NCBI GenBank assembly: GCA_947473805.1
Contig: CANJGB010000002.1
Coordinates: forward strand, 1-64,000
DNA: 64,000 nucleotides
Origin: Alphaproteobacteria bacterium
GTDB taxonomy: Bacteria > Pseudomonadota > Alphaproteobacteria > Ferrovibrionales > Ferrovibrionaceae
Reading direction: 5' to 3'
The notes beneath the pieces were generated by a model that made no database searches, was not told the DNA's origin, and saw only the letters and a program-made list of their open reading frames with translations. The translations under genes and the position numbers were made by a program. Each line of letters opens with the position of its first letter. Within the stretch, counting starts at the first letter, position 1. Below are positions 1 through 64,000 of this stretch, piece by piece.

Positions 1-974
1 GGGATCAGGCGCTTGTAGCTGTTGGTCAGCGGGTTGGTGAAGGCGTTCAGCGCCTTGGCGTGCTTGATGATGCCGCCAATGTAGTACAGGCACATCTCGC
101 TGAGGTCGGCATAGCCGTTGCCGGCGAACAGCGGCTTGCCGTCCTTCCAGATCGACTGGTGCACGTGCATGCCCGAGCCGTTGTCGCCCTTGACCGGCTT
201 CGGCATGAAGGTCGCCGTCTTGCCGTACGAGTGCGCCACGTTGTGGATGCAGTACTTGTAGAGCTGCAGGAAGTCGGCGCTGCGGACCAGCTTGCCGAAC
301 TTGATGCCCAGTTCGTGCTGCGACGAGGCCACTTCGTGGTGGTGCTTCTCGACCGGCACGCCCATGTCGGCCATGGTCGACAGCATCTCGTTGCGGAGAT
401 CGACGCCCTGGTCCATCGGGGCGACGGGGAAGTAGCCGCCCTTGATCGGGATCTTGTGGCCGTAATTGCCGGACTCGTAGACCTTGCCGGTGTTGTACGG
501 GCCTTCGATGTCGTCCATGTACACGAAGGTCTCGTTCATCGAGACCTTGTAGCGCACGTCGTCGAACACGAAGAACTCGGCCTCGGGGCCGAAATAGGCG
601 GTGTCGCCGATGCCGGTCGAGGCGACGTAGGCCTCGGCGCGCTTGGCGATGCTGCGCGGATCGCGGCCGTAATTGGCGCCGGTCAGCGGTTCGGCGATGT
701 CGCAGAACAGGATCGCCGTCGGCATGGCCGAGAACGGGTCCATGGTCAGCGTGTCGAAGTCGAACTTGAGCAGCATGTCGGACTCGTTGATCGCCTTCCA
801 GCCGGCGATCGAGGAGCCGTCGAACATCGTGCCTTCGTTGAGGAAGTCCTCGTCGACCATGCTCATGTCAATGGCCAGATGCTGCCACTTGCCGCGCGGG
901 TCGGTGAAGCGAAGGCTCAGGAACTTCACTTCCTTTTCCTTGAGGAACTTGAGGACGGTCTTGGCGTCGGACAT
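1..974 (-). CDS. glnA: Glutamine synthetase type I (partial, C-terminus beyond window)
   Basis: Glutamine synthetase makes glutamine from glutamate, ammonia and ATP in the cytoplasm as a dodecamer. About 324 N-terminal residues are in the window; the rest, including the adenylylation tyrosine region, lies off the left edge. The start MSDAKTVLKFLKEKEVKF is typical of proteobacterial GlnA. Also visible are MFDGSSIAGW (N-terminal beta-grasp), GPEAEFFVFD (metal-ligand glutamates) and NGSGMHVHQS (ammonia/metal site). The start is preceded by AGGAAGAG. It lies 74 bp downstream of glnB on the same strand, the usual alphaproteobacterial glnBA arrangement, and is probably cotranscribed from the sigma54-like promoter upstream of glnB. 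Confidence 0.97.
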   Translation of the reverse strand, partial: MSDAKTVLKFLKEKEVKFLSLRFTDPRGKWQHLAIDMSMVDEDFLNEGTMFDGSSIAGWKAINESDMLLKFDFDTLTMDPFSAMPTAILFCDIAEPLTGANYGRDPRSIAKRAEAYVASTGIGDTAYFGPEAEFFVFDDVRYKVSMNETFVYMDDIEGPYNTGKVYESGNYGHKIPIKGGYFPVAPMDQGVDLRNEMLSTMADMGVPVEKHHHEVASSQHELGIKFGKLVRSADFLQLYKYCIHNVAHSYGKTATFMPKPVKGDNGSGMHVHQSIWKDGKPLFAGNGYADLSEMCLYYIGGIIKHAKALNAFTNPLTNSYKRLI

Positions 975-1048
975 CTTGCTCTCTTCCTGTCAGTGGTAGG
1001 TAGTTACGAAATCTGTCTGCTCGGCGGCCCCAAAGTGCCGCGAACGGG

Positions 1049-1531
<483 letters not shown>

Positions 1532-1666
1532 TCAGCCCTTAAATAGCTCATATTTTGTGCAGGTGGGTAAAAAACGGGCGCGGATTGCCGGTTTTTCGGA
1601 GCCCAAGCCTACGTTGAGTCGGGCTTGACCCAGGCAGGGCCGATGGCTAGAACACCGCACTCCGGT

Positions 1667-1743
1667 GGCGGGCGTAGCTCAGTTGGTAGAGCACAGGTTT
1701 GTGGTACCTGTGGTCGCGGGTTCGAGCCCCGTCGCTCGCCCCA
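1667..1743 (+). tRNA. tRNA-His (GTG)
   Basis: A cloverleaf folds with acceptor GCGGGCG/CGCTCGC (one G-U pair), D-arm TAGCTCAGTTGGTAGAGC, anticodon loop TTGTGGT giving anticodon GTG, and T-arm GGTTCGAGCCC. CCA is encoded at 1741-1743. The genome-encoded G at 1667 faces C73 at 1740: the G(-1):C73 pair that is the identity element of tRNA-His. Confidence 0.97.
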
Positions 1744-1827
1744 GAGGCTTCTCGTTCTGAAGTGATGACTGCGATCGGCACAGCCCGTCGCGTCAGTTCT
1801 GAATCCTGATTTTAACTGCGCGGTGTC

Positions 1828-1850
1828 ACGAGACCATCTGTCGGTCTCGT
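1828..1850. terminator. Hairpin downstream of tRNA-His
   Basis: Perfect 8-bp stem ACGAGACC/GGTCTCGT with a 7-base loop. The following sequence TGTCCTC is poor in T, so it may be a weak or Rho-assisted terminator, or only a structural element separating tRNA-His from the arsR promoter. Confidence 0.35.
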
Positions 1851-1890
1851 TGTCCTCGGCTTGCCGTGCTGAGGCAGGCGCCGGGGCTTG

Positions 1891-1938
1891 TTGACAGATG
1901 CCGTCAGGCGATATATTTAAGTTAATACTTAAATATAT
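1891..1938 (+). promoter_or_regulatory. arsR promoter with overlapping ArsR operator
   Basis: A consensus -35 TTGACA is at 1891-1896. After 17 bases the -10 TATTTA is at 1914-1919 (TATATT at 15 bases is the alternative). The -10 lies in the left arm of a perfect inverted repeat, ATATATTTAAG at 1911-1921 and CTTAAATATAT at 1928-1938, separated by 6 bases. An AT-rich 11-6-11 palindrome over the -10 is the classic layout for autorepression by an ArsR-type winged-helix dimer. That the downstream regulator binds it is inference. Confidence 0.7.
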
Positions 1939-1952
1939 TGTGAGCCGTAAAC

Positions 1953-2321
1953 GTGCGGTCCTTTCTGGCGACTAGCGACACTTTCGCGGCCCTTGGCGAC
2001 GCCACCCGGCTGGCGATCCTCGGCCGGCTGGCCAGCGAAGGCGACATGACGGTGCAGGAGATTGCCCGGCCCTTCGCCATGAGCCTGCCGGCGGTGTCGC
2101 AGCACCTGAAGGTGCTCGAGCGCGCCGGGCTGATCACGCGCGGGCGCGACGGCCAGAAGCGGCCCTGCCGCCTGAATGTCGAGCGTCTGGCCGAGACAGC
2201 ACGCTGGTTCGACCGCACGCGCGCGGCCTGGGAAGCGCGGTTCGACCGGCTGGAGCGCTTTCTCGCGCAACCGCAATCCGCACAACCCACCGTCTCGAAA
2301 GGCGACGACAATGAGCGATGA
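1953..2321 (+). CDS. ArsR-family winged-helix transcriptional regulator
   Basis: 122 residues, GTG start 14 bases after the operator palindrome. The HTH is seen as FAALGDATRLAILGRL, then MTVQEIARPF and MSLPAVSQHLKVLERAGLI (recognition helix and wing, residues about 30-65). No cysteine pair of the ArsB/SmtB metal sites is present, so it is not a classic metal sensor. It belongs to the ArsR subgroup that is paired with SRPBCC/AHSA1 proteins. Its stop overlaps the start of the next gene by 11 bases, so the two are translated as a unit. Likely autoregulated through the palindrome at 1911-1938. Confidence 0.9.
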   Translation: MRSFLATSDTFAALGDATRLAILGRLASEGDMTVQEIARPFAMSLPAVSQHLKVLERAGLITRGRDGQKRPCRLNVERLAETARWFDRTRAAWEARFDRLERFLAQPQSAQPTVSKGDDNER

Positions 2322-2787
2322 TCCCCGCACGACCTGGGCACTGGAGCGCGAGACGGTGCTGTCGCGCGTGATCGCCGCGCCGCGCGCCCGTGTGTTCGAG
2401 GCCTTCACCGATCCGGCGCAGATCACGCGCTGGTTCGGGCCCGAGGGCTTCACGACCGAGACCCTCGAGATCGACATCCGCGAGGGCGGGCGCTGGCGGT
2501 TCATCTATACCGGTCCGGACGGCACCCGCTGGGAGAACCGCATGGTGTTCCTGCGCGTGGACGCGCCGAGGCTTCTGGAGATCGAACACGGGACTGACGT
2601 GGACAACGATCCCGGGCGGTTCCGCGTGACGATCACCTTCGATGAGCAGAGCAACGGCAAATGCGTGCTGACCATGCGCCAGCTGCACCCGACAAAGGAG
2701 CAGCGCGACGCCACTATCGGCTTCGGCGCGGTGGAACTCGGCAACCAGACCCTCGACAAGCTGGCGCGGCATCTGGGCGTGAAGTGA
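2311..2787 (+). CDS. SRPBCC family protein (AHSA1/START-like domain)
   Basis: 158 residues with the AHSA1-type helix-grip fold signatures: VIAAPRARVFEAFTDPAQ near the N-terminus, WFGPEGF, DIREGGRWRF and a C-terminal helix GNQTLDKLARHL. Members bind small hydrophobic ligands or act as polyketide-cyclase-like proteins; the ligand is unknown. The start ATG overlaps the arsR reading frame by 11 bases, indicating translational coupling. ArsR-SRPBCC pairs are common in Proteobacteria, but the signal they sense is not established. Confidence 0.88.
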   Translation: MSDDPRTTWALERETVLSRVIAAPRARVFEAFTDPAQITRWFGPEGFTTETLEIDIREGGRWRFIYTGPDGTRWENRMVFLRVDAPRLLEIEHGTDVDNDPGRFRVTITFDEQSNGKCVLTMRQLHPTKEQRDATIGFGAVELGNQTLDKLARHLGVK

Positions 2788-2979
2788 TCGCTGGCGGGGG
2801 TTCGGCGTGGCCGAACGCTGGTCCATTCATTCGAACGTCGAGGCGAGGTCAATATCTCCTAGATCGGTGAGGCGCAAAGTCGCGCTGCCGTTGCGCGGGA
2901 GCGAACTCGGTCACGTTTTGGAGCGGAACCGCTGCTAGCCAGCGCCGTTTACCGTTGCGAAGTAATGGAGGACCGTTTC

Positions 2980-3054
2980 ATGGGAAAAGGACTTATTCTT
3001 TGGCTGATCGGCATTCCGATCCCCATCATCATTTTGCTGTTTCTGATTTTCTAG
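2980..3054 (+). CDS. Very small hydrophobic membrane protein (24 aa)
   Basis: ATG with a strong Shine-Dalgarno (GGAGGA at 2967-2972, 7 bases before the start). The product is one hydrophobic helix: MGKGLILWLIGIPIPIIILL followed by FLIF. A Lys near the start suggests the N-terminus stays cytoplasmic, and a central PIP motif kinks the helix. Short proteins with the MGKGLxLWLxGIPxPIIxLL pattern occur widely in Proteobacteria and are usually unannotated; I recognise the pattern but no function. It lies between the SRPBCC gene and the end of a minus-strand gene, in a stretch with no other CDS. Confidence 0.7.
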   Translation: MGKGLILWLIGIPIPIIILLFLIF

Positions 3055-3179
3055 GCACTTCGCAGAAGCGCGTGGCTGATGAGGTTCTGGTAGTTCTGCC
3101 GGCCCTCATTTTTCCTGTACCTGAGTACACGCCGGTCGATCGCGTGGGTGACAATACCGCCGGAAGCCAAGACTTTGTC

Positions 3180-4187
3180 TCAGTTCTGAATCCGGATGTT
3201 GGCCTTCTCGATGGTTTCCTTCCACTGGGCGGTGCTGTCACTGATCAGCCTCGACAGGTCCTGCGGCGAGCCGGTCAGGACCGTCAACCCGCCGGCGGAT
3301 TCCATGCGCGTCTTCACCTCGGGCTTCGAGAGATAGGCCACGATGTCGCGGTACAGGCGGATCTGGATGTCGGCCGGCAGCCCGGCCGGACCGGCGACCG
3401 CGAACCACGACGACAGGTTGACGCCGCGCAGCGCCGGCACGTCTGCCTCCTTCATCGTCGGCACGTCGGGCAGGGCGGGCAGGCGGTTCGGGCCGGTGAT
3501 CGCCAGCGCCTGGATGCGGCCATCGCGCACAGTGCCGAGCGCCGCCTGCACGCCGGTGATCGACATCTGCACGTCGTTCGAGCCGTAACCCATGAGGATT
3601 TCGGCGGTGCCCTTGAACGGGATATGGGTGACGTCGAGACTGCCGGCCCTGATCTTAAGCAGTTCGAAGCCGAGATGGGTCGAGGAACCGACGCCGTCAG
3701 AGGCATAATTGAACTTGCCTGGACTGGCCTTCACGCGGGCGACCAGCTCACCCAGCGTCTTCACGCCCATAGAGGGCTGCACCAGCACCATCAGCGGCAC
3801 GTCGGCGACCAGTGCGATGGGCGTAAAGCCGGTCGGCTCGTAGGGCAGTTTCTGCAGCAGCGGCGCCGCCGTGGTGGGCGCGTTCGAAATAAGTCCAATC
3901 GTGTAGCCGTCGGGCGCTGCGGTGGCGACGGCAGCCTGGCCGATGGTGGTGCCGCCGCCGGGGCGGTTCTCGACCACGACCGGCTGGCCGAGCGACACTG
4001 TCAATCCCTCCGCGATCAGGCGGCTGACGAAGTCGGACGGGCCGCCGGGCGGCACGCCGGTGATGAACTTCACCGGCTTGGAGGGATAGCCCTGCTGCGC
4101 GAACCCCGGCGCCGCCAGGGCGAAACACAGTGCGAGACCAGCCACGAACCGCAGCCCGCATGACCCTGAAATGTCACCTGCTGTCAT
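3180..4187 (-). CDS. Tripartite tricarboxylate transporter (Bug/TctC) solute-binding protein 1
   Basis: 335 residues with an N-terminal signal peptide (about residues 1-31, ending AAPGFAQQ). The Bug core follows: YPSKPVKFITGVPPGGPSDF, then PVVVENRPGGGTTIG, APDGYTIG, the YASDGVGSSTHLG ligand-loop region and HIPFKGTAEIL. Such proteins bind small carboxylates or amides in the periplasm. It is the most diverged of three tandem paralogs (C-terminus AQWKETIEKANIRIQN versus KVDN in the other two). No tctA/tctB membrane genes are in the window, so the partner permease must be elsewhere, or the protein works as a sensor. Confidence 0.93.
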   Translation of the reverse strand: MTAGDISGSCGLRFVAGLALCFALAAPGFAQQGYPSKPVKFITGVPPGGPSDFVSRLIAEGLTVSLGQPVVVENRPGGGTTIGQAAVATAAPDGYTIGLISNAPTTAAPLLQKLPYEPTGFTPIALVADVPLMVLVQPSMGVKTLGELVARVKASPGKFNYASDGVGSSTHLGFELLKIRAGSLDVTHIPFKGTAEILMGYGSNDVQMSITGVQAALGTVRDGRIQALAITGPNRLPALPDVPTMKEADVPALRGVNLSSWFAVAGPAGLPADIQIRLYRDIVAYLSKPEVKTRMESAGGLTVLTGSPQDLSRLISDSTAQWKETIEKANIRIQN

Positions 4188-4206
4188 GATTGATTCCGCC
4201 CCTGGC

Positions 4207-5214
4207 TCAGTTGTCGACCTTGATGTTCGCCTTCTCGACGACTTCCTTCCATTGCCGGTTGGCGTCGCCCATCAGCTTGGCGAAGTCCTGCGGCGAACTG
4301 GCGCGCGCGTTCTGCCCCGCCGCCTTCATCCGGGCGATGACGTCGGGCCGCGCCAGCGTCGCGACGATCTCGCGGTTCAGGCGCTCGACAATGGCGGGCG
4401 GCAGGCCCTTGGGCCCGACCACGCCGAACCACGAACGCACGTCGATACCAGACAGCCCCGCCTCGGCCATGGTCGGCACGGCGGGGTAGTCCGCCAGGCG
4501 CTCGGGCGCGGTCACAGCCACCACCTTCAGTTTGCCGTCGCGGATCATCTCGTCGATTACCTTCGTCGGGCTGTTCAGAAAAAACTGGATGTCGCCGGCC
4601 AGCAGGGCGGGATACTTCTCGCTCGCGCCCTTGTAGGGGATGTGGACGATGTCAAGATTGCCGGCCCTTATCTTGAACAGTTCGAAGCCCAGGTGCGTGG
4701 TCGAGCCGACGCCGTCGGAGCCGTAGCTGTATTTGCCCGGGTTCGCCTTCGCCTTGGCGATGAGTTCTGGCAGCGTGCTGACGCCGAGCGAGGCGGCTAC
4801 GCCGAGAAAGTTAGTGCCTTCGGAAATCTGCGCGACGGCGGTGAAGTCCTTCGGCGGGTCCCAAGACAGCTTGACGAGCGCCGGTCCGGCGCCGAGTGGC
4901 CCCGACGTGCCGACGCCGAGCGTGTAGCCATCGGGTTCTGCGCTGAAGACGGCCTGCATGCCGATAGTGCCGCCGGTGCCGCCGCCCGGTTTGTTGTCGA
5001 CGATGATTGGCTGGCCGAGCGGACCCTGGAGCGCGTCCGCCAAGGTGCGGGTCACGATGTCGGCCGAACTGCCTGCAGGGTTGCCGATGACCAGGCGGAT
5101 CGGCTTGGTCGGCCAGGATTGCGCGCGCGCCGCCGGGACGATGCCGCCGAGGCACAGGCCCATGGCTAGCGCCACGAGCGGCGTGAGCAGTGAGTGACAG
5201 ACTCTGGCCGGCAT
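4207..5214 (-). CDS. Tripartite tricarboxylate transporter (Bug/TctC) solute-binding protein 2
   Basis: 335 residues starting MPARVCHSLLTPLVALAMG, a signal peptide cleaved near PAARAQS. The Bug domain shows SWPTKPIRLVIGNPAGSSAD, PGGGTGGTIGMQAVF, KLSWDPPKDFTAVAQISEGT, YGSDGVGSTTHLGFELF and HIPYKGASEK. The last residues RQWKEVVEKANIKVDN are almost identical to paralog 3, and the DNA there is nearly identical over more than 35 bases, so these two arose by recent tandem duplication. I rejected a longer upstream frame because it only re-reads the tail of paralog 3 in another register. Periplasmic; substrate unknown. Confidence 0.93.
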   Translation of the reverse strand: MPARVCHSLLTPLVALAMGLCLGGIVPAARAQSWPTKPIRLVIGNPAGSSADIVTRTLADALQGPLGQPIIVDNKPGGGTGGTIGMQAVFSAEPDGYTLGVGTSGPLGAGPALVKLSWDPPKDFTAVAQISEGTNFLGVAASLGVSTLPELIAKAKANPGKYSYGSDGVGSTTHLGFELFKIRAGNLDIVHIPYKGASEKYPALLAGDIQFFLNSPTKVIDEMIRDGKLKVVAVTAPERLADYPAVPTMAEAGLSGIDVRSWFGVVGPKGLPPAIVERLNREIVATLARPDVIARMKAAGQNARASSPQDFAKLMGDANRQWKEVVEKANIKVDN

Positions 5215-5237
5215 TTTCCCACTCCTCGCAATCCGGA

Positions 5238-6245
5238 TTAGTTGTCGACCTTGATGTTCGCCTTCTCGACGACTTCTCTCCATTGGCGATTGGCATCGGT
5301 CATCAGCTGGGTCAGTTCCGCCGGCGTGCCCGGGTGCGCGTTCTGACCGAGCGTCTTCAGGCCGGCGATCACTTCGGGTTGCTGCAAGGCCGCAACAGCC
5401 GCCTGGTTCAACCGTTCGACGATGTCGGCGGGCAAGCCCTTAGGTGCGACCAGACCGAACCACGAGCGCGCATCCACGCCCGGCAGGCCGGCTTCCTCCA
5501 TGGTGGGCACGTTCGGCAGGTCGGCGAGGCGGCGCGGCGAGGTGACGGCAACCGCCTTGATCTTGCCGTCGGCGATCATGCCATCGACGACCTTGGACGG
5601 CGAGTTGAGGAACAAGTGGATTTCACCTGCCAGCATGCTGGCGTTCTTCTCGCTCGATCCCTTGTAGGGGATGTGCACGACGTCCAGCCCGCCGGCGCGG
5701 ATCTTGAACAGTTCGAAGCCCAGATGGGTCGATGAGCCGATGCCGTCGGAGCCGTAATTGTAGCGGCCGGGATTGACCCTCACTTTCGCGATCAGTTCCT
5801 GGACCGTGTCGACCCCCAGCGACGTGCTGACTCCGAGCAGAAAGGTTCCCTCGGAGATTTGCGAAATGGCGGTGAAATCCTTTGGCGGGTCCCACGGCAG
5901 CTTGACCAGCGCCGGACCGGCGCCGAGCGGTCCGGACGTGCCCAGGCCGATGGTGTAGCCATCGGGCGCCGCCGAGAACACGGCATTCATCGCGATGGTG
6001 CCGCCGGTGCCGCCGCCAGGCCGGGCCTCGACGATGAAGGGCTGGCCCAGTGTCTTCGCCATGCCGCCGGTCACGAGGCGGGCAATCGTGTCCGCGGGAC
6101 CGCCTGCAGGATTGCCGACCACGATCAGGATCGGCTTGGTGGGCCAGCCATCGGCCGCCGTGGCGCCGGTGATGCCGAGCCCGACCAGTCCGGCGAGAAG
6201 CCCCGGTAGAAGAATCACTCGGAGACAGTGGAGGCCCGATCGCAC
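5238..6245 (-). CDS. Tripartite tricarboxylate transporter (Bug/TctC) solute-binding protein 3
   Basis: 335 residues. A GTG start (VRSGLHCLRVILLPG) is chosen because GGGAGGAAAG precedes it at good spacing and it begins a signal peptide ending TGATAADG. Bug motifs: GWPTKPILIVVGNPAGGPAD, PGGGTGGTIAMNAVF, KLPWDPPKDFTAISQISEGT, YGSDGIGSSTHLGFELFK and HIPYKGSSEKN. It sits 34 bp after the amidohydrolase gene on the same strand, so the three binding proteins and the amidohydrolases probably form one catabolic operon. The likely ligand is the hydrolase substrate or product; this is inference. Confidence 0.93.
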   Translation of the reverse strand: MRSGLHCLRVILLPGLLAGLVGLGITGATAADGWPTKPILIVVGNPAGGPADTIARLVTGGMAKTLGQPFIVEARPGGGTGGTIAMNAVFSAAPDGYTIGLGTSGPLGAGPALVKLPWDPPKDFTAISQISEGTFLLGVSTSLGVDTVQELIAKVRVNPGRYNYGSDGIGSSTHLGFELFKIRAGGLDVVHIPYKGSSEKNASMLAGEIHLFLNSPSKVVDGMIADGKIKAVAVTSPRRLADLPNVPTMEEAGLPGVDARSWFGLVAPKGLPADIVERLNQAAVAALQQPEVIAGLKTLGQNAHPGTPAELTQLMTDANRQWREVVEKANIKVDN

Positions 6246-6279
6246 GTTTGCTTTCCTCCCGACGATGGCGGCACGAACC

Positions 6280-7977
6280 CTAGGCGCGCACGTGCAACGG
6301 TCCCCGCACCAGTCGACCCGGTCGCGCCCCGGTGTCACGCCCCCGGTCCAATACGATTTCGCCGCCGACGATAGTCGCCAGGAAGCCGCTTGCCTCCTGC
6401 CGGAGCCGCAGGGCGCCGCTGGGGAGGTCGCTGGCGACCGTCGGCATGTCCGGCCCGACTGTGGCCGGGTCGAAGACGTTGAGGTCGGCCACCAGGCCTT
6501 CGCGCACCAGGCCCCGGTTGGCGAAGCCCCACGCGCGGGCCGGCGCCAGCGTCAGCATGCGCACAGCCTCCTCCAGTGTGAAGGCCTGCTGGTCGCGCAC
6601 CCAGTGGGCGAGCAGGTGGGTCTGGATGGAGCTGTCCATGATCTGGCTGACATGGGCGCCCGCGTCGGAGAAGGTCATCACCGTCCGCGGATGCTTCATC
6701 AGCACCAACTGTTCTTTCGGGTCCATCGGCGTGATCGGCTGGACGAAGAACTGCGCGAAGTCCGACGCAAGGGACAGGTCGATGATGAGGTCGACGGGAT
6801 CGACGCCCCGCTCTGCCGCGACCTCCGCAACCGTCCGGTGCGGCGGCAGGGGAGTATCGAGGATGCGCATGGTCGTGTAGTCGGGTTTGCGCGCCTCGGC
6901 GCCGATGGGATTGCCGTAGTCGCCGTGATGGGCGGCGTGGAGCAAGCGTTTCCGGGTGGCGGGATCGGCCAGGGCCTTTTTTTGCTGGTCGAGCGGCAGG
7001 GCGCGGACCGGCTTCCATTCCGCCAGGCCGTCGAACGGCAGATGTGTCCTGAACGACAGCACGACCGAGACCCCCCGGCTGTGGGTCATGCCGAACATGC
7101 GCCCCCCGGCGGCTGCCGTCGAATCCAGCAGGGCGAGCTGGGACCGGGCATGGCGGCCCAGCGTGCCAAATACCATGGGCACACCGCTCTCGACGGCGAG
7201 CGCGCGGAGCCGGCCATAATACTCGTCGCGGGCGGCGTTATCTTCCCCGTTGGCGGCCGGCTCGTTCGCCAGTTCGAACATGCCGGTGCCCAGCTCGCCC
7301 ATGGCGTTGACCAGGCGTCGGACCTCACTCCACGTGGCGAGGCGCGAGGCGACGGGCCGGTTGTCGGACGTTTCGTGCTGGCCGCTGCGCGAGGTGGTGA
7401 AGCCGATCGCGCCCGCCTGCAGGGCCGCGCGCAGCTCGCGCACCATCACGTCGATGTCGGTGTCACTCGAGGGACCGTCGAAGGCGCGTTCACCCATCGC
7501 CCAGGTGCGCAGCGCCGAATGGCCGATGTTGGTGGCGTAGTTGATGCCCTTCGGCACGGCATCCACCGCGTCCATATATTGGGCGAAGTTCGACCAGGTC
7601 CAGTCGATGCCGGCCGCGATGGCCGCGCCGGAAATGTCCTCGGCCCGCTCCAGGTTGCGGATGACCAGCGCGCGGTCGGCGAATTTCGCCGGCGCAAGGG
7701 TGAAACCGCAATGCCCCATCACCACTGTCGTGACGCCGTGCCAGCACGAACAAGTGCCCAGTGGATCCCAGAACACCTGCGCGTCCATGTGGGTGTGGCC
7801 GTCGATAAAGCCGGGCGTGACCACATGGCCGTCGGCATCGAGTTCCCGGCGGCCTCGTTCCGGAATGCGGCCAATGGCGACGATCCTACCCTGCCGAACG
7901 CCGACATCGGCGCGATAGGATGCGAGGCCCGTGCCGTCGACTACGGTGCCGTTGCGGATGACGAGGTCCAGGGACAT
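6280..7977 (-). CDS. N-acyl-D-amino-acid deacylase family amidohydrolase (D-aminoacylase-like) 1
   Basis: 565 residues. The start at MSLDLVIRNGTVVDGTG follows an SD (AGAGGA); 24 upstream in-frame residues are not conserved. Residues 56-66 (GFIDGHTHMDA, with His61 and His63) form the N-terminal zinc motif of the D-aminoacylase/dihydroorotase-like superfamily. Further blocks are HGVTTVVMGHCGFTLAP, FSDAGAHVSQIMDSSIQTHL (the catalytic Asp/His region) and EAVRMLTLAPARAWGF. The family hydrolyses N-acyl-D-amino acids or related amides and carbamates in the cytoplasm; specificity cannot be read from sequence. A second paralog lies at 9138-10859. Located directly upstream of the three Bug binding proteins. 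Confidence 0.9.
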   Translation of the reverse strand: MSLDLVIRNGTVVDGTGLASYRADVGVRQGRIVAIGRIPERGRRELDADGHVVTPGFIDGHTHMDAQVFWDPLGTCSCWHGVTTVVMGHCGFTLAPAKFADRALVIRNLERAEDISGAAIAAGIDWTWSNFAQYMDAVDAVPKGINYATNIGHSALRTWAMGERAFDGPSSDTDIDVMVRELRAALQAGAIGFTTSRSGQHETSDNRPVASRLATWSEVRRLVNAMGELGTGMFELANEPAANGEDNAARDEYYGRLRALAVESGVPMVFGTLGRHARSQLALLDSTAAAGGRMFGMTHSRGVSVVLSFRTHLPFDGLAEWKPVRALPLDQQKKALADPATRKRLLHAAHHGDYGNPIGAEARKPDYTTMRILDTPLPPHRTVAEVAAERGVDPVDLIIDLSLASDFAQFFVQPITPMDPKEQLVLMKHPRTVMTFSDAGAHVSQIMDSSIQTHLLAHWVRDQQAFTLEEAVRMLTLAPARAWGFANRGLVREGLVADLNVFDPATVGPDMPTVASDLPSGALRLRQEASGFLATIVGGEIVLDRGRDTGARPGRLVRGPLHVRA

Positions 7978-8038
7978 CGGCGTGTCCTCTTCTGTATTGG
8001 CCGTTTCGTGCGGCGTTGAGTTTATCTCCCGGCGAACA

Positions 8039-9115
8039 TCATATACCAAACAGGCGGGCCGCGTTCTCGCCCAGGATTTTCCGCTTCGACACGTCGCTGA
8101 GGCCGTTCATCGTCTTCAGTCCCTCGACCACGCCATCGAACGGATGGTCGGGGTGCGGATAGTCGGTCGAGAAACAGATATTGTCGTCGCCGATGGCGTC
8201 GACCGTGAAGGGCAGCAGGCGCTCGTTGCCCTCGGCGGCGACGAAGCACTGGCGACGGAAATATTCCGACGGCATCAGCGGCAACTTCAGACTGGCATGA
8301 CCCCAGTGATGGATGTGGTCGTCCATGCGGTCGATCCAGTACGGCGCCCAGGCGACGCCGCATTCGACCGTCATGGTGCGCAGCTTCGGGTGCCGTTCCA
8401 GCACGCCGCCGCAGATCATGCTGAGCAAGGCCATCTGCTGCTCGAACGGGTGCGAGATCATGTGCCGGAACATGAAATTGTCGTAGCGGTCCATGCCGGT
8501 CTGGTTGAGGTCCTGGGTCGTGCCTTCGTGCAGCACGACGGGGGCGTTGTATTCCTCCAGCACGTCCCACAACGGTTCGTAGGCCGGGTGGTCCATGGTG
8601 CGGCCACCGACCGGGTTCGGCCGCATGAAGACGCCGCGCAGCCCCAGTTCGCCGAGGCCGCGGCGGGCCTCCTTGATCGCCTCATCGACATCGATCTGCG
8701 GAATGATGCAGGGCGCGACCAGCCGCTTCGGATCGTACTTCACGAAGTCGCTGGCCCAGTTGTTGTACGCTTGGCACAACGCCACGCAGGTCGGCACATC
8801 CTTCAGACTGAAGAAATACAGGCCCGAGGTGGGGTAGATCACCATGGTATCGACGCCAGCCTCGTCCATGTCGGCGATGCGCGCCTTCGGGTCGAACGAG
8901 CCGGGCTTCTTGTCCATGGTCACGCCGCCCGGCGGTGGCGGCGCGTTCGGGATGTACTCCATCATGTGGTTGGCGATGACGCGGCGGCTGCGGCCCTGGT
9001 TGTCGATCACCTTCTTCGGCGCGGCATGGCGAAATTTCGGATCGAGATACTTGTTCCAGACCTCGGGCGGTTCGACGAAATGGGCATCGGCATCGATCAC
9101 ACGATAGGCGGTCAT
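8039..9115 (-). CDS. Amidohydrolase-2 family protein (ACMSD/decarboxylase-like TIM barrel)
   Basis: 358 residues, start MTAYRVIDADAHFVEPPEVW. The N-terminal DxDxH metal motif (Asp8-Asp10-His12) plus the C-terminal CFSTDYPHPDHPFDG block, with its metal-ligand Asp, place it in the amidohydrolase-2 family, which includes ACMSD, gamma-resorcylate and related non-oxidative decarboxylases as well as hydrolases. HEGTTQD supplies another ligand histidine. It sits between the two D-aminoacylase paralogs (22 bp from the upstream one) and is probably cotranscribed. In similar catabolic clusters such proteins act on aromatic or carboxylic intermediates; here the substrate is unknown. Confidence 0.9.
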   Translation of the reverse strand: MTAYRVIDADAHFVEPPEVWNKYLDPKFRHAAPKKVIDNQGRSRRVIANHMMEYIPNAPPPPGGVTMDKKPGSFDPKARIADMDEAGVDTMVIYPTSGLYFFSLKDVPTCVALCQAYNNWASDFVKYDPKRLVAPCIIPQIDVDEAIKEARRGLGELGLRGVFMRPNPVGGRTMDHPAYEPLWDVLEEYNAPVVLHEGTTQDLNQTGMDRYDNFMFRHMISHPFEQQMALLSMICGGVLERHPKLRTMTVECGVAWAPYWIDRMDDHIHHWGHASLKLPLMPSEYFRRQCFVAAEGNERLLPFTVDAIGDDNICFSTDYPHPDHPFDGVVEGLKTMNGLSDVSKRKILGENAARLFGI

Positions 9116-9137
9116 GGTGTTTCTCCCGTGGAAATTC

Positions 9138-10859
9138 TTACGGCGCCGCCTGGTGGCCGCGGACGAGGCGGCCGGGCAGGGCGCCCGTCGCCTCGCCATT
9201 GCGATACGTGACGGCGCCACCGACAACGGTGACGTCATAGCCGCTGGCGCGCTGCATCAGGCGGCGGCCGCCGGCCGGCAGGTCGCGCTGGATGGTGGGC
9301 ACGCCAAGGCGCAGATGGTCGAAGTCGATCACGTTGATGTCGGCGCGATAGCCCGGCGCGAGCACGCCGCGATCGTTCAGGCCCATCACGGACGCCGTGT
9401 CGTGGCTCAGCGACTTTACGACCAAAGGCAGGGTGAAGCGGTCGTGTTTGCGATCACGCGCCCAGTGCGTCAGCAGGAAGGTGGAGTAGCTGCCGTCGCA
9501 GATGCTGCCGAGATGCGCGCCGGCATCGCCGAGGCCGGGCACCGTGTCGCGGTGGCTGAGCATGTCGTGCACGGTGTCGAGCGAAGCCTCGGCGTAGTTC
9601 GAGATCGCCATGTACAGCAGGTTGCGGCCATCGCGTTCGAGCAGAAGGTCATAGGCGCGTTCCTCGGGCCGCACGCCCATGCGTGCCGCCTGCGCGGCCA
9701 CGCTGTCGTCGGGCGAGGGTTCATAGTTCGGCGGGTCGCTTAGTTCGAACAGGCGGTCGAAGAAGCGCGTACGCACGCCTAGCGCGTTGGTCGGATTGGG
9801 ATCGGGCGGTTCGTTGATGATGCGGGCGCGGATATCGGGCTGGCGCAGCGCGCGGATTTTCTCCGCGAACGGCAGACACGACAACGCGCGATAGGTTTCC
9901 GTGGTGTAGAACGGATTGAGCGTCAACTCATGTCCCAGCAGCAGGCCCAGCGGGCGTGGCAGGATCTGCACCTTCACCCACTTGCCGGCATCGTTCGCCT
10001 GGGCGACCCAGTCCAGTGTGCGGCGCCAGATGTCGGGTCGGCGGTGGTTCTGCGTCATCGCGAAGCTGATGCGGCACCCCGAGCCGGCGATGATGCGATC
10101 CAGTTCCGACAGCGCATCTTCCTGCGGGTCCCAGTCGCTGACGAACTGCATCAGGCCATCCCCGGTCTCGCGCACGGCGCGGGCGAGGACGGTCAGTTCT
10201 TCCTCGGTGGCCTTGAGCGTCGGCGTCGTCTCGCCATTGCTGGAGCGGTGCAGCAGGGTGCGGGACGTGCCAAAGCCCATGGCGCCGGCCTGCATCGCCT
10301 GGCGCATCAGCCGGTCCATCTCGGCCAGATCACGCGGTGTCGCGGCGTCGCGGCTGGCCGCACGCTCGCCCATCACATAGACGCGCAACGCCGCGTGCGG
10401 CACGTAGCCAGCGACGTCGATGTCATACCTGCGGCGCGAGAGGAAATCGAAATAGTCGGGGAAGCTCTCCCACTGCCACGGCACACCCTCGGACAGGACG
10501 ACGCCGGGAATGTCCTCGACGCCTTCCATCAGGCGCAGCAGCATGTCGCGCTGGTCGGGCCGGCACGGCGCGAAGCCGACGCCGCAATTGCCCATCACCG
10601 CCGTCGTGACACCGTGGAACGATGAGGGATGCAGGCGCTCGTCCCACGTCGCCTGGCCGTCGTAGTGGGTGTGCACATCGACAAAGCCGGGCGTGACAAT
10701 CCTGCCCTTGGCGTCGATTTCCTCGGTGCCGGTGGCCAGCACGTCGCCCACGGCAACAATGCGACCGTTGCGGACGGCGATATCGGCCTCGTAGGGCTCG
10801 CCGCCGCGGCCATCGACGACCAGCCCGTGACGAACGACGAGATCGACCTTGTCGGCCAC
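9138..10859 (-). CDS. N-acyl-D-amino-acid deacylase family amidohydrolase (D-aminoacylase-like) 2
   Basis: 573 residues. The GTG start ([20 protein letters not shown]) is chosen from GGGAGGAAAC upstream; a longer frame runs into the divergent lysR promoter and is not conserved. [11 protein letters not shown] (His63, His65) is the metal motif, and [17 protein letters not shown] and [20 protein letters not shown] are the other family blocks. It is the first gene of the minus-strand amidohydrolase/Bug block and diverges from the LysR gene, the usual geometry for LTTR-controlled catabolic operons. Similar to, but clearly different from, the copy at 6280-7977, so the two probably have different substrates. 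Confidence 0.9.
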
Positions 10860-10927
10860 CTTGTTTCCTCCCGTTTCACAAGGGGTAGCGTGAAACGGGG
10901 GCCTTGATAACGCCCGCAGGGCGCGTA

Positions 10928-10954
10928 CCATCTTTACGGAATCTGCAAAGATGG
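10928..10954. promoter_or_regulatory. LysR-type operator (T-N11-A inverted repeat)
   Basis: Perfect 8-bp arms CCATCTTT (10928-10935) and AAAGATGG (10947-10954) flank an 11-base spacer, giving the T-N11-A LTTR box. It lies in the divergent region between the second D-aminoacylase gene and lysR, about 70 bases from the hydrolase start and immediately in front of the preferred lysR start. This fits a site for both autoregulation and control of the catabolic operon. Confidence 0.65.
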
Positions 10955-10959
10955 CTGGG

Positions 10960-11871
10960 ATGGAAACGCTACACGCCATACGTCTGTTTGTGCGCACGGT
11001 GCAGGACGGCAGCCTGTCGGCCGCCGGGCGGCACGTGGGCCTGTCGGCGGCGTCGGTGTCGCGCCACATTAATGCGTTGGAGGGCAGCCTCGGCGTTCGC
11101 CTGCTCAACCGGTCCAGCCGCAAGCTGAGCCTGACCGAACCAGGCGAAGTGTTCTACCGGCGGGTCGAGCCGATCCTGGCCGACCTGAAGGATGCGTCCG
11201 AGGCGGTGACCCATTTCCATTCCGGCCTGGTCGGCACGCTGCGGGTGCGGGCGCCGATTACCGCCGGCACCGTGGTCATCGCGCCGGCTCTGCCCCGCTT
11301 CCTGGAACAGTATCCGGACCTGAAGGTCGACCTGCGCCTGTCGAACCTGAACGCGGTCGACCTGGCGGGCGAGGATATCGACATCGATCTCCGCGTCGGC
11401 ACGCTGGAGGATTCAACGCTGATCGGCCGCAAGCTGAGCCCCAGCGTACCGGTTGTCTGCGCCAGCCCCGCCTATCTGGCGGGCCGCACGATACCGCGCG
11501 TGCCCGAGGACCTGGTGGCGCACAATTGCATCACTTACGAGCGCAACCTGGCTCGCCCGACCTGGCGCTTCCGTGCCGCCAATGGCGTGGTGAAGGAATT
11601 GAGCGTGACGGGCAGCCTGCGGACCGACAATGGCGTGGTGCTGCGCGCTGCGCTGGTGCAGGGCGTCGGCATCGGCCTGATGCCGGCCTGGTCGGTGGCG
11701 GACGAACTGGCGGCCGGACGTCTGGTGCGGCTGTTCACCGACTACGAAGTGACGCCGACCGATTTTGGCTACTCGGTTTACGCTGTGTACCAGCACAACC
11801 GGCGCGGCTCCGCCAAAGTGGTGGCGTTCGTCGATTTCCTGGCCGACCTGTTCCGCCGCGCGGCGGCCTAG
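10960..11871 (+). CDS. LysR family transcriptional regulator
   Basis: 303 residues. METLHAIRLFVRTVQDGSLS begins the winged HTH (residues 1-60), and SVSRHINALEGSLGVRLLNR is the recognition helix and wing. The C-terminal part (90-295) is a type 2 periplasmic-binding-protein effector domain. I prefer ATG 10960 over 10951 because it matches the normal LTTR N-terminus and leaves the T-N11-A operator in the leader. Divergent from the amidohydrolase/Bug operon, which it probably activates in response to a pathway metabolite. Its TAG stop overlaps the TAG stop of the convergent gntR gene within the palindrome CTAG. Confidence 0.92.
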   Translation: METLHAIRLFVRTVQDGSLSAAGRHVGLSAASVSRHINALEGSLGVRLLNRSSRKLSLTEPGEVFYRRVEPILADLKDASEAVTHFHSGLVGTLRVRAPITAGTVVIAPALPRFLEQYPDLKVDLRLSNLNAVDLAGEDIDIDLRVGTLEDSTLIGRKLSPSVPVVCASPAYLAGRTIPRVPEDLVAHNCITYERNLARPTWRFRAANGVVKELSVTGSLRTDNGVVLRAALVQGVGIGLMPAWSVADELAAGRLVRLFTDYEVTPTDFGYSVYAVYQHNRRGSAKVVAFVDFLADLFRRAAA

Positions 11872-12548
11872 GCGCCGAACACACCCTGGTCGATCAGGTG
11901 GGCGACGATGGCGTCGCCGTGGCGCCGGTACATGCGCGCACAGCTATCCGCTGCCGCCCTGCCGTCGCGCTGGCGCATTGCGGCGAGCATGTCGGTCATG
12001 CCTTCACGGGCGATGGGCCCCGCGGCCGGCACGACGGCGAACAGGTTGCCGGGCACAATCCCGGCAAGGCTGCGGAGCGCGGCGCGCAGGCTGGATGAGC
12101 CGGCAACCTGGTTCACCAGGGCGTAAAAAGCGGTAACGAAATCGAGCAGGGCGTCCGGTGACTTGGTTGCCGCGATGCGCTTGCCCAGCGCCATGAGGCG
12201 ATCCAAGGCGGCATCGTCGGCGCGTTCGCTGGCCAATCGAGCCGCATGGCCGAAGACCACGCCGCACAGTTCGAAATGATCGTGCACCACGCCGGCGTCA
12301 AATGGCGCGACGAAGGCGCCGCGGTGCGCATGCAATACGACCCGGCCTTCCTGGCCCAAGGCGACGACAGCCTCGCGCACCGGCGTGGCGCTGACCCCTA
12401 ACGTCAGCGCGATCTCGGCCTGGGGCACGCGGTCGCCGGGGCGCAGGTTGCCGGTGAAGATGAGGCGCTTGATCTCAAGCCCGATGTCGTGGGCGGCGGT
12501 GGCGCGCGGACGGGACAGGGGGGCGGTTGAAAGCGACTTGACCGACAT
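11868..12548 (-). CDS. GntR family regulator, FadR/FCD subfamily
   Basis: 226 residues. The winged HTH at residues 18-85 shows IKRLIFTGNLRPGDRVPQAE and LGVSATPVREAVVALGQEGR, the GntR signature. The FCD ligand domain (95-220) retains the scattered His residues (HDHFELCGVVFGHAA, RRHGDAIVAHL) that bind metal or carboxylate in this family. It diverges from two heme-oxygenase-fold genes, and the intergenic region contains an 18-bp palindrome overlapping a promoter, so it is very likely their repressor and its own. The effector is unknown. Converges with lysR, sharing 4 bases. Confidence 0.92.
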   Translation of the reverse strand: MSVKSLSTAPLSRPRATAAHDIGLEIKRLIFTGNLRPGDRVPQAEIALTLGVSATPVREAVVALGQEGRVVLHAHRGAFVAPFDAGVVHDHFELCGVVFGHAARLASERADDAALDRLMALGKRIAATKSPDALLDFVTAFYALVNQVAGSSSLRAALRSLAGIVPGNLFAVVPAAGPIAREGMTDMLAAMRQRDGRAAADSCARMYRRHGDAIVAHLIDQGVFGA

Positions 12549-12550
12549 GA

Positions 12551-12584
12551 TTGATCATCATTATCCTATATTTTATAAAATATA
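12551..12584 (+). promoter_or_regulatory. Promoter and palindromic operator of the GntR/heme-oxygenase-fold cassette
   Basis: -35 TTGATC at 12551-12556, exactly 17 bases, then -10 TATAAA at 12574-12579. The -10 lies inside an 18-bp perfect palindrome, TATATTTTATAAAATATA (12567-12584). Repression by a dimeric regulator binding the palindrome, most simply the divergently encoded GntR protein, would block RNA polymerase. The palindrome also offers a symmetric TATAAA for transcription toward gntR. Confidence 0.65.
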
Positions 12585-12606
12585 AAGTTCTTCGGAGGAA
12601 CGTCCC

Positions 12607-13380
12607 GTGTCGATGTCATCTGCCATCCCGCACGCACCCGATCCGTCAAAGTGGATCAACCCGCCCGACATTTTCAAATTCCGCGCGCGGCCAAAGGGCA
12701 TTCCGGTGCCCGAGTTCTGGGCCAAGATGGAAGGCCTGCTGCGCGCGAAGTCGGCGGCGAGCAGCCCGTTCGTAAAGGCAGTGGCCGATGGCACCGCGCC
12801 GCGCGAGGCGGTGCAGCGCTTCGCCCGCGACCTGCCGCTGATCGCCCGCGACCTGCCGCTGATCGAGGGCGAGATCGCCTCGCGCGCATCGCTGCACGGG
12901 GTCAACACCGTCATCCTGCTCAGCTACGGCTCGACCCTGGCGTTCGGTTATAATGGCTTCGCCCCACTGACCGAACTGGCGGAGAGGTTCGCCCAGGCCA
13001 TGGGCGTCAATTCCAGCACCGGGCAGGCATCGCGCCGCACGACGGTATTCCTCGCCTGTGTCCGCAGCCTGGGCCTGGAATGGCTTGAGGCCGGCGTTGC
13101 CGCCACATCCATCGACGCGCAATGGGCGGAGGTCGCGAAGGTGCTCAAGGCAGGCCTGCAAAAGCATTATGGCGTGCCGGTGGAGGCGCTGGCCTGTTTC
13201 GATGCGCTTGCGGCCTTTGATGGGCCGCGCACGACCGAGCGTCCGCTGATGCTGCAGGAACTGGCGCAGTCCGGCTACCACCAGTACGTCGTCACCCATG
13301 CGATCCGCGAAAGCACCGGCGTGTGGCGGCACATGTGGGACGGCTGGCTGTCGCGCCCGGCCGAGGAAGACGCTCAATAA
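12607..13380 (+). CDS. Heme-oxygenase-fold (TenA/PqqC-like) protein with apparently degenerate metal site
   Basis: 257 residues, GTG start 7 bases after CGGAGGAA. The helical pattern matches TenA/PqqC-like proteins (VPEFWAKMEGLLRAKSAA, the LACVRSLGLEWLEAG segment, C-terminal GYHQYVVTHAIRESTGVW). The position where catalytic relatives carry HxxxDxxH reads HQYVVTH here (225-231), so the dimetal site looks incomplete. Residues 73-79 and 80-86 are an exact tandem repeat (ARDLPLI twice) encoded by a perfect 21-bp DNA duplication. It is 21 bp upstream of a second family member, so the two may form a heteromer with this one as the non-catalytic subunit; that is inference. Function unknown. Confidence 0.75.
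   Translation: MSMSSAIPHAPDPSKWINPPDIFKFRARPKGIPVPEFWAKMEGLLRAKSAASSPFVKAVADGTAPREAVQRFARDLPLIARDLPLIEGEIASRASLHGVNTVILLSYGSTLAFGYNGFAPLTELAERFAQAMGVNSSTGQASRRTTVFLACVRSLGLEWLEAGVAATSIDAQWAEVAKVLKAGLQKHYGVPVEALACFDALAAFDGPRTTERPLMLQELAQSGYHQYVVTHAIRESTGVWRHMWDGWLSRPAEEDAQ
12823..12864 (+). repeat. 21-bp perfect tandem duplication inside the heme-oxygenase-fold gene
   Basis: The 21-base unit at 12823-12843 (starting GCCCGCGACCTGCC) is repeated without mismatch at 12844-12864. It stays in frame and inserts seven residues (ARDLPLI). The absence of any silent difference points to a recent duplication by slippage, or to an assembly artefact. Confidence 0.9.
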
Positions 13381-13401
13381 AACAAAGATCCGGAGGAAAA
13401 A

Positions 13402-14094
13402 ATGGCCCAGGCAAAACGGAACGAAGACGAGTTCGCCAAGGAGATGGAGCATATCCGTGCCACCAACTCCGTCGTGACCACGCAGTTCTGCCAGGATCTG
13501 CGCGACGGCAAGGCGCCCATTGCGGGCGTGAAGGGGCTGGCGGTGCAGACCTACTATATGACGATCCGCACCGGCGCGCCGTGCATTGGCAAGCCCTATG
13601 GCTTTCGCGATGCGGGGCCGGAAATACTGCATACGGCAATTGCCAATGCGGTGGGCGAGATCGGTTATACCGGCGATGCGCCGCACGTCTTCCTCGCGCG
13701 CAACATGTGCTACGGCCTGGGCATGACCGACGAAGAGATCGAGGACACGCCGATCACCCCGGAGATGTATGGCTACATCGAGATGATGAGCCTGAACAAC
13801 CGCACCAACGTGCCGCGGCTGCGCGGTGCCATAGAAATTACCGAAGCGGACAGCGCCTATTCATCGCAGCTGGTCGCCGACGCCTGCCGCAAGCATTACA
13901 AGCTGGACGACGATGGCGTGCGCTACTGGCTGGTTCACGGCTATGCGGATCTGGAGCATGGCGAGGAGAATGCGCGCATCGCGCATGCCTTGTGCGCGAC
14001 GCGGGAGGACCAGGACGAGGTGCTGAGCAACGCGACGCGCGCGATCAAGACTCGGCGCGTGGTGTGGGAGTCGTTCCGCAGCCTCTACAACTGA
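13402..14094 (+). CDS. Heme-oxygenase-fold (TenA/PqqC/CADD-like) putative dimetal oxygenase
   Basis: 230 residues with SD GGAGGAAAAA. The segment VHGYADLEHGEEN carries His179-x3-Asp183-x2-His186, the HxxxDxxH arrangement of the third metal-binding helix in CADD-like heme-oxygenase-fold diiron enzymes. Glu86 and His95 (GEIGYTGDAPH) and Glu145 or Glu148 are plausible remaining ligands. This makes it a candidate non-heme iron oxidase or oxygenase, whereas the upstream neighbour lacks the motif. Both genes are probably cotranscribed under GntR control. It is not PqqC itself: no pqqA, B, D or E is nearby. Substrate unknown. Confidence 0.78.
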   Translation: MAQAKRNEDEFAKEMEHIRATNSVVTTQFCQDLRDGKAPIAGVKGLAVQTYYMTIRTGAPCIGKPYGFRDAGPEILHTAIANAVGEIGYTGDAPHVFLARNMCYGLGMTDEEIEDTPITPEMYGYIEMMSLNNRTNVPRLRGAIEITEADSAYSSQLVADACRKHYKLDDDGVRYWLVHGYADLEHGEENARIAHALCATREDQDEVLSNATRAIKTRRVVWESFRSLYN

Positions 14095-14105
14095 GGTCGG
14101 TCGGT

Positions 14106-15200
14106 TCAGGCGGTTGCGGCGGCGCGCCGGTACAGGATCGTGACCTTCACGCCGTGACCGGGGCTTGATTCCACGTCGAGGCTGGCCTTCGCATTTTCGC
14201 GGAGCGACTGAACGATCAGCGCGCCCAGCTTGCCGCTTTGTGGCCATTCCACTCCATCGGGCAGGCCAACGCCGTCATCGGCGACGACGACCCGGCAGCC
14301 GCCGCCGTCAGCGAGGCTCTGTACACTGATGGTGCCGCCATCGCGGCCGACGAAGGCGTGTTTCAGCGCGTTGGTCAGCAGTTCGTTGATGACGAGGCCA
14401 ATCGGCAGGGCGACGTTGACCGAGACCGGATAGGCATCGACCTTAAGTTCAAGCCGGATGCCCTCGACCGCATGCGAGTGCATCACCGACGAGGCGATTT
14501 CGCTCAGATAGACGCCGAGGTCGATTTCGTCCTTCTGCTCATGCTCCGACAGCAGCTTGTAGATGAGCTGTATGGAGTCGATCCGGCCGGCCAGCCGATC
14601 GAACGGCTTGGTATCCATTTTTCCGCGCGCGTTACGCGCCTCTATGCGGATCAGGGCGGTGATCATCTGGAGATTGTTTTTTACCCGGTGCTGGATTTCC
14701 AGCAGCAGGGTGTCCTTCTCGCGAATTTTCTGTTCGATCTCTTCGCGAAGGACTTCGGTTGACGCGCTGACATCCACAAGCGCGGCGAGACGGTAGGACG
14801 GCGTGCCCTCATCGTCCTGGATGACATTGGAATAGACGTTGGCGACGGCGGCCTCGGCGGCGGGGCGCTCAATCTTGAACGTGCCGACGAAATCAACTGA
14901 CTCGGCGATAGCCTCGCTAAGTTTCCGCGCTTCCTGCTCGCCGGTGCCTTCGCCTTGCAGAACCGTCCATGTTTTGCCGACGACCTGGGCCGCCTTGAGG
15001 ACCGTCAGCCTTTCGAATTCGCGATTTGCGTAGACGATGCGCTCGCGGTCCTTGAGTTCCGAAATCGCGATGGCGATGGGGACCTGGTCGAGAAATCGGC
15101 GAAACTGCCTGCTTTCCAGGGCGTCGGCCAAATCGGGCGTCGCCAGCAGTGTTTCCAGCTGCTCCGTTTTCGCGGCTTCCGGGGGTTCCTGGTTGGTCAA
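14106..15200 (-). CDS. PAS-domain sensor histidine kinase, HisKA_2 type
   Basis: 364 residues. A PAS domain occupies about 35-150 (FLDQVPIAIAISELKDRERI, NREFERLTV). The HisKA_2 phosphoacceptor box EIQHRVKNNLQMI has His171. A HATPase_c domain follows (NELLTNALKHAF N-box, DDGVGLP G1 box, PGHGVKV G2 box). No transmembrane segment, so it is soluble and probably senses a cytoplasmic or redox/light cue through PAS. The start is TTG with AGGAC 7 bases upstream. No response regulator is adjacent, so it is an orphan kinase; this class often feeds the alphaproteobacterial general stress response, which is only a suggestion here. Confidence 0.9.
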   Translation of the reverse strand: MTNQEPPEAAKTEQLETLLATPDLADALESRQFRRFLDQVPIAIAISELKDRERIVYANREFERLTVLKAAQVVGKTWTVLQGEGTGEQEARKLSEAIAESVDFVGTFKIERPAAEAAVANVYSNVIQDDEGTPSYRLAALVDVSASTEVLREEIEQKIREKDTLLLEIQHRVKNNLQMITALIRIEARNARGKMDTKPFDRLAGRIDSIQLIYKLLSEHEQKDEIDLGVYLSEIASSVMHSHAVEGIRLELKVDAYPVSVNVALPIGLVINELLTNALKHAFVGRDGGTISVQSLADGGGCRVVVADDGVGLPDGVEWPQSGKLGALIVQSLRENAKASLDVESSPGHGVKVTILYRRAAATA

Positions 15201-15350
15201 ATTGTGTCCTGGCGAAAAATGCGCTTCGTCACAGGGCTGAGCAAATGCGGGAGTGTTTTCGCAATTGGCAAAAAATGCCCTGCGCGCACGTCCATAAGTG
15301 CGGCGCAGGGCGGCTAAGTCAATCCCTGAACAGGGTTTAGAGCCGAGGCC

Positions 15351-16538
15351 CTAGCTCTTCTTGGCAATCTCGGCCTTCTTGTCTTCCCACTTGGCGAATT
15401 CCTTCTCGACCGCCTTGCTGCGCATGCCGAGCAGTTCACCGCGGTTGGCGGCGGCCCATTCCATGGACTCGAAGCGGTTCTTGTTCACCTTGGTGAAGTG
15501 CGGCATCACGAAGCGGGCGATCAGCTCGTAGCTTTTCTTCGTGTGTTCGAAGTCGGCCCAATCCTGGGCCAGGTTCAGCCAGGCGCCGAAGCCGCCCGAC
15601 TTGTCCCACATGCTCTGGATGCGGGCGATCAGGTCGTCCGGCGTGCCGATGACCGCCATGCCGCTGTTCACCATGGCGTCGATCTGCTCGTCGAGGCTGG
15701 CGTCGATTTCGGTGGCGATCGGCAGGGCGCTGACGCGCTTGAAATACTTCACCCAGGCCGGCAGGCCGTGGGCCACGTCCCTGCGGGCCTGTTCGCGCGT
15801 TTCGGCGATGTGCACCGGGCCGACCAGGCGCCAGGCCGAGCGGTTGACGGTCTTGCCGTGGCGGGCGGCCTCGCTGCTCCAGATGTCCCAGGTATTTGCC
15901 AGCGCGTCGAAGCCCGCCTGCGAGGTCGCGGTGATCGAGAGCAGGCCGGCGCCATGCTTGCCGGCGAGGCTGGGACCGTAGGGCGAGGAGGTGGCGGCAA
16001 TCACCAGTTCGGCGTGCGGAAGGGTAAAGTTGCCGAGCTGGCTGCGCGCATCCTGCAGCTTGAAGTGGTCGGTCTGCTTGGTGACCATCTCGCCGCGCAG
16101 CAGCGGCAGGATCACGTCGAGCATTTCCTCGGCGATCTCGCGGATACGCAGCGGGTCGCGCCCCATCATGTGTACGTCGGACGGCAGCGAGCCGGGACCG
16201 ACGCCGAACATCAGGCGGCCGCGCGTCTGGTGGTCCAGCTGCTGGATGCGGTCGGCGACTGTCAGCGGTCCATGATAGGGCAGGGACAGCACGCCGGTGC
16301 CGAGACGGATGCGCTTCGTGCGTTCGGCCACGCCGGCGATGAACAATTCGGGCGACGGAATGGTTTCCATGCCGCCGGAATGATGCTCGCCGATCCACGC
16401 CTCATGGAAGCCGATCTGGTCGAGATGGGTGACCAGCTGCATGTCGCGCTCGATCAGCAGTGTCGGGTTCTCGGCGCAGTCATGGAATGGCGAGATGAAC
16501 GTGCCGAAACGGAGGAGGCGCTGGTCTGGAGCGGTCAT
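15351..16538 (-). CDS. LLM-class flavin-dependent oxidoreductase (luciferase-like monooxygenase)
   Basis: 395 residues, a bacterial-luciferase-like TIM barrel. Visible motifs are FGTFISPFHDCAENPTLL, the EHHSGGMETIPSPELF flavin-edge block, RIRLGTGVLSLPYHGPLTVA and the GRLMFGVGPGSLPSD phosphate loop. The EHHSGG pattern resembles limonene-monooxygenase-type and alkane-sulfonate-type flavin enzymes rather than the compact F420 group. It needs a flavin reductase partner, or could use F420 given its neighbours. It lies 78 bp downstream of cofC on the same strand, so it may be the last gene of the F420 operon. Substrate unknown. Confidence 0.9.
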   Translation of the reverse strand: MTAPDQRLLRFGTFISPFHDCAENPTLLIERDMQLVTHLDQIGFHEAWIGEHHSGGMETIPSPELFIAGVAERTKRIRLGTGVLSLPYHGPLTVADRIQQLDHQTRGRLMFGVGPGSLPSDVHMMGRDPLRIREIAEEMLDVILPLLRGEMVTKQTDHFKLQDARSQLGNFTLPHAELVIAATSSPYGPSLAGKHGAGLLSITATSQAGFDALANTWDIWSSEAARHGKTVNRSAWRLVGPVHIAETREQARRDVAHGLPAWVKYFKRVSALPIATEIDASLDEQIDAMVNSGMAVIGTPDDLIARIQSMWDKSGGFGAWLNLAQDWADFEHTKKSYELIARFVMPHFTKVNKNRFESMEWAAANRGELLGMRSKAVEKEFAKWEDKKAEIAKKS

Positions 16539-16616
16539 GGCTGGGTTTCCTCGGAAAATATGACGCGGGAGCTATAGGAGAGAGGGTGCGCGAACGTCAA
16601 CCCGCGGCAAACTGGC

Positions 16617-17216
16617 TTATTTTCCGGCGCTGCGCGCCTGCACCGCGGCCAGGTCTTCCGGCGCGTCGAGGTCGAACGCGATGTGTGGAATATCGACCGC
16701 GTGGAAGCACAGGCCCGCAGCTTTCACCGCCATGCCGTGGCTGATGAAGCTGTCCGGCCCGAACGCGAACGGAACGGGCGGCGGCAGCGGGCAGAGCAGC
16801 GCGCCGGTGCCACCATCCTTCGAACGCACGCAGGTCACCGTGCCAGCGCCGCGATGCGCCGCGATGAGATGGGTGAAATCGACGGCGCGGGCCAGCGGCA
16901 GGTCGGCCGGAATGACCAGCATCGCCGTGGCGCCGTGATGCTGCAGCCAGTCGGCGGCGACGACCAGCGCCTGGTTAAGGCCGCCGGCCGGCGGTTCGGG
17001 CAGGACCTGGATGCCGCGTTCGACCGCATGGGCCGCGGCGGCGGCATCGCCAGTGACGACAACGATGCCGGCCAGCCCCTCGGCTGCCAGCAAGCCAGTC
17101 AGCACGTTGTCGAGCATGGAGAGGACGAGGTCGGCGCGGGCCGGCGGGTCCAGCGCATCGGCCAGACGTTGTTTTGCCTGGTCCAGGCGCTTCACGGGAA
17201 CGGCGGCCCAGATCAT
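16617..17216 (-). CDS. cofC: Nucleotidyltransferase for F420 side chain (CofC)
   Basis: 199 residues. The N-terminus MIWAAVPVKRLDQAKQRLAD is the CofC/MobA-like NTP-binding motif, followed by the PADLPLA metal/substrate motif and GGLNQALV. CofC activates a three-carbon phosphorylated acid (2-phospholactate, phosphoenolpyruvate or 3-phosphoglycerate, depending on lineage) with GTP for F420 assembly. The start ATG overlaps the cofD stop as ATGA, so the genes are translationally coupled; a longer upstream frame only shadows cofD and is rejected. Which acid this enzyme uses decides whether classical or 3PG-type F420 is made, and that cannot be read by eye. Confidence 0.93.
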   Translation of the reverse strand: MIWAAVPVKRLDQAKQRLADALDPPARADLVLSMLDNVLTGLLAAEGLAGIVVVTGDAAAAAHAVERGIQVLPEPPAGGLNQALVVAADWLQHHGATAMLVIPADLPLARAVDFTHLIAAHRGAGTVTCVRSKDGGTGALLCPLPPPVPFAFGPDSFISHGMAVKAAGLCFHAVDIPHIAFDLDAPEDLAAVQARSAGK

Positions 17217-18163
17217 GCGGTCCTCATGCGGTCGGCGAAGGCGAGCATGGCCTCGGCCAACGCGCGCTTGTCGGCGGTGTTGCGCATAACGGTCGGCGCA
17301 ACTTCGACCTTCAGACCCATGGAGCGTATGCCATCGGCCTGGTCTGCATCGGTGTCGTCGATCACGAAGCCGTCGATATAGGGGCGCAAAAGCCTGGCGA
17401 CCGCTGTCGCGCTGACCTCCTGACCCAGTTCGGCCATCATCTTCGCCGCCGGGCCCTTGATCGCCACGCCGCCGACGATGGGCGACACGGCAATGGCCGG
17501 CGCGCGGCGTCTGGCCAGCGCAGCGGCAATGTCTTTTACCGCGAGGATCGGGCCCAGGCTGACATAGGGATTGGATGGGCAAAACAAAATCGCGCGCAGT
17601 TTCGGGTCGCCCAGCGTCGCGGCGACGGCGGGGGCTGGCTTCGCCGCCGCCGCGCCCTCGAAGCGGAAGCCGGTGACGACCGGCGCACAGCGCTCGCGAA
17701 CGAAATAATGCTGGAAGGCAAGTTCGCCATCCGGCGTCAGCACGATGGTACTGACCGGCTGGTCGCTCATCGGCGCGATGGTCGGCGCGACGCCCAGCCT
17801 GCGCGCGAGGTCGGCGGTGATCGCGCTGATGCTTTGCCCTGCGGCCAATGCCTGGCTGCGCACCACGTGCATGGCGAGATCGGCATCGCCGAGACGAAAC
17901 CACGTCTCGCCACCCAGCACCGCCATCGTGTCCATGAAGTGCCAGGTCTCGTCGGCGCGGCCCCAGCCCAGTTCCGGATTGGCGAGGCCCGACAATGTGT
18001 ACAGCACGGTGTCGATGTCCGGGCAGACATGCTGGCCGACATGGGTAAAATCGTCCCCGGTATTGCAGCACACGACGAGTTGTTCAGCCGGCAGCACCTG
18101 TGCCAGGCCGTGAACCAGCTTGGCGCCACCGACGCCACCGGAAAGGGCGAGGACGGTACTCAC
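17213..18163 (-). CDS. cofD: 2-phospho-L-lactate transferase (CofD)
   Basis: 316 residues. MSTVLALSGGVGGAKLVHGL is the nucleotide-diphosphate-binding start. NTGDDFTHVGQHVCPDIDTV carries the family Fo/metal-site Asp residues, and FCPSNPYVSLGPIL is the CofD/YvcK-fold signature. CofD transfers the activated three-carbon moiety to the deazaflavin Fo, forming F420-0 or dehydro-F420-0. GTG start overlapping the cofE stop (GTGA), and ATGA overlap with cofC: a tight cofE-cofD-cofC operon. The Fo synthase genes (fbiC or cofG/cofH) are not in the window and must lie elsewhere for the pathway to work. Confidence 0.95.
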   Translation of the reverse strand: MSTVLALSGGVGGAKLVHGLAQVLPAEQLVVCCNTGDDFTHVGQHVCPDIDTVLYTLSGLANPELGWGRADETWHFMDTMAVLGGETWFRLGDADLAMHVVRSQALAAGQSISAITADLARRLGVAPTIAPMSDQPVSTIVLTPDGELAFQHYFVRERCAPVVTGFRFEGAAAAKPAPAVAATLGDPKLRAILFCPSNPYVSLGPILAVKDIAAALARRRAPAIAVSPIVGGVAIKGPAAKMMAELGQEVSATAVARLLRPYIDGFVIDDTDADQADGIRSMGLKVEVAPTVMRNTADKRALAEAMLAFADRMRTA

Positions 18164-18948
18164 CGGAACAGGTCCAGGTGCGGTGGGCGGACGAGCGCGG
18201 CGGCGGGGCGCGGTTCGGCCTGGCGCGGCAGGCCGCGCACCAGCACGATTGGGCAGCCTTCCGCGGCCTGACCCATGACGAGGGACGCCGCCGAGGCGAT
18301 CTCGTCGGCATGGCCGACCTCGGTGGTCATCAGGCTGCGGCCATACAAGTCAGGTTTGCCGCGCAGGTCGAGCAAGGCGGGCAGGCCGGCGCTGCCGATG
18401 GCGGTGCCGATGGTGCCCAGTCGCCAGGCGCGGCCGAAACTGTCGTTGATGACCACGCCGATCTCGATGCCGGTGCGTGACCTGATGGCGTCGCGGAGCG
18501 TTGCAGCGCTCCTGTCCGGATCGACCGGCAGCAGCAGCGCGCTGCCATCACCGTCCTGCGTGACGTTCGACTGATCGATCCCGGCATTGGCCAGCACCCA
18601 GCCGTTCCTGTGCGACACCACGATGGCGCCGACCCGGCAGCGCAGCACCTCGGTCGATTCCGACAGGATGAGTTCGACGATGCGCGGGTCTTTGTCCGCC
18701 TGCTTCGCCAGTTCGATAGCGCGCGGCGAGGGCGTGACGGTCGAGAGCCGCACCGTGCGGCCCTCGCTCTTCGAGACGATCTTTTGCGCGAGGACCAGGA
18801 CATCGCCGTGCTGGAGCGCGAGCCCTTCGCGTGCCAGCGCGTCCAGCGCGATAGCCGCTAGGTCGTCGCCAGCGGCAACCAGCGGAATGCCGGCGAGCGC
18901 GACCAGTTCAACCTTGGCAGACTTACCGTTGTTGGCGATCGGCGACAC
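18160..18948 (-). CDS. cofE: Coenzyme F420-0:L-glutamate ligase (CofE)
   Basis: 262 residues. VALAGIPLVAAGDDLAAIA, DVLVLAQKIVSKSEGR, NAGIDQSNV, VINDSFGRAWRLGTIGTAIG and DLYGRSLMTTEVGHADE are the conserved CofE blocks. The enzyme adds glutamates by GTP-dependent ligation to build the F420 tail. It is stand-alone: there is no C-terminal nitroreductase-like domain as in mycobacterial FbiB, so the dehydro-F420-0 reductase activity, if the PEP route is used, must come from another protein. GTG start. Same operon as cofD and cofC. Confidence 0.95.
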   Translation of the reverse strand: MSPIANNGKSAKVELVALAGIPLVAAGDDLAAIALDALAREGLALQHGDVLVLAQKIVSKSEGRTVRLSTVTPSPRAIELAKQADKDPRIVELILSESTEVLRCRVGAIVVSHRNGWVLANAGIDQSNVTQDGDGSALLLPVDPDRSAATLRDAIRSRTGIEIGVVINDSFGRAWRLGTIGTAIGSAGLPALLDLRGKPDLYGRSLMTTEVGHADEIASAASLVMGQAAEGCPIVLVRGLPRQAEPRPAAALVRPPHLDLFR

Positions 18949-19002
18949 GTTTCCGTCCCTGCCCGGAGGCTGATGGCCTCCGGGTGTCTACTGTTCAGCG
19001 GT

Positions 19003-19662
19003 CTAGTGCGAACCAAGCCCGGTGAGGCGGATCGCCGGGTGCGCCTTGTGCCGGCGGCCGATGCTGATCAGCACCGAGGTCAGCGCCTCGGCAGCTGCCG
19101 AGTTCTGGATCACGCCGGCATCGTAGGCCTGCATGTCGATGGCCTTGCACAGCTCGATGGTCGTCTGCGCCGCGGCGCGATCGTTGCTGCACACCAGCAC
19201 GTCGCAATCGATGTCCTCGCCGGTCAGCAGCTTGTGCGCCGGCACGTTCTGGAACGCCGAGACCAGCTTCACACCTTCGCCCAGCGTATTGTGCGCGATC
19301 ACGCCCGCCGAACCTTCCGGCGGCAATTGCACGGTGCCGACCTTGGGGGGCACCAGCGCGACAGTGGCGTCGATCACGACCTTGCCCTGCACGTGCGGCT
19401 TGATCGACAGTAGGGTATCCTTCTGCGCCGCGAACGGCACCGCGACGATGACAATTTCCGCGCCAGCCGCGGCAGCGCCGTTTTCCAGCGCGCCGACCTC
19501 ACCGCCGCCGATGCGGGTTTTCAGGTCCTGGGCCGCGGCTTCCGCCTTTTCGGCGGTGCGCGAGCCGATCACCAGCGGATAGCCGGCCTTGGCCAGACGG
19601 AAGGCAAGACCGCCGCCAAGCTGGCCCGCGCCGCCGATGATCGCGATTTTCGGTTTGGACAT
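19003..19662 (-). CDS. npdG: NADPH-dependent F420 reductase
   Basis: 219 residues. Rossmann start MSKPKIAIIGGAGQLGGGLA, then VIGSRTAEKAEAAA (NADP phosphate-binding SRT), VIVAVPFAAQ, and C-terminal blocks DVLVCSNDRAAA and SAAAEALTSVLISI shared with Fno/NpdG. It transfers hydride between NADPH and F420, supplying F420H2 to F420-dependent oxidoreductases. Clear SD AGGAGTTGAG. 54 bp upstream of cofE on the same strand, so synthesis and reduction of the cofactor are in one transcription unit, a strong sign that F420 is really used in this organism. Confidence 0.93.
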   Translation of the reverse strand: MSKPKIAIIGGAGQLGGGLAFRLAKAGYPLVIGSRTAEKAEAAAQDLKTRIGGGEVGALENGAAAAGAEIVIVAVPFAAQKDTLLSIKPHVQGKVVIDATVALVPPKVGTVQLPPEGSAGVIAHNTLGEGVKLVSAFQNVPAHKLLTGEDIDCDVLVCSNDRAAAQTTIELCKAIDMQAYDAGVIQNSAAAEALTSVLISIGRRHKAHPAIRLTGLGSH

Positions 19663-19734
19663 CTCAACTCCTGGAAATATGGCTGCCCGCCGGCCGAAGC
19701 CGGGGCTAGACCTAGAGGGAATCCGGGCGGGACG

Positions 19735-20625
19735 CTAGCCCTTGAGGGCCAGAAGCCGGTCGATCATCGGTTCGACCTCTTCCGGGCCGCGGCACACCGG
19801 CAGGGGTATCTCGATCACCGTTACGCCGGCCTTCACCAGCGCCGGTACCTGCGCCAGCGTGGCGTCCCAGTCCATGACCTTGCGCTCGCGGAAGATAATC
19901 TTGGGCACCGTGCGGACCTGCAGCGTGGCGGGATCGCGGCCGCGGGCGGCGAAGGCCGCCTTCATGGCCGAAATGGCGGGTGCCAGTTCGTCCGGGTCCT
20001 GCGACATCGGCGACCAGCCGTCGCCAAGCTCGGCAATGCGGGCGATGTTGCGTTCAGTCGGGGCCAGGCCGAACCAGATCGGGATCCGGTTGCCCTGGGC
20101 CGGATAGGGCAGGGAGTAGAGGCGATCGAACGACACCGTCTCGCCATGGAAGGTGGCAGGCGCCTCGCTCCACAGGATACGGCAGGCGCGCACCTGCTCC
20201 TCGAGGCGGGTCAGCCGCTTTTCCCAGGGAATGCCCGAAGCGTCGTATTCTTCTTTCTGCCAGCCGACGCCCAGCGCGACTTCGACCCGGCCGTGCGAGA
20301 TGTGGTCGAGCGTCGCGAGTTGCTTGGCCAGCAGCACTGCAGGCCGCAGCGGGGCGATCAGGATTCCGGTCGACAGTTTGACCTTTTCGGTCACGCCGGC
20401 AATGGCGGCGAGGATGGTTACCGGCTCGAACCAGGGGAAGTCGAGCGGCAGGGTAAAACGGCCATAGGGGTACTTGTCCGTGGCCTCGCTCATGACAACA
20501 TGCTCGCTGATGTTGATCTGATCGATGCCCTTGCGGTCGGCGAGTTTTACCAGGTCGAGGACGGGGCGGAAGTCGCCCCCGAACCACTTGTGGGCGCCGA
20601 GGATTCCAAGCGCGATCCGGACCAT
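19735..20625 (-). CDS. LLM-class F420-dependent oxidoreductase
   Basis: 296 residues, a single luciferase-like barrel. VRIALGILGAHKWFGGDF, ISEHVVM, LSTGILIAPLRPAVLLAKQ, GRVEVALGVGWQKEEYDASG and RIPIWFGLAPTERNIARIAE match the group of probable F420-dependent oxidoreductases (TIGR03619-like). No transmembrane or targeting segment; cytoplasmic. It is the first gene of the minus-strand F420 block, 72 bp upstream of npdG. A role as the operon's F420H2-using enzyme is likely but its substrate is unknown. Confidence 0.9.
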   Translation of the reverse strand: MVRIALGILGAHKWFGGDFRPVLDLVKLADRKGIDQINISEHVVMSEATDKYPYGRFTLPLDFPWFEPVTILAAIAGVTEKVKLSTGILIAPLRPAVLLAKQLATLDHISHGRVEVALGVGWQKEEYDASGIPWEKRLTRLEEQVRACRILWSEAPATFHGETVSFDRLYSLPYPAQGNRIPIWFGLAPTERNIARIAELGDGWSPMSQDPDELAPAISAMKAAFAARGRDPATLQVRTVPKIIFRERKVMDWDATLAQVPALVKAGVTVIEIPLPVCRGPEEVEPMIDRLLALKG

Positions 20626-20929
20626 TTTGTTTCCACCACTACGAAAGGCAGGGCGTCTGGGTGCGCCCGCAAATTCGTCCGTACACTAGTCCGTGGAGTA
20701 AGGTAACGCCAATGTTCGAGTCACCTCGTGAGTCCGTTCTCTGCCCCGAAATTCGACCGGCCGAATGGAGGTACACACCTCAGTTTCCGATTCGCTTCCA
20801 CCTGCCGGCAAATTTTTCCGACAATTGGGTTTCCTCGCGAAAAGTCTTTGCCGTAAGTAGCTTTAGCGACGGAACCGACGAGCCCTTGGCCGATCAGTCC
20901 GCGCGAGTTGGGGGTAAGGGGTCTTGGTG
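20626..20929. other. Intergenic region between LLM/F420 block and marR
   Basis: 304 bases between divergent genes. An 89-codon plus-strand frame runs through it, but it has no SD, unusual composition and no recognisable motif, so I do not call it. The region should contain the promoter of the minus-strand F420 block and that of marR. I see no convincing -35/-10 pair or long palindrome. Confidence 0.5.
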
Positions 20930-21304
20930 ATGTCGGCGACCTACGCGCAGATTCGCAATCACTGCGCCTCCATGTGGGAAATTCATCGCTCCTTTCTCGA
21001 ACAGGCAAAGGTCTCTATCGTCGGCACCCGCTATGCGGCCCTTATGGCATTGGGTGCAGCGCAGGATTTCAGCATGCGCTACGGCGACCTGGAACATAAG
21101 CTGGGCAAGCCCCACAAGACCCTGCAGAACGTCGTCGGCGAACTGGTCAGTCTCGGACTGTGCTCGATGCGGTCCGACGAGAATGACCGCCGATTCCGTG
21201 TGATCGCCCTGACGCCGCGGGGCCTCGAAGTGCTGGGCGAGCACGTCGCCCATGTGGCAGCGACCCTGTGTGCGCCCCTGCCGGCGGTTTCCAACGGCAA
21301 CTGA
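20930..21304 (+). CDS. MarR-like winged-helix regulator (small)
   Basis: 124 residues, ATG start (MSATYAQIRNHCASMWEI) with AAGGGG upstream. The winged helix spans about 40-105: YAALMALGAAQDFSMRYGDL, KTLQNVVGELVSLGLCSMRS (recognition helix) and the wing NDRRFRVIALTPRGLEVLGEH, in the MarR style. It is shorter than usual at both ends. It diverges from the LLM/F420 block and precedes the FIST gene by 76 bp on the same strand, so it could control either. Ligand unknown. Confidence 0.8.
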   Translation: MSATYAQIRNHCASMWEIHRSFLEQAKVSIVGTRYAALMALGAAQDFSMRYGDLEHKLGKPHKTLQNVVGELVSLGLCSMRSDENDRRFRVIALTPRGLEVLGEHVAHVAATLCAPLPAVSNGN

Positions 21305-21380
21305 CCCTGTTTAGGGGCATGCCCCTGTCTTTACGCGCGCCATCTGGCTAGTCTCGACCCCTGATCACAGAGGGCGTGGC

Positions 21381-22478
21381 ATGGCCGACAACCAGATCAC
21401 CGAACGGTTCACCATCGCCCACTATGCCGCCGGCGACTGGCGCCGCGCGGTCGACGGCTGCCTCGCCAAGCTGTCGCACCTGCCGGCAGGGGCCAATCTC
21501 GGCTTCGTCTATTTCAGCGACCATCTGGCCGGCCATGCCGACGATATCGTCGCGGCGCTGCGCACGGCGACCGGCATTGACGCCTTTGTAGGCACCACGG
21601 GGCTGGGCATCTGTGCGACCGGGGTGGAGTTCTTTGACGAGCCTGCGGTGGCGGTGATGATCGCCAGTCTTCCGCCCGGTTCGTTTCAGATGGTCGAACG
21701 TCCGGACGCGGTCGAGAAGGCGTGGTTCGGCGTGCTGCACGCGGATCCCGCCACGCCGGCCCTGCCCGAAACGATCGGTGACATGGCAGAGGCCACCGGC
21801 GCCTACCTGATCGGTGGGTTGGTGTCTTCCCGCGGGCGGCGGGCGCAGATTGTCGGAGCCGGGGTTGCCGAGGCGGCAGTCACCGGCGTGATGTTCTCGG
21901 AGCAGGTTGAAGTCATTGCCGGCCTGTCGCAGGGTTGCAGCCCGGTCGGTCCGGTGCGCGAGATCACCGCCGCCGAAGGCAACGTCATTTTCGAACTGGA
22001 TGGCGGGCCGGCGCTGGATGCCTTCAAGGCCGATATCGGCGTCACCCTGGCAAACGACCTGGAGCGTGCCAGTCACCTGATCCTTGCGGGCTTGCCCGTC
22101 TCGGGCGCCGACCGGCCGGATTACGTGGTTCGACACCTTGCCAATGTGGAGCAGAGCCAGGGTGCGATCGCCATTGGTGCGCTGGTCGAGGCGGGCCAGA
22201 AACTGATGTTCGTGAAGCGTGACGGGCAGGCGGCTGAACATGACATGGACCGCATGCTGGACGACATCAAACGCCGTATGGGCAATCGCACGCCGCGCGG
22301 AGGTCTGTATTTCTCGTGCCTTGGACGCGGTTCGGCAATGTTCGGCGCCGGTGGCCAGGAGCTGAAGCGTATCGAGAATGCGCTCGGAGACGTGCCGCTG
22401 GTCGGCTTTTTCGGCAATGGCGAAATTTCGAACGCGCGCCTGTACGGCTATACCCGCGTTCTGGCGCTGTTCCTCTGA
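21381..22478 (+). CDS. FIST N- and C-domain signal-transduction protein
   Basis: 365 residues without kinase or methyl-accepting modules. The FIST_N part shows LGFVYFSDHLAGHADDIVAA, FVGTTGLGICATGVEFFDEPAV and GAGVAEAAVTGVMFSE. The FIST_C part shows GGLYFSCLGRGSAMFG and LGDVPLVGFFGNGEI. FIST domains are thought to bind small ligands such as amino acids and are usually linked to histidine kinases, chemoreceptors or diguanylate cyclases. This one is a free-standing cytoplasmic protein. No SD is obvious; the ATG opens the conserved domain. Confidence 0.9.
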   Translation: MADNQITERFTIAHYAAGDWRRAVDGCLAKLSHLPAGANLGFVYFSDHLAGHADDIVAALRTATGIDAFVGTTGLGICATGVEFFDEPAVAVMIASLPPGSFQMVERPDAVEKAWFGVLHADPATPALPETIGDMAEATGAYLIGGLVSSRGRRAQIVGAGVAEAAVTGVMFSEQVEVIAGLSQGCSPVGPVREITAAEGNVIFELDGGPALDAFKADIGVTLANDLERASHLILAGLPVSGADRPDYVVRHLANVEQSQGAIAIGALVEAGQKLMFVKRDGQAAEHDMDRMLDDIKRRMGNRTPRGGLYFSCLGRGSAMFGAGGQELKRIENALGDVPLVGFFGNGEISNARLYGYTRVLALFL

Positions 22479-22483
22479 CCCGC

Positions 22484-22669
22484 CTAGCGGGCGGATGCGA
22501 TGCGGTAGACCCCGTAAAGGGCCAGAACAAAGCCGACAACCGCGACGGCCCAGCTCGCCGGACCCATCCAGATCACACCCTCGCCCTTGACGATGTCGCC
22601 GAGAAAAGCGGCGTTGTTGAGCAATACGCCGATAACGGCGACAATCGCGCCCGTACGTATCCGGTCCAT
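22484..22669 (-). CDS. Small two-helix membrane protein
   Basis: 61 residues, start MDRIRTGAIVAVIGVLLNNA with GGGGGAC 6-8 bases upstream. Two hydrophobic segments (about 7-23 and 37-56, AVAVVGFVLALYGVYRI) are joined by a short loop (GDIVKGEGVIWMGP). No recognised family. It is convergent with the FIST gene (5 bp between stops, with a CCCGC/GCGGG hairpin) and divergent from the NAD(P)HX repair gene. Called on composition, SD and placement, not on homology. Confidence 0.6.
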   Translation of the reverse strand: MDRIRTGAIVAVIGVLLNNAAFLGDIVKGEGVIWMGPASWAVAVVGFVLALYGVYRIASAR

Positions 22670-22730
22670 ATCCAGTCCCCCGTCGATGTTTCCGGATGAT
22701 AGCCGGGCGCGCGGCGAATTGAGAGTACCG

Positions 22731-24227
22731 ATGTTGCCCAGCGATTGCGCCATACTGACCGTTGCCCAGATGTATCGCGCCGACACCCTGGCGATTGCGG
22801 GCGGCGTGCCGGGGGTCGTCCTGATGGAGAAGGCCGGCGCGGGCGTGACGGCGGCAATCCTGAAACGTTTCCGCCGGCAGCCCGTCGTGGTGCTGTGTGG
22901 GCCGGGCAACAATGGCGGTGACGGCTTCGTGGTGGCGCGCCGCCTGCGCGACCGCGGCTGGCCGGTGCGCCTGGCGCTGCTGGGCCGGCGCGAGGCGCTT
23001 AAGGGCGACGCCGCGATCATGGCGGCAAAATGGACCGGCGACGTCGAGCCTCTCGACGTGAGCGTTCTCGGTGGAGCGATGCTCGTGGTCGACGCACTGT
23101 TCGGCGCCGGTCTGACACGCGCCATCGAAGGAGTTGCAGCCGCGGTCATCGATGCGGTGGCGGCTGGCCGCCTGCCTGTGGTGGCCGTCGATGTGCCCAG
23201 CGGTCTGGATGGCGATACCGGCGAGGCCCGCGGACCGGTGTTCCAGGCGGTGCTGACCGTGACGTTCTTCCGGCCCAAGCCGGCGCATCTCTTGATGCCG
23301 GGGCGCAGCCTGTGCGGCGAACTCGATGTCATCGACATTGGTATTCCGGCTACCGTCCTGGACAACATTGCGCCGAAGGTCTGGACCAACGAGCCGGGGC
23401 TGTGGCGCGATGCGTTTCCGTGGCCGCGCAGCGACGGGCACAAATATTCCCGTGGCCACGCGGTGGTGGGCAGCGGCGGCATGGCGACCAGCGGCGCCGC
23501 GCGCCTGGCCGCGCGCGCTACGCTGCGCGTCGGCGCCGGACTGGTGACGGTGGCCTCGCCGCCGAATGCCGTGATGGTTCATGCGGCGCAGTTGAACGCC
23601 ATCATGCTGACCCCCATTGCCGACGATGCCGCGTGGAGCGCGCTTCTGGCCGACCAGCGGAAGAACGCCATACTGTTGGGACCAGGCAATGGCGTCACTG
23701 ACGCGTTGCGCAATCAGGCCCTGGCGGCGCTGGGGGCCGGGCGGGCGGTTGTGCTGGATGCCGATGCGCTAACCGTGTTCAAGGACCGTCAAGCCGAATT
23801 GTTCGCCGCGATAGGCTCACCCTGCATCCTGACGCCGCACGACGGCGAGTTCGCGCGCCTATTTCCGGTCGAGGGCGACAAACTTGCGCGGGTGCGCCGG
23901 GCGGCCGCAAAGAGCGGAGCCGTGGTGGTTCTCAAGGGCGCTGACTCGGTGATCGCCGCCCCGGACGGCCGCGCCGCCATCAATACGTCTGCACCACCGA
24001 CACTGGCGACCGCGGGGAGTGGCGACGTGCTGGCCGGGCTTTGCGTTGGCCTTCTGGCGCAAGGCATGCCGGCGTTTGAGGCCGCCTGCGCGGCGGTGTG
24101 GCTGCATGGCATGGCGGCGACGGCATTCGGACCCGGGCTGATCGCGGAGGATTTGCCTGAAGCGCTCCCTGCCGCGTTACGCACGCTTGCTTCTGCCGGG
24201 CCGGATGCGATTAACTGCCCGGCCTGA
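22731..24227 (+). CDS. nnr: Bifunctional NAD(P)H-hydrate epimerase / ADP-dependent dehydratase
   Basis: 498 residues, the standard length of the fused NnrE-NnrD enzyme. The N-terminal epimerase (YjeF_N, 1-215) shows ILTVAQMYRAD, VVLCGPGNNGGDGFVVARRL and AVDVPSGLDGDTGE. The C-terminal carbohydrate-kinase-like dehydratase (225-490) shows KYSRGHAVVGSGGMATSGAA, ILTPHDGEFARLFP and ATAGSGDVLAGLCVGLLAQG, including the catalytic Asp of GSGD. It repairs damaged NAD(P)H hydrates. I start at ATG 22731 (MLPSDCAILTVAQM), after GAGAG, rather than using the longer frame that overlaps the membrane-protein gene on the other strand. Confidence 0.96.
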   Translation: MLPSDCAILTVAQMYRADTLAIAGGVPGVVLMEKAGAGVTAAILKRFRRQPVVVLCGPGNNGGDGFVVARRLRDRGWPVRLALLGRREALKGDAAIMAAKWTGDVEPLDVSVLGGAMLVVDALFGAGLTRAIEGVAAAVIDAVAAGRLPVVAVDVPSGLDGDTGEARGPVFQAVLTVTFFRPKPAHLLMPGRSLCGELDVIDIGIPATVLDNIAPKVWTNEPGLWRDAFPWPRSDGHKYSRGHAVVGSGGMATSGAARLAARATLRVGAGLVTVASPPNAVMVHAAQLNAIMLTPIADDAAWSALLADQRKNAILLGPGNGVTDALRNQALAALGAGRAVVLDADALTVFKDRQAELFAAIGSPCILTPHDGEFARLFPVEGDKLARVRRAAAKSGAVVVLKGADSVIAAPDGRAAINTSAPPTLATAGSGDVLAGLCVGLLAQGMPAFEAACAAVWLHGMAATAFGPGLIAEDLPEALPAALRTLASAGPDAINCPA

Positions 24228-24244
24228 AGTCTAGGGAGAAAGCA

Positions 24245-24667
24245 ATGAACGACGTCGAATGCGCGGCCATCGAACAGGCCTGCGCCAAGCTGGCCATCCA
24301 GTACTGCCACCTGGTCGATCAGTACGACCATGACGCCCTGCCGAAGCTGTGGGCCAAGGACGGCGTCTGGGAGACCATGAAGGGACCGGCGCGCAACCAC
24401 GCCGAAATCCGCGCCTACCTTGACGGCAAGGACCAGAGTTCGCAGGGCCGCCACCACGCGACCAACATCCTGGTCAACGTGATCGACAACGATCATGCCG
24501 AGGGCGTTTGTTACTACACGTTCTACGCCGGGCCGAAGCCGGCCAAGGGCGAGACCGCGCCGGCCAAGGCGCCGATGGTCATGGGCCGCTATTTCGACAA
24601 GTTCGTCCGCACGCCCGACGGCTGGCGCTTCGCCCATCGCCGGATGGAAATGGAATTCAAGGGCTGA
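24245..24667 (+). CDS. SnoaL/NTF2-like family protein
   Basis: 140 residues. EQACAKLAIQYCHLVDQYDH, LPKLWAKDGVWET, then HHATNILVNVIDNDHAEGVC and a C-terminal GWRFAHRRMEM strand are the NTF2-like pattern seen in SnoaL_4-type proteins, ring-hydroxylating dioxygenase beta subunits and steroid isomerases. Isolated member; the substrate cannot be inferred. Clear AGGGAGAA SD, 17 bp after nnr on the same strand. The last 11 bases overlap the tail of the convergent sulP gene. Confidence 0.88.
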   Translation: MNDVECAAIEQACAKLAIQYCHLVDQYDHDALPKLWAKDGVWETMKGPARNHAEIRAYLDGKDQSSQGRHHATNILVNVIDNDHAEGVCYYTFYAGPKPAKGETAPAKAPMVMGRYFDKFVRTPDGWRFAHRRMEMEFKG

Positions 24668-26324
24668 CGAGCCGTTGGGCAGTTGCCAGCGCGACCTCGA
24701 CGGTATCGGCTATGCCGTCGGGGCCGAGCTGGCCCGCAATGCCCATGGCCTTGAGCACGTTCAGCGGCTGCGACTGAACGTGCGTCAGGATCACCTGCGC
24801 GCCGCGCAGCCGGCAGCGGTTGATGAACTCTTCCAGCGCATGGGCGCCTGACGCGTCGATAAACGGCACGTGGCCGAGACGCAGGACGAACACCTTGGGC
24901 GGACTGCCGATACGGTCCAGTATCTCGTTGAGATGCGCCGCGACGCCGAAGAAGAACGGGCCATCGATGCGATACATCACCACGCCCGGCGGCGCTGCCG
25001 TTTCGAAGCCGGCATCGGCCTGATCGCCGTCGCCCTCGATGTGGGTGGCCTGCGCCATGCGGCGCATGAACAACAGTGACGCGAGCACAACACCGACGCC
25101 GATCGCCACGGTGATATCGACGAGTATTGTCAGGCCGAAGGTCAGCAGCAGAACCAGCCGGTCGCTGCGCGGCGCGCGCATCAGGTGGCGGAAGCCCTTC
25201 GCCTCGCTCATGAACCAGGCGACGACCATAAGGACGGCCGCAAGCGACGCCAGCGGGATCATCGCCGCCAGCGGCGCCAGCAGCCACATGAAGCCGAACA
25301 GGAAGACTGCATGCAGCATGCCGGCCACTGGTGTCTGTGCGCCGGCGCGCACGTTGGTCGCGGTGCGCGCAATGGCGCCCGTTGCCGGGATGCCGCCGAA
25401 TATGCCCGACGCAATATTGGCGACGCCCTGAGCGACCAGTTCGCCGTTGGAGCGGTGACGGCGGCCGGTCATGCCATCGGCGATGACGGCGGACAGCAGG
25501 GATTCGATGCCGGCAAGGAACGCGATGGTAAAGGCGCTGGGCGCCAGGTCGATCAGGCGCTTTAAGCTGACCTCGGGCAGGCTCGGCGCGGGCAAGCTGC
25601 GCGGTATGCCGCCGAAGCGCGAGCCGATGGTTTCCACCGGAAAGTTCGCGAGCCAGACAAGCAGGGCGCCGACAACGACACCGATCAGCATGATCGGCCA
25701 GGTTGGACGGAAACGGCGCAGCACGAGTATCACCGCGAGGGTGAGCGCGCCGACCGCCACGGTCGGCAGGCGAATGGTGGCGATGCTTTCGCCAACCAGG
25801 CGCCAGGTGTCGAGAAAATTGGCCGGCGTGTGCGGAAACGCCAGGCCAAAGAAATCCTTCACCTGGGTCGAGAAGATAATGGCGGCAATACCGGCGGTGA
25901 ATCCGGTGACGACAGGGTAGGGGACGTACTTGATGACCGCGCCCAGCCCCAGCAGGCCACCCGCCACCAGCATGACCCCGGCCATCAGCGTGGCGATGAC
26001 CAGCCCGTCATAGCCATGCTGCTGGATGATCCCGAACACCACCACGACGAAGGCGCCGGTCGGGCCGCCGATCTGGTGCCGGCTGCCTCCCAAAGCGGAG
26101 ATCAGGAAACCGGCGACCACGGCGGTGAACAGGCCCCGGTCAGGCGTCGTGCCCGAGGCGATGGCGAAGGCCATGGCCAGGGGCAGAGCCACGACCGCGA
26201 CGGTCAGTCCGGCCATGGCGTCGGCGCGGAAGCGGGCGGGGCCGTAGCCCTCGCGCAGGCAGGTCACCAGCTTCGGCATAAACATGTTGAAGGAAAATGC
26301 CGGCAGGCCTTCAAACTTCGCCAT
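24657..26324 (-). CDS. SulP family anion transporter with STAS domain
   Basis: 555 residues. About 10-12 membrane segments (PARFRADAMAGLTVAVVALP start, GGSRHQIGGPTGAFVVVVFG, the NIASGIFGGIPATGAIARTATN signature) are followed by a cytoplasmic STAS domain (residues about 440-550, VFVLRLGHVPFIDASGAHAL). SulP proteins import sulfate, bicarbonate or dicarboxylates; the exact anion is not evident. Tail-to-tail overlap with the NTF2-like gene. Its start lies close to the malonyl-CoA decarboxylase start, so the two divergent genes share a short control region. Confidence 0.94.
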   Translation of the reverse strand: MAKFEGLPAFSFNMFMPKLVTCLREGYGPARFRADAMAGLTVAVVALPLAMAFAIASGTTPDRGLFTAVVAGFLISALGGSRHQIGGPTGAFVVVVFGIIQQHGYDGLVIATLMAGVMLVAGGLLGLGAVIKYVPYPVVTGFTAGIAAIIFSTQVKDFFGLAFPHTPANFLDTWRLVGESIATIRLPTVAVGALTLAVILVLRRFRPTWPIMLIGVVVGALLVWLANFPVETIGSRFGGIPRSLPAPSLPEVSLKRLIDLAPSAFTIAFLAGIESLLSAVIADGMTGRRHRSNGELVAQGVANIASGIFGGIPATGAIARTATNVRAGAQTPVAGMLHAVFLFGFMWLLAPLAAMIPLASLAAVLMVVAWFMSEAKGFRHLMRAPRSDRLVLLLTFGLTILVDITVAIGVGVVLASLLFMRRMAQATHIEGDGDQADAGFETAAPPGVVMYRIDGPFFFGVAAHLNEILDRIGSPPKVFVLRLGHVPFIDASGAHALEEFINRCRLRGAQVILTHVQSQPLNVLKAMGIAGQLGPDGIADTVEVALATAQRLVSP

Positions 26325-26430
26325 GCGACGCTCCGAGCGGTATTTAGATACCGCAAACTATCTCCCCTTTAAGGCGTGGCAGCAATGGCGGAATCTTGAA
26401 TCGGGAGTGGCCATCCGCCACATTCAGGGA

Positions 26431-27843
26431 GTGAGCGAGCCGTCCCCCGTCATTTCGCCGGCCAACCTGTTCGACCGTACGGTCGAGCGGCTGGGGCAGA
26501 TGCTGCGCGATGCCGCTGGCGAGGCGCGGGTACGCCTGACCGGCCAGGTTCGCCCGGAACTGCCCGAGGACGACGCCGCACGGTTGCGCCGCCAGATCGA
26601 TGCCTGCCTGGCGGCGAAAGGTGGGGAGGTTTCCGCCCGGGGCCATGCCGCGACGCTGGCGACCACCTATCTTGGCCTGCTGCCGACCGGCCGCGCCCGC
26701 TTCCTGCAGATGCTGGCCGAGGAGTATGGCGTCGACCGCGCCGCGCTGGCCGGATTGATGGTCGATTGGCAGGCGGCGGAGAAGCCGGAAGAGCAGCGCC
26801 GCATCGAAGCCAAATTGCGCGCGGCGCTGACTCCTGACCGTCTGCAATTACTCACACAATTCAATGCCGTACCGCAGGGTGTTAAGTTTCTGGTCGATCT
26901 GCGTGCCGATCTTGCCGGACTGCTGAGGCGGCAGCCGACGCTGGCGGTGCTGGACGATGACCTGCGCACGCTGCTCGCATCGTGGTTCGACATTGGCTTT
27001 CTCGACCTGGCGCGCATCACCTGGCACAGCCCGGCGGTCCTGCTGGAAAAGCTGATCGCCTACGAATCGGTCCACAAGATCGAGTCCTGGACCGACTTGA
27101 AGAACCGGCTGGATTCAGACCGCCGCTGCTACGCGTTCTTTCACCCGCGCATGCCGGATGAGCCACTGATCTTCGTCGAGGTCGCGCTGGTCAACGGCAT
27201 GGCTGACAACGTCCAGACACTGCTGGACGAGCATGCCCCCGCGCTGGACCCGCGCCTGGCCGACACGGCGATCTTTTATTCGATCTCGAACTGCCAGCGC
27301 GGTCTGAACGGCGTCAGTTTCGGCAATTTCCTGATCAAACGGGTAGTTGATGCGCTGAGCCGCGATCTGCCCAAGCTGTCGACCTTCGCGACGCTGTCGC
27401 CGATCCCCGGTCTGCGGACATGGCTGTTCAAGCTGGACGAGGAGCCGCTGAATGAGGCGGAGCGAAAGGTCCTGGCACCGTTTGGCGCCGATACCCTGGC
27501 CGGACTGAAGCAGGTGCTTGAGCGGCCGGACTGGCATCTCGACCCGGTTGTCGCCCCGGCGCTGGAAGCACCGCTGAAGCGGCTGTGCGCGCGCTACCTC
27601 GTCACCGAGAAGCAGGGCGGGCGGGCCCTGGACCGGGTGGCCCATTTCCACCTGTCGAACGGCGCCCGGGTGGAGCGGCTCAATTGGCTGGGCGATACCT
27701 CGGCCGAGGGCCTGAAGCAGTCGTTCGGCATGATGGTTAACTACCGCTACAAGCTGGACGAGATCGAGGCCAACCACGAGGCCTACAGCGCCGACGGCCA
27801 GGCCGCCGCCACCGGCGCCCTCAAGCGGCTGGCGAAGGGCTAG
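26431..27843 (+). CDS. Malonyl-CoA decarboxylase
   Basis: 470 residues from GTG 26431. The N-terminal helical domain is followed by the catalytic GNAT-like domain with IFVEVALVNGMADNVQTLLD, SNCQRGLNGVSFGNFLIKRV, TFATLSPIPGLRTWL and HFHLSNGARVERLNWLGDTS, all typical of the MCD family. It converts malonyl-CoA to acetyl-CoA and CO2. The start is uncertain: GTG 26431 leaves only AGGGA directly in front, and GTG 26407 or earlier codons are possible, but conservation begins near SPANLFDRTVERLG. No matA/matB-type partners are next to it. Confidence 0.9.
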   Translation: MSEPSPVISPANLFDRTVERLGQMLRDAAGEARVRLTGQVRPELPEDDAARLRRQIDACLAAKGGEVSARGHAATLATTYLGLLPTGRARFLQMLAEEYGVDRAALAGLMVDWQAAEKPEEQRRIEAKLRAALTPDRLQLLTQFNAVPQGVKFLVDLRADLAGLLRRQPTLAVLDDDLRTLLASWFDIGFLDLARITWHSPAVLLEKLIAYESVHKIESWTDLKNRLDSDRRCYAFFHPRMPDEPLIFVEVALVNGMADNVQTLLDEHAPALDPRLADTAIFYSISNCQRGLNGVSFGNFLIKRVVDALSRDLPKLSTFATLSPIPGLRTWLFKLDEEPLNEAERKVLAPFGADTLAGLKQVLERPDWHLDPVVAPALEAPLKRLCARYLVTEKQGGRALDRVAHFHLSNGARVERLNWLGDTSAEGLKQSFGMMVNYRYKLDEIEANHEAYSADGQAAATGALKRLAKG

Positions 27844-27963
27844 ACAATCCCGGATTTTGCGGCGTCGCGGCCCGGAAATGCCGGTTTCGCCGCCGGGACC
27901 GCTCTGCTATAAGGCGCGCCTTCTAGGCTTACGCCCCACGCCATCTTGGGACCGGGGGGCCGG

Positions 27964-28050
27964 GCGGGCGTGGCGGAATTGGTAGACGCACCAGGTTTAG
28001 GTCCTGGCGACAGCAATGTTGTGGGGGTTCGAGTCCCTCCGCCCGCACCA
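27964..28050 (+). tRNA. tRNA-Leu (TAG)
   Basis: Class II cloverleaf. Acceptor GCGGGCG/CGCCCGC with discriminator A and encoded CCA (28048-28050), D-arm GGCGGAATTGGTAGACGC, anticodon stem CCAGG/CCTGG with loop TTTAGGT (anticodon TAG), long variable arm GCGACAGCAATGTTGTGGG, and T-arm GGTTCGAGTCC. Confidence 0.97.
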
Positions 28051-28083
28051 AGCACGGCACCTCTTTTTATCGACGGACGGAAC

Positions 28084-29421
28084 ATGCAGATCACCCAGAC
28101 CAATGCCGACGGCCTCAAGCGCGCTTTCAAGATCGTCATCGGCGCCAAGGACATCGACGCCAAGATCGACACCAAGCTGAAGTCGATCGGCGACCAGGTG
28201 CGCATGCCAGGCTTCCGCCCGGGCAAGGCCCCGATTGGCCTGCTGAAGAAGCAGTACGGCAAGGCCGTCCTCGGCGAAGTGCTGGAAGAAGAGGTCAACG
28301 GCGCGACCCGCCAGGCGCTGGAGCAGAACTCGCTCCGCCCGGCGATGCAGCCGAAGGTCGAAGTGCAGAAGTTCGAGGAAGGCTCGGACCTGGAATACAC
28401 CGTCGAAGTCGAGGTGCTGCCCGACGTGGTGCCGAACGACTTCCGCACCATCGAACTGGAGAAGCCGGTCGCCGACATTCCGGAGACCGACGTTGATGAG
28501 GCGCTGAACCGCATCGCGCAGCAGCAGAAGACCTTCGACAAGGTCGAGGAAGTGCGGCCGGCGGCGAGTGGCGACGCGGTCGTGATCGACTTCGTCGGCA
28601 AGGTCGACGGCGTCGCCTTCGAAGGCGGTACCGCTGCCGACTTCCAGCTTGAGCTGGGCAGCAATACCTTTATCCCGGGCTTCGAGGACCAGCTGATCGG
28701 CACCAAGGTCGGTGACCAGGTTGCAGTCAACGTCACGTTCCCGGCCGAGTACGGCAACAAGGACCTGGCCGGCAAGGCGGCGGTGTTTGACGTGACCGTC
28801 AAGGAACTGCGCGCGTCGCAGGCCGTGGTCATCGACGACGACTTCGCGAAGAAGCTGGGCATGGACAGCCTGACGGCGTTGCGCGATGCGGTGCGCAAGC
28901 AGATCCAGCAGGACTACGGCCAGCTCAGCCGCCAGCGCGTGAAGCGCAAGCTGCTGGACGTACTGTCCGACACGCACAGCTTCGAAGTGCCCCCGGGCAT
29001 GGTCGACATGGAGTTCCAGCAGATCTGGCAGCAGCTGCAGGGCTCGTCGCCCGAGGCGGTCGCCGAGCGCGAGAAGTCCGGCAAGTCGGAAGACGAACTG
29101 AAGACCGAGTATCGCGGCATTGCCGAGCGCCGCGTGCGCCTGGGCCTGCTGCTGGCCGAGGTCGGCCGGCAGAACAACATCGAGGTGAAGCAGGAGGAAG
29201 TGACTCGCGCCATGTTCGAGCAGGCGCGTCGCTATCCCGGCCAGGAGCGTCAGTTCCTCGAGTTCTTCAAGAAGAACCCGCAGGCCGCCGACCAGCTGCG
29301 TGCCCCGATCTTCGAGGACAAGGTGGTCGACTTCATCCTGGAACTGGCCAAGGTCAACGAGACCAAGGTGGCTCCGGCCGACCTGATGAAGGACCCGGAC
29401 GCGGACGAAACCAAGTCTTGA
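28084..29421 (+). CDS. tig: Trigger factor, ribosome-associated chaperone / PPIase
   Basis: 445 residues. N-terminal ribosome-binding domain with the GFRPGKAPIGLLKKQYG signature loop, a central FKBP-type PPIase domain (about 160-245, GDAVVIDFVGKVDGVAFEGG, FIPGFEDQLIGTKVGD) and a long helical chaperone C-terminus. It binds nascent chains at the ribosome exit near L23. First gene of the tig-clpP-clpX-lon block. ATG 28084 begins MQITQTNADGLKRAFKI; longer frames run through tRNA-Leu and are rejected. Confidence 0.97.
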   Translation: MQITQTNADGLKRAFKIVIGAKDIDAKIDTKLKSIGDQVRMPGFRPGKAPIGLLKKQYGKAVLGEVLEEEVNGATRQALEQNSLRPAMQPKVEVQKFEEGSDLEYTVEVEVLPDVVPNDFRTIELEKPVADIPETDVDEALNRIAQQQKTFDKVEEVRPAASGDAVVIDFVGKVDGVAFEGGTAADFQLELGSNTFIPGFEDQLIGTKVGDQVAVNVTFPAEYGNKDLAGKAAVFDVTVKELRASQAVVIDDDFAKKLGMDSLTALRDAVRKQIQQDYGQLSRQRVKRKLLDVLSDTHSFEVPPGMVDMEFQQIWQQLQGSSPEAVAEREKSGKSEDELKTEYRGIAERRVRLGLLLAEVGRQNNIEVKQEEVTRAMFEQARRYPGQERQFLEFFKKNPQAADQLRAPIFEDKVVDFILELAKVNETKVAPADLMKDPDADETKS

Positions 29422-29566
29422 GGCACCAAGTCTTCCGTGTTGGGGACTTGAGTGCAGCCCCGGGGATACCAATAATATAGGGTACCGGTGCCGGGGGTTC
29501 CGCCCGGTCCTTCCTTAACGTGGCCGGGGCTTCGCTCCGGTCGCTCTCCCAACAGGTCCGGGTGCC

Positions 29567-30205
29567 ATGTCCGACAAATACGAGGTCTACGCGAACAATT
29601 ACGTGCCGGTCGTGGTCGAGCAGACCAACCGGGGCGAACGCTCCTACGACATCTATTCCCGCCTGCTGAAGGAACGGATCGTCTTCCTCGTCGGTCCGGT
29701 CAACGATGCGGTGGCGAACGTTGTCGTCGCCCAGTTCCTGTTCCTCGAGGCGGAAAACCCGAACAAGGACATCTATTTCTACATCAACAGCCCGGGCGGC
29801 GTTGTGACGTCAGGTCTCGCGATCTACGACACCATGCAGTACATCCGGCCGAAGGTTTCCACGCTTTGCATCGGCCAGGCGGCGTCGATGGGTTCACTCC
29901 TGCTCATGGCGGGTGCAACCGGCAAGCGCTTCGCCCTGCCGAATGCGCGCCTCATGGTTCACCAGCCGTCCGGCGGCTTTCAGGGCCAGGCGTCCGATAT
30001 CGAGATTCATGCCCGCGAAATTCTCAGCCTGCGCGGTCGTTTGAACGGCATTTATGCGAAGCACACCGGCCGGACATTGCAGGAAATCGAATCGGCGATG
30101 GAGCGCGACAAGTTTATGTCGCCCGAGGAGGCCAAGGGTTTTGGCCTCATCGACGAGGTCGTTTACGAGCGCCCGGCCGTTCCTGACGCCGGCAAAAAGG
30201 ACTGA
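29567..30205 (+). CDS. clpP: ATP-dependent Clp protease proteolytic subunit
   Basis: 212 residues. The catalytic triad is in place: Ser107 ([11 protein letters not shown]), His132 (LMVHQPSGG) and Asp181 (ERDKFMS), with the same spacing as in E. coli ClpP. The start [20 protein letters not shown] includes a short propeptide. It forms the double-heptamer chamber used by ClpX and ClpA. It lies 145 bp after tig; that gap contains an imperfect CAAGTC/GACTTG hairpin and a GC-rich hairpin that may attenuate read-through. Confidence 0.97.
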
Positions 30206-30422
30206 GCCTGACGGCCAAAACGGCCATTTGCCACGATTCACGGTCCGGTAAGGGCTGGCCCTCACTGTCGGGGGCGCGGCCCGCGTCAAGGCAACCAACT
30301 AGGTGCCCGGATTTGGGTTGTGGCCATTTTGGCCCGCCGATAAGATTGATCCCTATGACGACACGGTTTCAGGCATGCGGTTTGCATGTTTAATACCGGT
30401 GTCGCGATAAAGTGGAGTTCTC

Positions 30423-31691
<1,269 letters not shown>

Positions 31692-31694
31692 CGG

Positions 31695-31731
31695 CCCGCC
31701 GCGCCCCCCGATTCAGGCGGGGCGCGGCGGG
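31695..31731 (+). terminator. Strong hairpin between clpX and lon
   Basis: Perfect 13-bp GC stem, CCCGCCGCGCCCC (31695-31707) and GGGGCGCGGCGGG (31719-31731), with an 11-base loop. It starts 3 bases after the clpX stop. No T-run follows, so termination would be partial. It may also protect the clpX 3' end. Confidence 0.55.
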
Positions 31732-31852
31732 ATTGAATCCGGCCTCCGGTATTCCATATTTATACCAGAGGTTTCCGATACGGCGCCCGGAGCGACTCGA
31801 GGCCGCTTGCCGCATCGACCAGTGAATTACCCCTCGAGCCGAAAGCGTTAGC

Positions 31853-34267
31853 ATGTTCGACGACGCCCCCCGTTCACAGACATTCCCCGTCCTGCCGCTG
31901 CGCGACATCGTCGTTTTCCCGCACATGATCGTGCCGCTGTTCGTCGGCCGCGAGAAGTCGGTCCGCGCGCTCGAGGACGTGATGAAGGAGGACAAGCAGA
32001 TCCTCCTCGTCGCGCAGAAGAGCGCCGGCCAGGACAACCCGACCACCGATGACATCCACAAGGTCGGCACCGTCGCCTCGGTGCTGCAGCTACTGAAGCT
32101 GCCCGACGGCACCGTCAAGGTGCTGGTCGAGGGCGGCTATCGCGCGCGCATCACCGGCTTCACCGACAACCAGGACTTCTTCCAGGCGACGGCGGAAACC
32201 ATCGCCGAGGTCGAGGTCGAGCCGCGCGAGGTCGAGGCGCTGGCACGTTCGGTGATTTCGCAGTTCGAGCAGTACGTGAAGCTCAACCGCAAGATTCCGC
32301 CCGAGGTGCTGGTCTCGCTGAACCAGGTCGACGATCCGTCGAAGCTGGCCGACACCGTGGCTTCGCACCTGACCGTCAAGCTGGGCGAGAAGCAGGAACT
32401 GCTGGAAATCGAGAGCGTGGCCGAGCGCCTGGAGCGCGTCTACGCGCTGATGGAGAGCGAGATCGGCGTGCTGCAGGTCGAGAAGAAGATCCGCAGCCGG
32501 GTCAAGCGCCAGATGGAGAAGACCCAGCGCGAGTACTACCTCAACGAACAGATGAAGGCGATCCAGAAGGAGCTCGGCGAAGGCGAGGACGGCAAGGACG
32601 AAGTCGCCGAGATCGAGGAGCGCATCAAGAAGACCAAGCTCTCCAAGGAGGCCCGCGAGAAGGCGATGGCCGAGGTGAAGAAGCTGCGGTCGATGAGCCC
32701 GATGTCGGCCGAGGCCACGGTTGTCCGCAACTACCTCGACTGGATGTTGTCGATTCCGTGGGGCAAGCGCTCCAAGGTGAAGAAGGACGTCGTCGCCGCC
32801 GAGAAGGTCCTGAACGAGGACCATTACGGCCTCGAGAAGGTCAAGGAGCGCATCCTGGAATACCTGGCCGTGCAGCAGCGCGCGGGCAAGGTGAAGGGTC
32901 CGATCCTGTGCCTCGTCGGCCCGCCCGGCGTGGGCAAGACCTCGCTCGGCAAGTCGATCGCGCGCGCGACGAACCGCAACTTCATCCGCATGTCGCTGGG
33001 CGGCGTGCGCGACGAGGCGGAGATTCGTGGCCACCGGCGCACCTACATCGGCTCGATGCCGGGCAAGATCATCCAGTCAATGAAGAAGGCCAAGACGGCG
33101 AACCCGCTGTTCCTGCTCGACGAGATCGACAAGATGGGCCAGGACTTCCGCGGCGATCCGTCGGCGGCCCTGCTTGAGGTGCTCGATCCGGAACAGAACG
33201 CGTCGTTCAACGACCACTATCTCGAAGTCGATTATGACCTGTCGGACGTGATGTTCATCTGCACGGCGAACACGCTGCGCCTGCCGCAGCCGTTGCTCGA
33301 CCGCATGGAAGTCATCCGCATCTCGGGTTACATCGAGGACGAGAAGCTGGTGATCGCCCGGCAGCATCTGATCGAGAAGCAGAAGAAGGCCGCCGGCCTG
33401 AAGAAGGACGAGTGGTCGATCACCGACGACGCATTGCGCGACCTGATCCGCTACTACACGCGGGAAGCCGGCGTCCGTAACCTCGAGCGCGAGATCAGCA
33501 ACCTGACCCGCAAGGCCACGAAAGAAATTCTGGCCAAGGGCGTCAAGAGCATCAAGGTCACGCGCAAGAATCTCGAGAAGTATGCGGGCGTCTGGAAGTA
33601 CCGCTACGGCGAGATCGAGGCCGACGACATGATCGGCGTGGTGACCGGCCTGGCGTGGACCGAGGTGGGCGGCGAATTGCTGACCATCGAGTCCGTGATG
33701 CTTCCGGGCAAGGGCAAGATGACCATCACCGGCAAGCTGGGTGATGTGATGCAGGAGTCCGTGCAGGCGGCGAAGTCCTATGTTCGCTCGCGTGCCCTTT
33801 CGATCGGCGTCAAGCCGCCGCAGTTCGACAAGAAGGACATCCACATCCACGTGCCCGAGGGTGCGACACCGAAGGACGGTCCGTCGGCCGGCATCGCGAT
33901 GGTCACCACCATCGTGTCGGTGCTGACCCAGATCCCGGTGCGCCGCGACATCGCCATGACCGGCGAAGTGACGTTGCGGGGCAGGGTGCTGCCGATCGGC
34001 GGCCTGAAGGAGAAGCTGCTTGCCGCCCATCGTGGTGGCGTGAAGACGGTGTTGATCCCGAAGGACAATGAGAAGGACCTCGTCGAGATTCCCGACAACG
34101 TGAAGCGGGATCTCGAAATCATCCCCGTCGCGCATTGCGACGAAGTGATACGTCACGCGCTGGTGCGTCAGCCGGTGCCGATCGAGTGGACCGACGAAGA
34201 GGATCGTCCGAAGCCTGCGGCCGATGCGCCGCAACCCGAAGCGGGATCGGCTCTCACGACCCACTGA
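31853..34267 (+). CDS. lon: ATP-dependent endopeptidase Lon
   Basis: 804 residues. N-terminal LON substrate domain (1-200, [20 protein letters not shown]), coiled-coil linker, AAA+ domain with Walker [10 protein letters not shown] and Walker [11 protein letters not shown], and C-terminal S16 protease with catalytic Ser678 ([10 protein letters not shown]) and Lys721 (GGLKEKLL), 43 residues apart as in E. coli. It degrades misfolded and regulatory proteins. Upstream, TTGAAT (31733-31738) with ATATTT after 17 bases is a possible promoter. Followed by a rho-independent terminator. Confidence 0.98.
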
Positions 34268-34278
34268 ACGATGACGAG

Positions 34279-34325
34279 AAACCCCGTCAATAAAGGCTTT
34301 TTGCCACATTTGACGCGGGTTTTTT
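34279..34325 (+). terminator. Rho-independent terminator after lon
   Basis: AAACCCCGTCAA (34279-34290) pairs with TTGACGCGGGTTT (from 34310) with one bulged C, followed by a run of six T (34320-34325). The long loop contains a small GGC/GCC hairpin. It begins 12 bases after the lon stop. Confidence 0.8.
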
Positions 34326-34439
34326 GCTTTGACCCTGCCGCCCTCGTTGGCTAAAGTCCCCGCCTTCGGACCGAACGCGGTCCGCCAGTTTTTCCTGACC
34401 ATTCAGTCAAACCCTCCTATCGAGAAAAGGGGATTCACG

Positions 34440-34712
34440 GTGAACAAGAACGATCTTATTGCAGTGGTCGCAGAGACCTCCGGCCTGTCCAAGGGCGATG
34501 CCACCAAGGCAACGGATGCGGTACTCGACGCGATCACGGCGGCGCTGAAGAAGGGCGATGAAATTCGCATCGTTGGTTTCGGCACGTTCCTCGTCAGCGC
34601 ACGCGCGGCGACCGAGGGACGCAACCCGCGCACCGGCGAGACCATCCAGATCCCCGCCTCGAAGCAGCCGAAGTTCAAGGCCGGCAAGGCGCTCAAGGAT
34701 GCGGTGAACTAA
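34440..34712 (+). CDS. hupB: DNA-binding protein HU
   Basis: 90 residues. GTG start with AAAGGGG 9 bases upstream; the translation MNKNDLIAVVAETSGLSKGD is the standard HU N-terminus, and the longer upstream frame is not conserved. IRIVGFGTFLV and the DNA-clasping arm ARAATEGRNPRTGETIQIP are intact. A nucleoid-associated homodimer. Placement after lon is the common alphaproteobacterial order. Followed by a hairpin terminator. Confidence 0.97.
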   Translation: MNKNDLIAVVAETSGLSKGDATKATDAVLDAITAALKKGDEIRIVGFGTFLVSARAATEGRNPRTGETIQIPASKQPKFKAGKALKDAVN

Positions 34713-34738
34713 GTCATCAACCGGTAACGGTTACGGAT

Positions 34739-34770
34739 CGGCCGCCTGCAAGGGCGGCCGATTTGCTTTT
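34739..34770 (+). terminator. Rho-independent terminator after hupB
   Basis: 8-bp stem CGGCCGCC (34739-34746) / GGCGGCCG (34753-34760), 6-base loop, followed by ATTTGCTTTT. Confidence 0.75.
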
Positions 34771-34810
34771 CGGCCGCCTGACATGGCGGTATAAGGCCAT
34801 GCGACGGGCC

Positions 34811-34885
34811 GGGCGGTTAGCTCAGCGGTAGAGCGCCTCGTTTACACCGAGGATGTCGGGAGTTCGATCCTCTCACCGCCCACCA
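34811..34885 (+). tRNA. tRNA-Val (TAC)
   Basis: Acceptor GGGCGGT/ACCGCCC, discriminator A and encoded CCA, D-arm TAGCTCAGCGGTAGAGC, anticodon stem CCTCG/CGAGG with loop TTTACAC (anticodon TAC), T-arm AGTTCGATCCT. Confidence 0.97.
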
Positions 34886-35196
34886 CGTTCGCTTGCATTC
34901 ACCGACGGATCGAGCAGGTCGGCCACCTCGTTGCGCTTGCGACGGGGCAGCACGGTCATGACCAGAATAAACAGCGATATCGCCAGGCACAGGGCGTTGG
35001 GCACGACGAGCGGCCATTGGCGCAGCATGATGCCGTAGGCCAGCCACAGGCTGAATCCCACAACGGTTACCGAGTACATGCCGGTCGAGATGCCGTCGGT
35101 CCGGCGCGACTTGATAATCTTCCACGCCTGGGGCGCAAAGCTGATCGTGGAGGCGATGGCCGCCAAAGTGCCGATAACCAGTGCAGTATCCACCAC
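34873..35196 (-). CDS. SemiSWEET-like small membrane transporter
   Basis: 107 residues with three transmembrane helices: ALVIGTLAAIASTISFAPQA, MYSVTVVGFSLWLAYGIML and VVPNALCLAISLFILVMTVL. The FAPQAWKIIKSRRTDGIS motif is the PQ-loop of SemiSWEET/MtN3 sugar transporters, which act as dimers. The start is uncertain: GTG 35196 has AAGGGA at good spacing, while ATG 35211 or TTG 35226 would add 5 or 10 residues without an SD. The last codons and the stop lie inside the 3' arm of tRNA-Val on the opposite strand (13-base overlap), an unusual arrangement. Confidence 0.82.
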   Translation of the reverse strand: MVDTALVIGTLAAIASTISFAPQAWKIIKSRRTDGISTGMYSVTVVGFSLWLAYGIMLRQWPLVVPNALCLAISLFILVMTVLPRRKRNEVADLLDPSVNASERGGR

Positions 35197-35288
35197 AGAC
35201 GTCCCTTCCATGCCCGTGCGGCTCAACGACAGGGCAGGGGGGCCCGTTCCGGGAGGCCGGCGGCAAATCAGATAATGGGAAGGGAAAA

Positions 35289-35365
<77 letters not shown>

Positions 35366-35639
35366 GCGGGTGAGGCGGAGGAATTACTGGCTCGCTCCGG
35401 TCAAGTCAAGCACTGGCATGCCCTGTTTCCCGTAAATGCCCATGGCAAAACATAAAAGCCCGGACGAATGCGGCATTTGCCCGGTTGCGGCCCGCCGGGC
35501 GAGAGGCTAAAAGCGAGCACCCTTGGGATTGTCGCACATTGATCCGAAGGAATAGGTTTTCGCCGCCGTTTGCGTTAGTGTTGCACTGCGAAAGCGCCGC
35601 GGCACCCGCCGGCGCGGGGGATTAAGTAGGGGAGCCATC

Positions 35640-36005
35640 ATGGACGCGCTGCTGCGCGAATACCTGCCGATCCTGATCTTCCTGGGCCTTGCCATTGGCC
35701 TGGCGGCGGTCATGGGACTGGTGCCGTTCATTACGGCGCGCCAGAAGCCCGATCCTGAAAAGCTTTCGACCTACGAATGCGGATTCGAGCCGTTTTCCGA
35801 TTCGCGGAAACAGTTCGACGTCCGCTTCTACCTCGTCGCCATCCTGTTCATCATTTTCGACCTCGAGGTGGCATTCCTTTTCCCCTGGGCGATCTCGCTG
35901 GGTGAAATCGGTCCGTTCGGCTTCTGGTCGATGATGGTGTTCCTGGGCGTGCTGACCGTCGGCTTCGTCTACGAGTGGAAAAAGGGAGCGCTTGAATGGG
36001 AGTGA
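35640..36005 (+). CDS. nuoA: NADH-quinone oxidoreductase subunit A
   Basis: 121 residues, three membrane helices. [20 protein letters not shown] is the conserved matrix/cytoplasm-side loop with the redox-sensitive Cys, and [20 protein letters not shown] is TM2 with its acidic residues. SD GGGGAG. First gene of the 14-gene complex I operon. The 274-bp gap upstream must hold its promoter, which I cannot place with confidence. Overlaps nuoB by 10 bases. Confidence 0.97.
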
Positions 36006-36544
36006 TCGCGCCGGCCCCCGACGCGCGCGCCGCGGTCCCCGTCACGGACCAGGACGCCTTTTTCAAGACCGTTTCCGACGACCTTTCAGACAAGGGTTTC
36101 GTCGTCTCCAGCCTGGACAAGCTGGTCAACTGGGCCCGTACCGGTTCGATGTGGCCGATGACCTTCGGCCTGGCCTGTTGCGGCGTCGAGATGATGCACG
36201 CCTATATGGCGCGCTACGATCTGGACCGGTTCGGGGCGATGCCGCGGGCCTCTCCACGGCAGTCCGACGTGATGATCGTCGCCGGCACGCTGACCAACAA
36301 GATGGCGCCCGCGCTGCGCAAGCTCTACGACCAGATGGCCGAGCCGCGCTACGTCATCTCGATGGGCAGTTGCGCCAATGGCGGCGGCTACTATCACTAT
36401 TCCTATTCGGTGGTGCGCGGCTGCGACCGCATCGTGCCGGTCGATGTCTACGTGCCGGGCTGCCCGCCCACGGCCGAGGCGCTGATCTACGGCATTCTGC
36501 AGTTGCAGAAGAAAATCCGCCGCACCGGCACCATCGCCCGCTGA
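35996..36544 (+). CDS. nuoB: NADH-quinone oxidoreductase subunit B
   Basis: 182 residues. The N2 [4Fe-4S] cluster ligands are Cys61-Cys62 ([13 protein letters not shown]), Cys126 (GSCANGGG) and Cys156 (GCPPTAEAL), the unusual tandem-Cys site that hands electrons to quinone. The alphaproteobacterial form has a short N-terminal extension. Couples with NuoC and NuoD in the Q-module. Confidence 0.98.
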
Positions 36545-36563
36545 CGTTCAACACGGCATTGCA

Positions 36564-37175
36564 ATGACCGACGCCCTCAAGCAACTCGGCGACCACATCG
36601 CGCAAGCCGCCCCCGGCGGTGTGCTGGAGGTGGAGATCGCGAAGAACCAGCTGTCGGTCGTGGTGCCGCGCGACGGCATTGCCCGTGTGCTGGCTTTCCT
36701 CCGCGACGACGCGAAGTGCCGCTTCTCGTGCCTGATGGACATCACCGCTGTCGATTGGCCCGAGCGGGCGGAACGTTTCGATGTCGTCTATCACCTGCTC
36801 AGCCTGACGAAGAACCAGCGCGTGCGGATAAAGGTACGCACCGACGAGGTGTCGTCGGTGCCGTCGGTCGTGTCGGTCTATTCGTCGGCCGGCTGGTACG
36901 AGCGCGAGACCTGGGACATGTACGGCGTCATGTTCGCCGACAATCCGGACCTGCGCCGCATCCTGACCGACTACGGTTTCGAGGGGCATCCGCTGCGCAA
37001 GGACTTCCCGCTGACCGGCTATGTCGAGGTGCGGTACGACAGCGATCAGAAGCGTGTGGTGTACGAGCCCGTGACCCTGACCCAGGAGTTCCGCCGGTTC
37101 GATTTCATGAGCCCGTGGGAAGGCGCGAAGTACGTGCTGCCCGGCGACGAGAAGGCGGGGACCAAGCCGTCATGA
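36564..37175 (+). CDS. nuoC: NADH-quinone oxidoreductase subunit C
   Basis: 203 residues, the 30-kDa subunit. The signature [20 protein letters not shown] and the following [19 protein letters not shown] are present. Separate from NuoD, unlike the gamma-proteobacterial NuoCD fusion. It scaffolds the peripheral arm of complex I. The stop overlaps nuoD as ATGA. Confidence 0.97.
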
Positions 37176-38350
37176 GCGAAGTCAAGATCGCCAACTACAT
37201 GATGAATTTCGGGCCGCAGCATCCCGCGGCCCACGGCGTGCTGCGCCTGGTACTGGAGCTGGACGGCGAGGTTGTCGAGCGTGCGGATCCGCATATCGGC
37301 CTGCTGCACCGCGGCACCGAGAAGCTGATCGAGTACAAGACCTACCTGCAGGCCGTGCCGTATTTCGACCGGCTCGATTACGTGTCGCCCATGTGCCAGG
37401 AGCATGCCTTCGCTCTGGCAGTGGAAAGCCTGCTCGGCCTCGAAGTGCCGGCCCGCGGCAAGGCGATCCGCGTCCTGTTCTCCGAAATCACCCGTATCCT
37501 GAACCACCTGCTCAACGTCACCGCGCACGCGTTGGACGTCGGCGCCACGACGCCCATGCTGTGGGGCTTCGAAGAGCGTGAGAAGCTGATGGAGTTCTAC
37601 GAGCAGGTGTCGGGCGCGCGCATGCACGCCGCCTACTTCCGGCCCGGCGGCGTCCACCAGGACATGCCGGCAGGCATGGACGCGGCGATCTACGCCTATT
37701 GCGACCGCCTGCTGCCGGTGCTGGACGATATCGAGGACCTGCTGACCGAAAACCGCATCTTCAAGCAGCGCAACGTCGATGTCGGCGTCATCACGCCGGC
37801 CGATGCGCAGGACTGGGGCTTTTCGGGCGTCATGCTGCGCGGTTCGGGCGTGGCGTGGGACCTGCGCAAGTCGCAGCCCTATGACGGCTACGAGAAGTTC
37901 GACTTCGACATTCCGGTCGGCAAGAACGGCGACTGCTACGACCGTTACCTGTGCCGCGTCGAGGAGATGCGCCAGAGCGTCAAGATCATGCGCCAGGTCA
38001 TCAACGCACTGCCCGGCGGTCCCGTTTCGTCAGTCGACCGCAAGGTCGTGCCGCCGCATCGCGGCGAGATGAAGACCTCGATGGAAGCGCTGATCCACCA
38101 CTTCAAGCTCTATACCGAGGGTTACAAGGTGCCGGCCGGCGAGGTCTACACCGCGGTCGAGGCGCCGAAGGGCGAGTTCGCCGTCTACGTCGTCGCCGAC
38201 GGCAGCAACAAGCCATACAAGTGCAAGATCCGCGCACCGGGTTTCGCGCACTTGCAGGCAACGGATTTCATGGCCAAGGGAACGCTGCTGGCGGACGCCG
38301 TGTCGATCGTCGGCAGCATGGACCTGGTGTTCGGCGAGGTCGATAGATGA
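37172..38350 (+). CDS. nuoD: NADH-quinone oxidoreductase subunit D
   Basis: 392 residues, the 49-kDa subunit. [20 protein letters not shown] carries the quinone-site His, then [20 protein letters not shown], and the C-terminus ends in [14 protein letters not shown]. Derived from the hydrogenase large subunit with the Ni ligands lost. ATG 37172 is the coupled start within ATGA; the longer frame overlapping nuoC is rejected. Confidence 0.98.
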
Positions 38351-38963
38351 GCGCGCGGCATCCCGCCCCGAAGCAGTTGCAGCCGACGAGCTTTGCGTTC
38401 TCGGCCGCGAACGAGGCCGAGATCAAGAAGATCATCGCCAAGTATCCGGCCGGCCGGCAGGCCAGCGCGGTGATGCCGCTGCTCGACCTGGCGCAGCGCC
38501 AGCACGACAACTGGGTGCCGCTGGCCGCCATCGAGCACATCGCGACGCTACTGGGCATGCCCTATATCCGCGTGCTCGAGGTCGCGACCTTCTACACCAT
38601 GTACAACCTGGCCCCGGTCGGCCGGAACTTCATCCAGGTCTGCACCACGACGCCGTGCTGGCTGCGCGGTTCCGACCAGGTGCTGGATGCCTGCCGCTCG
38701 TCGCTGGGCATCGGCCCGGGCGAGACGACGAAGGACGGCCAGTTCACCGTGATCGAGGTCGAGTGTCTTGGCGCCTGCGTGAATGCGCCGATGGCGCAGA
38801 TCGGCGACGATTTTTACGAGGATCTCGATACGGCCTCGACGACGAAGCTGATCGAGGCGCTGAAGCGCGGCGAGACGCCGAAGGCCGGCCCGCAGAGTGG
38901 CCGCCGCTCGTCCGAGCCGCTCAGCGGGTTGACCACGTTGAACGCCGGCGGCGGGGGCGAGTG

Positions 38964-38964
<1 letters not shown>
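38347..38964 (+). CDS. nuoE: NADH-quinone oxidoreductase subunit E
   Basis: 205 residues. Thioredoxin-like fold with the [2Fe-2S] N1a ligands Cys99, Cys104 (CTTTPC), Cys140 and Cys144 (CLGAC). A C-terminal tail of about 40 residues ([20 protein letters not shown]) is typical of alphaproteobacterial and mitochondrial 24-kDa relatives. Part of the NADH-oxidising N-module. Start within ATGA of nuoD; the stop shares one base with the nuoF start. Confidence 0.97.
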
Positions 38965-40259
<1,295 letters not shown>

Positions 40260-40269
40260 CGGAGTTCCC

Positions 40270-42351
40270 ATGCCGACACTTAAAATCGACGGCATCGAAG
40301 TCACGGTGGAGCCGGGCACCACGGTGCTGCAGGCGTGCGAGATCGCCGGCAAGGAAATCCCGCGCTTCTGCTATCACGAGCGCCTGTCCATCGCCGGCAA
40401 TTGCCGCATGTGCCTGGTCGAGCAGGAAAAGGCGCCGAAGCCCATCGCCTCGTGCGCCATGCCCGCCGCCGACGGCATGGTCATCAAGACCGACACGCCG
40501 CTGGTCAAGAAGGCCCGCGAAGGCGTGATGGAATTCCTGCTCATCAACCATCCGCTCGACTGTCCGATCTGCGACCAGGGCGGCGAGTGTGACCTGCAGG
40601 ACCAGGCCATGGGCTATGGCCGGGGCGGCAGCCGCTACCAAGAGAACAAGCGTGCCGTTACCGAGAAGGAAATGGGGCCGCTGGTCGCGACCTCGATGAC
40701 GCGCTGCATCCACTGCACGCGCTGCATTCGCTTCGTCACCGAAGTGGCGGGCGTCGCCGAACTGGGCGCGACGGGCCGTGGCGAGGACATGGAAGTCACC
40801 ACCTATCTCGGCGCAGCGCTGAGTTCGGAAATTTCGGCGAACGTCATCGACCTGTGTCCGGTCGGCGCGCTGACCTCGAAGCCCTATGCCTTCACCGCGC
40901 GCCCGTGGGAGCTGCGCAAGGCCGAGAGCGTCGATGTCATGGACGCGCTGGGCAGCAACATCCGCATCGACTATCGCGGCCGCGAAGTGATGCGTGTTCT
41001 GCCGCGCCTGAACGAGGCCGTGAACGAGGAATGGCTGAGCGACAAGGGCCGCTTCTCGTGCGATGGCCTGAGCAAGCGCCGTCTCGACAAACCGTATGTC
41101 CGCAAGAACGGCAAGTTGCAGGCCGCAACGTGGCCCGAGGCGTTCGCAGCCATCGCCGCCAAGGTGCAGGGCCTGAACGGCGGCGAGATCGCGGCCATTG
41201 CCGGTGACCTTGCCTGCGCCGAGGGCATGACTGCGCTGAAGGACCTGATGTCGGGTCTCGGTTCCGCCAATATCGATTGCCGCCAGGACGGCGCCAAGCT
41301 GCCGGCCGGCAGCCGTGCGGGTTACGTGTTCAACAGCGGCGTTGCCGGCATCGACCAGGCCGACGCGATCCTGCTGATCGGCACCGATCCACGCAAGGAA
41401 GCGCCTGTCCTGAACGCGCGCATCCGCAAGCGCCTGCTGAAGGGCGGCCTGCGCATCGCCGCCATCGGTCCGAAGGTCGACCTGACCTATCCGGTCGAGT
41501 GGCTGGGCAATGACGCCACCGCCGTCGCCGGCATTTGCAACGGCGCGCATGCCTTTGCGGAGGTGCTGAAGTCGGCCAAGAACCCGATGCTGATCCTGGG
41601 GCAGGGCGCGCTGGCCCGTCTTGACGGCGCCGCGGTCTATTCCGCCGCCAAGGCCATCGCCGACAATTGCGGCCTGGTGAAGGACGGCTGGAACGGCTTC
41701 AACGTGCTGCATACTGCCGCCGGCCGCGTGGCTGGCCTCGATCTCGGCCTGGTGCCGGGGCAGGGCGGGCTCGACGTTGCCGGCATCCAGTCGGCGGCGC
41801 AGAGCGGCCAGGTGAAGTTCGTTTACCTGCTGCAGGCCGATGAACTGGATACCTCGAAATTCGGCTCGGCCTTTGTCGTTTACCAGGGCAGCCACGGCGA
41901 TGCTGGCGCGCACCGCGCCGATGTCATCCTGCCGGCTGCAGCCTATACGGAAAAGGACGCAACCTGGGTCAACACCGAGGGCCGCGTGCAGTTGGCCCGC
42001 CGTGCCGTGGCGCCTCCGGGCGATGCACGCGAGGACTGGTCCATCATCCGCGCCCTGTCGGAGGCGCTCGGCAAGAAGTTGCCCTATGACTCTCTGGGCC
42101 AGCTGCGCCGCCGCATGCTGGAACTGGCGCCGCATTTCGCCGCCGTGGACCGGCTGACGCCGGCGGCGTGGAACGTGGCGACAGCGCCCGGCACCATCGA
42201 CGGCAGCTGGGGCTTTGTCTACGCGGTGACCGATCACTACCGCACCAATCCGATTGCCCGTGCGTCCGGGACCATGGCTGAATGCGCCGAAGTGGCGCGT
42301 ACCGGCTCGGTCAAGGCGCCGGAAAAGATGCTGGTGGCCACCAATGGCTGA
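40270..42351 (+). CDS. nuoG: NADH-quinone oxidoreductase subunit G
   Basis: 693 residues. The N-terminal [2Fe-2S] ferredoxin domain ([19 protein letters not shown]), the His-Cys3 cluster ([19 protein letters not shown]) and a [4Fe-4S] cluster ([14 protein letters not shown], then [15 protein letters not shown]) are followed by a molybdopterin-oxidoreductase-like domain that has lost its cofactor. It conducts electrons through the N-module. ATG 40270 after GGAGTT. Overlaps nuoH by 8 bases. Confidence 0.97.
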
Positions 42352-43366
42352 GTTCTGGAACGGCTACCTGCTGCCGGGGATCCTGATCCTGGCTCAGATT
42401 CTTGTGCTCGTCGTGCCGTTACTGCTCGCTGTCGCCTACCTGACGCTGATGGAGCGCAAGGTGCTGGCCGCCATGCAGCTGCGCATGGGCCCCAACGTGG
42501 TCGGGCCGTTCGGCCTGTTCCAGCCCTGGGCCGACGCGGTCAAGCTGATGTTCAAGGAGCCGATCCTGCCGACCGGCGCCAACAAGGTGGTGTTCGTCAT
42601 TGCGCCGATGATCACCTTCATCCTGGCGCTGATTGCCTGGGCGGTCATTCCTCTCGGTACCGGGCTGGTGATTGCCAACATCAATGTCGGCATCCTGTAC
42701 CTGTTCGCCATTTCGTCGCTGGGCGTTTACGGCATCATCATGGCCGGCTGGGCGTCGAATTCGCGCTACGCCTTCCTTGGCGCGCTGCGCTCGTCGGCGC
42801 AGATGGTCTCGTATGAAGTCTCCATGGGCTTCGTCATCATCACGGTGCTGCTGCTGGTCGGCTCGCTGAACCTCGGCCACATCGTCGAGGCGCAGCATGG
42901 CGGCTTCTGGAAGTGGCACTGGGTGCCGCTGTTCCCGATGTTCATCGTGTTTTTCATTTCGGCGCTGGCGGAAACCAATCGCCATCCGTTCGATTTGCCC
43001 GAGGCCGAGGCCGAACTGGTCGCCGGCTACCAGGTCGAATATTCGTCCATGAGCTTCGCGCTGTTCTTCCTCGGCGAATACGCGAACATGATCCTGATGT
43101 CAGCCATGACTGCCATCCTGTTCATGGGTGGCTGGCTGCCGCCGTTCGAGTTCGGGCCGACCGCTGGCGTCCTTGGCGCGCTGTGGGGCTTCTTCTGGTT
43201 CTTCCTGAAGATCTTCGTTCTGCTGTTCGTATTCATCTGGATCCGCGCGACGCTGCCGCGCTACCGCTACGACCAGCTCATGCGCATTGGCTGGAAGGTG
43301 TTCCTGCCGCTGTCGCTGATCTACCTCGTGATCGTCGCCGGCTTCGTCACCTACTGGCCGCGCTGA
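42344..43366 (+). CDS. nuoH: NADH-quinone oxidoreductase subunit H
   Basis: 340 residues, eight membrane helices. Signatures [20 protein letters not shown] and [20 protein letters not shown] (the acidic E-channel loop near the quinone site), and the terminal [20 protein letters not shown]. It joins the peripheral and membrane arms and forms part of the quinone chamber. Translationally coupled to nuoG. Confidence 0.98.
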
Positions 43367-43379
43367 AGGGAAAACGCAG

Positions 43380-43868
43380 ATGGGTTTCCTCGACCGCACC
43401 GGACGCACGCTGTTCCTGGCCGAACTGGCCTCGGGAATGGCGCTGACGTTCCGCTACATGTTCAAGAAGCGCGCGACCGTGAACTACCCCTACCAGAAGG
43501 GGCCGCTGAGCCCGCGCTTCCGGGGCGAGCATGCGCTGCGCCGCTACCCATCCGGTGAGGAACGCTGCATCGCGTGCAAATTGTGCGAGGCGATCTGCCC
43601 GGCCCAGGCCATCACCATCGAGGCCGAGCCGCGCGATGATGGCAGCCGCCGCACCACGCGCTACGACATCGACATGACGAAGTGCATCTATTGCGGCTTC
43701 TGCCAGGAAGCCTGCCCGGTGGATGCCATCGTCGAGGGGCCGAACTTCGAATATTCCGCCGAGACGCGCGAGGAATTGTTCTACGACAAGAACAAGCTGC
43801 TCGCGAACGGCGACCGCTGGGAATACGAGATTGCCCGCAATCTCGAAGCCGACGCGCCGTACCGGTAA
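43380..43868 (+). CDS. nuoI: NADH-quinone oxidoreductase subunit I
   Basis: 162 residues. Two [4Fe-4S] ferredoxin motifs, [12 protein letters not shown] and [12 protein letters not shown] (clusters N6a and N6b), pass electrons toward N2. The N-terminal [20 protein letters not shown] contacts the membrane arm. SD-like GAAAACGC, 13 bp after nuoH. Confidence 0.98.
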
Positions 43869-43874
43869 GCCGAC

Positions 43875-44492
43875 ATGATCGTACAGGCCATCGCATTCTA
43901 TCTTTTCGCCGCCGTGACCGTCGGTTCGGCGTTCCTGGTCATCACGGCCAAGAACCCGGTCCACTCGGTGCTGTTCCTGATCCTCGCGTTCTTCAACGCG
44001 GCGGCCCTGTTCGTGCTGATGGGCGCCGAGTTCATCGCGATGATCCTGGTCATCGTCTATGTCGGCGCGGTCGCCGTCTTGTTCCTGTTTGTGGTGATGA
44101 TGCTCGACATCAATTTCGTCGAGTTGCGCCAGGGCTTCCAGCAATACCTGCCGTTCGGTCTGCTGATTGGCGCCATCCTGCTGGTCGAGTTGATCCTGAT
44201 CCTCGCGGGCTCGATTGCCGCGCCGGACGCGCTGGCCCCGGCCGCGTCGCCCGCGCCGTCGTTGGACCAGGTGACCAATACTCACGCGCTGGGGGCGGTC
44301 CTCTACACGAAGTACATCTACCTGTTCCAGGGCGCGGGCCTGGTGCTGCTGGTCGCCATGATCGGCGCCATCGTGCTGACCCACCGCAAGCGCGAGGGCG
44401 TCAAGAAGCAGGATTCGTTCGCGCAGTTCGCGCGCCGCCGCGAAGAAGCGGTGGAATTGAAAAAAGTCGAACCGGGCCAGGGCATCCAGTGA
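43875..44492 (+). CDS. nuoJ: NADH-quinone oxidoreductase subunit J
   Basis: 205 residues, five membrane helices. [20 protein letters not shown] and [20 protein letters not shown] (the pi-bulge TM3 that gates proton transfer) are conserved. The Ala/Pro-rich periplasmic loop [13 protein letters not shown] is longer than in E. coli. 6 bp after nuoI. Confidence 0.97.
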
Positions 44493-44520
44493 CCGGCTCG
44501 CGGGAGAGGGAGCAAGTGGC

Positions 44521-44832
44521 GTGTTGACCATCGGCCTGGGCCATTACCTGTCGGTCGCCGCGATCCTGTTTACGCTCGGGATCCTCGGCATCTTCGTCAA
44601 CCGCAAGAACGTGATCGTCATCCTGATGTCGATCGAGCTGATGCTGCTCGCGGTCAATATCAACCTCGTCGCCTTCTCGATCTTCCTGCACGACCTGGGC
44701 GGCCAGGTATTCGCGCTGCTGGTACTGACGGTTGCGGCGGGCGAGGCGGCCATCGGCCTGGCGATCCTGGTCATCTACTTCCGTAACCGCGGCACCATCG
44801 CGGTCGAAGACATCAACCTGATGAAGGGCTGA
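44521..44832 (+). CDS. nuoK: NADH-quinone oxidoreductase subunit K
   Basis: 103 residues, three membrane helices, a MrpC-like subunit. [40 protein letters not shown] (the buried Glu of the proton path) and [13 protein letters not shown] (second conserved Glu) are present. GTG start, AGGGAG upstream. Confidence 0.97.
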
Positions 44833-44839
44833 ACCGGCG

Positions 44840-46798
44840 ATGACGATTTTCCACCTCATCGTCTTCCTGCCGCTGCTGGGCGCCATCGTCGCCGGGCTGT
44901 TCGGCCGCGCCATCGGCGACCGCGCCGCAATGGCGGCGACCTGCGTTCCCATGGTCATCGCGGCGGTCCTGTCCTGGGTCGGCTTCTATCTCATCGTCCA
45001 CGGCGGTCCCGTCCTGGTGCCGCTGTTCACATGGATCGATTCCGGCTCGTTCGAAGTCTCCTGGGCGCTCAAGGTCGATCAGCTCACCGCCGTCATGCTG
45101 GTGGTGGTCAACACCGTGTCGGCCGTGGTGCATGTCTATTCCATCGGCTACATGGCCGAGGACCCGCACAAGCCGCGCTTCTTCGCCTATCTCAGCCTGT
45201 TCACCTTTGCCATGCTGATGCTGGTGACGTCGGACAATTTCGTGCAGCTGTACTTCGGCTGGGAGGGTGTGGGCCTGTGCTCGTACCTGCTGATCGGCTT
45301 CTGGTACGAACGTCCCAGCGCCAATGCTGCGGCGATCAAGGCATTCGTCGTCAACCGCGTCGGCGATTTCGGCTTCGCGCTGGGCATCATGGGCATCTTC
45401 CTGGTGTTCGGCTCGGTCTCGTTCGACACCGTGTTCCAGGCGGCGCCGACGCAGGTTGGCAAGACCATCCATTTCCTGGGCTACGATTTTGATGTCCTGA
45501 CGACGCTCTGCCTGCTGCTGTTCCTCGGCGCCATGGGCAAGTCGGCGCAGCTGGGCCTGCACACCTGGTTGCCGGACGCGATGGAAGGTCCGACGCCGGT
45601 CTCCGCGCTGATCCATGCCGCCACCATGGTGACGGCCGGTGTGTTCATGGTCGCGCGCTGTTCGCCGCTGTTCGAATATGCCCCCACCGCGCTTGCCGTG
45701 GTCGGCGTGGTCGGCGCCTCGACCGCCATTTTCGCGGCGACCGTCGGCCTGGTGCAGAACGATATCAAGCGCGTGATCGCCTACTCGACCTGCAGCCAGC
45801 TGGGCTACATGTTCTTCGCCGCCGGCATGTCGGCCTATCCGGCTGCGATCTTCCACCTGTTCACCCACGCCTTCTTCAAGGCGCTGCTGTTCCTCGGCGC
45901 CGGCTCGGTCATCCACGCGATGCACCACGAGCAGGACATGCGGAACATGGGCGGCCTGGCCAAGCACATCAAGATCACCTACGTCCTGATGTGGATCGGC
46001 AGCCTGGCGCTGGCCGGCCTGCCGTTCTTCTCCGGCTACTTCTCGAAGGACATGATCCTCGAGGCTGCGTTCGGCGCACACTCGACCGTCGGCGGCTACG
46101 CCTTCGTGCTGGGCATGCTGGCTGCGGTGCTGACTGCGTTCTATTCGTGGCGCCTGCTGTTCATGACCTTCCACGGTCCGCGCCACGAGGCGCACGGCCA
46201 TGATGCACACGGTCACGACGCGCACCATGAGCCGCATGAGAGCCCGCAGGTCATGCTGATCCCGCTCTATGTCCTGGCTCTGGGCGCGCTGTTCGCTGGT
46301 GTCGTGTTCGCCCCGATGATGATCGGCGAGCACATGCACGAGTTCTGGGGCAAGTCGATCCTCATCCTCGAGAATCACACCGCCATGGAGGCGGCCCATC
46401 ACGTGCCGCTATGGGTGAAGCTGCTGCCCATTGGCGCGGGCCTGCTCGGCATTTTCGTCGCTTTCCAGATGTACATCCGCAAGCCGGGGTCGGGCGCGGC
46501 GCTGGCGAAGGTCAATCCCGGCCTGTACCAGTTCCTGCTGCACAAGTGGTATTTCGACGAACTGTACGACCTCATCTTCGTGCGGCCAGCCAAGTGGCTT
46601 GGCTACAAGCTGTGGAAAGAGGGCGATGGCCGGGTCATCGACGGCATGGGGCCGGATAACATTGCGTTGCGCGTAGCCCAGTTGGCCAAGCGCGCCGCTG
46701 GCCTGCAGTCCGGCTACCTGTTCCACTACGCCTTTGCCATGCTGGCTGGCGTCGCCATCCTGGTGACGTACTACTTCACGACCATGATGGGGCATTGA
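44840..46798 (+). CDS. nuoL: NADH-quinone oxidoreductase subunit L
   Basis: 652 residues, an antiporter-like proton-pumping subunit with about 14 core helices and the lateral helix and C-terminal anchor. Core motifs: [60 protein letters not shown] and [21 protein letters not shown] His-rich loop at about residues 449-467 ([18 protein letters not shown]) follows the FHGPRH motif. 7 bp after nuoK. Confidence 0.98.
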
Positions 46799-46800
46799 TC

Positions 46801-48315
46801 ATGGGCGTTTCCTGGCCGGTTCTTTCACTCGTCACGTTCCTGCCGCTGGTCGGCGTGGCGCTTATTCTCATGACCCCGTCCGGCTCGCCCACCGCGGCGC
46901 GCAGCATCCGCTGGATCGCGCTGTGGACGACGCTGGTCACTTTTGTGGTCAGTCTGGTCCTGTGGATCAGGTTCGACACCGGCACGGCCGACTTCCAGTT
47001 CGTCGAGAAGGCGGCCTGGCTGGGCGGCAACATCAACTACCACATGGGCGTCGACGGCATTTCGATGCTGTTCGTCATCCTGACCACCTTCCTGATGCCG
47101 CTGTGCATCCTGGCCAGCTGGCAGGCAATCGATACCCGCGTCCGCGAGTACATGATCGCCTTCCTGGTCATGGAAACGCTGATGATCGGCGTGTTCTGCG
47201 CGCTCGATCTGGTGCTGTTCTACCTGTTCTTCGAGGCCGGCCTGATCCCGATGTTCCTGATCATCGGCGTCTGGGGCGGCAAGCGGCGCATCTACGCGAC
47301 GTTCAAGTTCTTCCTCTACACGCTGCTGGGCAGCGTGCTGATGCTGCTGGCGCTGCTGTACATGTATTTCCAGGCCGGCACGTCCGACATTCCGACGCTC
47401 ATGAACGCCAAGTTCGACCCTTCGGCGCAGAAGTGGCTGTGGCTTGCCTTCGCGGCCTCGTTCGCGGTCAAGGTGCCGATGTGGCCGGTGCATACCTGGC
47501 TGCCTGATGCCCACGTCGAGGCGCCGACGGCGGGCTCTGTCATCCTCGCCGGCGTGCTGCTGAAGATGGGCGGCTACGGTTTCCTCCGGTTCTCGATCCC
47601 GATGTTCCCGGATGCCAGCCTCTATTTCACGCCATTGATCTACACGCTCAGCGTCGTGGCAATCATCTACGCCTCCCTCGTCGCCCTGATGCAGGAGGAC
47701 ATGAAGAAGCTGATCGCCTATTCGTCCGTCGCGCATATGGGCTTCGTCACCATCGGGGCGTTCACGATGAACCAGCAGGGCATCCAGGGCTCGATCTTCC
47801 AGATGCTCAGCCATGGCGTGGTCTCTGGTGCGCTGTTCCTGTGCGTCGGCGTGGTTTACGACCGCCTGCATACGCGCGAGATCGCCCGCTATGGCGGCCT
47901 GGCCAGCAACATGCCGAAATACGCCGTGGTGTTCCTGCTGTTCACCATGGCCAATGTCGGCCTGCCGGGAACGTCGGGCTTCGTCGGTGAAATGCTGATC
48001 CTGGTAGGGGCGTTCCAGTCCAACACCTGGGTAGCGCTGCTGGCCACCACCGGCGTCATTCTCAGCGCCGCCTATGCGCTGTGGCTGTACCGCAAGGTAA
48101 TCTTCGGCTCCCTGACCAAGGAAGACCTCAAGGCGCTGCTCGACCTCAGCCCGCGCGAAAAGCTGATCTTCGCGCCGCTCGTCGTCGCCACGCTGGTCAT
48201 GGGTGTCTGGCCGACGCCGTTCTTCAATGTGATGGATGCGTCGGTGCAGGCGCTGATCAAGAACCACCAGGCGGCGATTGCCGCCGGCCGCGCCGTCGCG
48301 GCGCTGGCGCATTAG
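46801..48315 (+). CDS. nuoM: NADH-quinone oxidoreductase subunit M
   Basis: 504 residues. Antiporter-like subunit with LVFMETLMIG-type TM5 ([20 protein letters not shown], pumping Glu), [40 protein letters not shown] and [23 protein letters not shown] 46801, two bases after the nuoL stop. Confidence 0.98.
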
Positions 48316-48325
48316 GGGACCGGAC

Positions 48326-49771
48326 ATGTTCGTCGCCAAGGATCTCGCGCCGCTCGTCCCTGAGCTGTTCGTCGCCGTCTCGGCGATGGTGCTGCTGCTG
48401 TATGGCGTGTTTGCCAAGGGAAATCCGACCCGCACGGTGGTCTGGGCCTCGGTCCTGGTCCTCGTCGTTGCGCTGGTGCTGGTCTGGCAGGTTCCCGCCG
48501 GCCGCCAGGCGGTGCTGTCAGGCATGTTTGTCACCGACAGTTTCACCGCGGTGATGAAGTCGCTGGTGCTGATCGGCAGCGCCGTGTCGCTGGTCCTCTC
48601 GGTCGGATTCATCCGGCAGGAGGAAATGGAGCGGTTCGAGTTCCCGGTCCTGCTGCTGCTCGCCACCGTCGGCATGATGATGATGGTGTCCGCCAACGAC
48701 CTCATCTCTCTGTATGTCGGCCTGGAACTGCAGAGTCTGGCGCTCTACGTCGTTGCCGCCTTCCGGCGCGATTCCGAACGTTCGACCGAGGCAGGCCTGA
48801 AATATTTCGTCCTCGGCGCGCTGTCGTCTGGGATGCTGCTGTACGGCGCCTCGTTGATCTACGGCTTCGCCGGCAGCACCAACTTCACCGACCTTGCCAA
48901 GCTGTTCGCTGGTGGGCACGGGCACGTTTCGGTCGGCCTGGTCGTCGGCATCGTGTTCCTCGCCGCCGGCCTGGCGTTCAAGGTCTCGGCCGTGCCGTTC
49001 CACATGTGGACGCCGGACGTCTACGAGGGCGCGCCAACAGCCGTCACGGCGTTCTTCGCCTCGGCGCCCAAGGTCGCCGCCATGGCCCTGTTCGTGCGTG
49101 CGATCATCAGCCCGTTTGGCGCACTGGTTGCGGAGTGGCAGCAGATCATCATTCTGCTGGCCGGTGCCTCCATGCTGCTCGGCGCCTTCGCGGCGATCTG
49201 GCAGAAGAACATCAAGCGCCTGATGGCCTATTCGTCCATCGGCCATGTCGGCTTTGCGCTGGTCGGCCTTGCGGCGGGAACGTCCGAGGGTGTCCGTGGC
49301 GTGGTGGTCTATATGGCCGTCTACCTTGCCATGACGCTCGGCACGTTTGCCTGCATCCTGGCGATGCGGCAGAAGAACGGCCTGGTCGAGGGGATCGACG
49401 ATCTCGCCGGCCTCGCCCGCACGCAGCCGGGCATGGCCTTCGCGCTCGCGGTGTTCATGTTCTCGCTGGCGGGTGTGCCGCCGCTGGCCGGCTTCTTCGG
49501 CAAGTTCTACGTCTTCATGGCCGCGATCAATGCCAAGCTCTATGTGCTGTCGGTGATCGGCGTCCTGTCCAGTGTGGTCGGCGCGTTCTATTACCTGCGC
49601 ATCGTCAAGATCATGTACTTCGACGCGCCGGGCGAGCCGTTCCTGCATCCGATGCCGCGCGAACTGGGCGTGGTGGCCGCGGTGGCCAGCCTGTTCACGC
49701 TGCTCTTCGTGGTTTTCCCGATGCCGATCCTGAACGGCGCGGCGATGGCTGCCAAGGCGCTGTTCCCCTGA
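48326..49771 (+). CDS. nuoN: NADH-quinone oxidoreductase subunit N
   Basis: 481 residues, the third antiporter-like subunit. [60 protein letters not shown] and [20 protein letters not shown] are diagnostic. Last nuo gene; the transcript most likely continues into birA 4 bp downstream. Confidence 0.98.
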
Positions 49772-49775
49772 TCCT

Positions 49776-50519
49776 TTGACCCTGCCTCCCGGCTATCGTC
49801 ACAGGCGTTTCGCCGAAATCGGCAGCACCAACCAGGCTGCTGCCGAGGCGGGGCAGGCGGGCGAGCCCGAACTGCTGGTCATCACTGCCGGTGTGCAGAC
49901 TGCCGGCCGCGGTCGTCGTGGGCGCGACTGGGTGTCGCCGGTCGGCAATCTCTATTCCTCGGTCCTGCTGCGCCCCGATGTGTCCCCCGCCGTGGGAGCG
50001 CAGCTGTCTTTCGTTGCCGCGCTTGCGGTCTCAGACCTCGTCGCGGAGGCCATTCCCGGCGCGCCGGTCGTCGCCTGCAAGTGGCCGAATGACGTGCTGG
50101 TCAACGGCGCCAAGATCGCCGGCATCCTGCTGGAATCGCAGACCGACGCTGCGGGCCACCTGGCCTGGCTCGTGATCGGCGCCGGTATCAATGTGGTCAG
50201 CCATCCGCCGAACACCGCCTATGCTGCCACATCGCTGGCCGCCTGCGGGGCAAGCGTCGCGGCGGAGGACTGCCTTGCGCTGTACCTGGCGCGGCTGGAT
50301 CATTGGCGGCAGGTCTGGATGGGGCAGGGCTTCGCGCCCGTCCGCGCCGCCTGGCTGGCCCGGGCGTGGCGGCTGGGCGAGGTGATTACGGCGCGGCTCG
50401 GCGAGAAGTCGCTGGGCGGCATCTTCGAGGGGCTCGACGATGCCGGCGCGCTGCTGCTTGCCGGTCATGATGGCCGGCGCCATGTGATAGCCGCCGGCGA
50501 AGTCTTCGCCCCGGCCTGA
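49776..50519 (+). CDS. birA: Biotin--[acetyl-CoA-carboxylase] ligase (catalytic domain only)
   Basis: 247 residues. TAGRGRRGRDWVSPVGNLYS is the biotinyl-AMP loop, and KWPNDVLVNGAKIAGILLES is the catalytic Lys region. No N-terminal HTH, so it is a monofunctional ligase without repressor activity. It biotinylates carboxylase carrier protein. The TTG start at 49776 is the only early start and has a weak SD; probably coupled to nuoN translation. Confidence 0.95.
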   Translation: MTLPPGYRHRRFAEIGSTNQAAAEAGQAGEPELLVITAGVQTAGRGRRGRDWVSPVGNLYSSVLLRPDVSPAVGAQLSFVAALAVSDLVAEAIPGAPVVACKWPNDVLVNGAKIAGILLESQTDAAGHLAWLVIGAGINVVSHPPNTAYAATSLAACGASVAAEDCLALYLARLDHWRQVWMGQGFAPVRAAWLARAWRLGEVITARLGEKSLGGIFEGLDDAGALLLAGHDGRRHVIAAGEVFAPA

Positions 50520-50536
50520 AGGGCAGGAGAGGGAAC

Positions 50537-51301
50537 ATGCTGCTCGCCATCAATGCCAATAACACGAACACCAAGTTCGCCGTGTTCGACGGCGCGAAGA
50601 TCGTCGGCGAATGGCGCAGCCAGACGGTCGCCGCCCGCACGTCTGACGAATACGCGGTGTGGCTGACCCATCTGATGGCCCTCAAGGGCGTCAAACCGGC
50701 GGATATCAATGGGGTGCTGATTGCCTCGGTCGTGCCGCAGGCAAACTTCAACCTGCGCCTGCTCAGCACTGGCCATTTCGGACAGGAGCCGCTGATCGTC
50801 GGCGACCCGTCCTGCAAGCTGGGCATCGAGATCAAGGCCGAGCCGCCGGTCGGCGCCGACCGCCTGGCCAATACGGTCGGCGGTCACCTGAAATATCCCG
50901 GCGCGCTGGTCGTTGTCGATTTCGGCACCGCCACCACGTTCGACGTCAAGGACGAGCAGGGCAATTATTGCGGCGGCGTCATTGCGCCGGGCATCAACCT
51001 CAGCCTGGAGGCCCTGCATGCCGCCACCGCCATGCTGCCGCGCATCGCGCTGGAGCCGACCAAGACCGTTATCGGCACGAATACGCTGGCGTGCATGCAG
51101 TCCGGGGTCTATTGGGGCTATATTGGCCTGATAGAGGGCATCGTTGCCCGCATCAAGGTCGAATGGGGCCGTCCGATGACGGTGATCGCCACCGGCGGCC
51201 TGGCCCCGGTATTTCACGGCGTCACCACTGTTATTGAGGCGCTGGAACCCGATATCACCATGATGGGCCTGCTTGAAATCTGGCGCCGGAACAGGGGCTA
51301 A
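50537..51301 (+). CDS. coaX: Type III pantothenate kinase
   Basis: 254 residues, ASKHA fold. MLLAINANNTNTKFAVFDGA (phosphate 1), GADRLANTVGG, VVVDFGTATTFDVKDEQGNY (phosphate 2) and GGVIAPGINLSLEALH. It makes 4'-phosphopantothenate, the first committed step of CoA synthesis. SD AGGAGAGGGA. Between birA and rnj as in many alphaproteobacteria. Confidence 0.96.
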   Translation: MLLAINANNTNTKFAVFDGAKIVGEWRSQTVAARTSDEYAVWLTHLMALKGVKPADINGVLIASVVPQANFNLRLLSTGHFGQEPLIVGDPSCKLGIEIKAEPPVGADRLANTVGGHLKYPGALVVVDFGTATTFDVKDEQGNYCGGVIAPGINLSLEALHAATAMLPRIALEPTKTVIGTNTLACMQSGVYWGYIGLIEGIVARIKVEWGRPMTVIATGGLAPVFHGVTTVIEALEPDITMMGLLEIWRRNRG

Positions 51302-51305
51302 ACGC

Positions 51306-53009
51306 TTGGCAAGAATTCCACGGGACGGCCTCACCTACCTCTCGCTCGGCGGCGCCGGCGAGATCGGTATGAACCTCAGCCTGTACGGGCACGAGGGGAA
51401 ATGGCTGATGGTCGACCTGGGCATGACCTTCGCCGACGAAACTCAACCCGGCATCGACATCCTGGTGCCCGACCCGGCCTGGATCGCCGACCGCGCCGAA
51501 GACCTGATCGCGCTCGTCGTGACCCACGCGCACGAAGACCATCTGGGCGCCATCGCCTATCTGTGGGAGCAGTTGCGCTGCCCGGTCTACGCCACTCCCT
51601 TCGCCGCTACTGTCCTTCGCCGCAAGCTGGAGGAATGGCACCTGCTGGAAGAGGTGCCGCTGCACATCTACCACCCCGGTGACCGCTTCACGCTGGGACC
51701 GTTCGACATCGAGGCGATCCCGCTGACGCACTCGATCCCGGAAATGCAGGCGCTGGCGATCCGCACCAAGGTCGGCATGGTGCTGCATACCGGCGACTGG
51801 AAGCTGGACCCCGATCCCGTCGTCGGCATGGTCAGTGACGAGGCGGCGCTGCGCCGCATCGGCGACGAGGGCGTGCTGGCGATGGTGTGCGATTCCACCA
51901 ACGTCTTCAAATACGGCGAGAGCGGGTCCGAGGCGCTGGTACGCGACGAGCTGATCCAGATCTGCAAGGAGCGCAAGAAGCGCATCGCCATCACCACCTT
52001 CGCCTCCAACATCGCCCGCATCCAGACTGTGTCGGCAGTGGCGAAGGCAACGGGCCGCGACCTGTGCCTGGTCGGACGCTCGCTGTGGAACATGGCCAAT
52101 GCGGCGCGCGACAACGGCTACCTGAAGGACGTGCCGGAATTCCGCACCGAATACGATTTCGGCTATCTCCCGCCCGAGCGCACGCTGCTGATGTGCACCG
52201 GCTGCCAGGGCGAGCCGCGCGGCGCCATGGCGCGCATCGCCAGTGGCACCCATCCCCAGGTCGAACTCTCGCGCGGCGACACGGTGATCTTTTCGTCGCG
52301 CATGATCCCTGGCAATGAACGCACCATCGGCAAGCTGCAGAACGACCTGACGCTGGCCGGTGTCGATGTCATCACCGAGAAGGACGGCTTTGTCCACGTG
52401 TCGGGCCATCCGGCGCGTGACGAACTGGCGCGCATGTATTCGCTGGTCCGTCCGCGCATCAGCGTGCCGGTGCACGGCGAGGCGCGCCACATTGCCGAGC
52501 ATGCGAAACTGGCCAAGAGCCTGCAGGTGCCCTATGCCATCGAGGTGCAGAACGGCGACCTGATCCTGCTGGAGCCCAGGGGCGCGCGCCTGCTCGAGAA
52601 AGTGCCGGCCGGACGCCTGGCGGTCGACCAAGGCAATGGCGACTTGCTGCTGCTGCAGGGCGAGGTCATGCAGTCGCGCCGCCGGATGACCCATAACGGC
52701 GCCGTGTTCGTCAGCCTGGTTCTCGACGCCCGCGGTGGTTTTGCGGCGGAGCCGGCGGTGACCCTGCTGGGTGTGGCCGATGACGAGAAGGGTGAACTGG
52801 CGGCCGATATCGCCGACGCCATTGCCGAGGCGTTCGAGCGTCCCAAGGGCAAGCTGAGCGAGGATGAGGTGGCAGTTGAAACGGCCCGCAAGGCCACCCG
52901 CCGCGTCGTCAAGGATTATTGCGGGCGGCGTCCGCCTGTGGAAGTACATATAGCGCGAACGGCCACCGCAGCCGCCCGCGTACGACCCGGAAAGGTAAGC
53001 GTGCCATGA
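51306..53009 (+). CDS. rnj: Ribonuclease J
   Basis: 567 residues, a metallo-beta-lactamase/beta-CASP nuclease. VTHAHEDHLGAIAYL is the zinc motif, HTGDWKLDPDP and CDSTNVFKYGESGSE follow, the beta-CASP domain includes CTGCQGEPRGAMARIA, and VPVHGEARHIAEHAKLA is the late His motif. A C-terminal RNase J domain closes it. It handles 16S/23S 5' maturation and mRNA decay in alphaproteobacteria. TTG start with AGGGG upstream (LARIPRDGLTYLSLGGAG); the longer frame enters coaX. Ends ATGA with the next gene. Confidence 0.95.
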   Translation: MARIPRDGLTYLSLGGAGEIGMNLSLYGHEGKWLMVDLGMTFADETQPGIDILVPDPAWIADRAEDLIALVVTHAHEDHLGAIAYLWEQLRCPVYATPFAATVLRRKLEEWHLLEEVPLHIYHPGDRFTLGPFDIEAIPLTHSIPEMQALAIRTKVGMVLHTGDWKLDPDPVVGMVSDEAALRRIGDEGVLAMVCDSTNVFKYGESGSEALVRDELIQICKERKKRIAITTFASNIARIQTVSAVAKATGRDLCLVGRSLWNMANAARDNGYLKDVPEFRTEYDFGYLPPERTLLMCTGCQGEPRGAMARIASGTHPQVELSRGDTVIFSSRMIPGNERTIGKLQNDLTLAGVDVITEKDGFVHVSGHPARDELARMYSLVRPRISVPVHGEARHIAEHAKLAKSLQVPYAIEVQNGDLILLEPRGARLLEKVPAGRLAVDQGNGDLLLLQGEVMQSRRRMTHNGAVFVSLVLDARGGFAAEPAVTLLGVADDEKGELAADIADAIAEAFERPKGKLSEDEVAVETARKATRRVVKDYCGRRPPVEVHIARTATAAARVRPGKVSVP

Positions 53010-53410
53010 TCGGAAAACTGAACCACATCGCCATCGCCGTGCCCGATTTGCAGGCGGCGTCGGCCCTGTACCGCGACACGCTGGGCGCGAAGGTTTCCGC
53101 CCCGGTCGAGCAGCCCGAACACGGTGTCTACACGGTGTTCGTCGAACTGCCGAATACCAAGATCGAACTGATCCACCCGCTGGGCGAAAAGTCGCCGATC
53201 GCCAATTTTCTTGCCCGCAACACCAGCGGCGGCGTCCATCACATCTGCTACGAAGTGGACGACATCCTGGCCGCTCGCGACCAGCTCAAGGCCAAGGGCG
53301 CCCGGGTGCTGGGCGATGGCGAACCGCGCATCGGTGCCCATGGCAAGCCGGTGCTGTTCCTGAATCCCAAGGATTTCACCGGCACGCTGGTCGAGATCGA
53401 GCAGAAATAG
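53006..53410 (+). CDS. mce: Methylmalonyl-CoA epimerase (VOC/glyoxalase superfamily)
   Basis: 134 residues. KLNHIAIAVPDLQAASALYR with metal-ligand His7, VFVELPNTKIELIHPLGEKS (Glu) and GGVHHICYEVDDI, and the closing LVEIEQ Glu, match methylmalonyl-CoA epimerases. It interconverts the R and S forms in propionyl-CoA metabolism; the reverse, polymer-precursor use is also possible. Start in ATGA with rnj. The rnj-mce-DUF1467 order is common in alphaproteobacteria. Confidence 0.92.
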   Translation: MIGKLNHIAIAVPDLQAASALYRDTLGAKVSAPVEQPEHGVYTVFVELPNTKIELIHPLGEKSPIANFLARNTSGGVHHICYEVDDILAARDQLKAKGARVLGDGEPRIGAHGKPVLFLNPKDFTGTLVEIEQK

Positions 53411-53423
53411 GGGATCAGTCGCC

Positions 53424-53681
53424 GTGACCTGGTACTCCGGCGTCATCGCGTTCGTCATCATCTGGTGGATGGTGCTGTTCATGGTCCTGCCGTTCGGCGT
53501 GCGGACGGCGGCGGAGGAGCATGTGGAACTGGTGCCGGGCAGCGCTCCGTCGGCACCCACGCGTCCCCGGCTATTGCTGAAGTTCGGGGTGACGACCGGC
53601 ATTTCGGTCGTTCTGTTCGCCGTGTTTTGGGTCGTCGCCCACTACGATCTGCTGAATTTCCGCAACTATCTCAACAGCTAA
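53424..53681 (+). CDS. DUF1467 family membrane protein
   Basis: 85 residues. Two membrane helices (VIAFVIIWWMVLFMVLPFGV and TGISVVLFAVFWVVAHYDLL) are separated by a polar loop with the RTAAEEHVELVPGSAPSAP pattern of DUF1467. GTG start. Function unknown; always seen beside mce and proS in alphaproteobacteria. Probably the last gene of the nuo-to-DUF1467 transcript. Confidence 0.92.
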   Translation: MTWYSGVIAFVIIWWMVLFMVLPFGVRTAAEEHVELVPGSAPSAPTRPRLLLKFGVTTGISVVLFAVFWVVAHYDLLNFRNYLNS

Positions 53682-53714
53682 GGCCGTAGCGGCATTTTTG
53701 CCACTATATGGGCC

Positions 53715-53745
53715 AAAAAAAGCAAGGCTCATATTCGGGCCTTGC
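53715..53745 (-). terminator. Minus-strand rho-independent terminator
   Basis: Stem GCAAGGC (53722-53728)/GCCTTGC (53739-53745) with a 10-base loop. On the minus strand it is followed by seven T (A-run 53715-53721 on the plus strand). No annotated minus-strand gene ends here. Confidence 0.7.
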
Positions 53746-53835
53746 CATGGTGCATTGCAGCATTATTATCTAACCTACGCAGCGCGCGATTTATTCGCCG
53801 TCTGCTACGCCTGATGGCGTTTCCTCCCAAGACTT

Positions 53836-53867
53836 GGGCCGCCACGCAAGTGCGGCCCCTTTTTTTT
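53836..53867 (+). terminator. Plus-strand rho-independent terminator with GNRA loop
   Basis: GGGCCG-C-CAC pairs with GTG-CGGCCC around a GCAA tetraloop (one bulged C), followed by eight T at 53860-53867. It probably ends the DUF1467 transcript or a small RNA. A competing hairpin CCCAA/TTGGG (53827-53838) shares its left arm. Confidence 0.85.
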
Positions 53868-53997
53868 AGTGCGGCGATTTATATCGGAATTCCTTATTTC
53901 AGTCATCAGGAAAGTTCCGTGATTCGTCCGATGCAGGTCAATTATTTCGTGCGGTTCCGAAACACACTATTAATCGGTCGCGATTAGGTTTCGAGCT

Positions 53998-54426
53998 ATG
54001 CATTTGTTACGCATTGTTCTCATTACGATCCTCCCAGGGACGGTTTTGGCGCAAGATCGCGTCGTGACCGTGCTGCCGCTCGGCGCCAACGACACCACGA
54101 TCACCATCGACCGGCAGGATTGCGCCCGACTCGTCACGTCCAACGTGCCCAGTGCCGATTACAAACCGGGCGTCGATGTGAATGGCCGGCCCGTTGTGCC
54201 GGCGGACCTGCCGAGCAACGGCGCCAGCCTGCCGGAATCCTTCCTGATCGACATCAAGCGCGCCGGCGCATTGCCGGCGGGGCTCGGCGGCTCGGACCTC
54301 TATGTCGGCCGCGTCTCGGTCGATCCGCTGAGCGGCAAGGTCGAACTGAACGGCCGCCCGCTGCCCAACAGCGTCGAAACAGTCCTCGCGGCGGAGTGCG
54401 CCCGCCTTACGCGGCCCGGCGGCTGA
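53998..54426 (+). CDS. Hypothetical exported protein
   Basis: 142 residues. A signal peptide MHLLRIVLITILPGTVLAQD with predicted cleavage after VLA precedes a small soluble domain (VVTVLPLGANDTTITIDRQD) containing two Cys (DCARLV and AAECARL) that could form a disulfide. I do not recognise a family. The ATG is preceded only by GGTTTCGAGCT, a weak SD. It lies between the gene-poor region and proS and reads toward proS with a 68-bp gap. Confidence 0.75.
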   Translation: MHLLRIVLITILPGTVLAQDRVVTVLPLGANDTTITIDRQDCARLVTSNVPSADYKPGVDVNGRPVVPADLPSNGASLPESFLIDIKRAGALPAGLGGSDLYVGRVSVDPLSGKVELNGRPLPNSVETVLAAECARLTRPGG

Positions 54427-54494
54427 CCGGCCGCATTGCCTAAGGTGCGGGCTTTGCCTAAAAGGGGCCGTGTTTTTCCCCCAAAGGTAGATCC

Positions 54495-55811
54495 ATGCGG
54501 CTCAGCGCTTATTTCCTGCCGGTGCTCAAGGAGAATCCCTCCGAGGCACAGATCGTCAGCCACCGGCTGATGCTGCGCGCCGGCATGGTGCGCCAGTCCG
54601 CCGCCGGCATCTATTCGTGGCTTCCTCTGGGACTGCGCGTCCTGCGCAACATCGAGCGCGTGGTGCGCGAGGAGCAGGACCGGGCCGGCGCCCAGGAAAT
54701 CCTGATGCCGACGATCCAGGCCGCCGACCTGTGGCGCGAAAGCGGCCGCTATGACGACTACGGCAAGGAGATGCTGCGCATCAAGGACCGGCACGACCGC
54801 GACATCCTGTTCGGGCCGACGGCGGAGGAGGTGGTCACCGACATCTTCCGCAACAATGTGAAGTCGTACCGCGACCTGCCGAAGAATCTGTACAACATCC
54901 AGTGGAAGTTCCGCGACGAGGTGCGCCCGCGCTTCGGCGTGATGCGCGGGCGCGAGTTCCTGATGAAGGACGCCTATTCCTTCGACATCGACAAGGCATC
55001 GGCGCGCCGCTCGTACAACCGCATGTTCGTGGCCTATCTGCGCACCTTCGCGCGGCTGGGCCTGCAGGCGGTGCCGATGGCGGCCGATACCGGCCCGATT
55101 GGCGGCGACCTCAGCCACGAGTTCATCATCCTGGCCGACACGGGCGAAAGCGCCGTGTTCTGTCACCGTGACCTGATCGAACGGGACGTGCTGGCGGATA
55201 GCGTGGACTATGCCGGCGACCTGCAGCCGGTCGTGGACCGCTGGACCAGCCTGTATGCAGCGACCGACGAGAAGCACGATGCCGCGGCCTTCGACGCGAT
55301 CCCCGAGGACCGCCGCATCGCGGCGCGCGGTATCGAGGTCGGCCACATCTTCTATTTCGGGACCAAATATTCCGCCAAGATGGGCGCGCAGGTTGCGGGC
55401 CCCGGCGGCGAAAGCGTGACGGTAGAAATGGGCTCGTATGGCATCGGCGTGTCGCGCCTGGCCGGCGCCATCATCGAGGCCAGCCACGACGATGCCGGCA
55501 TCATCTGGCCCGACAGCGTTGCCCCGTTCAAGGTGGGCCTGATCAACCTGAAGTCTGGCGACGCCGACTGCGACCGCGTCTGCGCCGAACTTTACGGCAA
55601 GCTGAACACCGCCGGTGTCGAGACGCTGTACGACGACCGCGACGAGCGGGCAGGGGCCAAGTTCGCCACCATGGACCTGATCGGCCTGCCCTGGCAGTTG
55701 ACCGTCGGCCCGCGCGGCGCCAAGGCCGGCACGGTAGAGCTGAAGCATCGCCGCACCGGCGAGAAGCACGAACTGTCGGCGGACGCGGCGCTGGCGAAAG
55801 TCGCCGGCTAG
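54495..55811 (+). CDS. proS: Prolyl-tRNA synthetase (short, editing-domain-less type)
   Basis: 438 residues. Class II motifs: [20 protein letters not shown] (motif 1 region), [20 protein letters not shown] (motif 2) and [18 protein letters not shown] (motif 3), then a C-terminal anticodon-binding domain ([20 protein letters not shown]). The insertion editing domain between motifs 2 and 3 is absent, as is usual for alphaproteobacterial ProRS, so Ala-tRNA-Pro editing needs a trans factor. The stop overlaps the next start by one base. Confidence 0.97.
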
Positions 55812-57061
55812 TGGCCTTCGCCCCGTTCGAGTGGATGCTGGCGGCGCGTTACCTGCGCGCGCGCCGGGCCGAGGGTTTCATCTCGGTCATCGCGGCCTTT
55901 TCGCTGCTCGGTATCGGGCTGGGTGTGGCCACGCTGATCATCGTCATGTCGGTGATGAACGGCTTCCGTGCCGAACTGCTGGGCCGCATCATTGGTCTGA
56001 ACGGGCATCTCAGCGTGCAGGGGCCGCAGGGCCAGCCGCTCAGCGATTTCGACGCTGTTGCCCAGCGGCTGCGCGCGATTCCCGGCGTGGTCAGCGTCGC
56101 GCCGACCGTCGAGGGCCAGGTCATGGCCACGGCGAACAATGTGGCCGCCGGCGCGCAGGTACGCGGCATTCGCCCTGAAGACCTCGCGGCCGACAGCCTC
56201 GTTGCGAAAAGCCTGGTTGGCGGCAGCATGGCCGATTTTGCGGGCGACGATGCCGTCATCATGGGGGGGCGCCTGGCCACGCGGCTTGGCCTCAATACCG
56301 GTGACAGCATCACGCTGATCTCGCCGCAGACGACCTCGACGCCCTTTGGCGGCGTACCCCGGACGAAATCGTACCGCGTCGCCGGCCTGTTCGACGTCGG
56401 CATGTTTGAATACGACTCAACCTTCATCTTCATGCCGCTTGATGCGGCGCAGGTCTATTTCCGCCTGCCGAATGCGGCGACCGGCATCGAGGTCAAGCTG
56501 AATGCTGCCGAGAACGCGCCGCAGATGCGCGCGGCGATCTTCGGCCTCTATGGCAACGGCGTGCGCATCTACGACTGGCAGCAGGCCAATGCGCAGTTCT
56601 TCAACGCTATCCAGGTCGAACGCAACGTGATGTTCCTGATCCTGACGCTGATCATCGTGGTGGCGGCGTTCAACATCATCTCGTCGCTGATCATGCTGGT
56701 GAAGGACAAGGGGCGCGACATCGCCATCCTGCGCACCATGGGCGCCACGCGCGGTGCCATCATGCGCATCTTCGTCATCGCCGGCGCCAGCATCGGTGTG
56801 CTGGGCACGCTCTTCGGCTTCCTGCTGGGCCTCGGCTTCGTCGCGAACATCGAGACCATCCGCCAGTTCCTGGAGCGCATCTCGGGCACCAAACTGTTCG
56901 CCGCCGAGATCTACTTCCTGTCCAAGCTGCCGGCCAAGGTCGACCCGGTCGAGGTCGTCATCGTTGTCGGCATGTCGCTGGTGCTGTGCTTCCTCGCGAC
57001 GCTCTATCCGTCGTGGCGAGCCGCCCGGCTCGATCCGGTCGAGGCGCTGCGTTATGAGTGA
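55811..57061 (+). CDS. Lipoprotein-releasing system permease (LolC/LolE type)
   Basis: 416 residues. An N-terminal membrane helix ([20 protein letters not shown]), a large periplasmic MacB-like domain, then three C-terminal FtsX helices ([60 protein letters not shown]). With LolD it extracts lipoproteins from the inner membrane for LolA. Only one permease gene is here, so the transporter is probably a homodimer of a hybrid LolC/E subunit. GTG start directly coupled to proS; overlaps lolD by 8 bases. Confidence 0.95.
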
Positions 57062-57734
57062 GGCGGCGCTGGTTCTCGATGCGGTGGTCCGGACCTACGT
57101 CCAGGCCGGCGCGAAGATCGACGTGCTGCGCGGCGCGTCGCTGACAGTCATGCCGGGCGAGGTCGTGGCGCTGCTCGGCCCCTCGGGATCGGGCAAGTCG
57201 ACGCTGCTGCACGCCGCCGGCCTGCTGGAACGCCCCGATGGCGGCGACGTGCTGGTGGGCGGCAAGAGCTGCGGCAAGATGAACGACGACCAGCGCACCG
57301 CCATGCGCCGCCAGGCGCTCGGCTTCGTCTACCAGTTCCACCACCTGCTGCCGGAATTCACGGCGGAAGAAAACGTGATCATGCCGCAGATGATCGCCGG
57401 CCGGACCCGTGCCGAAGCGCGCGTCCGTGCCTGCGAACTGCTGTCGTCCCTCGGCCTCGGCCACCGGCTCGACCATCGCCCGGCGCGGCTCTCGGGCGGC
57501 GAGCAGCAGCGCGTCGCCATCGCCCGCGCCGTGGCCAATAACCCCAAGGTGCTGATGGCCGACGAGCCGACCGGCAACCTGGACGGCACCACCGCCGACA
57601 AGGTGTTCGGCGAGCTGATGTCGCTGATCCGCACCCAGCGTGTCGGCGCCCTGATCGCCACCCACAATGCCGAACTGGCCCGTCGAATGGACCGCGTCGT
57701 CACCCTGCACGAAGGCAACCTCGTCGCCGGCTAG
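57054..57734 (+). CDS. lolD: Lipoprotein-releasing system ATP-binding protein
   Basis: 226 residues. Walker [11 protein letters not shown]-loop [19 protein letters not shown] (the LolD-specific signature), ABC signature [14 protein letters not shown], Walker [13 protein letters not shown] and the switch His in ATHNAEL. It powers lipoprotein release with the preceding permease. Followed by a 334-bp repeat-containing spacer. Confidence 0.96.
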
Positions 57735-57776
57735 GGCCGTCCCGGTTTGAATCGACACTATAGGTCGAGTCAGGGG

Positions 57777-57823
57777 CTCGTTCCGTTCGCCCAAATCGTG
57801 GATTCGGACTCTCTCCGTTCCGG
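57777..57823 (+). repeat. 47-base direct repeat, copy 1
   Basis: Shares TTCGTTCGCC-like, GATTCGGACTCTCT and GTTCCGG blocks with the copy at 57987-58033; six mismatches in 47 positions. The conserved core GGATTCGGACTCTC looks like part of a dispersed intergenic repeat family. Confidence 0.75.
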
Positions 57824-57936
57824 TTTTTTGGGTGCCAGCCTAGATTTGCTCGACCCGGTTCGGAGGCGGGGCAGGGGCTGACCCGGTGTGAATCACCGCC
57901 GGTGCGGCTAAGGCGGCACGCAGGCCGAAAACGGCT

Positions 57937-57957
57937 AATCCAGCGACTCGCTGGATT
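57937..57957. repeat. 21-base near-perfect palindrome
   Basis: Two 10-base arms AATCCAGCGA and TCGCTGGATT are exact reverse complements around one central C. It could fold as a hairpin in RNA or serve as a protein site; no T-run follows. Confidence 0.8.
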
Positions 57958-57986
57958 CTGCCGAGTCGCACATCTTGAGCGCCAGA

Positions 57987-58033
57987 CTCCTTTCGTTCGC
58001 CTAAATCGAGGATTCGGACTCTCTTTGTTCCGG
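57987..58033 (+). repeat. 47-base direct repeat, copy 2
   Basis: Second copy of the repeat at 57777-57823, 210 bases downstream in the same orientation, directly in front of dnaE. Confidence 0.75.
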
Positions 58034-58068
58034 AATGACCCCGATACGGACCGTGGTAAAGTGCCGGA

Positions 58069-61000
58069 ATGAGTCACGCGGATTTCGTTCACCTCACCGT
58101 CCACACCGCCTATTCCCTGTCCGAGGGGGCGATCCAGGTCAAGAAACTGGTCGGGCTCTGCGACAAGTACCGCATGCCCGCCGTGGCCATTACCGACATC
58201 AACAACCTGTTTGGCGCCCTGGAGTTCAGCCAGGCCATGGCCGGCGCCGGGGTGCAGCCGATTATCGGCTGCCGCCTCGCGGTCACCCGGAACGATACCG
58301 CGACGCCCACCGGTTTCGGGGCCGGCAAGCAGCTGAAGCGACCCGACCCCGATCCGCTGGTCCTGCTGGTGCAGGACGAGACCGGCTACGGCAATCTGAT
58401 GAAACTCAGCTCGATGGCCTATCTCGACACGCCTTCGGGCGAGACGGCCCAGGTGCCGTGGAGCGCGGTCGCCGCCCATTCGGCTGGCCTTATCGCACTG
58501 ACCGGCGGCGCCGATGGCGCGCTGGGCCGGCTCCTGGCCGAGGGGCAGAAGGATGCCGCCGAGGCCTGGCTGGGCCAGTTGAAGCTTGCGTTCGCCGGCC
58601 GCCTCTACATCGAACTGCGCCGACATGGCCTGCCGCGCGAGAAGCAGGTCGAACCGGGCCTGATCGACATCGCCTATGGCCACGATCTGCCGCTGGTCGC
58701 CACGAACGATTGCTACTTTGCTGACGCGCAGATGTACGAGGCGCATGACGCGCTGCTGTGCATCGCCGATGGCCGCTATGTCGGCGAGAGCGACCGTCGC
58801 CGCGTGACGCCGGAACACCGCTTCAAGTCTGCCGTCGAGATGCGCAAGCTGTTCGAGGACTTGCCCGAGGCGGCCGACAACACGCTGGTCATCGCGCGCC
58901 GCTGTGCCTTCATGGCGCAGGAGCGCAAGCCGATCCTGCCGCGCTATCCCAGCACCCAGGCCGGCGAGACCGAGGAGGCCGCACTGCGCCGCATGGCGGC
59001 CGAGGGGCTGGCCGCGCGGCTCGCCATCCTCAAAGTCGAGGGCGATGCGGTGAAGCCTTATCACGACCGCCTTGAGTTCGAGCTCGACGTCATCGCCAAG
59101 ATGGGCTTCCCCGGCTACTTTCTCATCGTCGCCGATTTCATCCAGTGGTCGAAGGCGCAAGGCATTCCGGTCGGGCCGGGGCGTGGTTCTGGCGCGGGTT
59201 CGGTCGTCGCCTGGTCGCTGACCATCACCGACCTCGACCCGTTGCGGTTCGGCCTGCTGTTCGAGCGCTTCCTGAATCCCGAGCGCGTGTCGATGCCCGA
59301 CTTCGATATCGACTTCTGCCAGGATCGCCGCGACGAAGTCATTCGCTACGTCCAGCAGAAATATGGCCGCGACCAGGTCGCGCAGATCATCACCTTCGGC
59401 AAGCTGCAGGCGCGCGCGGCGTTGCGCGACGTGGGCCGCGTGCTGCAAATGCCGCTGGGACAGGTCGACCGCATCTGCAAGATGGTGCCGAACAATCCGG
59501 CCAAGCCTGTCACGCTGAAAGAGGCCATTGACGGCGAGCCGCGCCTGCAGGCCGAGCGCGATGGTGACGAGAATGTCGCGCGCATGATGGAAGTGGCCCT
59601 GAAGCTGGAGGGGCTGTACCGCAACGCCTCGACCCACGCCGCCGGCGTCGTCATCGGCGACCGTCCGCTGGTCGATCTGGTGCCGCTGTACCGCGACCCC
59701 GGTGCCGACATTCCGGCGACGCAGTTCTCGATGAAATATGCCGAGGCTGCCGGCCTCGTGAAGTTCGACTTCCTCGGCCTCAAGACGCTGACCGTGCTGG
59801 ATCGCGCGGTGAAGCTGCTGAAGCAGCGCGGCATCGAGGTGGATATCGCCAACCTGCCGCTTGATGACCGCGGCGCCTATGAGATGATGAGCCGCGGCGA
59901 AACGGTGGGCATCTTCCAGCTGGAAAGTTCTGGCATGCGCGACGTGCTGCGCCAGATGAAGCCCGACACGTTCGAGGACATCATCGCGCTTGTTGCGCTC
60001 TATCGCCCGGGCCCGATGGACAACATTCCGAAGTTCATCGCCTGCAAGCACGGCATCGAACAGCCGGACTATCTGCACGAGTGGCTCGAGCCGGTGCTGA
60101 AGGAAACCTACGGCGTCATCATCTACCAGGAGCAGGTGATGGAAATCGCCAAGGTCCTGGCCGGCTACAGCCTGGGTGAGGCCGATCTCTTGCGCCGCGC
60201 CATGGGCAAGAAGATCAAGGCCGAGATGGATGCGCAGAAGGACCGCTTCGTCCAGGGCGCGGTCGACAAGGGCGTGCCGCAGGATCGCGCCGCCTACATC
60301 TTCGAACTGGTCGAGAAGTTCGCGGGCTACGGTTTCAACAAGAGCCACGCCGCCGCCTATGCGCTGGTCGCGTGGCAGACCGCTTGGCTGAAGGCCAACC
60401 ATCCGGTCGAGTTCCTTGCCGCATCGATGACGCTCGACTTGTCGAACACCGACAAGCTGAACGTGTTCCGCCAGGATGCGCAGCGCCAGGGCATTGCGCT
60501 CCGCCAGCCCGACGTGAACAAATCAGGTGTCGAGTTCGCGGTCGAGATCGACGGCGACGGCAAGGGCGCTATTCGCTATGCGCTGGCAGCGGTGAAGAAT
60601 GTCGGTGCGGCGCAGATGCGTGGCCTGGTGGCCGAGCGTGCCAAGGGAGGCCCGTTCCGCGACCTGTTCGATTTCGCCTCGCGGCTCGATCCCGCCTGCC
60701 TGAACAAGCGCATCGTCGAGAACCTGGCCAAGGCCGGCGCCTTCGACAAGCTGGATGCCAACCGGCACCGCGTGTTTGCCGCTGCCGAAACACTGAACCG
60801 CCACGCTGTAGCCGCTGCCGGCGAGCGCACCTCTGCCCAGGTATCGCTGTTCGGCGAGGCGGTTGGCGCGCCGGTGCCGCGCCCATCGTTGCCCGACCTT
60901 GAGCCCTGGACCTCAATGGACCAGTTGAACCGCGAGTTCGAGGCGATCGGCTTCTATCTCTCGGCCCATCCACTCGACGCCTATGTGGTCACGCTGCGCC

Positions 61001-61539
61001 GGGCCCGCATCACCTCCTATGGCGAGATGGTGCGCGGCCTCAGCCTGTCAGTGCAGCGGCACCAGATCGCCGGCACGGTGATCGGCAAGCAGGAGCGCAC
61101 GTCGGCGCGCGGCAACCGTTTCGCCTTCGTGCAATGCTCGGACCCGTCCGGCATGTTCGAGGTCACGGTATTCTCGGAAATCCTGGGCGCGTACCGCGAG
61201 CAGCTGGAACCCGGCACCAGCCTGATCTTCCATGTCGATGCCAAGATGCAGGACGATCAGCCGCGCCTGACCGTGATGAACATTGAATCGCTGGAAAAGG
61301 TCGCGGCGCGCTCTGCTGCCGGCGTGCGCATCTTCCTGGCCGACGACAAGCCGCTCAGCGGCATGCAGGCCGTGCTTGGCAAGGCGGGACAGGGCAGGGG
61401 CAGCGTGCTGGTCAACTTGCGCCTGAACGGCAGCGCGCGCGAGGCGGAAATCCGACTTCCCGGCGGCTATGCCGTGTCACCGCAGGTGCGCGCGGCGCTA
61501 AAGGCCGTGCGCGGCGTGGTGGACGTGCACGACCTGTAA
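58069..61539 (+). CDS. dnaE: DNA polymerase III alpha subunit
   Basis: 1156 residues. N-terminal PHP domain (ADFVHLTVHTAYSLSEGAIQ), then the C-family polymerase core with the GPGRGSGAGSVVAWSL signature and catalytic acidic motif PDFDIDFCQDRRDEVI. Fingers (YRPGPMDNIPKFI, FNKSHAAAYALVAWQTAWLK), an HhH region and a C-terminal OB domain (HQIAGTVIGKQERTSARGNR) follow. It is the replicative polymerase catalytic subunit in the DnaE1 class. No SD is obvious before ATG 58069. Confidence 0.97.
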   Translation: MSHADFVHLTVHTAYSLSEGAIQVKKLVGLCDKYRMPAVAITDINNLFGALEFSQAMAGAGVQPIIGCRLAVTRNDTATPTGFGAGKQLKRPDPDPLVLLVQDETGYGNLMKLSSMAYLDTPSGETAQVPWSAVAAHSAGLIALTGGADGALGRLLAEGQKDAAEAWLGQLKLAFAGRLYIELRRHGLPREKQVEPGLIDIAYGHDLPLVATNDCYFADAQMYEAHDALLCIADGRYVGESDRRRVTPEHRFKSAVEMRKLFEDLPEAADNTLVIARRCAFMAQERKPILPRYPSTQAGETEEAALRRMAAEGLAARLAILKVEGDAVKPYHDRLEFELDVIAKMGFPGYFLIVADFIQWSKAQGIPVGPGRGSGAGSVVAWSLTITDLDPLRFGLLFERFLNPERVSMPDFDIDFCQDRRDEVIRYVQQKYGRDQVAQIITFGKLQARAALRDVGRVLQMPLGQVDRICKMVPNNPAKPVTLKEAIDGEPRLQAERDGDENVARMMEVALKLEGLYRNASTHAAGVVIGDRPLVDLVPLYRDPGADIPATQFSMKYAEAAGLVKFDFLGLKTLTVLDRAVKLLKQRGIEVDIANLPLDDRGAYEMMSRGETVGIFQLESSGMRDVLRQMKPDTFEDIIALVALYRPGPMDNIPKFIACKHGIEQPDYLHEWLEPVLKETYGVIIYQEQVMEIAKVLAGYSLGEADLLRRAMGKKIKAEMDAQKDRFVQGAVDKGVPQDRAAYIFELVEKFAGYGFNKSHAAAYALVAWQTAWLKANHPVEFLAASMTLDLSNTDKLNVFRQDAQRQGIALRQPDVNKSGVEFAVEIDGDGKGAIRYALAAVKNVGAAQMRGLVAERAKGGPFRDLFDFASRLDPACLNKRIVENLAKAGAFDKLDANRHRVFAAAETLNRHAVAAAGERTSAQVSLFGEAVGAPVPRPSLPDLEPWTSMDQLNREFEAIGFYLSAHPLDAYVVTLRRARITSYGEMVRGLSLSVQRHQIAGTVIGKQERTSARGNRFAFVQCSDPSGMFEVTVFSEILGAYREQLEPGTSLIFHVDAKMQDDQPRLTVMNIESLEKVAARSAAGVRIFLADDKPLSGMQAVLGKAGQGRGSVLVNLRLNGSAREAEIRLPGGYAVSPQVRAALKAVRGVVDVHDL

Positions 61540-61545
61540 GGGGCC

Positions 61546-62027
61546 TCAGCCCTTCGCCGTCATGTCTTGCGCGGCCTTCTGCATCCGTTTTTCCATTTCC
61601 TCCGGCAGCACGTCCTCCACATGGGTGGCGATATGCCAGGTATGGCCGAACGGGTCTTCCAGCCCGCCGCTGCGGTCGCCGTAGAACTGGTCCTGCACCG
61701 GGCGTATGACCTTGGCGCCGGCGGCGAACGCCTGTTTCACCACGGCGTCCACGTCCGTCACGTAAAGGTGGACCGAAACCGGCGACCCGCAATAGGCCTG
61801 GGCGACTTGCAGTTCATGTCGGGAAATTCGTCGGCCAGCATGATGACCGAGCCGCCAATCTCGATTTCCGCGTGGCCAACCTTGTCGCCCGGCATTGGCA
61901 GGCGGAACCGTTCCCTGGCGCCAAAGGCCCTGGCGTAGAAGTCGAGCGCCTTGGCCGCGCCATCGACGATCAGGTAGGGGGTGACGGCGTTATAGCCATC
62001 GGGAACGGGCTTTACGGTGCCGGCCAT
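61546..62027 (-). pseudogene. VOC/PhnB-like glyoxalase-fold gene disrupted by a -1 frameshift
   Basis: The N-terminal part (start 62027, SD GGGAGGATT; MAGTVKPVPDGYNAVTPYLI, FGARERFRLPMPGDKVGHAE) leaves frame near 61800-61802, where a run reads CCC on the minus strand. Adding one C restores KSPQAYCGSPVSVHLYVTDV and joins the C-terminal part (VKQAFAAGAKVIRPVQDQFY, GHTWHIATHVEDVLPEEMEK). The rejoined product would be a normal ~160-residue PhnB-type protein. Either a true recent inactivation or a base dropped from a homopolymer in the assembly. Confidence 0.85.
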
Positions 62028-62056
62028 AGAATCCTCCCGCGATGGATTTGGGTGCT

Positions 62057-62097
62057 TCTAAAATTAAGGGGCCGCCGGAGAGGCCCCGGCGGCCCTT
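62057..62097 (-). terminator. Minus-strand terminator-like hairpin in front of the VOC gene
   Basis: On the minus strand AAGGGCCGCCGG pairs with CCGGCGGCCCCTT (one bulged base, 62066-62097), and the 3' side continues TTAATTTTAG. It lies between a minus-strand promoter (62178-62206) and the VOC gene start, so it could end a short transcript or attenuate the gene. Confidence 0.6.
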
Positions 62098-62177
62098 GGT
62101 TGCGTAACCTGTAGCCGGTGCCCATGGTTCCCTGCGGGATGGGCGCCGAGCCGTTCGGCCCGCGTGCGTATGAAAAG

Positions 62178-62206
62178 AACATAATAGGAACATCTGAGTT
62201 CGTCAA
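62178..62206 (-). promoter_or_regulatory. Minus-strand sigma70-type promoter
   Basis: -35 TTGACG (62206-62201), 17-base spacer, -10 TATGTT (62183-62178). A transcript would start near 62171 and meet the hairpin terminator about 75-110 bases later. Confidence 0.55.
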
Positions 62207-62389
62207 CCCTGTTTGGCCCTTATTTTCCTTGCGTTGGAGCCCTCCGCCCCCTACAACCCGCCCACTTAAACCCTCACGCGGGCTTTCGCACTGACGGGGA
62301 GAAATCCTGTCAGTTCGTTCCGGTGTCCGGTCCAGCATGTGCTGAGCCGGGCGCGCCCGCGGCGGACCAACCGGAGAAGGACCACCCGC

Positions 62390-63148
62390 ATGACCATGCC
62401 AGTATTTAGCATGCGCCAGCTCATCGAAGCCGGCGTGCATTTCGGCCACCAGACTCACCGCTGGAACCCGAAGATGAAGTCGTACCTGTTCGGGGTGCGC
62501 AACAACGTTCACATCATCGACCTGCAGCAGACCGTGCCGATGCTGCACCGCGCGCTCCAGGCCGTGCGCGACGTCGTCGCCGCCCGCGGCCGCGTGTTGT
62601 TCGTCGGCACCAAGCGCCAGGCGTCCGACCCGGTCGCCGCCGCTGCCAAGCGCTGTGGCCAGTACTACGTCAACCACCGCTGGCTCGGCGGCATGCTGAC
62701 CAACTGGAAGACCATCTCGGTCTCGATCAAGCGTCTCAAGACCCTCGACGAGCAGCTCTCGGGCGATCTCTCGACGCTGGGCCTGACCAAGAAGGAGCTG
62801 CTGCAGCTCACCCGCGAGCGCGACAAGCTGGAGCGCGCGCTGGGCGGCATCAAGGACATGGGCGGCGTTCCCGACATCCTCGTCGTGATCGACACCCTCA
62901 AGGAAGACATCGCGCTGGCCGAGGCCAAGTCGCTGAAGCTGCCGGTCGTCGCCGTTGTCGACTCCAACTCGAACCCGGATGGCATCGCCTATCCGGTGCC
63001 GGGCAATGACGACGCGCTGCGCGCCATCAACATGTACTGCGACCTGTTCGCCGGTGCGGTGCTCGACGGTCTGCAGGAAGAGGTTTCGGTCTCGGGTGGC
63101 GACCTCGGTGCGGCCCCGGAACTGCCGGTCGAACAGCCTGCGGCGTAA
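62390..63148 (+). CDS. rpsB: 30S ribosomal protein S2
   Basis: 252 residues. [67 protein letters not shown] and [20 protein letters not shown] are the S2 signatures. ATG 62390 has GGAGAAGGA upstream; ATG 62396 is an alternative. The leader from 62220 is GC-rich and may be regulated by S2 feedback. Followed by tsf, the conserved rpsB-tsf pair. Confidence 0.98.
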
Positions 63149-63187
63149 CTTTCGTCGGCCCCGGTTCGCCGGAACGTCAATTTTTCC

Positions 63188-63212
63188 CGCACCCCGGCTT
63201 GTCCGGGGTGCG
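63188..63212 (+). terminator. Attenuator-like hairpin between rpsB and tsf
   Basis: Perfect 10-bp stem CGCACCCCGG (63188-63197)/CCGGGGTGCG (63203-63212), loop CTTGT, followed by TCATTTGTG. A partial terminator here would set the S2:EF-Ts ratio, as known for rpsB-tsf in other bacteria. Confidence 0.65.
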
Positions 63213-63232
63213 TCATTTGTGGGAGCCCAGAC

Positions 63233-64000
63233 ATGGCTGAAATCACTGCTGCCCTGGTGAAGGACCTGCGCGAGAAGACCGGCGCAGGCATGATGGATTG
63301 CAAGAAGGCGCTGAACGAGAACGGCGGCGACGTGGAGGCCGCGATCGACTGGCTGCGCACCAAGGGCCTTGCTGCGGCCGCCAAGAAGGCCGGCCGCGTG
63401 GCCGCCGAGGGCCTGGTCGGCGTGGCGCTGGCCGGCACGACCGGCGCGCTGGTCGAGGTGAATGCCGAGACCGACTTCGTTGCGCGCAATGACCAGTTCC
63501 AGAAGCTGGTGCGCGGCATTGCGACCGAGGCGCTGAAGGCCGGTGGCGACACCGTCAAGCTGGCCGCCACGCCGTTCCCCGGCAGCGGCCGTTCGGTGCA
63601 GGAGGAAATCACCCACGCCATCGCCACCATCGGCGAGAACATGACGCTGCGCCGCACCGCGTCGCTGTCGGTGCCCGAGGGCGTCGTCGTGGGCTATGTC
63701 CACAATGCGCTGGCGGACGGCATCGGCAAGATCGGCGTACTGGTCGCGCTGCAGTCCAGCGGCAAGAAGGAAGCGCTGCAGGCGTTCGGCAAGCAGGTCG
63801 CCATGCACGTCGCGGCGGTCAATCCCGCCTCGCTGTCGGTCAGCGACCTTGACCCCAAGCTGATCGAGCGCGAGCGCCAGGTGCTGGTCGAGCAGGCTGC
63901 GGCTTCCGGCAAGAAGCCCGAGATCATCGAGAAGATGATCGAAGGCCGCATCCGCAAGTACTACCAGGAGGTCGTGCTTCTCGAGCAGACCTTCGTCATC
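63233..64000 (+). CDS. tsf: Elongation factor Ts (partial, C-terminus beyond window)
   Basis: 256 codons are in the window and the frame stays open at the right edge. The N-terminal UBA domain [20 protein letters not shown] is followed by the [20 protein letters not shown] signature and the core [20 protein letters not shown], then the dimerisation domains. EF-Ts exchanges GDP for GTP on EF-Tu. SD GGGAG 8 bases before ATG. 84 bp after rpsB. Confidence 0.97.

Follow-up and report, generated by a model that had tools for sequence, protein, structure and literature searches.

Three tandem TctC/Bug solute-binding proteins behind three amidohydrolases in an operon-like gene run of an alphaproteobacterium

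The window, by which we mean the whole 64-kb stretch of DNA analysed here, contains a run of six genes on the minus strand, from 10859 down to 3180, in which three genes for TctC/Bug solute-binding proteins (SBPs) lie head to tail as the last three, behind three amidohydrolase genes. The features discussed in the text are as follows, with the Bug coordinates given after start-codon choice.

3180-4187, minus strand: Bug1, TctC/Bug solute-binding protein, 335 aa, third and most diverged copy (PF03401, E 6.3e-61)
4207-5214, minus strand: Bug2, TctC/Bug solute-binding protein, 335 aa (PF03401, E 4e-64)
5238-6245, minus strand: Bug3, TctC/Bug solute-binding protein, 335 aa (PF03401, E 4.6e-65), GTG start behind GGGAGG
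6280-7977, minus strand: A3, amidohydrolase of the D-aminoacylase / N-acyl-D-amino-acid deacylase superfamily branch, 565 aa (PF07969, E 2.9e-27 for the longer ORF)
8039-9115, minus strand: A2, Amidohydro_2 family enzyme, 358 aa (PF04909, E 2.1e-33 for the longer ORF)
9138-10859, minus strand: A1, amidohydrolase of the D-aminoacylase superfamily branch, 573 aa (PF07969, E 5.9e-49 for the longer ORF)
10870-10899, no strand: perfect inverted repeat with 10-bp arms and a 10-bp spacer, between the LysR gene and A1
10951-11871, plus strand: LysR-type regulator, divergent from the run (PF03466, E 6.5e-37; PF00126, E 2.3e-17)
14106-15200, minus strand: PAS-HisKA_2 histidine kinase, the histidine kinase nearest to the array, no transmembrane segment by hydropathy
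16617-18071, minus strand: CofC, F420 cluster
18160-18948, minus strand: CofE, F420 cluster
19003-19662, minus strand: NpdG-type F420 reductase, F420 cluster

An earlier note on this DNA had described the Bug genes as sharing an apparent operon with amidohydrolases, and the layout bears this out. The run A1-A2-A3-Bug3-Bug2-Bug1 is operon-like, all on one strand, with intergenic gaps of 22, 61, 34, 23 and 19 bp from A1 to Bug1 and no internal stops in any of its genes; its gene content, order and tight spacing are firmly established. Shine-Dalgarno-like sequences precede most starts, and A1, the first gene, has a GTG start behind GGGAGGA. The dyad at 10870-10899 may be an operator or a leader hairpin, although it is suggestive only, because the window holds 15 perfect 10-bp dyads with spacers of up to 24 (overlaps counted). 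A scan for promoters and terminators within the run yielded nothing informative, with seven terminator-like sites vs 6.0 in shuffled sequence. On the plus strand, a tiny ORF at about 2980-3055, encoding the very hydrophobic peptide MGKGLILWLIGIPIPIIILLFLIF, is convergent with Bug1 and faces its end.

The three tandem Bug genes reported in the earlier note are all intact, and each product matches the TctC profile over its whole length (PF03401, positions 1-273 of 274; E 6e-61 to 5e-65; 207-220 bits vs a cut-off of 27). By hydropathy, Bug1, Bug2 and Bug3 each have a hydrophobic N-terminal stretch of the signal-peptide kind. The Bug fold is established by a model of Bug2, the one member modelled (pLDDT 90.9, 37-row alignment): the top 11 structural matches all belong to the TctC family and its two-domain cleft fold (Z 34.7-39.8), with TBP (8hk9) at Z 39.8 and an rmsd of 1.5 over 290 residues and Bug27 (2qpq) at Z 37.9, whereas the first non-TctC structure scores Z 16.2. 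The best sequence match of the Bugs in the PDB set is 2dvz (E 5.7e-54), which is BugE (PMC5812351). Indeed, as far as the portions of the sources used here go, the array members resemble BugD, BugE, Bug27 and Bug69 of Bordetella in Pfam family, in fold and in being orphan genes (PMC5812351, PMC11452294). Unlike those proteins, Bug2 and Bug3 have two extra residues (80-81 in Bug2), an insertion found in none of the 231 other Bugs compared, a set in which external Bugs were retained only if nearly full length (189).

The conserved TctC loop motif is given as PFxAGGxxD (PMC8556258), and the corresponding loops in the three Bugs read G-N-P-A-G-S-S-A-D, G-N-P-A-G-G-P-A-D and G-V-P-P-G-G-P-S-D, retaining the glycine and the aspartate, not the P and the F; the motif itself is loose, since just 158 of the 231 other Bugs have F or Y at the phenylalanine position. 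In TphC the pocket aromatic is F30 (PMC8556258), and this position is N in Bug2, N in Bug3 and V in Bug1, as in part of the Bug family. Loss of the pocket phenylalanine was considered as a trait unique to the array and rejected, as 73/231 other Bugs lack F or Y there. Together, the changed pocket position and the insertion suggest that the ligands may have been retuned.

Next to the array there is no membrane subunit. The earlier note had seen no tctA or tctB nearby, and this now extends to the whole 153-kb contig of the array (C2), on which TctA and TctB searches found none; no complete TTT transporter locus (tctCBA) is present at the array. Locating the tctAB genes, as the note had proposed, turned up three sets elsewhere in the genome (3.31 Mb in 58 contigs, rated 95% complete): by profile search, it holds 45 TctC, three TctA and three TctB genes, the latter two as tctBA pairs on contigs C20, C30 and C45, each with its own adjacent tctC. 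Within 5 kb of each TctA there is a single TctC, and 42 of the 45 TctC genes have no TctA within that distance; the missing membrane subunit is therefore the norm in this genome and no peculiarity of the array. On the same strand, the TctC genes form 36 singles, three pairs and one triple, which is Bug1-3.

Such an excess is known from Rhodoplanes sp. Z2-YC6860, which has 434 TctC genes in 8.2 Mb, nine of them in full TTT operons, with tandem arrays of two to nine and six arrays of three (PMC5994714). According to the portion of that report used here, the two genomes are alike in that most TctC genes are orphans, tandem arrays occur, members are mostly <50% identical and many lie near transcription factors. 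They differ in scale, with 45 TctC genes in 3.3 Mb here, and in the amidohydrolases beside our array, of which that portion of PMC5994714 makes no mention. Orphan Bug genes are likewise known from Bordetella (PMC5812351).

The best solved relative of A1 is N-acyl-D-glutamate deacylase (3gip, E 2.5e-28), that of A2 is PtmU3 (6omp, E 4.2e-45) and that of A3 is D-aminoacylase (1m7j, E 1.3e-37); A1 and A3 both combine the profile match and the HxH metal motif of the D-aminoacylase branch, the HxH of A3 being at 61. Substrates were also sought through NCBIfam models and none could be accepted, all matches being far below the curated cut-offs. A1-A3 have no hydrophobic segment, and each of the Bugs has one.

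Across the genome, amidohydrolases are found near Bugs more often than random placement predicts. Of 39 amidohydrolases above cut-off (28 PF04909 and 11 PF07969; one match of each family below its curated cut-off, at C4:38321 and C17:64603, was left out), 16 have a Bug within 5 kb vs 4.9 by random placement, a count reached in 0/2000 trials, although this null is crude in that some contig sizes were interpolated and catabolic genes cluster anyway. Without the three genes of the window, the count is 13/36 vs 4.6, with 2/2000 trials as high. Seen from the other side, 13 of the 45 Bugs have an amidohydrolase within 5 kb. This excess is a testable hint to the ligands of the genome's orphan Bugs. 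We do not claim that a Bug-amidohydrolase association is unpublished; PMC11452294 contains both 'Bordetella uptake gene' and 'amidohydrolase', the latter once and outside the passages used here. As a separate observation, an Amidohydro_2 gene lies directly upstream of an Amidohydro_3 gene at four places in the genome (C1:289461-292273, C19:44226-47057, C43:7126-9897 and 6280-9115 of the window), and two of these four pairs, on C1 and in the window, continue into Bug genes.

What, then, might three orphan Bugs do behind three amidohydrolases? The closest parallel is TphC of Comamonas, which is encoded alongside the regulator in the tph catabolic operon, its carrier genes tpiBA lying elsewhere (PMC8556258). 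The array shares with it the setting of an orphan TTT SBP within a catabolic operon with a regulator and a membrane pair encoded elsewhere, as well as the fold (Bug2 model vs 7ndr_A: Z 39.5, rmsd 1.7 over 293 residues, 31% identity). In contrast, going by the sections of PMC8556258 used here, the tph operon has one SBP where the array has three, and its catabolic genes are a dioxygenase system rather than amidohydrolases. By this analogy, periplasmic capture for the amidohydrolase pathway, as the earlier note had suggested, is the likeliest role of the Bugs, and we regard it as probable that the run is a LysR-controlled catabolic operon whose orphan Bugs would feed related small carboxylates to a transporter with its genes at another locus. 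An inducer would act via LysR, and A1-A2-A3-Bug3-Bug2-Bug1 would be transcribed as a single mRNA. The Bugs would then be exported to the periplasm, where they would bind related small carboxylates or amides and deliver the ligand to a carrier, either one of the three TctBA pairs from other loci or a different one, after which cytoplasmic amidohydrolases would hydrolyse it.

It is possible, if unlikely, that the Bugs are instead redundant or scavenging duplicates, unlinked to the amidohydrolase substrates, whose place in the operon is an accident of a Bug-rich genome. The genome has 45 Bugs in 3.3 Mb, 32 of the 45 have no amidohydrolase within 5 kb, and none of the relatives examined showed this gene combination: A1-A3 matches occur at 1/80 outside loci that hold Bug relatives (queried with single sequences, the flanks differing in length), and a Bug occurs at 2/18 loci with A3 homologues of at least 48% identity, both on the opposite strand and several kb off. 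For these comparisons, outside loci with flanks of about 1.5 kb were too short to decide and wider ones were used; a conserved amidohydrolase-Bug operon in other genomes was looked for and not found. However, six tightly packed genes on one strand argue against chance neighbours, as does the enrichment of amidohydrolases near Bugs across the genome. A second run in the same genome, at C1:289461-294268, also speaks against it: it has the order A2-A3-Bug-Bug, its A3 is 52% identical to that of the window and its Bugs are not the closest relatives of Bug1-3.

If uptake for a catabolic operon is the correct reading, the genome is a further example of a lineage whose numerous orphan TctC proteins have to rely on a few shared carriers, and the substrates of A1-A3 would name the ligands of the Bugs. 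A bolder version, which we think quite improbable, is that the Bugs, with their altered pocket loop and the insertion in Bug2 and Bug3, are graded receptors whose ligands are N-acylated or amidated compounds, a type that has yet to be assigned to the family, and that the recurrent amidohydrolase-Bug operons of this genome form a general uptake-and-deacylation module with shared TctBA carriers. The orphan excess, tandem arrays and orphan Bugs within catabolic operons are all already published (Rhodoplanes, Bordetella and TphC), and the array leaves the picture of the TctC/Bug family unchanged.

The earlier note had also entertained use of the Bugs as signalling receptors. Here a ligand-loaded Bug would contact a membrane sensor kinase or a chemoreceptor, as BctC does via BctE in Bordetella. 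BctC of Bordetella pertussis is required not just for transport but also for signalling (PMC5812351), kinases and regulators are frequent neighbours of TctC genes in the part of the Rhodoplanes report used here (PMC5994714), and there is a histidine kinase at 14106-15200 of the window. However, a search of the 95%-complete genome for the chemoreceptor domain MCPsignal gave no matches, and the genome therefore probably has no chemotaxis receptors. A whole-genome search for the kinase domain 2CSK_N, which we take to be the sensor domain of TctE/BctE, also gave none, and thus no partner kinase of the BctC/BctE type was found; the E. coli control matched 2CSK_N, and the control genomes matched both domains. 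As both canonical partner types are absent from the genome search and the nearest kinase, a PAS protein with no hydrophobic segment, sits outside the run beyond three genes, the signalling reading is unsupported and we hold it to be very doubtful, although a sensor of another type is conceivable.

The three Bugs have a common origin. In a tree of 78 Bugs (45 from this genome and 33 others), Bug1-3 form one exclusive clade with support of 100/99, the bootstrap being not fully settled, which indicates that the array arose by local duplication; the 33 outside Bugs came from 22/80 loci with Bug relatives and from 11/11 non-own matches among 385 genomes of the class. Bug1 is 46% identical (aa) to both Bug2 and Bug3, the next best Bug in the genome is 38-40% identical to array members, and the best relatives reach about 43% beyond the genome and 42% within the 385 genomes of the class (own included); no other member of the genus is among the genomes listed. 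Bug2 and Bug3 are closer, at 65% aa and 70% nt identity, and their likeness at the DNA level near the 3' ends, which the earlier note had picked out, was recovered (300 nt at 72%, the last 36 coding nt identical). In shuffles that keep the amino-acid pairs, an identical run of 36 nt was reached at the tail in 12/5000 and anywhere in 34/5000, a result compatible with either a short conversion tract or local constraint. Even so, the NG86 dS of the pair is 0.85 and fourfold sites are 55% identical vs 41% expected from composition, and the duplicates are, on this sequence evidence, old rather than recent. The claim of ongoing expansion of the array does not hold up against this divergence: a young array growing through unequal crossing-over is scarcely credible with Bug2 and Bug3 so far apart and Bug1 further still, even if the identical tail of Bug2 and Bug3 could mark a short conversion tract. 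As old local duplicates with diverged pockets, the three Bugs probably allow a broader set of ligands to be taken up.

Two further groups of genes lie upstream of the run. Two adjacent haem-oxygenase-like / CADD genes occupy 12607-14094 on the plus strand, the second matching Haem_oxygenas_2 (E 4.2e-18) and the first matching the CADD model weakly. A coenzyme F420 cluster, with luciferase-like F420-dependent oxidoreductases, lies at 15351-20625 on the minus strand, and in its CofC ORF the CofC domain is preceded by about 290 residues with no match in either Pfam or NCBIfam.
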